DNA from: a virus
Strand: one strand, 5' to 3'
Virus record (IMG/VR): IMGVR_UViG_3300024518_000371
Coordinates: 1-36,243 of that record
DNA length: 36,243 bases
How positions within the stretch are numbered: position 1 is the first letter of the stretch; each line of letters starts with the position of its first letter. Shown one piece after another: positions 1 to 36,243 of this stretch. The translations under genes and the position numbers were made by a program. The notes beneath the pieces were generated by a model. It saw nothing but the letters and a program-made list of their open reading frames with translations, was not told the origin of the DNA and made no database searches.

Positions 1-153
1 ATATGCGCTGTTAATATGTATAGAGCCATATATATCTCTTAAGATTTGCAATTGATCTGACAGCTTAAATATATTTTCCATTACATTGCGAGGCATTTCA
101 CAGCCGCACTTGCACTGGAACTCTTCTAATTTAAAGTTATCAGTTAATATCAT
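1..153 (-). CDS. M15-family peptidase (phage endolysin), 5' part, cut by window edge
   Basis: I translated the 51 visible codons by hand. The protein begins MILTDNFKLEEFQCKCGCEM and continues to IHINSAY at the window edge. This matches the N-terminus of the Peptidase_M15_3 type: an 'F-K-L-x-E-F-x-C' start, a CKCGC segment, a helix with QLQILRD, and an INSAY(R) strand. Family members are zinc D-Ala-D-Ala carboxypeptidases or endopeptidases that cut peptidoglycan at lysis. The zinc ligands (SxHxxGxAxD, and a later His) would lie beyond the edge, so catalytic integrity cannot be judged. I chose the ATG at 153 over the in-frame ATG at 177 because it gives an ATGA overlap with the stop of the holin-like gene and the usual family start. 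The lysis context supports the call. Confidence 0.8.
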   Translation of the reverse strand, partial: MILTDNFKLEEFQCKCGCEMPRNVMENIFKLSDQLQILRDIYGSIHINSAY

Positions 154-305
154 TTTTTCTTTTTTAAGGTCGCCCATTTTGAAATAGTATAACCTATGGT
201 TATTAATAGTAATATAATCTTTAGCCAGTCTTCTATACCTGTAAAAGTGGTTACTCCTAAAGTGCTGCCGTTTATTATGTATAGTTTTATTTCGTTTATG
301 CTCAT
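150..305 (-). CDS. Holin-like small membrane protein, 51 aa
   Basis: This short gene reads ATG at 305-303 to TGA at 152-150. The protein begins MSINEIKLYIINGSTLGVTT. It has one hydrophobic segment at about residues 29-41 (KIILLLITIGYTI), preceded by an acidic E-D-W turn, and ends SKWATLKKKK. A short leading region, one membrane span and a lysine-rich end fit a small single-span phage holin. Its stop overlaps the M15 peptidase start by four bases (ATGA), and the holin-endolysin pairing is the main functional evidence. The upstream 110-aa gene ends 11 nt before it. There is no clear Shine-Dalgarno sequence. It could instead be a small membrane protein unrelated to lysis. Confidence 0.68.
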   Translation of the reverse strand: MSINEIKLYIINGSTLGVTTFTGIEDWLKIILLLITIGYTISKWATLKKKK

Positions 306-316
306 GCTTTATTTTT

Positions 317-649
317 TTACATTACCCCTTTTCTACTACGTGGCTTATAGTTTTTTTCCCACTCTTCCGTATTGATAGCACGATTTTCTATTTTAGCCGC
401 TCTTTTTAATAACCTATCAGCTTTCCTATCTCTTCCTTCGTCAACCGCTTTTTTCCCTTTAGCAGCTACTTTTTCTGCTCTAGCGAATTTTCTTGTAGAA
501 CGTTTGTTGTGCATTTGTTTAGCAGGAGAAGGATTGCGTTCAGGCACTGCGCCGCCGCTACCGTCTGCGTTCATAGATATTTCCATTCCTTTAGGCGATG
601 ATAAACCACATCTTGCTTTGGATACTCTAGTTGTTATTGGTAAGTTCAT
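317..649 (-). CDS. Small basic SPAKQ-motif protein, 110 aa
   Basis: I do not recognise a named family. The first 40 residues are mixed, then comes SPAKQ at residues 41-45, followed by a strongly basic, probably helical stretch rich in K/R/A. That stretch includes KFARAEKVAAKGKKAV and later RLLKRAAKIENR. The C-terminus is PRSRKGVM. The SPAKQ core is shared with four other proteins 31-33 kb away. The underlying DNA at 512-529 matches 32449-32466 at 17 of 18 bases. The start ATG at 649 has the AAATAACTATG context also seen at the giant gene. It lies 2 nt after the giant protein's stop and just before the lysis genes. Roles such as nucleic-acid binding or virion cargo are inference only. Confidence 0.75.
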   Translation of the reverse strand: MNLPITTRVSKARCGLSSPKGMEISMNADGSGGAVPERNPSPAKQMHNKRSTRKFARAEKVAAKGKKAVDEGRDRKADRLLKRAAKIENRAINTEEWEKNYKPRSRKGVM

Positions 650-651
650 AG

Positions 652-3600
652 TTATTTATTTTTGTTAGCTTCTATTTCTATTTTTTGCATTTTTAGTTCT
701 TCAGCAAGGGCTATTGAATCTTTTTTCTTTTTGTTTTTAGCTCTTGTATTCCTAGATTTTATTTTTCTTTTTTCTTTCTTAATAAAATCCTCTATATCTC
801 TTTCATCTTGCGTCAATTTAGATCTTCTATCTTTCTCCTTCATTTCCTTAAGAAGCTTTTCCTGCTTTCTTTTTTCTTTTCTTTCTTCTTCCTTACGTTC
901 TTTGTTTTCTGATTTAATTTTAAACTCTAGCATATCGTTTTCTTCGTTCTTAGCACCAACATTCCAGGTTTTCCAACCTAATGCTAAAGCTATTCTTTGC
1001 CATGCAGTGTTTCTAGAATCCAACGCCTCCGTAATGGAATTAACCTCGTCCACTACTCTAGCCATTGGTACATTAGTAAGGCCCTCTACAAGATTACCTG
1101 CGGAATTCCATCTTGGACTTAAATTAAATTTGCCGTCTATAGTAACATCCCAGCCCCTTTCGCTTATAACTTCTTTGTCGAATCTTTCACCTTTAGCAAA
1201 GTTTACAATTTTTCTAGCTTTAGATCCTACAGCAGGTGATACATTAAGCAAAGCTATAAGTGTTTTAGAATCATCTGCTAGGAATCCTCGATCTTTTTGC
1301 TTTTGATATTCTATTATAGCGTTCTTTAAAATAGATACAACTGCCCCAGGTAAACCAAAACCTCCTTTAAGAGTTGTGTCAACCATTGAATTTACAACCC
1401 CAAAAATCTTTTTCTCTGTTCTTTCCTCCATTGTTAGGCTGCCTTCCTCATCTTCGTCGTCGTTAAATCCTGGGATAAGAGCAAACATAGCCGCTTGAAG
1501 CGCAGAGAAAATAGCATTCTGTATAGTTCCGTAGTATATTATTTTGCTAAAGTTTGTAAAATCACTTTGAGCTTGAGTCATACCCGGCTCTCTTCTTCTA
1601 TTGTATATATTTTGAGCAGACTTCTTAATTGATCTATTTAATTGTATAGGCGTATTCATAAAGTTTAATACGATTCTACCTAAAGAGCTAGACTGATCAG
1701 AGGATATTAATGCTGGATCTCCTGATTGCTGTGTTTCATCTGAAATAGGAATAAAATCTTTAAAGGCCTTATCTTCTGCTTGCTTTCGCGTGTATTTAGG
1801 CTTGCCGTCTGCGTCCTTTTGGTTTAAGTAAGTGTTGACTCTATTTCTATAGAATGTAGCGCCACCCGCGGCTATGGCAAAACTATCCACCATTTGAGTA
1901 GGGGTAAATCCTATTTTAAGTAAATAGTTTAACGCGGCTGTGGCTTTGTCGGTAGCACCTGTAACCGCGCTAGCAAGTTCCGCTGCGTTAACGTCCGTCT
2001 TTAATCCTGACCTTCTTTGCTTTAGCTTAGGCGAATTAAATATCATTGCAAAATCAGTCCAATATTGCTTTTGGTCTGCAAATGCGGCGGCTGCTTTCAT
2101 AGGATTATTATCACTCCAGTTTATAAAGTTTACCGTAGATAGCAGTTGCAATAACGCGGATCTTCTATTAAAGAACATAATAGCTCCAATTGAATTGTTT
2201 AACCAATTGTTCCATATTTGCTCATTCTTTTTCATACCAGCAGCTCTGTTTACACCGTTTTTCATACGGTATAATATATCCTCAATAGCTTCTCTATGAG
2301 CTTTGCCGTAAATAGCTTCTATTTTGTTTAGGTTGTTTTCGCTAAATATTAGATCGGAATTGTCTATGAATTCTTTAAGGTATTCTTTTCTACCTGTTTT
2401 TTCTGTAAAGTTATTAATATCAGATAATATAGTTTGCACAGACCAATATTCAGACGGCTTAGACCATTCTTTTTTCTGAGCTACTTGAAGCGCTCCATTC
2501 GCGTAAGCCATTAACTGTGCGTCTCCCTGAACAAACCTAACAAGCTCTCTCTCTTGCTTTCTAGTAAGCCCTGGTATTTCATGCCCTGCTTTATTCCAAA
2601 GGTACACACGCAACGCCTGATCATGTGTATATGCCATGCCAGGTACTTTCTTACCTAACTTTTTTAATACGGGTTTGTATTGCTTATTTAGCGCTGCAAA
2701 TCCGTTCTTAAGAGATTGCTTTACTATATCTATTTCGTTTATTGCTCTCCAGTACGGAGTAACTAAAGCGTCTTGAAAAAACTTTTGATCAGCATCCCCT
2801 TGTCTTCCCCTACCAGCAAATGTGTATTCCGTTAAGCCTCTAAAATCATCAAGTGACGATGGCATCCAATATTTCCATCTGCCTTTGTTTCTACCTAGTA
2901 TTTCGCCTTCAACCCTAGTTAATCTTTTTCTAGATTTTATACCAGAGGCTCTTTCAAGCATGTCATTAAAGTTTTTATTTAACTGTCTGCTAAACTTAAC
3001 TCTAGATCTTTGTGTGGGTCCTTTAACATCAAACGTGTTAAGTATATCTCTTACAGCTTTAGGTTGATTTTTAAAATCTACTATAGACAATTCCGTTTGC
3101 CCTTTAACGCCTTTACCTTTAAGCGCTTTACCTACAGCTTTAACATTACCCATGTGATCGTCAGCAAAGTAAAAATCATTATAACCTTCGGCTATTTTGC
3201 CAACCATCCAGTCAGCTTTAGCTTTAGGTGATCCATTACCTAAGCCTGTAATGTTCTCTATAGGTATGTTTAAGCCTTCCGACTTTAAAAATTCATGTAT
3301 TGCTCTGGCTGAATTTGCCGGCCTTGCTGTTAAAACAAATATATCTTTATTAGTATACTTACCTTCTTTCTTTTGAGCTTCGCTAAATAGCGGGCCTAAC
3401 TCGCCCTTCATTACTTTACTAAATTCGCTGAAGTCAAACTCAGCGCCTTGCTCAAGCATAGCTTCGGACTTAGCGGCAAATTCAGCTGCGTTTAGCTTGC
3501 CTTGTTTTACAGCTACCGCAGATCCTTGTACGATTCCTTCATTACGTTGATTATAATCCGCAGATCCTATTAATTTTTTTGTGCTATTAAAAGGAATAAC

Positions 3601-6600
3601 AGCTTCTGCCATCAGACTCTTCTTGCCAGGATTATAACTAGGCCCCTCTTTATAAATTATGGAATCAAACCCTTCGCTTTTTAAGATGTTTAAATACTCT
3701 TTATTTCTTTCAGAAATAGATATATCTTTATTTTTAACAGTACTTTTAATGTCATTTAAAAGATCCTGGTAGGTCTTAAATTGCTTAGGATTATTAGCAG
3801 ATATAGATACAGCTGCAACTGTTCCCGTGTTATCTTTTCTGTTTCTATGATCTATAAAAGACTTTGCATTATCTAAACTTTTTGTATAATGCTTGCCCAG
3901 CCCTTGCATTTGAACACTAAATGAGGATGCTCCTTCTGGAAAATCTTTAACTATTTCTTTATTTACAAATTTTTGGTCTACTACCGCAGAGGTACCGTGA
4001 TAGTATACTTTTTCTTGGTTAGATAAATTACTAAATTCTTTTTCTGTAACTTTAGACGGGTTGCCAGGCATAACGTATAGCACATTACTTTTTGTTCGAG
4101 CTAGCGTGTCGTCGAAGTCGAATACACTAATGCCTTTAGGGTTCTTAGAAAATTTAATGCTCGCCGCGTTATTTATAGCTTTTTGCCCGTTAATATTTTT
4201 TGTGTATGTGGGACCGCTTAAGTTTTTTGAAAATTTGGAATAGTTTTTTACTATTTCATCAGCTTTAGCTTCATCTAAATCACTTAGCTCTTGCAAATCT
4301 AGTACATTATTTTTTGTAAACCCCGGGTGTAGGATAGTCATTCGATCGGTAAACATCCTTGTGTCCCCTGGATTTTTCTCTTTTAACGCTCCCGCTACAG
4401 GAAATGTTGATTGGCTAACCGCATCAATAGATTTAGCTATATCTTTTGGAAGTATTGTTATTTGGCTCTTATCAATAATACTTTGTACAGCTGCTTTTGA
4501 TACACCTCTGCCCATTATGTAATTAGACGCGGCAATTAGCAATTGCTTAGTAGGTGTACCGTGCTCAAATGTATAATCTTCTGCTGTTATCCCATCGCCT
4601 TTGTAAAAGGATCTAAGCTTTGCTAAAGTTTTAGCGGCGGTACGCATACTCTTTCCTTGAGAACCCATTATAATAGCAGCGGCTAAAGGGGTAACGCCGT
4701 CATTTTCTAAACTCACTAGCTTTTTAAGCTGCTCTACCATCTCCATAAATTGAATAGCACTTTTTTCGCTTAAGTCAAATCTATCTTTAAATTTAACGCC
4801 GTAACCTGTGCCGGCAATAAGTTTTCTAAAATCGGACGCATTGGCTTCCTGCACAAGCACGGAAGTAGTTTTAATTTTATTTTTGCTGTTTTTAGATTCT
4901 TTAGAGAAAAAAGTAAACCCTTTTCCATTTTTATTTTCTACGAGCTCTAATCCTGACTCTTTAATAGCAGCGTCTATTTTTGTATTTTCCTCTTGTAGTT
5001 TCTTGACAAAACTCATGAACCCTGCATTAGTGCCGTATATGCTTTGACCGGTACCCGTGGTTAAACCTGGCTGGAACATGCGTATAAAAGCGTTTACTCC
5101 CCCTACGTTGCCCTTGCTTTCTATGAGACTGAGAAAAAGATTTTTAAGGCCTAAATCAACTTCTATCTTTGCAGTTTCTGAAAGATTAGCAAAAGAAATA
5201 TCTTTAGCATTTTCGTTAAATATATTTGCTATATCCCCAGCCGCACTATCAACTACAGCGTTTAGGTAAGTTGTTAAATCTGTATTACCTGCATCATAAA
5301 ATTTTAAATATTGTTCTATTGACTTGTCGGTTACAGACTTGTTATTAAACATACCCATCACATGTAGGTCAACCAATCTTTGCCAAAGCGTATTTAATTC
5401 TGGATAATCCGCTCTTAATTCTTTTAATTTTTCTGGATTACTAAAATCTCCTTGTGCTAATTCATTTTTAAAATTAGCTTTTAAGTAACCAGTAAGGTCT
5501 TTACGAGCCTTTTCTAACGCACTATTTTTAGTACCAATACTAAACTTAACGTTACCTCTATCGGCATCGTTTTGTATTTGCTCTACTAAATTATCAGCAA
5601 TAACAGCACCCAGCATTTCTTGATTAGCTTCAAAGGCTTCGCTTATTTCACTAGCTGGATTTACTATTTCAGAAGTAAATATTTCAAATGAAATTTCTTC
5701 AGCCATAGCTTTAGCTAATGCTTCTTTTCTACCCCTTATAGGGTTACCAGTTTCGTCTAGAAATTGAGCTAAATAGGCGTCATCATCAATAACTTCGTCT
5801 ACATTCTTGTAATTGACTATGTTTGGATGTCTTCTTACAAGCGAAGCTCCTGACGTTCTACCTGCATCATCGGTGCTTGTTTTTTCCCTATCTATTTTTT
5901 TACCAACCCACGCTGGATATGAAACCCATTTACCGTCTACTTTCTTTTGTATTGCTTGAGGTATTCCACCTTGACCATCTTTACCCATTAACCAGGTTGT
6001 GGTCATGTTTTGTAACGTTGCCTTTTTAGTCCTAAGTAAAAACTTTCTAAGCTTACCGTCTTTCTTGCCACCCATAGCTGTTTTAAGATCTATATCGGCT
6101 TGCTTACCCATTTCAAATTGTATCTCTGCCATGAGCGGAGTTACAGTACGATTGTTAGATATAGCGGCATCCATTCTGGATTTTAAAGTACGAAGTACCG
6201 TTTTTAACTTAGCTTTTATAGCCTTTATTACTTCACCTGATACTACACCCGCGTCTGTTAAGCTTCTGTATTTAGGCTTTTCTTTTACTTCGTTTGAACT
6301 TTCTTCTGCTGTAATGTTCTTAGCCGCTGTTACGTCTTCCGTAAAAGCGTTTTCAGTCACTCTACCGGTCTTTAACGCACCTCTCATCCTATTACTTAGT
6401 TGAGCCATTGTATAGCCGAACAGGGAGTCGTTTTTAGCAGGGTCAAATTTCTTTATATAAGGTATAAGACTGGCTATGGTTTCGCTAACCATGTTATCCA
6501 TTTCAAACCCCGGAAGATTTGTAAGATTAACTATATTGTTACCTGCTGTTTTAAATGCTTTTGCTTTAGATCGGATCATTCCGTCTAACGTTTCGTATAT

Positions 6601-9600
6601 AACAGGGTCATTTGCGTCAAATCCTTCAGGATTATTACCTACAGCATCTAATTTCTTTTTAGATTTTGCGGTAACATCGCTTAATTTTTGCTCGTCTTTC
6701 TTAGATGCTTGAGGCGCGTCAATATCGGATTCTTTTTTAGCTTTGGGCTTAGCCTTAGGCTTTGCTTTAACCTCTACCTTAGGTGGATTTTCGATGTTCT
6801 CGTATTCCTCCTCGAGCTTTGCAATTCTTTTGTCATGGGTATCCTGATCTATAAAGCCTTGCATTAGCTCATCGCTTATTTCGCCAATCTCCTCGTCAAT
6901 AGCTTCCATTCTGTTTTCTTCCGCTTCGGTAAGCTTACGGCTAAGCTTCGTAGTACCTTCCTCTTCGTCATCAATAATGTTTAAGCTTTTGCCTTTTATA
7001 GCTTTTTTAGTCCAACTAGAAACAAACTGGAATATAGAGTTAGCATCGTCTAACTTAAAGTACATAGAGGCATCTCCATTTAAGAAACGCATTATAGAAT
7101 TTATGCCTGTTTTTATTTCATATACTTTATTATATGAGCTTTTTGGTAAAGCGCCTATGTTGGTTAAATCCGCTACTAGCTGTATCAGCTCGTCCGCATC
7201 TATCCCGTTGGTGTCAGTGTAATAGTCCTTCTTATACCCCTTTACTCTCTTGTTGAAAATATCAAAAACTTCTTTTGAAATAGTGCCAGCTTCTCTTAGC
7301 GCCGTAACCTCAGCTATTATGCCCTCCACCATTTTTTTGCCATCGCCTACAACCCTGTCGTTTTTAATAATACCCGCGTTTCGGGTTTGTATATGCCCAA
7401 GTTCATGAAGAGGGGACATGGCGGCAATTCTACCGTTATATCTATCTTGTGTAAGAGCACTTGCTATTATGTTTTCTTTAAATAAGACTATCTCATTAGA
7501 GGTTTTGCCTTGAACGGTTGGGTTTGCCGCGTTACTCCTGTCTGCGTATCCTTTTCTAAGGCTATTTTTTTCTTCTTCGTTAAACTTGTCTTTTTCGTTG
7601 CCTTTCTCGTCTTCGACTTTTTGATTAACATATTCTTCTAATTGCTCAGCACTATTAATTTCAGTAGAGTTTACATTGTCTTGTCCTTTAATTATGTTTT
7701 TTGAGTAAAAATATAGTTCCACGTTTGCGGCAGCTTCTACTTTATTGCCTGGGCCGTCTATATCTTTAAGAATATCTTGAATTTCCTGATCTTTTTTGTC
7801 AAATACGGATTCTCTTTCTCCTTTTATTCTTGTTAACTCCTCGTTTAGCCTATCCATCTCTTTATTAGACCAGCTACTCACGTCTCCGGAAGCTCCTAGC
7901 GCAGCAGCTTCTTTTTCTAATAATCTTATTTCTCTATTAGCCTCGGTTATGGCTTCAAATTCCTGGGGAGTTAAATCATTAATTTTTAATACGATGTTTG
8001 TATTTTCTAAAGCTAATTCTTTTAATGCTACTTTTCTTCTTTTTTCTAGAATGCTTTTGGCATCCGCGGTTAGCTGACCAGAATTCAATTCTTTTTGTAT
8101 CTCTAGTATTTCTGTTCTAAGCTTAGCTTCTTTTTTTGCTTCCCTAGAATTTCTAAACTCGCTAGCAATTGCTGAGTATATATTTTGACTAGCCATAGGT
8201 CCCCCTATAGCGAAACTAGTAATCATAGTGTTTGCCGCAAAGTCTTTGTCTAATCCTTCGAATAAATTTTTATCTTCGCCAAGTATAACTATATCTGAAA
8301 AATTCTGCCCAACTAAAGTAAACCCTTCCTCTAAATATTCAATACCGCCTCCTATGCCAACGGCTGTAGTAGCACCAACGGTTTTTGACAAGGCTCTAGC
8401 CATACTTCTGTTCATTACTTGTCTAAACTGATTGTAACCTATTGCTCTGGAGTATTTTTGAAAGTTATTTATAAACCCTAATGTACCAAATCTTTCAGCA
8501 ATAGAGGCAGTACCTCCATAAACCAAGCTGCTAAAAGACTTTTGCACTTGTGACATATTAAGCAAATCCTCTTGATCTGCTAATATTTTTTTTAGTTCGC
8601 TTATTTCCGTGGGATCGTCTGTTTCTAGCAGCGCTTGTGTTATTTCTTCTTTTATTTTCGCGGCTTCTCTTTGAGCTATTTCTAGGTTTGCCATTTGCCC
8701 TCCTGCTTCCATGGTGAAGAATACACTAGTTGCTATATTAGTTGTACCCTTGTTCCAAGCGGCTGCAGTCATGGCAGTACCTAAGTTTTGCACTCCAGAT
8801 TTACCGGCTGCTTTAGTCAAGGCTGACCTTACAACATTTTTGGCTACCATTCTACCGCCAATATTAACTAAGCCAGCGCTTCCGCTAGTTGCTAAAGCTA
8901 CTAATATAGAGGGTGAGTTGTCTACCATCACCATACCTAAGTAATCAGATGTGCTTAATCCCTTATTATCCAGCGAAGCTCTAAACAACTTTTCTTCATT
9001 TCTAGCTTGTAGCCTTTGATTGTAATCTATAGCAGCACCTTTGTCCGCTACAAGATCCCCATACCATTGTGATTCAAGTATTCTTTGCTCAGCTAAATCA
9101 GCGTTAATGTCATTAGAAGAATATGCCCTAGCAATAGCGATAGGCACGTCTCCTAATAAAAACTTTTTAGTGGAAGCCCCTAACATAGCGCCGCTGCCTA
9201 AAAAAGAATTCTCCATAACCATGGCCATTCTATCGTCAAGCTCATAGGTTTTATATGCTGCTTCTTGCGCTATTTTAAATTTACTTAATTGCCCTGCTCT
9301 TTTTGTTATTCTATCAGACTCCGCCATCATTACCTGACGTTGTTGATCTAAATTATTCCATTCGGCAGACATAGCGGCATTACCCTCTCTGAAAGTTTTA
9401 GCGTATTGATTTTGTAAAAGCTGTCTATATTCAGGATCGTCTGTATTATTGAAGTTTTCTTCAATATTACCAAGCAAGTAATCGTAGTCTGCTTTAATTT
9501 CTTCTAATGGAGCGGCTCCTCTTTCAGTGTAATCATTAAGCTGCTGATCTAGCTTTTTGTACCTTTCTTGTATTTCCGCTTCCGAACTTGCTTGATATTC

Positions 9601-10764
9601 TTTTAGTGCGTTGTTTAATCGTTCTTCTGAAGCCTCTTCATTGTAAGGAATGTATGTTCTACCTTGTATAGTTTCTTTAGAAGTTAACGGACGTCCAAAC
9701 TTAGCTTCAAAATCAGCGTTGTCTTTTTTCCTAATAGCATCTTCTCTTCTATTTTTTTGTACTATTTCTAAAGCTTCGAGATTTCCTTCATTAGCTTCAA
9801 CCTCTGCGGCTAGCTTAAATTGCTCGTTTTCAGGAATATCATTGTTTATCATGTAGTTAGAAGAAGCTTCTTTCTTTTGCTTCATAACCACATCGATAAT
9901 TTTGTTTTCATCAATTTCAGACAAATCCATATACTTATGTATATTTTCTTTTGTCAATTCCTCATTTACCGAATTTGCCTTTTCTTGAATACGTTTCCAT
10001 GAGTTATATTTTGCTTCCCCTAAATAATTTTTTAAATCATCTTCATAGGAATTAACAAATATAGCTTTGTCTCCTTCCATATAATACGGACTGCCCTCTA
10101 CGTCATTTGGATTATCAGGCACGAAGTTGCCAGACTCATCTTTAGAAACGCGATACGTAGGCATATCAACTTTCAAGCTATAGTCTTTCTTCCTATCTCT
10201 CCATTGGGTTGTAAGGTTAAATTCTGATATTCCTACTTCATTTTTAACCGCGGGAGATTTTCGGGTTACATTATCTATATCCCTACTAAGAGCCTCCGCT
10301 TGCGGACTTGGCAATTCCGGCTGCTCGTATTTTGTTTGTATCGGTGCATTATATAGCTTTGCATATTCTTCAAAAGTTTCAGGGTACAACTGTCCATTAG
10401 AGCTTTCTTTTCCTGCAAAATCTCTTTTGTATAAATCGCTTCTAACTTCTTGTCCTCCTTTGAATTTTATATACTCTATTTTTTTAGGCTTTCTTTCTAA
10501 GTCACCTTCAAATTCAATTTTTACGGGCTGTTCTTGTTCCTCCAATGAACCATTTTCCAAGTTGGAATCCCCATTTGATGCTTGACTTGTCTCCGGAGTT
10601 ACAGACGCATCGGTCTCCGCATCTCCGTTCTGAAAATTTTCAGTAGGTGGTGTTTCTTCAACGAGTACCGCGCCTGGGTATTTAGCTAAAAAGATTTCTA
10701 TATTTTCCTCTTTAACATTTTTAAACCCTACATCGCCGTTTATAATTACTTTATATCTAGGCAT
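652..10764 (-). CDS. Giant polyvalent virion/ejection protein, 3370 aa (zincin-like, HAD with nested ART-like domain)
   Basis: This is the largest gene here. Landmarks in order: acidic N-terminus; helical region; Gly/Ala-rich membrane-prone segments near 520-545, 612-640 and 790-812; zincin motif HELGH at 1120-1124 with a possible third ligand E1192; (AKPK)n linker near 1335; sigma-region-2-like stretch around F1440; HAD motif I DFDDT at 2216-2220; ART-like segment with H2256, Y2293 and E2387; HAD motif II T2479 (VLTARP) and motif IV D2535/D2536 (FADDH). It ends with a conserved-looking C-terminal region, hydrophobic near 2855-2880 and 3070-3095, and a K/E-rich tail from about 3275. I find no cysteine in the whole protein. 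Its size, helical content and position after two internal virion proteins suggest a protein stored in the capsid and ejected with DNA. Such multi-enzyme giants are known in phages as polyvalent proteins. None of the activities is proven. Confidence 0.9.
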   Translation of the reverse strand: MPRYKVIINGDVGFKNVKEENIEIFLAKYPGAVLVEETPPTENFQNGDAETDASVTPETSQASNGDSNLENGSLEEQEQPVKIEFEGDLERKPKKIEYIKFKGGQEVRSDLYKRDFAGKESSNGQLYPETFEEYAKLYNAPIQTKYEQPELPSPQAEALSRDIDNVTRKSPAVKNEVGISEFNLTTQWRDRKKDYSLKVDMPTYRVSKDESGNFVPDNPNDVEGSPYYMEGDKAIFVNSYEDDLKNYLGEAKYNSWKRIQEKANSVNEELTKENIHKYMDLSEIDENKIIDVVMKQKKEASSNYMINNDIPENEQFKLAAEVEANEGNLEALEIVQKNRREDAIRKKDNADFEAKFGRPLTSKETIQGRTYIPYNEEASEERLNNALKEYQASSEAEIQERYKKLDQQLNDYTERGAAPLEEIKADYDYLLGNIEENFNNTDDPEYRQLLQNQYAKTFREGNAAMSAEWNNLDQQRQVMMAESDRITKRAGQLSKFKIAQEAAYKTYELDDRMAMVMENSFLGSGAMLGASTKKFLLGDVPIAIARAYSSNDINADLAEQRILESQWYGDLVADKGAAIDYNQRLQARNEEKLFRASLDNKGLSTSDYLGMVMVDNSPSILVALATSGSAGLVNIGGRMVAKNVVRSALTKAAGKSGVQNLGTAMTAAAWNKGTTNIATSVFFTMEAGGQMANLEIAQREAAKIKEEITQALLETDDPTEISELKKILADQEDLLNMSQVQKSFSSLVYGGTASIAERFGTLGFINNFQKYSRAIGYNQFRQVMNRSMARALSKTVGATTAVGIGGGIEYLEEGFTLVGQNFSDIVILGEDKNLFEGLDKDFAANTMITSFAIGGPMASQNIYSAIASEFRNSREAKKEAKLRTEILEIQKELNSGQLTADAKSILEKRRKVALKELALENTNIVLKINDLTPQEFEAITEANREIRLLEKEAAALGASGDVSSWSNKEMDRLNEELTRIKGERESVFDKKDQEIQDILKDIDGPGNKVEAAANVELYFYSKNIIKGQDNVNSTEINSAEQLEEYVNQKVEDEKGNEKDKFNEEEKNSLRKGYADRSNAANPTVQGKTSNEIVLFKENIIASALTQDRYNGRIAAMSPLHELGHIQTRNAGIIKNDRVVGDGKKMVEGIIAEVTALREAGTISKEVFDIFNKRVKGYKKDYYTDTNGIDADELIQLVADLTNIGALPKSSYNKVYEIKTGINSIMRFLNGDASMYFKLDDANSIFQFVSSWTKKAIKGKSLNIIDDEEEGTTKLSRKLTEAEENRMEAIDEEIGEISDELMQGFIDQDTHDKRIAKLEEEYENIENPPKVEVKAKPKAKPKAKKESDIDAPQASKKDEQKLSDVTAKSKKKLDAVGNNPEGFDANDPVIYETLDGMIRSKAKAFKTAGNNIVNLTNLPGFEMDNMVSETIASLIPYIKKFDPAKNDSLFGYTMAQLSNRMRGALKTGRVTENAFTEDVTAAKNITAEESSNEVKEKPKYRSLTDAGVVSGEVIKAIKAKLKTVLRTLKSRMDAAISNNRTVTPLMAEIQFEMGKQADIDLKTAMGGKKDGKLRKFLLRTKKATLQNMTTTWLMGKDGQGGIPQAIQKKVDGKWVSYPAWVGKKIDREKTSTDDAGRTSGASLVRRHPNIVNYKNVDEVIDDDAYLAQFLDETGNPIRGRKEALAKAMAEEISFEIFTSEIVNPASEISEAFEANQEMLGAVIADNLVEQIQNDADRGNVKFSIGTKNSALEKARKDLTGYLKANFKNELAQGDFSNPEKLKELRADYPELNTLWQRLVDLHVMGMFNNKSVTDKSIEQYLKFYDAGNTDLTTYLNAVVDSAAGDIANIFNENAKDISFANLSETAKIEVDLGLKNLFLSLIESKGNVGGVNAFIRMFQPGLTTGTGQSIYGTNAGFMSFVKKLQEENTKIDAAIKESGLELVENKNGKGFTFFSKESKNSKNKIKTTSVLVQEANASDFRKLIAGTGYGVKFKDRFDLSEKSAIQFMEMVEQLKKLVSLENDGVTPLAAAIIMGSQGKSMRTAAKTLAKLRSFYKGDGITAEDYTFEHGTPTKQLLIAASNYIMGRGVSKAAVQSIIDKSQITILPKDIAKSIDAVSQSTFPVAGALKEKNPGDTRMFTDRMTILHPGFTKNNVLDLQELSDLDEAKADEIVKNYSKFSKNLSGPTYTKNINGQKAINNAASIKFSKNPKGISVFDFDDTLARTKSNVLYVMPGNPSKVTEKEFSNLSNQEKVYYHGTSAVVDQKFVNKEIVKDFPEGASSFSVQMQGLGKHYTKSLDNAKSFIDHRNRKDNTGTVAAVSISANNPKQFKTYQDLLNDIKSTVKNKDISISERNKEYLNILKSEGFDSIIYKEGPSYNPGKKSLMAEAVIPFNSTKKLIGSADYNQRNEGIVQGSAVAVKQGKLNAAEFAAKSEAMLEQGAEFDFSEFSKVMKGELGPLFSEAQKKEGKYTNKDIFVLTARPANSARAIHEFLKSEGLNIPIENITGLGNGSPKAKADWMVGKIAEGYNDFYFADDHMGNVKAVGKALKGKGVKGQTELSIVDFKNQPKAVRDILNTFDVKGPTQRSRVKFSRQLNKNFNDMLERASGIKSRKRLTRVEGEILGRNKGRWKYWMPSSLDDFRGLTEYTFAGRGRQGDADQKFFQDALVTPYWRAINEIDIVKQSLKNGFAALNKQYKPVLKKLGKKVPGMAYTHDQALRVYLWNKAGHEIPGLTRKQERELVRFVQGDAQLMAYANGALQVAQKKEWSKPSEYWSVQTILSDINNFTEKTGRKEYLKEFIDNSDLIFSENNLNKIEAIYGKAHREAIEDILYRMKNGVNRAAGMKKNEQIWNNWLNNSIGAIMFFNRRSALLQLLSTVNFINWSDNNPMKAAAAFADQKQYWTDFAMIFNSPKLKQRRSGLKTDVNAAELASAVTGATDKATAALNYLLKIGFTPTQMVDSFAIAAGGATFYRNRVNTYLNQKDADGKPKYTRKQAEDKAFKDFIPISDETQQSGDPALISSDQSSSLGRIVLNFMNTPIQLNRSIKKSAQNIYNRRREPGMTQAQSDFTNFSKIIYYGTIQNAIFSALQAAMFALIPGFNDDEDEEGSLTMEERTEKKIFGVVNSMVDTTLKGGFGLPGAVVSILKNAIIEYQKQKDRGFLADDSKTLIALLNVSPAVGSKARKIVNFAKGERFDKEVISERGWDVTIDGKFNLSPRWNSAGNLVEGLTNVPMARVVDEVNSITEALDSRNTAWQRIALALGWKTWNVGAKNEENDMLEFKIKSENKERKEEERKEKRKQEKLLKEMKEKDRRSKLTQDERDIEDFIKKEKRKIKSRNTRAKNKKKKDSIALAEELKMQKIEIEANKNK

Positions 10765-10796
10765 AGTTATTTTTGTTTAATTATTATTTAATTTAA

Positions 10797-11900
10797 TTAT
10801 AAGTTTTCGTACTTTTCGTAAGTTTTGTAATCAACTGTTCTGCGCGTACCGTCTTTAAAATACAAGTAATAAAGCTTTGTTCCATCGGCCTGCATGGCAC
10901 CCTCCATACTACCATTTGCTTTTGTCCAATGATAAGGGCTTCTTTCATTTTCTTTGCTTTTCTTTTCATTGTAACCTTTGTTGGACACATCAACTCTTGC
11001 GTTGACTAACCTGGTTATTAACTCTTCTTTAATACTATTAATTTCGTCAAGAGGGTTTTCAGATTTTTTACTAGCATCCCATCTTTTTGCTAAGTCTGAT
11101 GTAGGTACAATAGAGTCAAAGTCATATACCATAGACATTAAAGCATCGCGGCTTTCAAAGTCTTGCTCAAGTTCTTCTCTATACAATTTTTGTGAAACAT
11201 CACTCATTCTTGCTTGCGCTGTATAAGCTGATTCATTGCCTTTTAGTAATTTATTACTTAGCACGTAATCCTTCATAACGGCTGGCTTACGAGTGTTATA
11301 ATCAATCGTTTTTCCATCTATATTAAATCCTAAGTTACCTCCTGCTTGTATGTTAAACGCTGCATCTAATCGCTTATCGTTAACCCCATCGCCGTCTTTA
11401 TCAAGAAAACCATACATAGCCATAGCCTCTCTTGTGTTTTCCGTAGGATTACCCGCAGATATGGTGCCGTCAAGCATTTCTTTTGCGAACTCCACTTTAC
11501 CTTCTTTGTAGGACTTAAGCTGAGCGGCTAAATTAGTAAAGCTATTGTTAACCCCGTTCATTATGTCAACCTGTGCCATATACTCAGGGGAGGTTGTATC
11601 TGACATACCTGCCAAAGCTTTAGCGGCAGCCGCATACTTACCTCGCTCCGCTACTAGAAAAGAACGCATAGAAGCTGTTTCTGCCGGCGAAAACGAAGTA
11701 AAATCTATATCGGTTTTCATCCTGCTCATCAGTGTATTAACCTTACCCTGGTATTCTTTGTTTTTTAAAGCAGTTTTTGAGGGCCCTGACAATGCCCCGG
11801 GTAAAAACCCCTTGCCAAGCCCTTTCATCATTTCTGCTCCTACATCTACAAATTTCTTTGCAGCTACACCAGCCCCTGTTATTAATTGATTATTTGCCAT
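10797..11900 (-). CDS. Internal virion (ejection-type) protein, 367 aa
   Basis: No named family is certain. The N-terminus is a Gly/Ala/Lys amphipathic segment (GAGVAAKKFVDVGAEMMKGL, residues 9-28). The rest is mostly alpha-helical. Around residues 170-180 it contains DKDGDGVND, which looks like an EF-hand or dockerin-type calcium loop. The C-terminus is Tyr-rich and beta-like. It has no cysteine, like the 205-aa protein before it and the 3370-aa protein after it. This trio lies at the end of the tail module, the usual place of short-tailed phage ejection proteins such as the T7 gp14/15/16 set; this comparison is of arrangement, not sequence. The N-terminal motif recurs inside the 166-aa protein at 31562-32062. 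It lies 32 nt before the giant gene. Confidence 0.8.
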   Translation of the reverse strand: MANNQLITGAGVAAKKFVDVGAEMMKGLGKGFLPGALSGPSKTALKNKEYQGKVNTLMSRMKTDIDFTSFSPAETASMRSFLVAERGKYAAAAKALAGMSDTTSPEYMAQVDIMNGVNNSFTNLAAQLKSYKEGKVEFAKEMLDGTISAGNPTENTREAMAMYGFLDKDGDGVNDKRLDAAFNIQAGGNLGFNIDGKTIDYNTRKPAVMKDYVLSNKLLKGNESAYTAQARMSDVSQKLYREELEQDFESRDALMSMVYDFDSIVPTSDLAKRWDASKKSENPLDEINSIKEELITRLVNARVDVSNKGYNEKKSKENERSPYHWTKANGSMEGAMQADGTKLYYLYFKDGTRRTVDYKTYEKYENL

Positions 11901-11911
11901 AATTTATTTTA

Positions 11912-12529
11912 TTACTGCATGAATTCCAATTTATCTGCGCCATACGCTGCCCCGGCTCCTACAATGCTTCCAACACCTCCTAATATAGATTGAGTTGCTG
12001 CATCTCTAGCTGCATTCGCTGCTCCTAATCTTTGCTGAGACATGCCAAACATTGTGTCCACCTTATCTTTTTCTGCCGCTCTAGAAGCGTATTCTCCTTG
12101 TATTTCTTGCTGCTGTAGTTGTCCAGCCATTTGCCTTTCAGCTCTTTGATTGCTAGCTTCTTGCCTACCTATATCTGCAGACGCTGCTTGCGCCGCATTA
12201 CTTTGCGCTCCCGCTAATGATTGCGCTAAAGCCGCAATTCCAGATCCCCCGGCTGCACTCGATAAGTTATCCATCGTGTTAGCAAATCCTCCCGCTTGTT
12301 GCTGAGCTTGAAATTCAGCTGCTTGAGTATTGACCGTAAGGTCTTCCATGGTATTTTCCATGTTTTTGTTTAGGTTAGAGGTATCAGCCCCTTCCATTCT
12401 TGCTTTATTTCTATTAAACTCTGCTTGCGCTGCTTTTTGTTCCCTTTTTCTTTTGCCGCTGCCTATCATTCCCCCTACAATACTTGTAAGGCCTGACACA
12501 GCGCCACCTATCATACCTGGTGTTATCAT
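11912..12529 (-). CDS. Ala/Gln-rich internal virion protein, 205 aa
   Basis: The protein starts with a glycine-zipper-like hydrophobic segment (MIGGAVSGLTSIVGGMIG, residues 6-23), then has a basic patch (KRKREQ). It continues as a long Ala/Gln-rich helical body with 'NTMEDLTVNTQAAEFQAQQQ' near residues 60-80 and 'GGSGIAALAQSLAG' in the middle. It ends with a second Gly/Ala hydrophobic stretch (ILGGVGSIVGAGAAYG). Two membrane-prone ends around a helical core, with no cysteine, suit a small ejection protein that helps form a channel across the host envelope, comparable in build to T7 gp14. This is inferred from composition and position. The start ATG at 12529 has one of the few purine-rich leaders in the window (AAAGG, 4 nt upstream). 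It lies 11 nt before the 367-aa gene. Confidence 0.8.
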   Translation of the reverse strand: MITPGMIGGAVSGLTSIVGGMIGSGKRKREQKAAQAEFNRNKARMEGADTSNLNKNMENTMEDLTVNTQAAEFQAQQQAGGFANTMDNLSSAAGGSGIAALAQSLAGAQSNAAQAASADIGRQEASNQRAERQMAGQLQQQEIQGEYASRAAEKDKVDTMFGMSQQRLGAANAARDAATQSILGGVGSIVGAGAAYGADKLEFMQ

Positions 12530-12567
12530 ATACCTTTATTTTATTATTATACTTTTATTATTACGTG

Positions 12568-12915
12568 TTATTTACTGCTTTCAAATATCTCAGATCCTAC
12601 TAAGAATAGTTCAGCATAGTCTGTTGAATCATTTTTAAACTGGGCTTCGGCATAATAGCCTTTTAATCCGCTTGTGTTTACTAATGCTGTTTTGCTAAAT
12701 AGTATAAAACTACTTGTTGTTAATTCAGTGTTAACTGTACCTACTAGCACTGGCTCTACGTCAACTGTCATTTTATTAATGGGTCTAAGTATTCCTTCTA
12801 TAGTGCCCAGCTTTATTAAATTTGTGCCATTTGGATCATTAGTGTAATAAGCAGTGTCGCCAACTTGAACTGAGTCGTTTAGTGGGTGTGGAAATTGTAA
12901 AGTTATTGTTGGCAT
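12568..12915 (-). CDS. Small beta-rich virion-type protein, 115 aa
   Basis: The protein begins MPTITLQFPHPLNDSVQVGD, with a Val/Gly/Asp pattern typical of short beta-barrel or beta-sandwich phage structural proteins. Near the middle is FILFSKTALVNTSGLKGYYA. The C-terminus AELFLVGSEIFESSK resembles a recurrent ending in small marine-phage virion proteins as I remember them. No catalytic residues are evident. It follows the 538-aa protein by 2 nt and precedes the 205-aa internal virion protein, so it is probably co-expressed with the tail and internal proteins. A minor tail or head decoration protein is likely, but the exact role is unknown. Confidence 0.8.
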   Translation of the reverse strand: MPTITLQFPHPLNDSVQVGDTAYYTNDPNGTNLIKLGTIEGILRPINKMTVDVEPVLVGTVNTELTTSSFILFSKTALVNTSGLKGYYAEAQFKNDSTDYAELFLVGSEIFESSK

Positions 12916-12917
12916 GA

Positions 12918-14534
12918 TTATTGGTTTTGATTATTACAGATTGTACAAGTGGCAAATGTGCTAACTTGATTTTGAAATCCTTCGTCTATATAATATGTCG
13001 GTGTTTCCCCGGTCTCAAAAGAGTCTAAGGTGACGCAGTATTTAGCTCCTGTTGCGGAATTTTTTATTTGGACCACATCCCCAGCCGCATAAGGAACATT
13101 AACCAAACTACTTAGTTGACTTTGGTTTGTGCCTCCAGACCAGCCGTCAGCATTACTAACGTAATATTGGCCTGAGCCATTGCATAAATCAGCTAGCCAT
13201 GCTCCACCATCCGACACGTATTGATCCAAATCTAAAGCACTGGACGTGTTGTTGATCCCTACGGATGCCACATTAACTGAAAGCGTTGATGTTATAATAG
13301 TAGGCACTGTTGAATTATCCACTACAAAACTAGAGCTAATTACATTAAAATCCCAACTTCCCGCAATAAGGCCTCCCTGATTTGTCCAATCTTCAGGGGG
13401 AGGTATAGAGTCAACTGTAAGAATACCTGTTGAGCTACCTGTAACTATAACGTTAAATGGAGAAGGTTGACTGGAGCCTGGTAAAAGCGTAATAGTAGTT
13501 GCGGCGTCCGGAGTTATATTAGAATTTGTACTAGTAAAAGCAAAGCTTAATGTAGAGTTAATATATTGATTCAGTGTAAATACAGAAGGCTGCCCTGTTA
13601 AACAAGGTACATAAGGGGCTACGGTACAAAAAGTGCTAGCTAAATCACCCGTTAAGGTTACTGTGTAGGTTGCATTTGCTATTGCCGCGGGAAACGTTAC
13701 AGGCACAACAAAAGTTCCTGTGCTGTCCAGTGTACCTGAGGTATTGATTATCGTTGCTAAAGCATTAGACACTATATTTAATGCCCAGTTAGCACCTTCA
13801 ACTCCATTTATAGTGAAGTTCGTTGTTTGTCCATTGATTTCTAGAGATTCCCCTGTTGGGAAAGAATAGGATGTTATTTTTACTAAGGGATTATATACTT
13901 GAACAGCATTAGCCGTTAAGCATATCTTATTACTGGTAGCATCGTTTAAAGGGAAAGTATACGTTACGGTAAATACTACGCCTATCAAATTACCGGATGC
14001 GTCATAAGTCTTTACGTCGGTAATAGTGTAGTCATTAGGATCACCTATAACAACTGCCAAAGTTGGGGCCGTAGGATAGTAATAAGTGGAGTTGGCTGTA
14101 ACTTGGTATGTCGATGTTATTGCACCGGTACTTCCAATAGCGCCACATACGCTATAAGCTACGTCAGCCCCTCCAGAAACAGGCACTTTTGTATTACTTA
14201 CATCACATTGAGATATTACACCTGCAACGCATATCTTTTTTTCTACTGCAGATCCTTGGATACAAAGTGATATAAGCACGTCCGCGCTAGGCATTACCGA
14301 CGGAGAATCGTATGTTATTATGCATGTAACTGTCCCGCTACCGGCATTGTTTAAAAATGATACGCTGCTCACATAAGTAGGCAAAGGCGTTATGGATGTA
14401 AAGTCAGCTGCGGTTACAGTATACCCAATGTTAGGCGTTATTAGCAAAGAAACAGATGGTTGCGCTATTGTCCAGTCAACCCCCGCTGTTTCATTAAAGC
14501 TTACTACGCTTACTGTGAAATTATTAAATGCCAT
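12918..14534 (-). CDS. Ser/Thr-rich beta-sandwich virion protein (tail fibre or adhesin-like), 538 aa
   Basis: The sequence is rich in Thr, Ser, Val and Gly with alternating hydrophobic strands. It looks like several Ig-like or related beta-sandwich units in tandem, roughly 1-105, 106-215, 216-310 and 311-425. The C-terminal portion (about 430-538) differs: it has YYVSNADGWSGGTNQSQL, then GAKYCVTLD, and ends in ATCTICNNQNQ. Cysteines are frequent (at least eleven), unlike the three cysteine-free proteins downstream, so disulfides or metal binding outside the cell are possible. It directly follows the 1516-aa tail protein. Such proteins often decorate the tail tip or bind host glycans. The specific function is inference; I recognise no named domain with certainty. 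Confidence 0.75.
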   Translation of the reverse strand: MAFNNFTVSVVSFNETAGVDWTIAQPSVSLLITPNIGYTVTAADFTSITPLPTYVSSVSFLNNAGSGTVTCIITYDSPSVMPSADVLISLCIQGSAVEKKICVAGVISQCDVSNTKVPVSGGADVAYSVCGAIGSTGAITSTYQVTANSTYYYPTAPTLAVVIGDPNDYTITDVKTYDASGNLIGVVFTVTYTFPLNDATSNKICLTANAVQVYNPLVKITSYSFPTGESLEINGQTTNFTINGVEGANWALNIVSNALATIINTSGTLDSTGTFVVPVTFPAAIANATYTVTLTGDLASTFCTVAPYVPCLTGQPSVFTLNQYINSTLSFAFTSTNSNITPDAATTITLLPGSSQPSPFNVIVTGSSTGILTVDSIPPPEDWTNQGGLIAGSWDFNVISSSFVVDNSTVPTIITSTLSVNVASVGINNTSSALDLDQYVSDGGAWLADLCNGSGQYYVSNADGWSGGTNQSQLSSLVNVPYAAGDVVQIKNSATGAKYCVTLDSFETGETPTYYIDEGFQNQVSTFATCTICNNQNQ

Positions 14535-14562
14535 AATATTTGTTTAAATTTCTAATAAATTT

Positions 14563-17500
14563 TTACGGAGTTGAGCAATTCGGGTCTGCTTGATTTTTTA
14601 CCGTAAATACTGTCTGAGGAGGAACCGTTATAACGCTAGGATTACCTATACCTTGTACGTTAAACTCCTTGGTGTCTACATTAGTATTACAAGAACTTAC
14701 ATAAAAAGTATCCATGCCTTTTATGTAATTAAACTTCTTACCTTCTTTGTCTATAAATTCTTTTATTTGCCCTTCTTGTAAGTCCGTTACTATAGAATTC
14801 ACATACCAGCCTTTTGTTTCTACAGAAGTATTAGGTGTTAAACCCTCCGCTTGTATCTGGGCTAGTGTATAAAGTCTTTCGCTGCCATTTAGTTTATACA
14901 AAAATTCTTTAGCATCGGTACCGCTGTAATTTAGTGTTTTATAACCTTTAACTACTGACGGCATCTCATTAAGGATAGTATTAAAAGAACTTTCATAATA
15001 GGGACCAACCAAAGCTGTGCCCGGTCCTACACCATAAAAAGTATTATACTCCGTGTTTAATCCATGCTCCCATATTCTACCATTTTTAAATGTGTAGTAT
15101 ATATTATTAAGGTAAGCAGCCGCCTCCGGTATATATGCTTTTCTTGAAGTAAACCCATTAACTTCCTCTTTGAAAGAAATTGTTGTGCTAGTCGTAGGTA
15201 ATGTATTTATAAACTGATTACACAGAGGGTCTCTATTCAATCTATCAAATTCTCCTGCACCTAAAGTTTGCTGCCAATAAGGCGTTAAAGATACTAGTGT
15301 TATATTATAATTTCTTTTTCCAACATCCCACGATCCCAGTATTTTAGTGTTGATCGATAGGTTATCTGAAAAGAACGAGTGCATACCATAATCGGATAGA
15401 TCAGTAATTCCATCACCTGAAAGTCTAAGCACTGCTCCTTTGTTCGCATCAGTATAATACATTCTAAAGCCAAACTCGGCGAATGATTCGGGATTAGTAG
15501 CTATACCAAATTCCCCTTGGAATGTTAATGTCTGCCCTAGCACTTCTGCATTAGAAGTTAAGTTAGTGCTCCCGTCAGCGTTAAATAAGGCGTCTTTCTT
15601 GGCCAATATCTTCATTGACTTGTTTTCGCACAAGGTAATTAAATCGGTGTCTCTGGTGTGTAATTTCTGTATGCTGCCGTACTCAGGATTTACATCCTTT
15701 GTGATATTCTCTGCTTGTATAAACTGGTTAAGATTATTTGTACTTGAAGCAGAATTAAATATTTGAGAAAATATAAGGCCCGTAGATCTTCTTTCTTCTT
15801 CGTACGGCTCATCTAGCGTAGCAGATGCTTTCACACCATCTCCTATTACAGGCTGGTTAAAGTCGTCTCTAATGCGATCTGACTCAACTCCGTTACCAAA
15901 TGAGTAACAGTTAAACCAACTTAAGTTCTGAAGTTGACCAAATTGACTTATAGGATAAATATCTGGGGTTTCAAAATATATATCTAACTCAGCTGCTTCT
16001 TTAGGTTCTGTTTCAAATATAGCAGGGCTAGAGCTAGAAAAAGTATCATCATTTGGGTCTGATGCTAAAAACTCTATACCCACGTATGCAAGTGGATTAG
16101 TAAAATTATATGCTGGGCTGCTGCCTCCAATAATATTTTCAAGGGCGTCAGATGGATTCCACGCAAGCGCCGTTGAACCGCCTTCAAGCTGTTCAAAAGT
16201 AAGGGTCCACCTTGCGTATTGGTTTGTCTGCGCGTCCCAAGCATCATTTCCTGAAAAAGCGCCTGAGTTATTAGTACAGTCATAAGTAGTTCCAAGATCA
16301 AGCTGGCTATTGGTTACAACATAAACAGTCTCAGTGGGATCTTTTACGCCGTTGCCAATATCTACAAACCTAAACATAGTTCCTACTGTATTAAGCTGTT
16401 CCAGTAATCGAGGATTCCTGTCTACTATACCGTGAGCATGCCCATTGGTAGTGTTAGTTCTTCCGGCTCCGTACCCGGTTGCATCGGATATAACAATTTT
16501 ACCCTCAACATTTGTACCCTGTCCCCTGCTTTCGCATTTAGGACTAAATCTATCAATAAATATCCTACCTGTTTGGCCTGTTGCATCAACCTGCGGCCAA
16601 GTTCCTCCTTCTTTCCAAAAGTTGCTGTTAAATTGACTAGCAAAACTAAAGTTCCAAAGCGGGGCGATAGCTTTTCTAATAAACGTATTGTTATTATTTC
16701 TAGCCGCTTGTATTTTTTGCCTTAATATATTGTCTGAGTTTACTTTAACAAAAAACCTTCCGGTAAATTCAGCTTTCTTAACGTCTGTTAAATCATATAG
16801 TGTTACTCCCGTGCCCTCTGGAACTTCTCCGTTAGAAACTGTAGCAAAATTTACATCTGGACCGAATGCAGGCGAAACTACCATTCTAACGAATGCTTGC
16901 GTCCCGTTAAGCGAAAAAGTAGATATTTTGTAATAATCACTCACTTGACCCGCTGTACCTGTTATTCTTAATTGTAAACCAGATTCAGTACGAGTTTCTG
17001 CTCCAAAAGCAGCGTCAAAGTCAGTTTTAAGGACTTGCACTTCGTTACCCCCTTCTACCGGCGTAGCTCCTTCCCCACCGCCAAAGTTGGTAATAAGATT
17101 TCCTTTGCCTAGTCTTTGTTGCGTTAAAAACAAAGGGGCTTCGTTTTCTATAGCTATCACTTTATATCTGCTTTTTTCAAAAACAGGTATATTGTTATCG
17201 TGTTCTTTTTTTAGTATCAGAAAAGTATCTTCGTCTACTTTATTTCTTTCTGCGGACGGAAATGAAAGCCATACATTACCATCTTCTGCATCATAAAACC
17301 TATCTAACGCTAGATTGTAATATTCTCTTGACGTTTCTTTTATGTAATACTTGTAATGTGTAAAATCAGCAAAGCCAGTTAAAGTTTTATATTTAGGTGG
17401 GTTGCCATTTAGGGTCACTCTTATGTTATTAGCCGCAGCAGAAGATGCCTTCTCTACTACTAATGAAGCGCTATTACTTGTAAATACAGGCGTGTTTCTG

Positions 17501-19113
17501 CCATACTCATCCATATAAACTACACCTATTTGATAAGTGCGTAATGTTTTAATTGAAGGAAAAACAGCATTACCTTCCGTATTGACGCTGCCTACAAAGG
17601 TAGTGTCGGAGGATATTGGTTTCGAATATAATCCTACAGACATATCTGTCTTGTAAGGCACTTTTGTAAAAGGCGAGCTTAACGTAAAATTTTGCACGTA
17701 ATTGCCGTATATCAACCTATTAGCAGTTATTTCCTGCGCTAAAGTTCTACGTGGTACATTGTCGTAAGGTCTTAATAACTGATTACTTCTTATGACAGAA
17801 GTTATTATTTCAGTTTTTATTTCAAAAGTATTGTTTTGCCATGCTGTATCAGAAGGTTTGAAGCTATCAACAACGTATACATTAGGATTATTAGTTGCTT
17901 TGTAAAGCACTTCAACTTCGCTTACATCGGGTGGTAATGTGCTAGGTATAAAATTAGATATTGTTAACTGCCTAGTATTATTAGTCATGCCTAAGTTATA
18001 CCCTTCTTTAGGAGAGTAATCAAATTCCCCAGGCAAAAAAGCAATATTTGAAAAAGAAGAGTAAGCAGATACTTGATTATTATTGTATTTCCATCTAGTA
18101 GCAAATCTAGCAAACTTAAATTCAAATAAAGGCTCTTGTTGTTCTAATATTACATTATAAGTTAAGGGGGTAATAATAGCACCCCCTGTAGTACTCGGCC
18201 CAACACTTAGCACTGTAACATTAGCCCCTGTTTGCGAAGCTCCTTCGTCAGGGGGTATTATACTAGCCACAGAACACCTTACTTCTGCAACTTCGCTACC
18301 TACTTCACCCTCATCTACAAGAGTTAGTATAAGTACATCTCCTTCTCTATAAAAAGGTAATGTTTGGCTTTGCTCCCAGGTTAATGTTTTTGCCGTGCCC
18401 GTAGGAACTGGAATTGCATTATTATTAGAATCCTCAGTCATAAAGGTGGCTGACGTAGTAGTGGCAATAACAACGGTATTTCCTGCGTCGTCTTCTCTAG
18501 CAACCGAGGACACGGATATTGTCGGCGGGTTTAACGGATACTTTTTTATTACCGTAGTATCTTGCTCAATAAAATCACGCCCATATACTTGCGAGTGCGT
18601 TAAAAAATCCGAGGTTGAATTAACCCAATCTTTTACGGTTATACTTTTGGGCTCAGTCTGGTTGTCTGTCCACATTAGTATACCTTCTAATATGTTTACA
18701 CCGGTTATTAAATAATCTTTGCTAAAGCTTAGTATATCATTAGCATCGACTATTAATGGAGCTACAACTTTTGTAACGTCGTTATAGTAAGCAATAGCAC
18801 TAACTTCATCACTAGATATAAACCAATATATATTATCCGTATTCCTATCAACAACGGAGCCTATGCAGACCGCATTTGTTAAATTAGATATATAAGCACT
18901 GCTCCACAGTGTTCTAGCTCCCGTAACGGGGTTATATGTTTTGTACGCTAATTCTAAGTTACCTTTTATGTTTTGAAAGGTACCAACCTGAGAGCTATCT
19001 GAAGCTGCAAGCTCTAAATTTAAGGCGTCTCTGTATTCTCCATTGGGAACAAGTCTCTCATCAAGATCCTTATTCATTTTACCGCTGGTAAACGTGTGTA
19101 TTAATTCCGCCAT
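14563..19113 (-). CDS. Large tail hub/nozzle (muzzle-like) protein, 1516 aa
   Basis: The N-terminus reads MAELIHTFTSGKMNKDLDER, followed by LVPNGEYRDALN. This 'NKDLDERLVPNGEYRDA' signature is characteristic of long tail proteins of marine and crAss-like short-tailed phages, often annotated as stabilisation or muzzle proteins. The remainder is strand-rich with Trp/Tyr-aromatic repeats (for example NIYWFISSDEVSAIAYYND). That suggests a beta-propeller core followed by beta-sandwich regions. It ends ADPNCSTP. It follows the two ring/adaptor proteins by 6 nt, as expected for the next layer of a short tail. It contains at least nine cysteines, in contrast to the internal proteins. The structural role is well supported by signature and position; the exact layer is inferred. 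Confidence 0.85.
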   Translation of the reverse strand: MAELIHTFTSGKMNKDLDERLVPNGEYRDALNLELAASDSSQVGTFQNIKGNLELAYKTYNPVTGARTLWSSAYISNLTNAVCIGSVVDRNTDNIYWFISSDEVSAIAYYNDVTKVVAPLIVDANDILSFSKDYLITGVNILEGILMWTDNQTEPKSITVKDWVNSTSDFLTHSQVYGRDFIEQDTTVIKKYPLNPPTISVSSVAREDDAGNTVVIATTTSATFMTEDSNNNAIPVPTGTAKTLTWEQSQTLPFYREGDVLILTLVDEGEVGSEVAEVRCSVASIIPPDEGASQTGANVTVLSVGPSTTGGAIITPLTYNVILEQQEPLFEFKFARFATRWKYNNNQVSAYSSFSNIAFLPGEFDYSPKEGYNLGMTNNTRQLTISNFIPSTLPPDVSEVEVLYKATNNPNVYVVDSFKPSDTAWQNNTFEIKTEIITSVIRSNQLLRPYDNVPRRTLAQEITANRLIYGNYVQNFTLSSPFTKVPYKTDMSVGLYSKPISSDTTFVGSVNTEGNAVFPSIKTLRTYQIGVVYMDEYGRNTPVFTSNSASLVVEKASSAAANNIRVTLNGNPPKYKTLTGFADFTHYKYYIKETSREYYNLALDRFYDAEDGNVWLSFPSAERNKVDEDTFLILKKEHDNNIPVFEKSRYKVIAIENEAPLFLTQQRLGKGNLITNFGGGEGATPVEGGNEVQVLKTDFDAAFGAETRTESGLQLRITGTAGQVSDYYKISTFSLNGTQAFVRMVVSPAFGPDVNFATVSNGEVPEGTGVTLYDLTDVKKAEFTGRFFVKVNSDNILRQKIQAARNNNNTFIRKAIAPLWNFSFASQFNSNFWKEGGTWPQVDATGQTGRIFIDRFSPKCESRGQGTNVEGKIVISDATGYGAGRTNTTNGHAHGIVDRNPRLLEQLNTVGTMFRFVDIGNGVKDPTETVYVVTNSQLDLGTTYDCTNNSGAFSGNDAWDAQTNQYARWTLTFEQLEGGSTALAWNPSDALENIIGGSSPAYNFTNPLAYVGIEFLASDPNDDTFSSSSPAIFETEPKEAAELDIYFETPDIYPISQFGQLQNLSWFNCYSFGNGVESDRIRDDFNQPVIGDGVKASATLDEPYEEERRSTGLIFSQIFNSASSTNNLNQFIQAENITKDVNPEYGSIQKLHTRDTDLITLCENKSMKILAKKDALFNADGSTNLTSNAEVLGQTLTFQGEFGIATNPESFAEFGFRMYYTDANKGAVLRLSGDGITDLSDYGMHSFFSDNLSINTKILGSWDVGKRNYNITLVSLTPYWQQTLGAGEFDRLNRDPLCNQFINTLPTTSTTISFKEEVNGFTSRKAYIPEAAAYLNNIYYTFKNGRIWEHGLNTEYNTFYGVGPGTALVGPYYESSFNTILNEMPSVVKGYKTLNYSGTDAKEFLYKLNGSERLYTLAQIQAEGLTPNTSVETKGWYVNSIVTDLQEGQIKEFIDKEGKKFNYIKGMDTFYVSSCNTNVDTKEFNVQGIGNPSVITVPPQTVFTVKNQADPNCSTP

Positions 19114-19119
19114 ATAATT

Positions 19120-20043
19120 TTAATGTTTAATCCATTTTGATTGATTTCTAAATACCTGCGCCATTAAGTCTGACTTAAGTTCTGATAATCTAATCTTGGC
19201 ATTTCTTCTAGCAGCCGAAGCAGCTTTCTTAAATCTAGCAACTAAGTATTCTTGTACATTAGATCTTGTAGATAATATAGAATAAGCTATGTACTTTTCT
19301 ATTGCATCCATTGCAAACTTATGAACAGTCATATCTTCTGCGCTACTTAATCCGTCGCTTATGTATTTTAATGTAACTATTCTCCCTCTTATATCTGAGC
19401 TAAATCTAATCATACCGTTTATACGGTCTATATAAAACGTACCGTTTGCTTGAGCATTTTCAGGATCTATACCATATCTACCTCCGTAAGCATATAATGC
19501 AAGTAAGTCTGGATTATTAGTTAAATCCCAGTTGCCACCTCCTGGTCCACCTAAAGGAAAATTACTATTAGCGTTCCATCTTTTTAATGTTTCTGATTGT
19601 GCCGCCAAAGGTATATTACCGTTGTTATCAAAAGTATATTCGTAATCGTCATCTTGTATAATAGCGTTTGGGTTACTTGTTAGGTCGGTTTTATATATTA
19701 TTCTTTCTATACCTCGGCTATCTGTCCAAGACAGTTTTGTGTAATTAACATAATCTTGCGGTAACACCATATATAATCCGGGTGGTACTTCAATTTCTAT
19801 TGATTTATCCTGAGGTAGTGTATCAAAGCTAAACTCCTGGATAGCTCGCTGTGCCCAATAGGCTACATCTGTTCTTTTTACTTTGGTTATTAGCTTATCT
19901 TGCCCAACATAGGCAACTATAAAGTTGTTTATAATATCACTTATACTGACAAATTGGTAATCACCGTAGTTTTCATCGCCACTATCCCATACGCCGTCGG
20001 GCCCTAAGTAGTATTCTTCTGGAGTTTGATTTATCAATGCCAT
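19120..20043 (-). CDS. Ring/adaptor (head-tail stabilisation) protein, 307 aa
   Basis: The protein has a beta-rich centre (PPGLYMVLPQDYVNYTKLSW at about 87-106; TFYIDRINGMIRFSSDI near 203-219). Its C-terminal half is helical and includes HKFAMDAIEKYIAYSILST and the strongly basic VARFKKAASAARRNAKIRLS. The end, FRNQSKWIKH, resembles that of crAss-like ring proteins as I remember them. A helical bundle with a beta insertion fits the P22 gp4 / T7 gp11 adaptor group that seals the portal. It lies 3 nt after the 250-aa protein and 6 nt before the muzzle-like protein. The assignment rests on gene order and partial sequence memory; which ring position it occupies is unknown. Confidence 0.78.
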   Translation of the reverse strand: MALINQTPEEYYLGPDGVWDSGDENYGDYQFVSISDIINNFIVAYVGQDKLITKVKRTDVAYWAQRAIQEFSFDTLPQDKSIEIEVPPGLYMVLPQDYVNYTKLSWTDSRGIERIIYKTDLTSNPNAIIQDDDYEYTFDNNGNIPLAAQSETLKRWNANSNFPLGGPGGGNWDLTNNPDLLALYAYGGRYGIDPENAQANGTFYIDRINGMIRFSSDIRGRIVTLKYISDGLSSAEDMTVHKFAMDAIEKYIAYSILSTRSNVQEYLVARFKKAASAARRNAKIRLSELKSDLMAQVFRNQSKWIKH

Positions 20044-20046
20044 ATA

Positions 20047-20799
20047 TTATGATTTTTCTTGTTGATTAGTTTGTGCGTTTATTTGACTTGCTACTTGATA
20101 CATTCCTATATCTTTTACTACCAGCCCTGCAAATTCTAATATTTTTATTACTAATTCAGTTTCTTCTGAAGGATGCAACTCAAAGTCTGTAGACTCATTT
20201 GCATTATAAAGTGCTTCGCCGAAAACCATTTGGTAAGCCCATTGTACTTGAGCTGGCTCTTTTATATAATTACACCTTACATTGGTAGTTAATAAAGAAT
20301 CTCCATAAACTTTGTAGCCATCTTCTGAAGCTACAAACACGGGTCTTGTATTTGTGGGTTTTGCGTAGGCCGACTGATTTATATACAGAAATTCATTAAA
20401 GTTTATTCTTTCTGCTTCTATCGGTGTTGTAGTGGTAACTACTGTATTGGGAACAGGATATAATGATTTACTAGTTGTAACATTGTTATAAACTATTGTA
20501 CCTATTCTATAAAGGTCCGCAGGAGGCGACCAATGTTCGGTAGCTGCATTATAAGTCATATCTGCATCTACTTCAAATATATTTATTTTCTCATTAAGTA
20601 AGTTAAGCATATCAGAAAACTCGGTATCATTACCAGGTATTCTGCCAAACTGATTAATATCGTAAAAATATTGTTCGAATATATCTAACTGAGCTTGGTT
20701 AGCAAATAGATTAAATTCTTGAGGTGTTACATAACCTCTTTGTTCTTTGTTAAGTATTGCTAATACTCTCTGATAAACAGTATCTACGCTTACAGCCAT
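20047..20799 (-). CDS. Ring/adaptor (tail tubular type) protein, 250 aa
   Basis: Its helical N-terminus contains GYVTPQEFNLFANQAQLDIF (residues 22-41), a pattern seen in head-tail adaptor proteins of short-tailed phages. A beta-rich middle follows (LYRIGTIVYNN...), with VRCNYIKEPAQVQWAY near 174-189. The end is helical with FELHPSEETELVIKILEFAG and a Gln/Asn-rich tail. The 'HPSEE.ELVIKILE.AG' segment recalls ring proteins of crAss-like phages. Its 5' leader carries the interleaved stems and the 13-bp element described separately, so its expression may be adjusted relative to the preceding gene. The structural role is likely; the specific ring is not determinable here. Confidence 0.78.
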   Translation of the reverse strand: MAVSVDTVYQRVLAILNKEQRGYVTPQEFNLFANQAQLDIFEQYFYDINQFGRIPGNDTEFSDMLNLLNEKINIFEVDADMTYNAATEHWSPPADLYRIGTIVYNNVTTSKSLYPVPNTVVTTTTPIEAERINFNEFLYINQSAYAKPTNTRPVFVASEDGYKVYGDSLLTTNVRCNYIKEPAQVQWAYQMVFGEALYNANESTDFELHPSEETELVIKILEFAGLVVKDIGMYQVASQINAQTNQQEKS

Positions 20800-20824
20800 A
20801 ATTTGTTTTTTATTTTATATAGTT

Positions 20825-20861
20825 ATAGGCCACCTTTCAGCAGCCTATTACTATAAAGGTG
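20825..20861 (-). promoter_or_regulatory. Interleaved inverted repeats: alternative hairpins or pseudoknot
   Basis: On minus-strand RNA the order is CACCUUU (20861-20855), AUAGUA, AUAGGC (20848-20843), UGCUG, AAAGGUG (20837-20831), GCCUAU (20830-20825). The first and third blocks pair over 7 bp, and the second and fourth over 6 bp. The two stems interleave, so they form either mutually exclusive hairpins or a strained H-type pseudoknot. The element starts 1 nt after the stop codon of the 282-aa gene and ends 25 nt before the next start. Such arrangements can act as attenuators or mRNA-end signals. No function is shown by the sequence alone. Confidence 0.5.
20842..20854 (-). repeat. 13-bp element ATAGTAATAGGCT, copy 2
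   Basis: This is an exact match to 21750-21762. It lies 42 nt upstream of the 250-aa gene's ATG and partly forms the interleaved stems. A CTAGT pentamer precedes it by 7 nt (8 nt at the other copy). The shared position relative to the two start codons suggests a promoter, processing site or 5'-leader signal. Confidence 0.5.
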
Positions 20862-20862
20862 A

Positions 20863-21711
20863 CTAGTTTAGTCTTTTCTCAATTGCCTTGTATACTTCCA
20901 TACCTTCATCTGTTCTAAAGAAAGCAGATAAAGCAAAGTAAGGATGCTCGTCAAACGGCACTGTCATTATTTTTCTTCCGTTAGAACCGTAAGTAAACGT
21001 TCTTTGGTCTTGTGATAATGTTAGTATCCCTTGTTCAACAGCTTTTGCCCCGAAGCTCCTTAATTGTGTATTCTCATCTGTAGCTAATTGTAAGAATAAA
21101 TTTGGATTCCTTTTAGCAAAAATTAATACATCTCTTTTAATTTCAGAAGATGAAAGCTCTGTTACTGTCGCTCCCATTTCAACGCGTAAAATAGCTTCTG
21201 CCTCTTCAACAGATAATGTTTTAGCAAGGTTCAATGCTTGTAATTCGAACTCAATCCAGTCAACCTCATTACTTGCTTGCTGAGCTGGTTTGTATTCTTC
21301 GTATATATTAGATTTTAAAGCTGGGTGATATAAAGATAATAATTTTTGTAGCGCAACATTTTCTTTCGGCACTCTAAGCACGCCGTCTCTAAACACGATG
21401 CGTCCCATAACTATTTGTCCCTTCTGCTCCTCTACAAAACAAGATCGCTGGTTAGTAGCGTATCTTAATTCTCTTTGGTATCCTAGCTCTTCGTCAAAAT
21501 ACAATAAACTTTTTTTCCTACTATGCGCTGTAGGTAATGTGAAAACAAGTGGTTTTGTTCTTGTTAATTCGTACAATCTATCTTTGATTACCCACTCGTC
21601 TTTTTTTGGCTCCTCTTTTTTAGGTGCTTCTACTTTTGGTTGTGTTACTTTTTCAACCACTTCCTGAGGTGCAACCTCAACTTTTTTTGCTGTAGCTTTC
21701 TTGTTAGCCAT
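20863..21711 (-). CDS. Conserved virion-associated protein of unknown role, 282 aa
   Basis: The N-terminus is Lys/Glu/Ala/Pro-rich and probably disordered (to about residue 40). The body contains WVIKDRLYELTRTKPLVFTL, then LGYQRELRYATNQRSCFVEE and IVFRDGVLRVPKENVALQKL, followed by a helical part (EAEAILRVEMG..., RDVLIFAKRNPNLFLQLA). It ends with FFRTDEGMEVYKAIEKRLN. I recognise this as a type of protein that recurs beside capsid genes in marine phages, but not as a named function. Lying between the major capsid protein and the ring proteins, it is a candidate head-completion or neck-associated protein. It is flanked on both sides by the only sizeable intergenic regions of this module, each with hairpins and the 13-bp element, so it may be regulated separately. 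Confidence 0.75.
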   Translation of the reverse strand: MANKKATAKKVEVAPQEVVEKVTQPKVEAPKKEEPKKDEWVIKDRLYELTRTKPLVFTLPTAHSRKKSLLYFDEELGYQRELRYATNQRSCFVEEQKGQIVMGRIVFRDGVLRVPKENVALQKLLSLYHPALKSNIYEEYKPAQQASNEVDWIEFELQALNLAKTLSVEEAEAILRVEMGATVTELSSSEIKRDVLIFAKRNPNLFLQLATDENTQLRSFGAKAVEQGILTLSQDQRTFTYGSNGRKIMTVPFDEHPYFALSAFFRTDEGMEVYKAIEKRLN

Positions 21712-21749
21712 AATATAATATGATATAAATGTTAATAATGTATGACGAT

Positions 21750-21762
21750 AGCCTATTACTAT
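21750..21762 (-). repeat. 13-bp element ATAGTAATAGGCT, copy 1
   Basis: This copy lies in the 133-nt spacer after the major capsid gene, 38 nt upstream of the 282-aa gene's ATG and downstream of the hairpin at 21800-21828. It is identical over 13 bp to 20842-20854. CTAGT lies 8 nt before it. It is a candidate promoter, processing or leader element. Confidence 0.5.
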
Positions 21763-21799
21763 TTAATATAACTAGCTAATGTCACTAATAAAAGTAATA

Positions 21800-21828
21800 A
21801 CTACCCCCGTAGATTCAACGAGGGTAAT
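21800..21828 (-). terminator. Hairpin after major capsid gene (terminator or mRNA 3' stabiliser)
   Basis: The minus-strand RNA can form an 11-bp stem (AUUACCCUCGU with ACGGGGGUAGU) around a 7-nt loop UGAAUCU. Two G-U pairs make it better on the minus strand than on the plus strand, where the GGGG/CCTC region would mismatch. It begins 16 nt after the capsid stop codon. A U-containing but interrupted tract (UAUUACUUUUAUU) follows, so termination may be partial. It probably helps set the high capsid to lower neck-protein ratio. Orientation and position are seen directly; function is inferred. Confidence 0.6.
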
Positions 21829-21844
21829 CATTACAATAAACTTA

Positions 21845-23299
21845 TTATACTGTTCTTTTTAACAGTACAAAGTTGTTAGCTGCTTGAGTACACAAAGTTC
21901 TTTCCGATAGGAAGTGAACATTCATTGCATCCTCGTCACTTGTGTAGTTTCCACCAACTGATCCAGTTACCCAAGATTTCAAACGTCTGTCATCAGCTTC
22001 TGAAGCTCTATAACGGATGTGTAAGAATGGTCGTGAGATGTTCTGTCCTAATTGTTGGTCATATACAGTAGATGTTCCTGCTGGAACGATTACTCCAGAT
22101 ATATCTGTAATACCTCCACGAGTTGTAGAATCATTTAGATATTTCCAGTCAGTCTTATAGAAATCGTAAGATCCTCTACGGAATCCTGAGAATCCTAGGT
22201 TCAACGCCATTTCTTCTGAATTTTCGAATACACCGTAAGATGTTCCTCCTGTTCCGTAAGAATTTTGTTGCGCCAGCATATTATCAATGCTCAATGCAGT
22301 TTCGCGATCTAAGAACATCATGTTCTCTTCAATTGCTCCTTGCTTATCAAGCTCTTGTAATATAGTATCAAATGCTCCAAGTCCTGCAGTAGGAGAAGAC
22401 GCACCGTCAAAATCAGCGTCGTTAAATACTAAACCTCTTGTTTCTAGTGCATCAAATAAACCTTGCATACCTGATATAGTTGCTCCAGAAGCATCAGTAA
22501 TAGTACTTTGAGCATCAGTAGCTTCAACCATTGACATTTCTAAGTAATCTTCAAAACGAATACGAGACTCGTGTTCAGACTTTAAGTACCATAGGTATCC
22601 TCCAGTTCCAATTTCAGTAGTAACTTCAACCCATCCAATTTGAGCAACATCTGATCCGTTAACGGCATACTTGTCTCTTAGAATGATTGGTTTGTTACTG
22701 AAAGTTGTGAAAGAAGCGTCAACTGAATTACCAGCTAAACTAGATCCTTTTCCATACTCAGAACCATATACGAATGTACTAACACCTGTTTCTGTATGTA
22801 AACCAGTTGGCAATTGTCCATTGGCAGTATCATATACTACGATGTCGTATGTTACATTAGTTCCAACCTGAGGTGTAACGATTGCTTTTACGAAAGCTTT
22901 TGCCGTTATATTACCTTTAGCTAATACTATTGTCATGCCTGGCCCTAGTAAAGGCGCTTTACCGTCTGGCGATGTTGTTGCATCTGGTAAAGATATTGTT
23001 TGGTTCGCTGCAGCTTGAGTTGTTACATTATCATAAGCGATATGTAATCTTCCTTGCTCTGACCAAACTACTTGATCCGACGCCATAGGCATCTCAGCTC
23101 CGACCATACGTAAAAATCCTGTGATTGTTCTGTTCCCATAACGCTCGATTTCTTTTTCGTATACCTCAGGTAAAAATTGTTGTGTAAAATCCATGTCCGC
23201 TAAAGATAGGTAGTTGTCTCCAAACAAACCTTTTACCGGGCGTGGTGTTAAGTGCGCTAAATTGGCTAATGTAGCCGGCGCGGTTGCAAATCCTGCCAT
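21845..23299 (-). CDS. Major capsid protein, HK97-fold type, 484 aa
   Basis: The length and location fit a major capsid protein: right after a scaffold-like gene and between portal and neck proteins. Visible features are an N-terminal arm (LTPRPVKGLFGDNYLSLADM), long strand-rich and Gly/Thr-rich middle parts, a helix near SEHESRIRFEDYLEMSMVEA, and a C-terminus DAMNVHFLSERTLCTQAANN followed by FVLLKRTV. That C-terminal pattern resembles crAss-like and marine flavophage capsid proteins as I remember them. There is one cysteine. The gene starts 8 nt after the scaffold-like gene and is followed by a hairpin, as expected for a highly expressed virion gene. No prohead-protease gene is evident in this window. 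The HK97 fold is inferred from family resemblance. Confidence 0.88.
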   Translation of the reverse strand: MAGFATAPATLANLAHLTPRPVKGLFGDNYLSLADMDFTQQFLPEVYEKEIERYGNRTITGFLRMVGAEMPMASDQVVWSEQGRLHIAYDNVTTQAAANQTISLPDATTSPDGKAPLLGPGMTIVLAKGNITAKAFVKAIVTPQVGTNVTYDIVVYDTANGQLPTGLHTETGVSTFVYGSEYGKGSSLAGNSVDASFTTFSNKPIILRDKYAVNGSDVAQIGWVEVTTEIGTGGYLWYLKSEHESRIRFEDYLEMSMVEATDAQSTITDASGATISGMQGLFDALETRGLVFNDADFDGASSPTAGLGAFDTILQELDKQGAIEENMMFLDRETALSIDNMLAQQNSYGTGGTSYGVFENSEEMALNLGFSGFRRGSYDFYKTDWKYLNDSTTRGGITDISGVIVPAGTSTVYDQQLGQNISRPFLHIRYRASEADDRRLKSWVTGSVGGNYTSDEDAMNVHFLSERTLCTQAANNFVLLKRTV

Positions 23300-23307
23300 A
23301 ATTTTTC

Positions 23308-24495
23308 TTATTTAATGTGTCTAAATGTTTTAATTTTCAATTTTGAATCACTTCCCCCAGAATCAACAGATCTTACTGCCCATCCATTCGATGTTTTAAC
23401 GTCTTCATGAACGCCTCTAGCGCCCATTTGTATGTTTTTCGAATTGGACATACTTGTTTTCATTGCATCGGCCTTGCCTTGCTCATAAAAATGATTTGCA
23501 ATAGAATCTGCATTCATAGCTGTAAACAATCCCTTGTGGTACCCCGCTGCATCTGACATTTGGTTATCTTTATCCAAGAACTTCTTGACAAAATTATTAA
23601 TGTCGCTTTGGGTTTCCTTAATAGTAGGAGCGTCTTTAACTTTAAAACGGAATTTTTTGTCTCCAACTTGATAATCAAAACCTTTGAAATCATCGTTAAA
23701 AACACTTTCCGTTTTCTTTAAAAACGTTTGTGTTTGTTTTTCAGCTAATTGAGTTGCTGCTTCGTTTTCTTTTGTATAGCGATTGAAAAAGTCTACCGCT
23801 TTCTTTTGTTCAGGAGCCAACCTTGAGCCGCCTTTAATTTCCTGATAATATTTATCTTTTAATCCAGTAAGGTGGTTTTTAGCTTTTGCTAATTCCTCTC
23901 TTCTGGCTAGTTTTTTTCTTCGTATATCTCTTTCTTCGTCTAAGTCTTCATCATAAAGAAAGTTATCTTCCATCATAAAGTCTATATCCTCCTCGTCCAA
24001 ATGAGGCTTTGTATTAGCGTAGTACTCTCTTAATAACTGAGACTCATCTAAGTCTTCGTAGTTTTTATTAAGCTTAACATAATCTTCAAGAGTTCCGCTG
24101 GTTTCATTCATAAAGTCTACAACTTTTTGAATATTTTCAGGTAACTCAACACCAGTTTCTTTTTGCTCTTCTATAGCCTCGGCTATATTGCCTTGCAAAT
24201 TATCCGCTTGTTCTTGTACTTCTTCTTCTGTTATTTCCTCAAGAACGGATTGCTCTTCATTTTGAACGGGCTCCCGTACTTCTTGAACCACTTCCTCGCT
24301 GTTGCTTTCGTTTTCGGGTTGCTCGACAGAAACATCGCTTGCATTTGCTTCTTGTTCTGGAATGGCATCTTCTTTGGGTTTGTTTAGTTCTCCTAAATTG
24401 ACTTTAATAATGCCGTCATCAAGCGACACTGGGCTTTCAACGACATTTTCAACTACCTCTTCAGGTACATTTTGGTTTTCTGTTTGTTCTGACAT
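23308..24495 (-). CDS. Scaffold-like capsid assembly protein, 395 aa
   Basis: The first 120 residues are extremely acidic and probably disordered (many Glu/Gln/Asn/Val repeats, such as EEVVENVVES and EITEEEVQEQ). The middle has a conserved-looking block (SGTLEDYVKLNKNYEDLDES; LLREYYANTKPHLDEEDIDF), then a charged helical section (IRRKKLARREELAKAKNHL). The C-terminus is basic, ending KLKIKTFRHIK. An acidic helical protein between portal and major capsid genes is the usual place and build of a scaffolding protein, whose basic C-terminus binds the capsid protein. There are no protease motifs. The assignment is by position and composition. Confidence 0.78.
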   Translation of the reverse strand: MSEQTENQNVPEEVVENVVESPVSLDDGIIKVNLGELNKPKEDAIPEQEANASDVSVEQPENESNSEEVVQEVREPVQNEEQSVLEEITEEEVQEQADNLQGNIAEAIEEQKETGVELPENIQKVVDFMNETSGTLEDYVKLNKNYEDLDESQLLREYYANTKPHLDEEDIDFMMEDNFLYDEDLDEERDIRRKKLARREELAKAKNHLTGLKDKYYQEIKGGSRLAPEQKKAVDFFNRYTKENEAATQLAEKQTQTFLKKTESVFNDDFKGFDYQVGDKKFRFKVKDAPTIKETQSDINNFVKKFLDKDNQMSDAAGYHKGLFTAMNADSIANHFYEQGKADAMKTSMSNSKNIQMGARGVHEDVKTSNGWAVRSVDSGGSDSKLKIKTFRHIK

Positions 24496-24527
24496 GATAA
24501 AATATTATATGATTGTTATTACTATTA

Positions 24528-26960
24528 TTACCTAGGATCGAACGCACCTAAGCCAAAACCTTGGCCCATTACGTCATTTCCTGCGGATTCAAAGTTTTTA
24601 GGCGGTAGATCGTTCTTTCTTTGGGCGATCATTTCGCTTTGTTGAGTACCTTGTATCCTAGTTCTTTGATCTTTACGATCTTCTACTTCTTTTTCTTTAG
24701 ATTTAGCTCCCTCTACTTCTATACCTTTTAATTGCATATTGTATTGGAATTCTAACGCCATTAATTCTTTCTTAGCATTAACCTCGATGCTTATTCTTTT
24801 TTCTTCTATACCTGCTTTAAGTTGCTCCAATTGCGCCTTAGTCTGGAACATAGCTTGATCTTTATCCACTTCTGCTTGGGCCGCCACTTGCTGCGCCTGC
24901 GCGTTAGCTTGAGCTTGTGCTTGTATATTAGCTTGCTGTTCTGCCTGTAATCTTTCTTGTCTTTTCTTTTGTTTAACCTTAAGCAGTTGGTTGGCTAGCT
25001 TAAGATTTTTTACCTCACGAATATCTATAGCGTCGGAAAGATCTATGCTACCCTGTTGCAATGCAACTTGAATATTGTTTTCTAATGTAGCTTTTTCTTC
25101 TTCGTCAGGCATTAATTCTAGCATTATGCCAAAGTCGTGCATATACAAGTCTGACATTTCCTCAAGAATACCTACATTAAATTTACCTATTTTGGTTATA
25201 AACGCTTCTTTAGCTGGGTGATACTCTATTATATCTGATATTCTTAAAGATAAGCACTCGCAAAGTTCTCTTGTCAAATATAAACCTGAATCTAATATAT
25301 GCCTTGTTGCAGTGTTTGAATTTGCTGCTGCTAATTTTTGCACCCCTACTAATGCTCTAGAGTCTGGCGTAGACCCGTCTCTCGCCTCGTTTAGTCCGGT
25401 TACATCCCTTATCATTTGCAGATAATAGTTGTAAGTTGCAATTAATGTTTGTAGTTTTTGTCCTCCGCCTCCGGTTGGCACTTCTTGTATAGGCACTTTA
25501 CCGGGATTCATATCGCCTTCCTGTGTAAATGATCTACCTATTATAGAACCTGTTTGAAAAAACATATTTAATGCTTCTTGCGGATTGTAGTTTGTTCCAT
25601 TACCTAGGTCTACTTCATTGATACCATCAGCATCAAGATATACTCCGTCAGGTATCATTCTTTGAAGCACCTGTTGTAATTTCAAGTGAGTCAATTGTAC
25701 CATATCGGCAAACCCTGTACATTTACTTACTAATGATTCTATTTTACCCTTATACATTCTAGGGGCAGTAATAGCGTAATTCATTTTAACCTTAGATACA
25801 TCACTTTTAGGGCGCATCATATTCTTTGCCATTTCCCACTTAAGCATTATATCTGTACCAACAATCATAACACCTTCATAAAGCACCTCAAGAGATCTTG
25901 ACATTTTGCCAAACTGCTCTTCCAGCATTTCTACCGGTGGATCAAATTGATCGTCGCGTACTATTATTTTCGTAGCGCCTGTTGCAGTTTCTTTGACCTT
26001 ATACACCTCATTCATATACGTTTTATAATTAAAGTATAAAACCTGTATAACGTTTGAGTCCCTGTTGTTGTTGTATTGATTGCCTACATTCTGATCAAAT
26101 ACACCATAATTTTGTGTCCCTTGCTGTTGGATTTTTTCTAATTGATCCTGCGTTAAGTTAGGGAATTGCTTTTTAATTTCATTTATTGGTACAAACCTAA
26201 CTTCTCCCGCGTAATATATGTCCTGAAAGTAAGGATCTTCTGTGTATGAATATACTAAATAAGCTGGATCCACATAATCAATCGTTACTCCTTCTGATTC
26301 TGAAAAGTTATTTTTTACGCAACCAATACCTAATGTTACCAAATCTAGGTAAGTTCTTCTTTTTGTTAAGTCATACCTGTTTTCGTCCAGCAGTGTGTTA
26401 AGCGCGGTTTCTTCTGCTATTTCTATACCTTGCTTATAAGTAAGCTGCATGTGTATATCTAGCTCTTCTTGAGAATCTGGTAAACTTTCGGGAGGATTTT
26501 CAAAAAGATTAATACCAAAATTTTCTTGGGCAAAGTTGTTTAGCTCTTCTGTTTGCTTGTCTCTTATAATAGACTCCATATAAGCAGTCCTCTTGCTTAC
26601 TCCATACGGATCTTGCGAATAAGTGGTAATATCAAAAGATCTATCCGCGATGCCATTAACAACTATATCAACAAACTTTGATAATATTGGAGGCGGCTTC
26701 CAGTCTAAGTTTAAATAAGATAAATCACCATTTATGGAAAGTTCATCTTTATATTTCTGCACTGGCTGCTCCCCCCTTGAATATAGCCTTAATGTATGAA
26801 AAGAATTTTGATTACTTCTAAAGCGAGTTACGCCTGAGTTGCTGCTGAACCATTCATTTTGAATCGCTCTACCAACTCTCAATCCGTAATCTTGAGAAGC
26901 TTTCTCCTGATCACTTACCACCTGGCTAGGGAAAAAACTATTTGTTACGCTATTCGCCAT
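24528..26960 (-). CDS. Portal protein, 810 aa
   Basis: The portal is the dodecameric ring at one capsid vertex through which DNA is pumped. It is placed here by its position 1 nt after the terminase, by its length, and by typical segments: YSRGEQPVQKYKDELSINGD, LNLDWKPPPILSKFVDIVVN, IDYVDPAYLVYSYTEDPYFQ, and a long central clip/wing region. Beyond about residue 670 it has a Gln/Ala-rich coiled coil (QAEQQANIQAQAQANAQAQQ and following), consistent with a barrel-forming helix that extends into the head. It ends GQGFGLGAFDPR. The size and C-terminal helix resemble crAss-like and P22-type portals. No frameshift or truncation is seen. Confidence 0.88.
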   Translation of the reverse strand: MANSVTNSFFPSQVVSDQEKASQDYGLRVGRAIQNEWFSSNSGVTRFRSNQNSFHTLRLYSRGEQPVQKYKDELSINGDLSYLNLDWKPPPILSKFVDIVVNGIADRSFDITTYSQDPYGVSKRTAYMESIIRDKQTEELNNFAQENFGINLFENPPESLPDSQEELDIHMQLTYKQGIEIAEETALNTLLDENRYDLTKRRTYLDLVTLGIGCVKNNFSESEGVTIDYVDPAYLVYSYTEDPYFQDIYYAGEVRFVPINEIKKQFPNLTQDQLEKIQQQGTQNYGVFDQNVGNQYNNNRDSNVIQVLYFNYKTYMNEVYKVKETATGATKIIVRDDQFDPPVEMLEEQFGKMSRSLEVLYEGVMIVGTDIMLKWEMAKNMMRPKSDVSKVKMNYAITAPRMYKGKIESLVSKCTGFADMVQLTHLKLQQVLQRMIPDGVYLDADGINEVDLGNGTNYNPQEALNMFFQTGSIIGRSFTQEGDMNPGKVPIQEVPTGGGGQKLQTLIATYNYYLQMIRDVTGLNEARDGSTPDSRALVGVQKLAAANSNTATRHILDSGLYLTRELCECLSLRISDIIEYHPAKEAFITKIGKFNVGILEEMSDLYMHDFGIMLELMPDEEEKATLENNIQVALQQGSIDLSDAIDIREVKNLKLANQLLKVKQKKRQERLQAEQQANIQAQAQANAQAQQVAAQAEVDKDQAMFQTKAQLEQLKAGIEEKRISIEVNAKKELMALEFQYNMQLKGIEVEGAKSKEKEVEDRKDQRTRIQGTQQSEMIAQRKNDLPPKNFESAGNDVMGQGFGLGAFDPR

Positions 26961-26961
26961 A

Positions 26962-29175
26962 TTATTTTTTTATTATTTTTGATGCCGTACCCTCGTGAGA
27001 GTATTTTGCAAATCTTAAATTAACAACTTGCCTTTGTATTTTATTACTTGGCCTATATAAATCTTTGTTACAAGCCATTATAGCTAAACCAGAACTAATA
27101 GCAGCATCAAATTTTGTCCTATTATTTATATCAAATTTAGACCAATCGTTTAATGTTTCGTTAAAGTACATCGTTCCATACTGGCCTTCTTCATTTAAAC
27201 CAACGTGTCTGTCTATATACATTTCAATAGCTGCCGCGTGAGCTTGTTTTATATCCTCACTTGAGTTTGGTATTCCACCAATTTCTTTCTCTGTTACCGA
27301 CAACTTGTTCCAAAGCTTATCTGGCCTATTCATTGAGTACCCGCGATAGCCTCTTCTTTTAAAATAATATAAAAGCCTAGGCTTATTATTTTCGCATAGT
27401 AAGGGCATACCGTAAAATACACATGCCATTAGCACATCTTCAAAAAACATTTCTGCTGTTTGCGGTCTTGCTACATATTCCAGAAAGAAAGTACTCGGTG
27501 GGGCATCTTCCATACTAAATTTAGTTAACCCGTGCAAAGCACCCTTAGATCCTCTTCCGTCTGTCGTTCCAGATATATCATAACTATCGCAACCGAAAGC
27601 GCCCATGTGTTCATTGCCTGGATACTTTATACCATTACGTGTAGTTTGCCTATTTTGAATATTATAACTAGGTGTCCAAGAAATTAAAAATCTACCTTGA
27701 GGGTTTGGATTAAATATTACTTTCGTGTCTTTAACACCGTGTTCCCACTGGAAGCTTCCTCTTGTTAGGACATTACTGTTGCCTAAGTCTTCGTTATAAT
27801 CTATTTGTTCGTATATTTTTGCTAAATTAAATATACTATTTTTTGTTTCGTCTCTGAACGCGTGTTCCTCTGTTCTAGGGAATTGTCTGTAAAACTCATT
27901 TAGAGCGTCCTGGTCGCCTTTTAATCCATCTACCTCATTATTCCAGTGCTCAATGACTCCGACTTCTATAACGTCTCCGTGTGGCCCCACGGTGCCTTCT
28001 GGCGGCTTATTAAATACCGGATGTCCGTATTCGTCAATAAAACCTTCGTAATTCCATTCCATAGGAATAAACAAAGAATACAATCCAGACTTTGTTTGCC
28101 CGTTTGCATTTCTCTTTGTTACATCAGAACTATTATATAGTTTCTTAAAGTTTTCTCCTCCTTTGTCTAAAGCATTTGATGTTGATCCCATCATACACTT
28201 GCCTATAATTCTACTACCTAGTCTTAAACAAGTTTTAGTTACTCGCCAGTTATTAAGTATATTGTTTGGCCTTTCCCATTTACCGCTTTCGTCGTGTACT
28301 AGTAATTTTAGTTTTTCACCATCGTATGCGTTGTCACCTGTGTTTTTCCAGTCGATTGTGGTATCGAGCCCGATAATGTCTTCCGTTGCGGCGTTAGAGT
28401 CGAGCTTCTTTCTTGTAAACTTTGATGCGGGAACTCTGTAGGCGAGTTCTGTTTTGGGACGGTCCATTCCGTCTTGTATTGGTTTAAAGAAGAATGGATA
28501 GTTAATCGATATTGGTACAACTTTGTCTGTAAACATCTTCTTTGCATCACCCCCAGATTTGGACAGTATTCCAAATCGAGCATCTGAAGATATTGTTGCT
28601 TGGTTAACAGTCTCGCCGGAAGCCATAAAAGAAAATCCAGATCGTCTATTTTTGAGGTAGGACATTCCGTAACATCTTTTGTCTGCTTTACAAGCTTCCC
28701 AGAATATATAGAATAATCTGTTTGATTCTCTAAAGTCAGGTTGCCCAACGTCAATCTTGGACCACTGCAAGTACATAAAGTGAGTACCAGTAATGTAAGT
28801 AGCCACGCCTTTATTATTGAACCAATGACCCTCCTCTCTTTTTCTAAATTGTTCATCTATATATTTTTCCCAAGTTTCTTTAAATTCATTTGGATAATCG
28901 CGCCAATCAAATATACTGTTAATACTCTTTAGCTCTTTAGGATATTCTTCCGGTGTCCATTTGCTGGTTTCTTTACTTACTTTAGCAGGCTCAGCCGGCA
29001 AAGCAATTTTTAAACCTTGTATATTGTATATTTCCCCTATTTTACCTGTTCTGCTTATAACAACAACGTCGTGTTCTTTGTTATATCCATATTCCCATTT
29101 TCTACTTCTATTTAATCTAGATATAGTATTTGGCTTAATAGGTGTTATTATACTGTATAGATCCTGCGTATACAT
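26962..29175 (-). CDS. terL: Terminase large subunit (packaging ATPase/nuclease), 737 aa
   Basis: This motor protein pumps DNA into the prohead through the portal and cuts the concatemer. The ATPase motifs are: a divergent Walker A-like KNRRSGFS at residues 175-182, Walker B LLVHDE at 291-296, and a coupling motif GSTSNALDKGG at 330-340. Nuclease candidates are D530 (GAFGCDSYD), E595 (LLCENNKPR) and D690 (TKFDAAISSGLAIMA), the acidic triad pattern of RNase H-like terminase nucleases. The 737 aa are longer than many terminases, mainly through an N-terminal extension of about 90 residues. The start ATG at 29175 overlaps the preceding stop by one base (TAATG). The portal follows 1 nt later. The non-standard Walker A (no GKT/S) is typical of some phage terminases. 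Confidence 0.92.
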   Translation of the reverse strand: MYTQDLYSIITPIKPNTISRLNRSRKWEYGYNKEHDVVVISRTGKIGEIYNIQGLKIALPAEPAKVSKETSKWTPEEYPKELKSINSIFDWRDYPNEFKETWEKYIDEQFRKREEGHWFNNKGVATYITGTHFMYLQWSKIDVGQPDFRESNRLFYIFWEACKADKRCYGMSYLKNRRSGFSFMASGETVNQATISSDARFGILSKSGGDAKKMFTDKVVPISINYPFFFKPIQDGMDRPKTELAYRVPASKFTRKKLDSNAATEDIIGLDTTIDWKNTGDNAYDGEKLKLLVHDESGKWERPNNILNNWRVTKTCLRLGSRIIGKCMMGSTSNALDKGGENFKKLYNSSDVTKRNANGQTKSGLYSLFIPMEWNYEGFIDEYGHPVFNKPPEGTVGPHGDVIEVGVIEHWNNEVDGLKGDQDALNEFYRQFPRTEEHAFRDETKNSIFNLAKIYEQIDYNEDLGNSNVLTRGSFQWEHGVKDTKVIFNPNPQGRFLISWTPSYNIQNRQTTRNGIKYPGNEHMGAFGCDSYDISGTTDGRGSKGALHGLTKFSMEDAPPSTFFLEYVARPQTAEMFFEDVLMACVFYGMPLLCENNKPRLLYYFKRRGYRGYSMNRPDKLWNKLSVTEKEIGGIPNSSEDIKQAHAAAIEMYIDRHVGLNEEGQYGTMYFNETLNDWSKFDINNRTKFDAAISSGLAIMACNKDLYRPSNKIQRQVVNLRFAKYSHEGTASKIIKK

Positions 29176-29450
29176 TACTTAGATCTTTTTTCAGCAAAGC
29201 CTTTGAAGTCTTTTTTTTCAGCTTCTTCTTTTGGCTTACCATCTAAAGCTCTTTGCTCGTCATTAATACGATTTAGGATTTCGAAAGCATCGAATATAGC
29301 TAGCTTTTTTGTAGCCGCTGCATTCTTAAGCCTGTCTGCTGATATGTCGTCGTCTGAATCCACGATAGCTTCTTTAGCTACCTTTATTAATTCTTCAACT
29401 GCTTTCTGCCCAGCTAGGATTATATTCCTCTTCGTTTCCTTTATGTCCAT
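29175..29450 (-). CDS. Small protein before terminase, candidate terminase small subunit, 91 aa
   Basis: This is a helical protein: KRNIILAGQKAVEELIKVAK, an acidic DSDDD linker, LKNAAATKKLAIFDAFEILN, then a charged tail ending FKGFAEKRSK. It has no recognised DNA-binding motif. Its position immediately upstream of terL, with a TAATG stop-start overlap, is where small terminase subunits usually lie. Small terminases are typically helical and form rings that recognise phage DNA. The start at 29450 has the AATTATGG context common in this window but lies 56 nt inside the preceding gene. The function is inference from position. Confidence 0.7.
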   Translation of the reverse strand: MDIKETKRNIILAGQKAVEELIKVAKEAIVDSDDDISADRLKNAAATKKLAIFDAFEILNRINDEQRALDGKPKEEAEKKDFKGFAEKRSK

Positions 29451-29988
29451 AATTGATTGTAATTGAATTGGTGGGTACTCGGTATAACCTCTGCCCTTCT
29501 ATAATAAACTCGTATTCTGATGTAGGTACAAATCCTACTATATTATCTACTTCTAAGCCGCAAGTACAATATTTAACCACGCCTATCAGTGGCTTTTCTT
29601 TTTCAATAGAAAACATTTTAGTTTCCTTGATTGGGGCAACAAAACAAAAACCTTCTAAAGCTTTCCATTCGCCGTCTCTTTTGTATGCGTATATCTGATC
29701 CGGCTGTGCCAAATAAGTTTCTTCTGTTAAATAGCTTTTACTATTTTTTTCTTCACCTCTTACATCTCTGAATCTTCTAAACACATTGTGATGTAATATT
29801 ACTTCATCTCCTTCTCTAAGTTCTTGGTATTTTTTAGCTAATGGTAAACTTAGTATAACCCCTATTCTATTTGAATACTCGTGGTTTTGTAACTCAGTGT
29901 TTAATAGTAATTCTTGTCCTTCAATTGTAGTCTGTCCTGTCGTTCTGCCTCCTTGTGGTGTTACAAGGTAATTAAATACACTTTGCAT
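29395..29988 (-). CDS. Protein with two GroES-like domains, 197 aa
   Basis: The first unit (about residues 20-105) has GQELLLNTELQNHEYSNRIG and then REGDEVILHHN, followed by SYLTEETYLAQPDQIYAY. The second (about 112-180) follows the GroES layout closely: EGFCFVAPIKE (first strand), EKPLIGVVKYCTCG, NIVGFVPTSEYEFIIEGQRL and YRVPTNSITI (last strand). These match the GroES order of strand, loop, 'G-V-V' strand, 'V-G/D-x-V' strand and terminal strand. The protein is therefore probably a co-chaperonin-fold protein, about twice GroES length. It lies about 3.6 kb from the groEL-groES pair. Whether it caps a chaperonin or has a virion role is unknown. A CTCG motif could bind metal. It overlaps the next gene by 56 nt. 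Confidence 0.72.
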   Translation of the reverse strand: MQSVFNYLVTPQGGRTTGQTTIEGQELLLNTELQNHEYSNRIGVILSLPLAKKYQELREGDEVILHHNVFRRFRDVRGEEKNSKSYLTEETYLAQPDQIYAYKRDGEWKALEGFCFVAPIKETKMFSIEKEKPLIGVVKYCTCGLEVDNIVGFVPTSEYEFIIEGQRLYRVPTNSITINYGHKGNEEEYNPSWAESS

Positions 29989-29989
29989 T

Positions 29990-30208
29990 TTACCATGAAA
30001 TATTATATTCTACGGATATTGACATGTTCTTATTGAAATCTTTCCAAGGCATAAGAATATCCCCTTTAGATATATACACAGTGTATTTGTTGTCCTCCTC
30101 TATAATACTATCTATAGTGTGCCCACCGTATACTTCCTGCCCTACAGCATAGTGCATTGCGTCATTCTTATAATCTTTGCCTATACTAATCTTTCTTATT
30201 AACTGCAT
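29990..30208 (-). CDS. Small conserved phage protein, 72 aa
   Basis: The protein begins MQLIRKISIGKDYKNDAMHY and ends WKDFNKNMSISVEYNISW. It is strand-rich with a Gly turn (VGQEVYGGHTIDSI) and KYTVYISKGDILMPWKDF. This type of small protein recurs in marine phages near terminase genes in my recollection, but I know of no function. Its start overlaps the end of the 93-aa gene by 23 nt, and its stop (TGG TAA) lies 1 nt before the start of the tandem GroES-like gene. That close packing supports co-translation. Confidence 0.7.
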   Translation of the reverse strand: MQLIRKISIGKDYKNDAMHYAVGQEVYGGHTIDSIIEEDNKYTVYISKGDILMPWKDFNKNMSISVEYNISW

Positions 30209-30467
30209 TTTCTGTAAATTTACCAGTATTAAGATCGATGCTTACGTCCCCGTATTTAGAGGCAAGTATTTTTTGAGTGCTTTCTACTTCTTTAGTGAAT
30301 AATAATATTTCGGCTAGAAGTTTAGCCTTGTGTGCTTCAAGCCCACCTATTTGCATTTGTGTTTCGTTTACACGATTTACAGCTTCTCGCAATTCATTTA
30401 ATTCAGATTCGCTGAGCTGGTTATCTTTAACAACTTCAAACTCTGTGTAGTCTTTTTCTTTTTTCAT
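30186..30467 (-). CDS. Small coiled-coil phage protein, 93 aa
   Basis: The protein is mostly helical: SESELNELREAVNRVNETQM, then QIGGLEAHKAKLLAEILLFT. It continues VESTQKILASKYGDVSIDLN and ends TENAVNKKD. The heptad-like pattern of hydrophobic residues suggests a coiled coil with a short beta tail (KYGDVSIDLNTGKF). It is similar in build to small conserved proteins near phage packaging modules. The function is unknown. It overlaps the downstream 72-aa gene by 23 nt and follows the 46-aa CxC gene by 17 nt. Confidence 0.72.
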   Translation of the reverse strand: MKKEKDYTEFEVVKDNQLSESELNELREAVNRVNETQMQIGGLEAHKAKLLAEILLFTKEVESTQKILASKYGDVSIDLNTGKFTENAVNKKD

Positions 30468-30484
30468 TTAATTAAATTTAATTG

Positions 30485-30625
30485 TTACTTATATGGAAAC
30501 ATCTTGTTTAATGTTTTTTTTCTTTTATTACAACCGCAATCCCAGGGTAAAGCCTTAACAGCTTTTTTAATTCCGGTTACGGTTGTAATTTTTTCTATTG
30601 TATCTCCTAGTCCTTTTGCTTTCAC
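30485..30625 (-). CDS. Small GTG-initiated CxC protein, 46 aa
   Basis: I translated this by hand. The protein begins MKAKGLGDTIEKITTVTGIK, continues KAVKALPWDCGCNKRKKTLN and ends KMFPYK. The GTG at 30625-30623 overlaps the preceding gene's TGA as GTGA, the same 4-nt coupling seen elsewhere in the window as ATGA, which fixes the start. The 'GLGDTIEKIT...TGIKK...DCGCNKRKxxLNxxFPY' layout recurs in small proteins of marine Bacteroidetes phages in my recollection. A D-C-G-C-x-x-R/K motif suggests metal or nucleic-acid binding, but no function is known. It is easily missed because it is short and lacks ATG. Confidence 0.8.
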   Translation of the reverse strand: MKAKGLGDTIEKITTVTGIKKAVKALPWDCGCNKRKKTLNKMFPYK

Positions 30626-31572
30626 TTTTTAAAGTACTTCATTTTCATAGGTGATTTCTTTTTAAAGAAACCTGTGTTTTTCATTTTAGCTACACCCTTG
30701 CCGGCATTTTTTTGCTCATCTCTAGTCAAGCTTCCTGCAGAATCCTCAACATCTTGAAGCCTTGTTTTTTGCGATGTGTCAAATGCGGATTGGCCCTGAG
30801 CAGATTGAGTTGTTGCATTTAGCATTTCAGACTTTGCAACTTTATTAACGTCTTCAGCCTGCTTCTTTTTTCTAGCTCTTCTTTGATCTTTTGCGGAAAG
30901 GTCTTCACCGCCCTTGGCGAGGCGAGCTGCCCTGTCTTCTTTTCTTTGATACTTTTTTTCATTGCGAGCTGCTACTTTTGCTTTCCTTAAGTTATTACGG
31001 GTGGCGTAAGCACTTGATGCTCTTCCTTCAACTTTTCGGTATATCTTTTTATCAGATGGTACTTCGGTTACTTTGTCTTTACCTTTAACTGTTTTATCAG
31101 GGGTACCTTTTACTGTTGTTGTATTTGCTTCGTCCTTTACTTTCTGGGGTAATGCTTCATATTCATCACACTTAGCTCGCCCATTCGCCGCAATGTATTG
31201 AGGTGAGCAGGCATCATTAGCCGCCCCTACGTAAGGCTTCTTAGTAACTACATCTGGCGTGCCTTCTATGAAAGTATCCTCTCCAGGTGTAACAACTTTT
31301 ATAATAGACCTTGCTGAAAGCTCACCGTTTGGCCCTATTCTGTACTGAGCGTTTTGTGAATTTCCTATTGCTTCATCTGCAGCGTTGGTATCACCTGTTT
31401 TTGCTTGCTTAAAAGGCGAAGACTTCATAGTATACCCTTTCATTTTACTTGGGGAAGGCATAGTGCGAGTCTTGTTATTTCCATCAACTCCAGCCGGTCC
31501 TACATTTAGTAAAGGCTCTTTTGTTTTGAACATACCGCTTTTGACGCGGGCTGTAATTGGTCTATTGTTCAT
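30622..31572 (-). CDS. Basic SP-x-K motif protein, 316 aa
   Basis: I recognise no family. Three SP-x-K motifs are present: SPSK at 40-43, SPFKQ at 52-56 and SPMK at 307-310 near the C-terminus (KKKSPMKMKYFKK). The middle has strand-like phage-type sequence and two cysteines (ACSPQYIAANGRAKCDEY). Residues of about 200-260 are very basic and helical (RNEKKYQRKEDRAARLAKGG; RRARKKKQ). The ORF is open up to 31644, but I use the ATG at 31572. The region above it is low-complexity K/Q sequence that overlaps the end of the preceding gene. With ATG 31572 the overlap is only 11 nt. It is possibly a nucleic-acid-associated or virion cargo protein (inference). Confidence 0.75.
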   Translation of the reverse strand: MNNRPITARVKSGMFKTKEPLLNVGPAGVDGNNKTRTMPSPSKMKGYTMKSSPFKQAKTGDTNAADEAIGNSQNAQYRIGPNGELSARSIIKVVTPGEDTFIEGTPDVVTKKPYVGAANDACSPQYIAANGRAKCDEYEALPQKVKDEANTTTVKGTPDKTVKGKDKVTEVPSDKKIYRKVEGRASSAYATRNNLRKAKVAARNEKKYQRKEDRAARLAKGGEDLSAKDQRRARKKKQAEDVNKVAKSEMLNATTQSAQGQSAFDTSQKTRLQDVEDSAGSLTRDEQKNAGKGVAKMKNTGFFKKKSPMKMKYFKK

Positions 31573-32062
31573 CTGTATCTGTATTTGTTGTTTCTTCTGT
31601 TGTTTCTTCTGTTGTTCCTTCTTCGCCTTCGCCTTCGCCGGCATTGCCGTCAGGTACTTCTGGATATGTAGCGCCTAAGTCAACTACTTCAGGCTCTGGT
31701 TCTAATGTTTTAAATCCATCCGCGACAGCTGCTCCAATATCAGTAAATTTTTTCGCAGAACGCGCTGCGCCATCAACTAAAGCCATATTAATCTTAAGAG
31801 GAGAACTTGATTTACGTGTTATAGGTAAGCTATTAGCTAGATCGCCACTATAGCCATCTTGAAAATAAGCTTCACCTCCGTAAAAGTTTTTCTTTATTTT
31901 AGCCGGACTAGATATTCTTCCAAACCTTTTTTCAGCCCTAGCTAAATTACCCGGCTGATCTCCGCCAACACCTCTTCTTGGGCCAGGCGCTGATTTATCT
32001 TGAAAGCTGTTTTGGTTTTTATATTTAAACCTATTAGCTGATCCTCTAAAATTTAATCCCAT
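31562..32062 (-). CDS. SP-x-K motif protein with internal-virion-like helix, 166 aa
   Basis: No family is recognised. The N-terminal part (1-92) is Gly/Arg/Asn-rich with SPAK at residues 52-55 and SPLK at 87-90. From M93 the sequence reads MALVDGAARSAKKFTDIGAA, closely like the N-terminus of the 367-aa internal virion protein (GAGVAAKKFVDVGAEMMKGL). The C-terminus is an acidic, Thr-rich low-complexity tail (EGEGEEGTTEETTEETTNTD). The internal ATG at 31786 has a good local context (AATATGGC), so a shorter product of 74 aa may also be made. The start at 32062 follows the metallopeptidase-like gene by 2 nt. It is probably virion-associated (inference). Confidence 0.72.
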   Translation of the reverse strand: MGLNFRGSANRFKYKNQNSFQDKSAPGPRRGVGGDQPGNLARAEKRFGRISSPAKIKKNFYGGEAYFQDGYSGDLANSLPITRKSSSPLKINMALVDGAARSAKKFTDIGAAVADGFKTLEPEPEVVDLGATYPEVPDGNAGEGEGEEGTTEETTEETTNTDTDEQ

Positions 32063-32064
32063 AA

Positions 32065-32418
32065 TTATGATTGTTTATATGCTTCGTTTTCCCACTCGAA
32101 ATCAGGATGTCCCTCGTTCATTGTTGCTCTGTCGTATTTTCTAGCAGGCGATTTTGTATCTCGTTTCCAAGTAACAGAATCATCTGAATATTGCAATCTA
32201 CCAGAAGCCATTTGATCCAAATGAACTTTTTCGTGGTTTACGGCATCTTGCACTTTGCTTTCAGGCAAGTCTGAGCTAACAAAAATCGTTCCATCTCTAT
32301 TAGCTTCTGCTTGTACTCCTTCTTCCAAATCGTCTTTTATAATAACGGGTGTGCCAAACTCTGACGTAGCGTCATGCAAACCGAATATTTCAGAATGTGG
32401 CTTTAACCTAAATGCCAT
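32065..32418 (-). CDS. Small HExxH zinc-metallopeptidase-like protein, 117 aa
   Basis: The zincin motif is HEKVH at residues 62-66 in a helix (QDAVNHEKVHLDQMASG). Downstream, EWENEAYKQS offers E110 or E112 as a third zinc ligand, as in gluzincin-type folds. The protein starts MAFRLKPHSEIFGLH, similar to the N-terminus of the next SPAKQ protein (MAFKMNPKSPLL). It carries a variant motif SPARK at 90-94. At 117 aa it is a minimal peptidase domain. The target could be virion or head proteins, but there is no evidence for a substrate. The start ATG immediately follows the previous stop (TAA then ATG), with AAAGGA just upstream. Confidence 0.75.
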   Translation of the reverse strand: MAFRLKPHSEIFGLHDATSEFGTPVIIKDDLEEGVQAEANRDGTIFVSSDLPESKVQDAVNHEKVHLDQMASGRLQYSDDSVTWKRDTKSPARKYDRATMNEGHPDFEWENEAYKQS

Positions 32419-33093
32419 TTATCCTTTTGGATTATTTTTAAGCTTACTCATTTGCTTAGCAGGAGATCTTCGAGCTTTTCTTCTTTCAATTCTTTCGTCT
32501 AACCTTTTTATTTTTTCAGTTCTTCGCTCTGCTTGGCTGTCTTTTCTTTTTGCTTGCTTTCTTTTCTTTGTAGAATTCTTTTTTACTTTAGAAGTTTCTT
32601 TTTCAATATTTGAAACTTCATTATCTTCTTGAGCATCCTTTAAAGCTTTAAGAGCTTTTTGCTTAGCGGTTAATTGTTTTGCGTCTTTTTTAGTTTTGTT
32701 GTTTCCATTATTTTTAGGCAAGGTATCCACTATGCCTTTTTTAGGATCCTCAACTTTAACACTTTCAGCCTCTATAGTAGATGGCTTTTTCTTGTTTATA
32801 CGCCTAAGCTCTTTTTTCATTCCGCGCCCTTGCGCTGGTTCCATTTCTTCTGAAATGTTTCTTATTCCTCCAGAGCGTTGCTTAGCTGGAGATTTGTCGT
32901 ATTTTGACTTAGATTTACTTTTTGGTGGTTTTGCAACATTTTTACCGTCTGGTCCAAATACGGATTTATCACTCATTGCTTTCTTTTCGGCAGCTGTCAT
33001 ACTACTACCGGATTTCATTGTTTGTTTTGCTGGTGATGCATACCCCATTGCTTTCATCAATAAGGGGGATTTTGGGTTCATTTTAAATGCCAT
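32419..33093 (-). CDS. Strongly basic SPAKQ-repeat protein, 224 aa
   Basis: I recognise no family. The protein starts MAFKMNPKSPLLMKAMGYAS, with SPAKQ at 20-24, and again at 68-72 (KSPAKQRSGG) and 210-214 (RRSPAKQMSKLKNNPKG). Between these it is rich in Lys/Arg/Ser/Pro (PPKSKSKSKYDK; RRINKKKPST; KKRKQAKRKDSQ). It is probably disordered with helical segments. I prefer the ATG at 33093 over the GTG at 33111, because it gives the MAFKM start shared with the neighbour and avoids overlap with the wHTH-like gene. Composition suggests nucleic-acid binding or a linker protein. This protein is the richest in the SPAKQ motif in the window. Confidence 0.75.
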   Translation of the reverse strand: MAFKMNPKSPLLMKAMGYASPAKQTMKSGSSMTAAEKKAMSDKSVFGPDGKNVAKPPKSKSKSKYDKSPAKQRSGGIRNISEEMEPAQGRGMKKELRRINKKKPSTIEAESVKVEDPKKGIVDTLPKNNGNNKTKKDAKQLTAKQKALKALKDAQEDNEVSNIEKETSKVKKNSTKKRKQAKRKDSQAERRTEKIKRLDERIERRKARRSPAKQMSKLKNNPKG

Positions 33094-33100
33094 AGTTATT

Positions 33101-33541
33101 TTATCTTTCACTATCTTTTATCATGTTATCGATAGCATGGTTAAACACTTTATCTGTGTACGTTTTATTTTTATAAAATGTGCTTTTTGCCGACGTAGGT
33201 AAATCTTCCTCGCCGAGTAATATTCTGTATATTCTTGTTATAAGTTGCTTACACTTAAATGATGTTGTATACGTATTATACTTCATCGTAGTTCTATTCC
33301 TTTTGCTAAAAATGGTTATCCACTCGTTCTTACGCAGTCTTTCCCATCTTGCTTTATCCCAGGAATACGTATATGCACCATTAATAAAATCATTACGTAT
33401 AAAATGCTTTTTACAATCTAAGTAAATAAGTAGCTCTAAGTCTGCGTCTTTTAACCCGTAAGTTTTACAAGCCCATTTTCTAACGAGCCTGTAATACTTA
33501 AAAATATTCTTATTTCTTAGATCTTGCGCGCTTAGTCTCAT
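33101..33541 (-). CDS. Winged-helix (MarR-like) protein, 146 aa
   Basis: Two-part build: a helical N-terminus (LRNKNIFKYYRLVRKWACKT; GLKDADLELLIYLDCKKHF), then FIRNDFINGAYTYSWDKARW, ERLRKNEWITIFSKR and a beta-wing-like NRTTMKYNTYTTSFK. It ends with a helix and DKVFNHAIDNMIKDSER. The helix / DFIN...W..ERLRKNEWI / wing order fits winged-helix proteins of the MarR-like type common in marine phages in my recollection. It may regulate late genes or bind host DNA. The gene starts inside the GroES stop (ATGA overlap), so it is translationally coupled to the chaperonin genes. The exact target is unknown. Confidence 0.7.
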   Translation of the reverse strand: MRLSAQDLRNKNIFKYYRLVRKWACKTYGLKDADLELLIYLDCKKHFIRNDFINGAYTYSWDKARWERLRKNEWITIFSKRNRTTMKYNTYTTSFKCKQLITRIYRILLGEEDLPTSAKSTFYKNKTYTDKVFNHAIDNMIKDSER

Positions 33542-33795
33542 TCGACTAGCACTATATCATTTATAGTAATAACATGATACATCTTGTCATTCCATTCTAT
33601 CCCGTGACCCGCGTGTTTGTCATACCTAACAACACTACCTTCTTTTATATAATCAACCTTATCACCAGCGCTTATAACCTCGGCTTTTAAGTACCTAATG
33701 TCTGTGTTCTGTGTTTCAGTTAATTCTAGGCCAGCAACCGTTTTCGGTGCTTCCTTTATCTTATCTATAACGATGTAGTAATTAATTGCCTTCAA
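33538..33795 (-). CDS. groES: GroES co-chaperonin, 85 aa, TTG start
   Basis: GroES caps GroEL and closes the folding chamber. The sequence has the expected parts: N-terminal strand (NYYIVIDKIKEA), mobile loop (KTVAGLELTETQN, aligning with the GroES loop 'KSAGGIVLTGSA'), LKAEVISAGD, and terminal HVITINDIVLVE. The only usable start in this frame is TTG at 33795-33793; the nearest upstream in-frame codon is a TAA at 33804-33802, and there is no ATG before residue 72. It overlaps the end of groEL by 14 nt, so initiation is probably coupled to GroEL termination. It ends with an ATGA overlap with the wHTH-like gene. The order is groEL then groES, opposite to the usual bacterial operon. Confidence 0.9.
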   Translation of the reverse strand: MKAINYYIVIDKIKEAPKTVAGLELTETQNTDIRYLKAEVISAGDKVDYIKEGSVVRYDKHAGHGIEWNDKMYHVITINDIVLVE

Positions 33796-35389
33796 GAGAT
33801 CTTACATTTGAGATTATACAATCAGCTGATATAATTGTGGTAGCAACACTTATCGCATTCTTTAATGCAGACTTGGTTACTAACACGGGATCTATAATAC
33901 CGCTTTCTATCATTCTTTTATAACAACCGCAGGTTACATCCACCCCGATACCTACCCAGTCTTCCTTAGCTCCTTTAGCTTCACTTGCTTCTGATTTGGC
34001 TTTTGGAAATTCGTAATCAGAATACCCGGCATTACCTAGGATTATTTTGTATGGTTCCTGTATGGCTTTTAATAATATACTGTAGCCATCGTTTTTAGAC
34101 TCTATAAGTTGAGCAGCATTTAATAAAGCAGTTCCACCTCCAGGTATAATACCCTCTTGCAAAGCGGCTTTAGTTGCATGAATTGCGTCTTCAACTCTAT
34201 CTTTCTTTTCTTTTAGCTCAACTGCGGAATCAGCACCTACGTAAACAACACCAACTTTACCTGTTAGCATAGACAAACGCTCTTCAAGCTTTTTCTTGAT
34301 ATAGCTGTTTGTTTCTTTTTCTATCTTATTGTTCACCTCAGTTATCCTTTCAGATAAGTCTGCCGTGTTTTCTTTTATTTGCAATGTAGTGTTCTTGCTG
34401 TCGGTAACAGATTTTATTACTTCCCCTAAAACACCCGGATCGATTAGATCTAAATCATCCCCAAGTTCTTCGTTCACAACAGTAGCACCTGTCAATATAG
34501 CCAAGTCTTCAATTGTATCTTGCTTGGTCGGCCCAAAGCCAGGTAGATCAACAATGTTTACTTTAATATTACCCTTAACCTTATTTGCTAGCAATGTAGC
34601 GTATGGCTGCTGGTCCATTGGGGCTACAATAAGTAATGCTCTTTTTGTTTTAACTACATGCTCTAATATACTTTGTATACGACGCACGCTTGGTATGTTT
34701 GAACTTACTATTAAAACGTATGGATTTTCAAGTACAGCTGTGCCTTTATCTTTATCTGTTAATAAGTGCACTGATTTTATACCTGCATTGAATTGGGTCC
34801 CTTCCACAAAATCTACATACGTATCATTTGTTTCAGAGTCCTCCATTAAAACGACGCCATTCTTTCCAACTTTTTCGAAAGCCTCTCCAATTTTATCTCC
34901 AAGACTTTTGTCATTATTACAACTGATATAAGCAACCTGTTTAAGCATGTCGCCTTCAACTGGTATACTGGCATTGTCAAGATAATCCACAATTTCTTTA
35001 TAACATTCTTGAATGCCGTCTTTAATACTCCTAATTTTTTCTTCACCCTTGTATTCGTTTAGTCCTGTTAGTAATGAAGATGCGAGAACGGTAGCTGTAG
35101 TAGTACCGTCACCCGCTTCTCTCACTGTATTATTAGCTGCTTCCTTTATTAGGGTTGCACCTATATTCTCGACCGGGTCCATTAAGACTACGCTTTCTGC
35201 AACGGTTACCCCGTCTTTTGTTATCACCGGCCTGCCCATTGCGTCCTCGTATATTACGCATTTTCCTGAAGCTCCTAATGTTGACTTCACTGCGTCGGAT
35301 AATTTATAAACGCCTGACAATATTTTATTTCGTGCCTTATCGCCGAAATTCAAATCTTTTACGATTTGACTTGGTAGATTAAATTCCAT
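33782..35389 (-). CDS. groEL: GroEL chaperonin, 535 aa
   Basis: This is a group I chaperonin: ATP-driven double-ring cage that refolds proteins. Key motifs are VITKDGVTVAE (56-66), the nucleotide-binding GDGTTTATV (93-101, D94), the apical substrate-binding region, VEDAIHAT with D401 (equivalent of the E. coli catalytic D398) and GIIPGGGTALL. Length is close to bacterial GroEL (~548). The C-terminus ends SNVRSLEGN and lacks the Gly-Met repeat tail that lines the cavity floor in most bacteria. An N-terminal extension of about seven residues (MEFNLPS...) precedes the usual 'K-x-x-x-F' start. The sequence looks divergent from typical Bacteroidetes GroEL. It probably helps fold capsid or giant phage proteins. 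Phage groEL homologues are known but uncommon. Confidence 0.93.
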   Translation of the reverse strand: MEFNLPSQIVKDLNFGDKARNKILSGVYKLSDAVKSTLGASGKCVIYEDAMGRPVITKDGVTVAESVVLMDPVENIGATLIKEAANNTVREAGDGTTTATVLASSLLTGLNEYKGEEKIRSIKDGIQECYKEIVDYLDNASIPVEGDMLKQVAYISCNNDKSLGDKIGEAFEKVGKNGVVLMEDSETNDTYVDFVEGTQFNAGIKSVHLLTDKDKGTAVLENPYVLIVSSNIPSVRRIQSILEHVVKTKRALLIVAPMDQQPYATLLANKVKGNIKVNIVDLPGFGPTKQDTIEDLAILTGATVVNEELGDDLDLIDPGVLGEVIKSVTDSKNTTLQIKENTADLSERITEVNNKIEKETNSYIKKKLEERLSMLTGKVGVVYVGADSAVELKEKKDRVEDAIHATKAALQEGIIPGGGTALLNAAQLIESKNDGYSILLKAIQEPYKIILGNAGYSDYEFPKAKSEASEAKGAKEDWVGIGVDVTCGCYKRMIESGIIDPVLVTKSALKNAISVATTIISADCIISNVRSLEGN

Positions 35390-35423
35390 TTTATTTAATT
35401 TTATTTGTTTTTTTTAAACTCTT

Positions 35424-35429
35424 ATTATA
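35424..35429 (-). promoter_or_regulatory. Possible -10 box before groEL
   Basis: TATAAT on the minus strand lies in the 69-nt spacer upstream of groEL, 34 nt before the ATG. No convincing -35 box stands at 17 nt (GTTTTT only), and a Bacteroidetes-type TAnnTTTG box is not seen. The local sequence is extremely A/T-rich, so a chance match is likely. This is a weak candidate only. Confidence 0.25.
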
Positions 35430-35458
35430 TAGTTACGTGTTTTTTTAAAAACCTTGTT

Positions 35459-35800
35459 TTATTCTTCAATATTTGCAGGCGGTACTTCTGCGCCTCTTGG
35501 CCAACCCATAAAACTATGCGCTGCTGCATCCCCCGGATACACCATAAAAGAGCCAAAGTCAAGGTTTGGCTTTGCGCTCATTACATCGATAGCGTAGCCG
35601 TCATAGTAAACTGCTGGTGTAATTATATTTCCATCTGCATCATAAGTAGCTGGTATCTTTACAACCTTACCGATATAAACAACCGCTGCCGTATCTTTTG
35701 CAAATACTATCTCGTTATCTGTTTCAACTAAAACACCAATACTTAAAAGGTAGTCTTTGCCCTCTTGTTCTGTTGGAAAATTTGTTTTATATATATTCAT
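35459..35800 (-). CDS. Conserved phage protein of unknown role, 113 aa
   Basis: The protein begins MNIYKTNFPTEQEGKDYLLS and includes AAVVYIGKVVKIPATYDADG, VYYDGYAIDVMSAKPNLDFG and HSFMGWPRGAEVPPANIEE. It is strand-rich with Tyr/Gly turns and no cysteine. This type of protein occurs next to tail-fibre or receptor-binding genes in Bacteroidetes phages in my recollection, but I know no function. The start ATG at 35800 overlaps the stop of the LamG-like gene by one base (TAATG), so it may be a partner of that protein. A 69-nt A/T-rich spacer separates it from groEL. Confidence 0.7.
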   Translation of the reverse strand: MNIYKTNFPTEQEGKDYLLSIGVLVETDNEIVFAKDTAAVVYIGKVVKIPATYDADGNIITPAVYYDGYAIDVMSAKPNLDFGSFMVYPGDAAAHSFMGWPRGAEVPPANIEE

Positions 35801-36243
35801 TATATTGTTGTTAGTTCTGTTAGTTCTTGGTCACTTAAAGCCTCTTTCCAAACTGCAAGTGCTTTTGTTTTGCCGTAGAAATTCGCTACATTGTCTGCTC
35901 TATCAAAACTTAATCTGTCTAATCCAGATGGTAATCCGTTCATACTCGTAGAACCTACTTGAGTACCATTTACATATAATTTTAATATTGTGGAATTATA
36001 AGAGATTGATATTTTATTGTATTGTCCTAATGTAAGATTTAAGTAAGTTATTACTGTACTTACACCTACCAAATTGTAGGCTTCTGCTTTTAATTCATTT
36101 GTTGATGGTAAATAAATGAGCTTAACTAAATTTCTTTGATGCACTCCAGCAGATAAAGATATATTTATGTTGCTTTCTATATTTTCCTCAATAAAAATCT
36201 CTGCATATAAAACACCCTCTGTGCTATTTATTGTAGCTAAACT
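35800..36243 (-). CDS. LamG/concanavalin-like lectin-fold protein, C-terminal part, cut by window edge
   Basis: The reading frame is open from the window edge (36243) to a TAA at 35802-35800, 147 visible codons. Sequence such as NSTEGVLYAEIFIEE, ISISYNSTILKLYVNGTQVG, LDRLSFDRADNVANFYGKTK, LAVWKEALSDQELTELTTI is typical of a LamG/concanavalin jelly-roll, including the closing 'LAVW...LSDQEL' motif. These domains bind sugars or proteins and are common in phage receptor-binding and tail-spike proteins. An apparent start at 36144 is a GTG inside the open frame and is not used. Upstream domains lie outside the window. The function (host recognition) is inferred. Confidence 0.8.
   Translation of the reverse strand, partial: SLATINSTEGVLYAEIFIEENIESNINISLSAGVHQRNLVKLIYLPSTNELKAEAYNLVGVSTVITYLNLTLGQYNKISISYNSTILKLYVNGTQVGSTSMNGLPSGLDRLSFDRADNVANFYGKTKALAVWKEALSDQELTELTTI

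Follow-up and report, generated by a model that had tools for sequence, protein, structure and literature searches.

The window analysed here, a 36,243-nucleotide stretch of the IMG/VR virus record IMGVR_UViG_3300024518_000371, encodes on its minus strand a giant protein of 3,370 amino acids (652..10764) in which motifs I and II of a HAD-like phosphatase domain stand about 260 residues apart. What fills this gap, and does it work together with the domain that it interrupts? A first-pass annotation of the letters alone had proposed an ADP-ribosyltransferase (ART)-like domain nested in the HAD fold, and the motifs and residues that it quoted are all where it placed them. The reading frame is uninterrupted, and a named relative, MW202828, carries a 3,859-residue gene at the matching place. 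As far as the window shows, the ORF lies at the downstream end of a structural gene block that encodes terminase, portal and virion structural proteins. Large, multidomain (a HAD domain, an ART-like domain and a HELGH motif) and encoded with virion genes, the product shows the traits of polyvalent proteins and is a probable virion-associated member of that type, probably carried in the virion of a flavobacterial podovirus. No family was listed when the whole 3,370-residue protein was searched against Pfam, PHROG and NCBIfam, and short pieces were needed; its C-terminal 770 residues matched nothing among 50,697 phage records. The giant protein of MW202828 contains none of the HAD motif patterns, and a HAD profile picks up no more than a scrap of it, residues 1318-1380 (2.2 bits; E = 0.0049 when this one protein was searched); it may harbour a diverged HAD.

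The HAD domain is encoded in two parts, both on the minus strand. The N-terminal part (residues 2208-2234; 4063..4143) contains motif I (DFDDT at 2216, with D2216/D2218 on strand 1) and the first flap strand, VLYVMP (2228-2233), and the C-terminal part (residues 2425-2550; 3115..3492) contains motif II (VLTARP at 2477, T2479), K2516 as the likely motif III lysine and motif IV (FADD at 2533, D2535/D2536). Superfamily motifs I (DxD), II (T), III (K) and IV (DD) are all present, and the columns of D2216/D2218, the motif I threonine, T2479, K2516 and D2535/D2536 are invariant in alignment A1 (31 of 31 rows). The proposal that these motifs meet in space was borne out: AlphaFold assembles both halves into one HAD fold (mostly pLDDT 73-93 per ten-residue block), and VIA-align, applied as a second look at Foldseek's 1000 chains, lists mostly HAD proteins for this model, with Z up to 10.5 for HAD phosphatases (r.m.s.d. 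4.2, 137 aligned, to 3qgm). Searched by Foldseek alone, this first model had no match at E <= 0.001, and other Rossmann-like, non-HAD proteins ranked first. Profile matches are weak for the Pfam HAD models (PF12710, best E = 0.0069 over 24 rows, 12 of which matched; 13.5 bits against a cut-off of 27 in one row with scores displayed), and DUF2608 reaches E = 2e-6 at best over 24 rows; the best PHROG match of the HAD part is to one named polynucleotide kinase (E = 0.0029). PDB sequence searches with the HAD, ART and kinase parts gave no meaningful match. The 50,697 phage records, from which records very near that of the window may have been excluded, yielded no isolate with this HAD, and two uninterrupted HADs used as queries had no match there. 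On its motifs and predicted fold, the domain is phosphatase-like.

The spacing between motifs I and II was marked in two ways. By the first it is 260 residues in the records L001-L003 and 75-77 in the 37 uninterrupted domains among the first 45 relatives; by the second it is 262 and, in the 254 uninterrupted ones of the 317 distinct homologous regions listed, 77-80. This puts the unusual distance beyond chance. About 184 residues are extra. In the AlphaFold model they are flanked by the flap strands 2228-2233 and 2419-2424 (block pLDDT 79 and 73), so that the insert lies between the two HAD flap strands, the place described for C0 and C1 caps in the sections of PMC12632274 that deal with them. 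DNA identity delimits the cassette to residues ~2235-2424 (3493..4062, minus strand), with ends known to about ten residues; the second flap strand, VKQGKL (2419-2424), falls within its last residues. Compared with L003 in 30-base steps, the window has 24-30 identical bases inside the cassette and 11-24 outside. The same insert is found in the window and in the IMG/VR records L001 (identical to the window in the HAD/insert region), L002 and L003, and is absent from L004, whose HAD C-terminal part is 97% identical in protein. At E up to 1 the insert matched none of the 50,697 phage records, a set that possibly excludes records very near the window's.

The ART-like domain itself spans residues 2251-2403 (3556..4014, minus strand) and contains YYHGT at 2254 (H2256), GLGKHYT at 2288 (Y2293, preceded by H2292), FDSIIYKEG at 2366 and EAVIPF at 2387. 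A first AlphaFold job was uninformative for this part (pLDDT 26-45 per block), as L003 was the sole other row covering it. Modelled with distant relatives in an alignment of 16 rows, of which the distant ART-B group supplied 13, the insert gave a mean pLDDT of 71.5 and a pTM of 0.68; five ART models ranged from 54 to 71.5 in mean pLDDT. VIA-align returned known ART-fold proteins in 49 of the 50 rows listed (Z 5.8-6.9), the remaining row having the top Z of 7.7, which is below the level that the tool calls safe. With Foldseek the best PDB match was at E = 2.5e-3, with acetyltransferases among the lower rows, and four of 26 viral fold matches at E <= 0.001 were named PolyVal ARTs. The predicted fold thus resembles that of an ADP-ribosyltransferase, as first proposed, while no ART profile matched the insert above its curated cut-off. 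The suggested kinship with polyvalent-protein ARTs fared similarly: PF18760 (ART-PolyVal) is the best Pfam match of the ART piece alone (E = 0.0039), but at 18.4 bits against a cut-off of 31.2; it was not listed for a 411-residue piece and found no match at E up to 10 in a six-frame search of the records of the window, L002 and L003. We therefore regard the insert as related to PF18760 but not filed as a member.

The catalytic layout was annotated as H-Y-E. In the relevant parts of PMC5512222, polyvalent ARTs have a histidine in strand 1, a tyrosine in strand 2 and an aspartate in strand 5. H2256 matches the strand-1 histidine of the Tox-ART-HYD2/PF18760 pattern. The other two positions depend on the alignment: the second ART-B position lies nearest Y2293 in one and H2292 in another, and the ART-B aspartate aligns to N2393 in the window (D in L003), six residues after E2387, so that either E2387 or N2393 is the candidate third residue. 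H2256, H2292, Y2293 and E2387 are conserved in all three rows of the window's type of insert (ART-A), which are 93-98% identical. Matched as profiles with hhalign, ART-A and ART-B resemble each other weakly (E = 0.023, probability 2%). The module in the window's phage is probably NAD-using.

Homologues with and without the insertion, whose comparison had been suggested at the outset, were both found: among the 317 distinct regions listed, 254 have no insert and 63 are interrupted, all at one and the same point of the HAD. The interrupted slots hold a zeta/PNK-like P-loop kinase (44), ART-B (six), ART-A (three), an unnamed module (two) or short insertions (eight). In the kinase-bearing relatives L015 and L024, PF06414 and PF13671 score above their cut-offs, and a kinase-bearing query matched eight of the 50,697 phage records, within its kinase part. 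All 63 interrupted copies keep the HAD residues D, D, T and DD, the motif I aspartates being forced by the search pattern and the T and DD not, and the motif III lysine context is likewise present in all 63. The motif II-IV distance is equal in 317 of 317 regions, under a pattern that permitted only 30-75 residues and with loci fetched by similarity to the HAD C-terminal part or the whole domain. Not counted in the 317 are L247 and fifteen loci whose slot could not be read (the HAD is absent, truncated or frameshifted, or the locus is the window's reverse copy); of the truncated ones, L131 and L132 have ART-B in the slot. Insert-bearing loci made up 8/45, 2/80, 15/80 (plus one unreadable), 15/80 and 2/7 of the loci listed in successive scans and 26/80 (plus one unreadable) of the best 80 in a scan seeded from the kinase-bearing clade; these frequencies are not prevalences, as contigs recur between scans, two further scans were seeded with inserts and the larger ones give the best 80 of 544-559.

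The cassettes and their surroundings have different histories. Between the window and L003, DNA identity is 93% in the insert versus 65% in the HAD core, and dS is 0.22 in the insert and saturated in the HAD; the corresponding dS values are 0.026 versus 0.52 for window and L002, and 0.67 versus 1.32 for the ART-B pair L012/L134. By these comparisons, the cassette is younger than its surroundings. Its dN of 0.041 against a dS of 0.22 (window and L003) indicates purifying selection on the insert. On a HAD tree the slot content must have changed at least 24 times, although the tree is a quick one with 106 of 312 inner branches below 80. ART-A accounts for three changes in three rows (starred branches force two) and ART-B for six in six (four forced), where three changes on the tree can also be explained as one gain and two losses; the kinase copies are clustered, with six changes in 44 rows. 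Taken together, the sequence comparisons show that cassettes have been exchanged between diverged HADs.

The explanation that we prefer, with a probability of roughly 60%, is that the HAD flap hairpin, at the C1-cap site, is a tolerated and reused insertion point for exchangeable modules; the slot looks like a socket. The giant protein would be packaged into virions and delivered upon infection, ejection being suggested by gene position, and the HAD would retain a constant phosphatase job across relatives. The module would be carried on the hairpin because its two ends come close together there and leave the fold unbroken, and would act as an additional effector, exchanged by recombination under arms-race selection.

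A less probable but possible alternative sees the module as a genuine working cap that covers the HAD active site and whose activity is coupled to the phosphatase. A kinase would then pair with the phosphatase as in polynucleotide kinase-phosphatase, and an ART and the phosphatase would work on a common target or on an ADP-ribose product. The C1-cap position of the insert, the HAD residues retained in every interrupted copy, the polynucleotide kinase named by PHROG and the stable kinase-HAD pairing favour this view, and the kinase clustering is predicted better by functional pairing than by a neutral slot, as far as the tree can tell. However, most of the regions listed do without an insert, the same site accommodates unrelated modules, ART-B is also found outside this HAD, replacing it or elsewhere (L136-L142), and two of the six slot ART-B copies (L127 and L191) lack the strand-1 histidine. 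We advance only tentatively a broader version, in which the flap would be a general socket for swapped catalytic caps (ART, kinase and others) on a constant phosphatase core, giving bifunctional enzymes whose second activity would work with the phosphatase against a shared host target, with recombination in the conserved HAD flanks moving caps between distant phages.

The histidine missing from those two copies and the uncertain third catalytic position would also suit an insert of ART fold that does no catalysis and serves as a spacer or for binding, leaving the HAD as the sole active part; the purifying selection on the insert and the four residues shared by the three ART-A rows, close as these rows are, make this unlikely. 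An assembly chimera or a chance resemblance of motifs is very improbable and was rejected: although every ART-A copy comes from metagenome-type contigs, the same insert and junction recur in three IMG/VR records whose metagenome numbers differ, in one of which the HAD C-terminal part is just 57% identical in protein, the frame is open across 3,370 codons and many further contigs carry other module types at the same site.

In P-type ATPases, too, motifs I and II of a HAD-type domain are separated by an inserted nucleotide-binding domain. The likeness lies in a large nucleotide-using domain within the HAD core, and the folds matched by the HAD part include CopA (2b8e; Z 8.6, r.m.s.d. 3.0, 113 aligned); no sequence or pathway relation was seen, and here the host is a phage protein and the module is not conserved. 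The usual picture of module swapping in phage effectors and toxins places it at the ends of chains or along tandem arrays of domains. In the reading that we prefer, exchange takes place inside another enzyme's fold, with several unrelated modules at one hairpin and traces of exchange at the DNA level. The natural series of the same HAD with an ART, with a kinase and empty offers a test of the cap as an independent enzyme and of what the phage gains, and the slot is an insertion site already tried by evolution, of use for protein engineering.

The nested HAD-ART belongs as a variant to two known kinds, polyvalent proteins and HAD caps. With the polyvalent-protein ARTs, as far as treated in the relevant parts of PMC5512222, it shares a large phage protein, the strand-1 histidine and the ART fold, and it differs in being nested in a HAD, scoring under the Pfam cut-off and having E or N, not a clear D, as the candidate third residue. 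Like the C1 caps in the corresponding parts of PMC12632274 and PMC7822558, it lies between the flap strands and between motifs I and II; here, in contrast, members of a single family differ in which of several unrelated, whole enzyme-like domains occupies the site, an exchange that those parts do not describe for C1 caps. We found no ART or kinase nested in a HAD in the literature, which is no proof of absence from print; such nesting is not described in the portions consulted of PMC5512222, PMC9503650, PMC7824862, PMC11654794, PMC7822558 and PMC12632274, where the word 'nested' is absent from those of PMC9503650 and PMC7824862 and 'inserted' from that of PMC5512222. The kinase-bearing relatives, for their part, recall polynucleotide kinase-phosphatase (PMC7824862, in part) and the polyvalent zeta-type kinases (PMC5512222, in part) in joining a P-loop kinase and a HAD phosphatase in one chain, but their kinase is nested within the HAD, whereas that of the phage PKN-HAD proteins described in the former is fused on the N-terminal side.

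The giant protein (3,370 residues; nt 652–10764, minus strand) carries HAD motif I from residue 2216, the motif II threonine at residue 2479, a likely motif III lysine at residue 2516 and motif IV at D2535/D2536; YYHGT (residue 2254), GLGKHYT (residue 2288) and EAVIPF (residue 2387) lie between motifs I and II. From these motifs, all of whose positions were confirmed in the translated protein, the first-pass annotation had proposed an ADP-ribosyltransferase (ART)-like domain nested in a HAD-like phosphatase. Sequence comparison with relatives settles that the ART-like stretch is an insertion between the HAD halves, since relatives without it have motifs I and II 75–77 residues apart. Homologues of both kinds were found: among 45 loci with relatives of the HAD stretch in a first IMG/VR scan, 37 showed this short spacing and three (L001, identical to the window in the HAD region, L002 and L003) a spacing of 260 residues, and five held other kinds of insert. 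The cleanest comparison is locus L004, with HAD parts 95–97% identical in protein to the window and no insert.

The HAD domain of the giant protein is real as judged by modelling. An AlphaFold model from a 31-row alignment joins the two halves (block pLDDT mostly 73–93) and VIA-align matches it to the HAD phosphatase 3qgm (Z = 10.5, r.m.s.d. 4.2, 137 aligned) and a CopA domain (Z = 8.6), bearing out the expectation that the HAD motifs come together in one domain. Foldseek by itself gave no significant match for this model. Pfam HAD models gave weak matches in 12 of 24 rows (best E = 0.0069), and DUF2608 matched 18 of 24 (best E = 2e-6). The insert is flanked by strands VLYVMP (residues 2228–2233) and VKQGKL (residues 2419–2424), which, taken with an excerpt of PMC7822558, place it at the C1-cap position. 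Further scans, the larger ones each covering the best 80 of 544–559 matches, brought the set to 398 loci with a readable slot (the point between motifs I and II), representing 317 distinct regions. The motif II threonine and motif IV DD are present in every region, including the 63 interrupted ones, and the motif II–IV distance is constant throughout under a search pattern that allowed only 30–75 residues. Directly after motif IV the window has 27 extra residues (∼2542–2568) relative to L003 and L012; these also occur in L002 and, by the HAD alignment A1, in L004, L006 and L009.

The insert most likely adopts an ART fold, according to its predicted structure. It was modelled alone with AlphaFold from an alignment (A9) with 15 relatives, mixing the window-type group (ART-A) and a second, distant ART-like group (ART-B); the model had a mean pLDDT of 71.5 and a pTM of 0.68, the weakest stretch being residues 10–31 of the piece, and the other four models had mean pLDDT values of 54 to 63. 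ART-fold proteins made up 49 of the 50 VIA-align entries listed (Z = 5.8–6.9), among them MbcT and NatT, both of which we take to be ART folds, diphtheria-type toxins, ParT, PARP1 and PARP2. The top entry was a cyanophage A4 pre-ejectosome protein (residues 1421–1603; Z = 7.7, r.m.s.d. 4.5, 120 aligned), the title of which names no ART. Foldseek against viral models gave 26 matches with E ≤ 0.001, four of them named PolyVal ARTs and 20 in models of more than 700 residues. Counting against the assignment are the Z scores below 8, a best PDB E value of 2.5e-3 with Foldseek and the weak joining of the two A9 groups by direct profile comparison. The best Pfam match of the insert taken alone, PF18760 (ART-PolyVal; E = 0.0039), scored 18.4 bits against a cut-off of 31.2; this family was not seen in a Pfam scan of a longer piece around the insert, nor in a six-frame search of the window's record. 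The same search found ART-B in six of 19 records and gave matches in two of 14 control genomes, none over the cut-off in either set. As for the proposed H-Y-E pattern, the strand-1 histidine is clear, but Y2293 competes with H2292 for the second position and E2387 with N2393 for the third, depending on the alignment. The polyvalent-protein ART group is described with H, Y and D in an excerpt of PMC5512222.

Across the 317 regions, the slot has no insert in 254, a P-loop kinase in 44, short insertions in eight, ART-B in six, ART-A in three and an unnamed module in two; these counts are not prevalences, as inserts served as queries in some of the scans. The kinase of L015 exceeds the Pfam cut-offs (AAA_33, 46.1 bits; Zeta_toxin, 43 bits), and ART-B resembles ART-PolyVal with a score under the cut-off. 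ART-B also occurs without a window-type HAD in other giant proteins (L136–L142), directly before the segment that elsewhere follows the HAD (L136–L138, L140 and L142) or placed elsewhere (L139 and L141). The unnamed mobile module (∼150 residues), in the slot of L301 and L314, recurs in these giant proteins outside it (L116, L334, L193 and L018); the L314 copy weakly matches DUF6934 (E = 2.3e-4, under the cut-off). Contigs L328–L334, which carry the HAD, were binned into metagenome-assembled genomes labelled Woesearchaeota, Aliivibrio, Bacteroidetes, Ilumatobacteraceae and Flavobacteriaceae; they are probably phage contigs, some of them misbinned.

Slot cassettes move between HADs, as their nucleotide divergence indicates. 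Between the window and L003, DNA identity is 93% in the insert, 56% and 60% in the flanking stretches and 65% in the HAD core alone; in 30-base steps, 24–30 bases are identical inside the insert and 11–24 outside, the change coinciding with both insert ends. For this pair, synonymous divergence (dS) has reached saturation in the HAD, against 0.22 in the insert; the insert and HAD values are 0.026 and 0.52 for the window and L002, and 0.67 and 1.32 for the ART-B loci L012 and L134. The case for exchange rests on this divergence, since change counts on a tree fit repeated loss as well as repeated gain. A quick tree of 315 HAD domains, built without the slot, has many weak branches; on it, slot content changes at least 24 times with short insertions counted: three times for three ART-A rows (starred branches force two) and six times for six ART-B rows (starred branches force four), whereas the kinase is more stable (six changes for 44 rows). 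The insert has a dN of 0.041 against the dS of 0.22 between the window and L003, and is thus maintained by selection.

We propose that the HAD core would keep one phosphatase-type task across these phages and that its flap hairpin would accept whole domains, because a domain with adjacent ends fits there and leaves the fold unbroken. Modules would move in and out by recombination in the conserved flanks, the favoured one depending on the host, and that of the window would be an NAD-using effector delivered together with the HAD. A bolder reading is that the module caps the HAD or shares its target; such coupling would fit the preserved HAD residues and the stable kinase pairing, but the 254 regions without an insert speak for a loose one, as does the loss of the strand-1 histidine, replaced by asparagine, in two of the six slot ART-B copies (L127 and L191). 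These two modules are probably inactive or altered ARTs retained in the slot.

The window also encodes a terminase, portal, virion structural proteins and GroES-like (29395–29988; PHROG E = 4.7e-15) and GroEL-like (33782–35389; PHROG E = 2.3e-138) chaperonins, and gene order suggests that the giant protein is packaged in the virion. The host probably belongs to the Flavobacteriia, since the terminase matches, 87 among 50,697 phage records, are mostly to phages named for Flavobacterium (68) and Cellulophaga (15), with two for Tenacibaculum and one for Maribacter; identity is 63.7% to MW202828 and below 60% for the remainder. At the equivalent position MW202828 has a 3,859-residue gene, in the product of which no HAD motifs were recognizable. 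This syntenic gene (MW202828.1, 741–12320; L247) bears the annotation of a reticulocyte binding/rhoptry protein, which is probably mistaken, and its product has two HEFGH motifs. A connection with crAss-like phages is hinted at by a 1,516-residue structural protein of the window (14563–19113), which has a weak match (E = 0.026) to PF25729, the C-terminal domain of the crassvirus muzzle. The window's giant protein has a HELGH zinc-peptidase-type motif (7393–7407, residues 1120–1124) with a weak Zincin_1 match (E = 0.058), a possible further enzyme domain.
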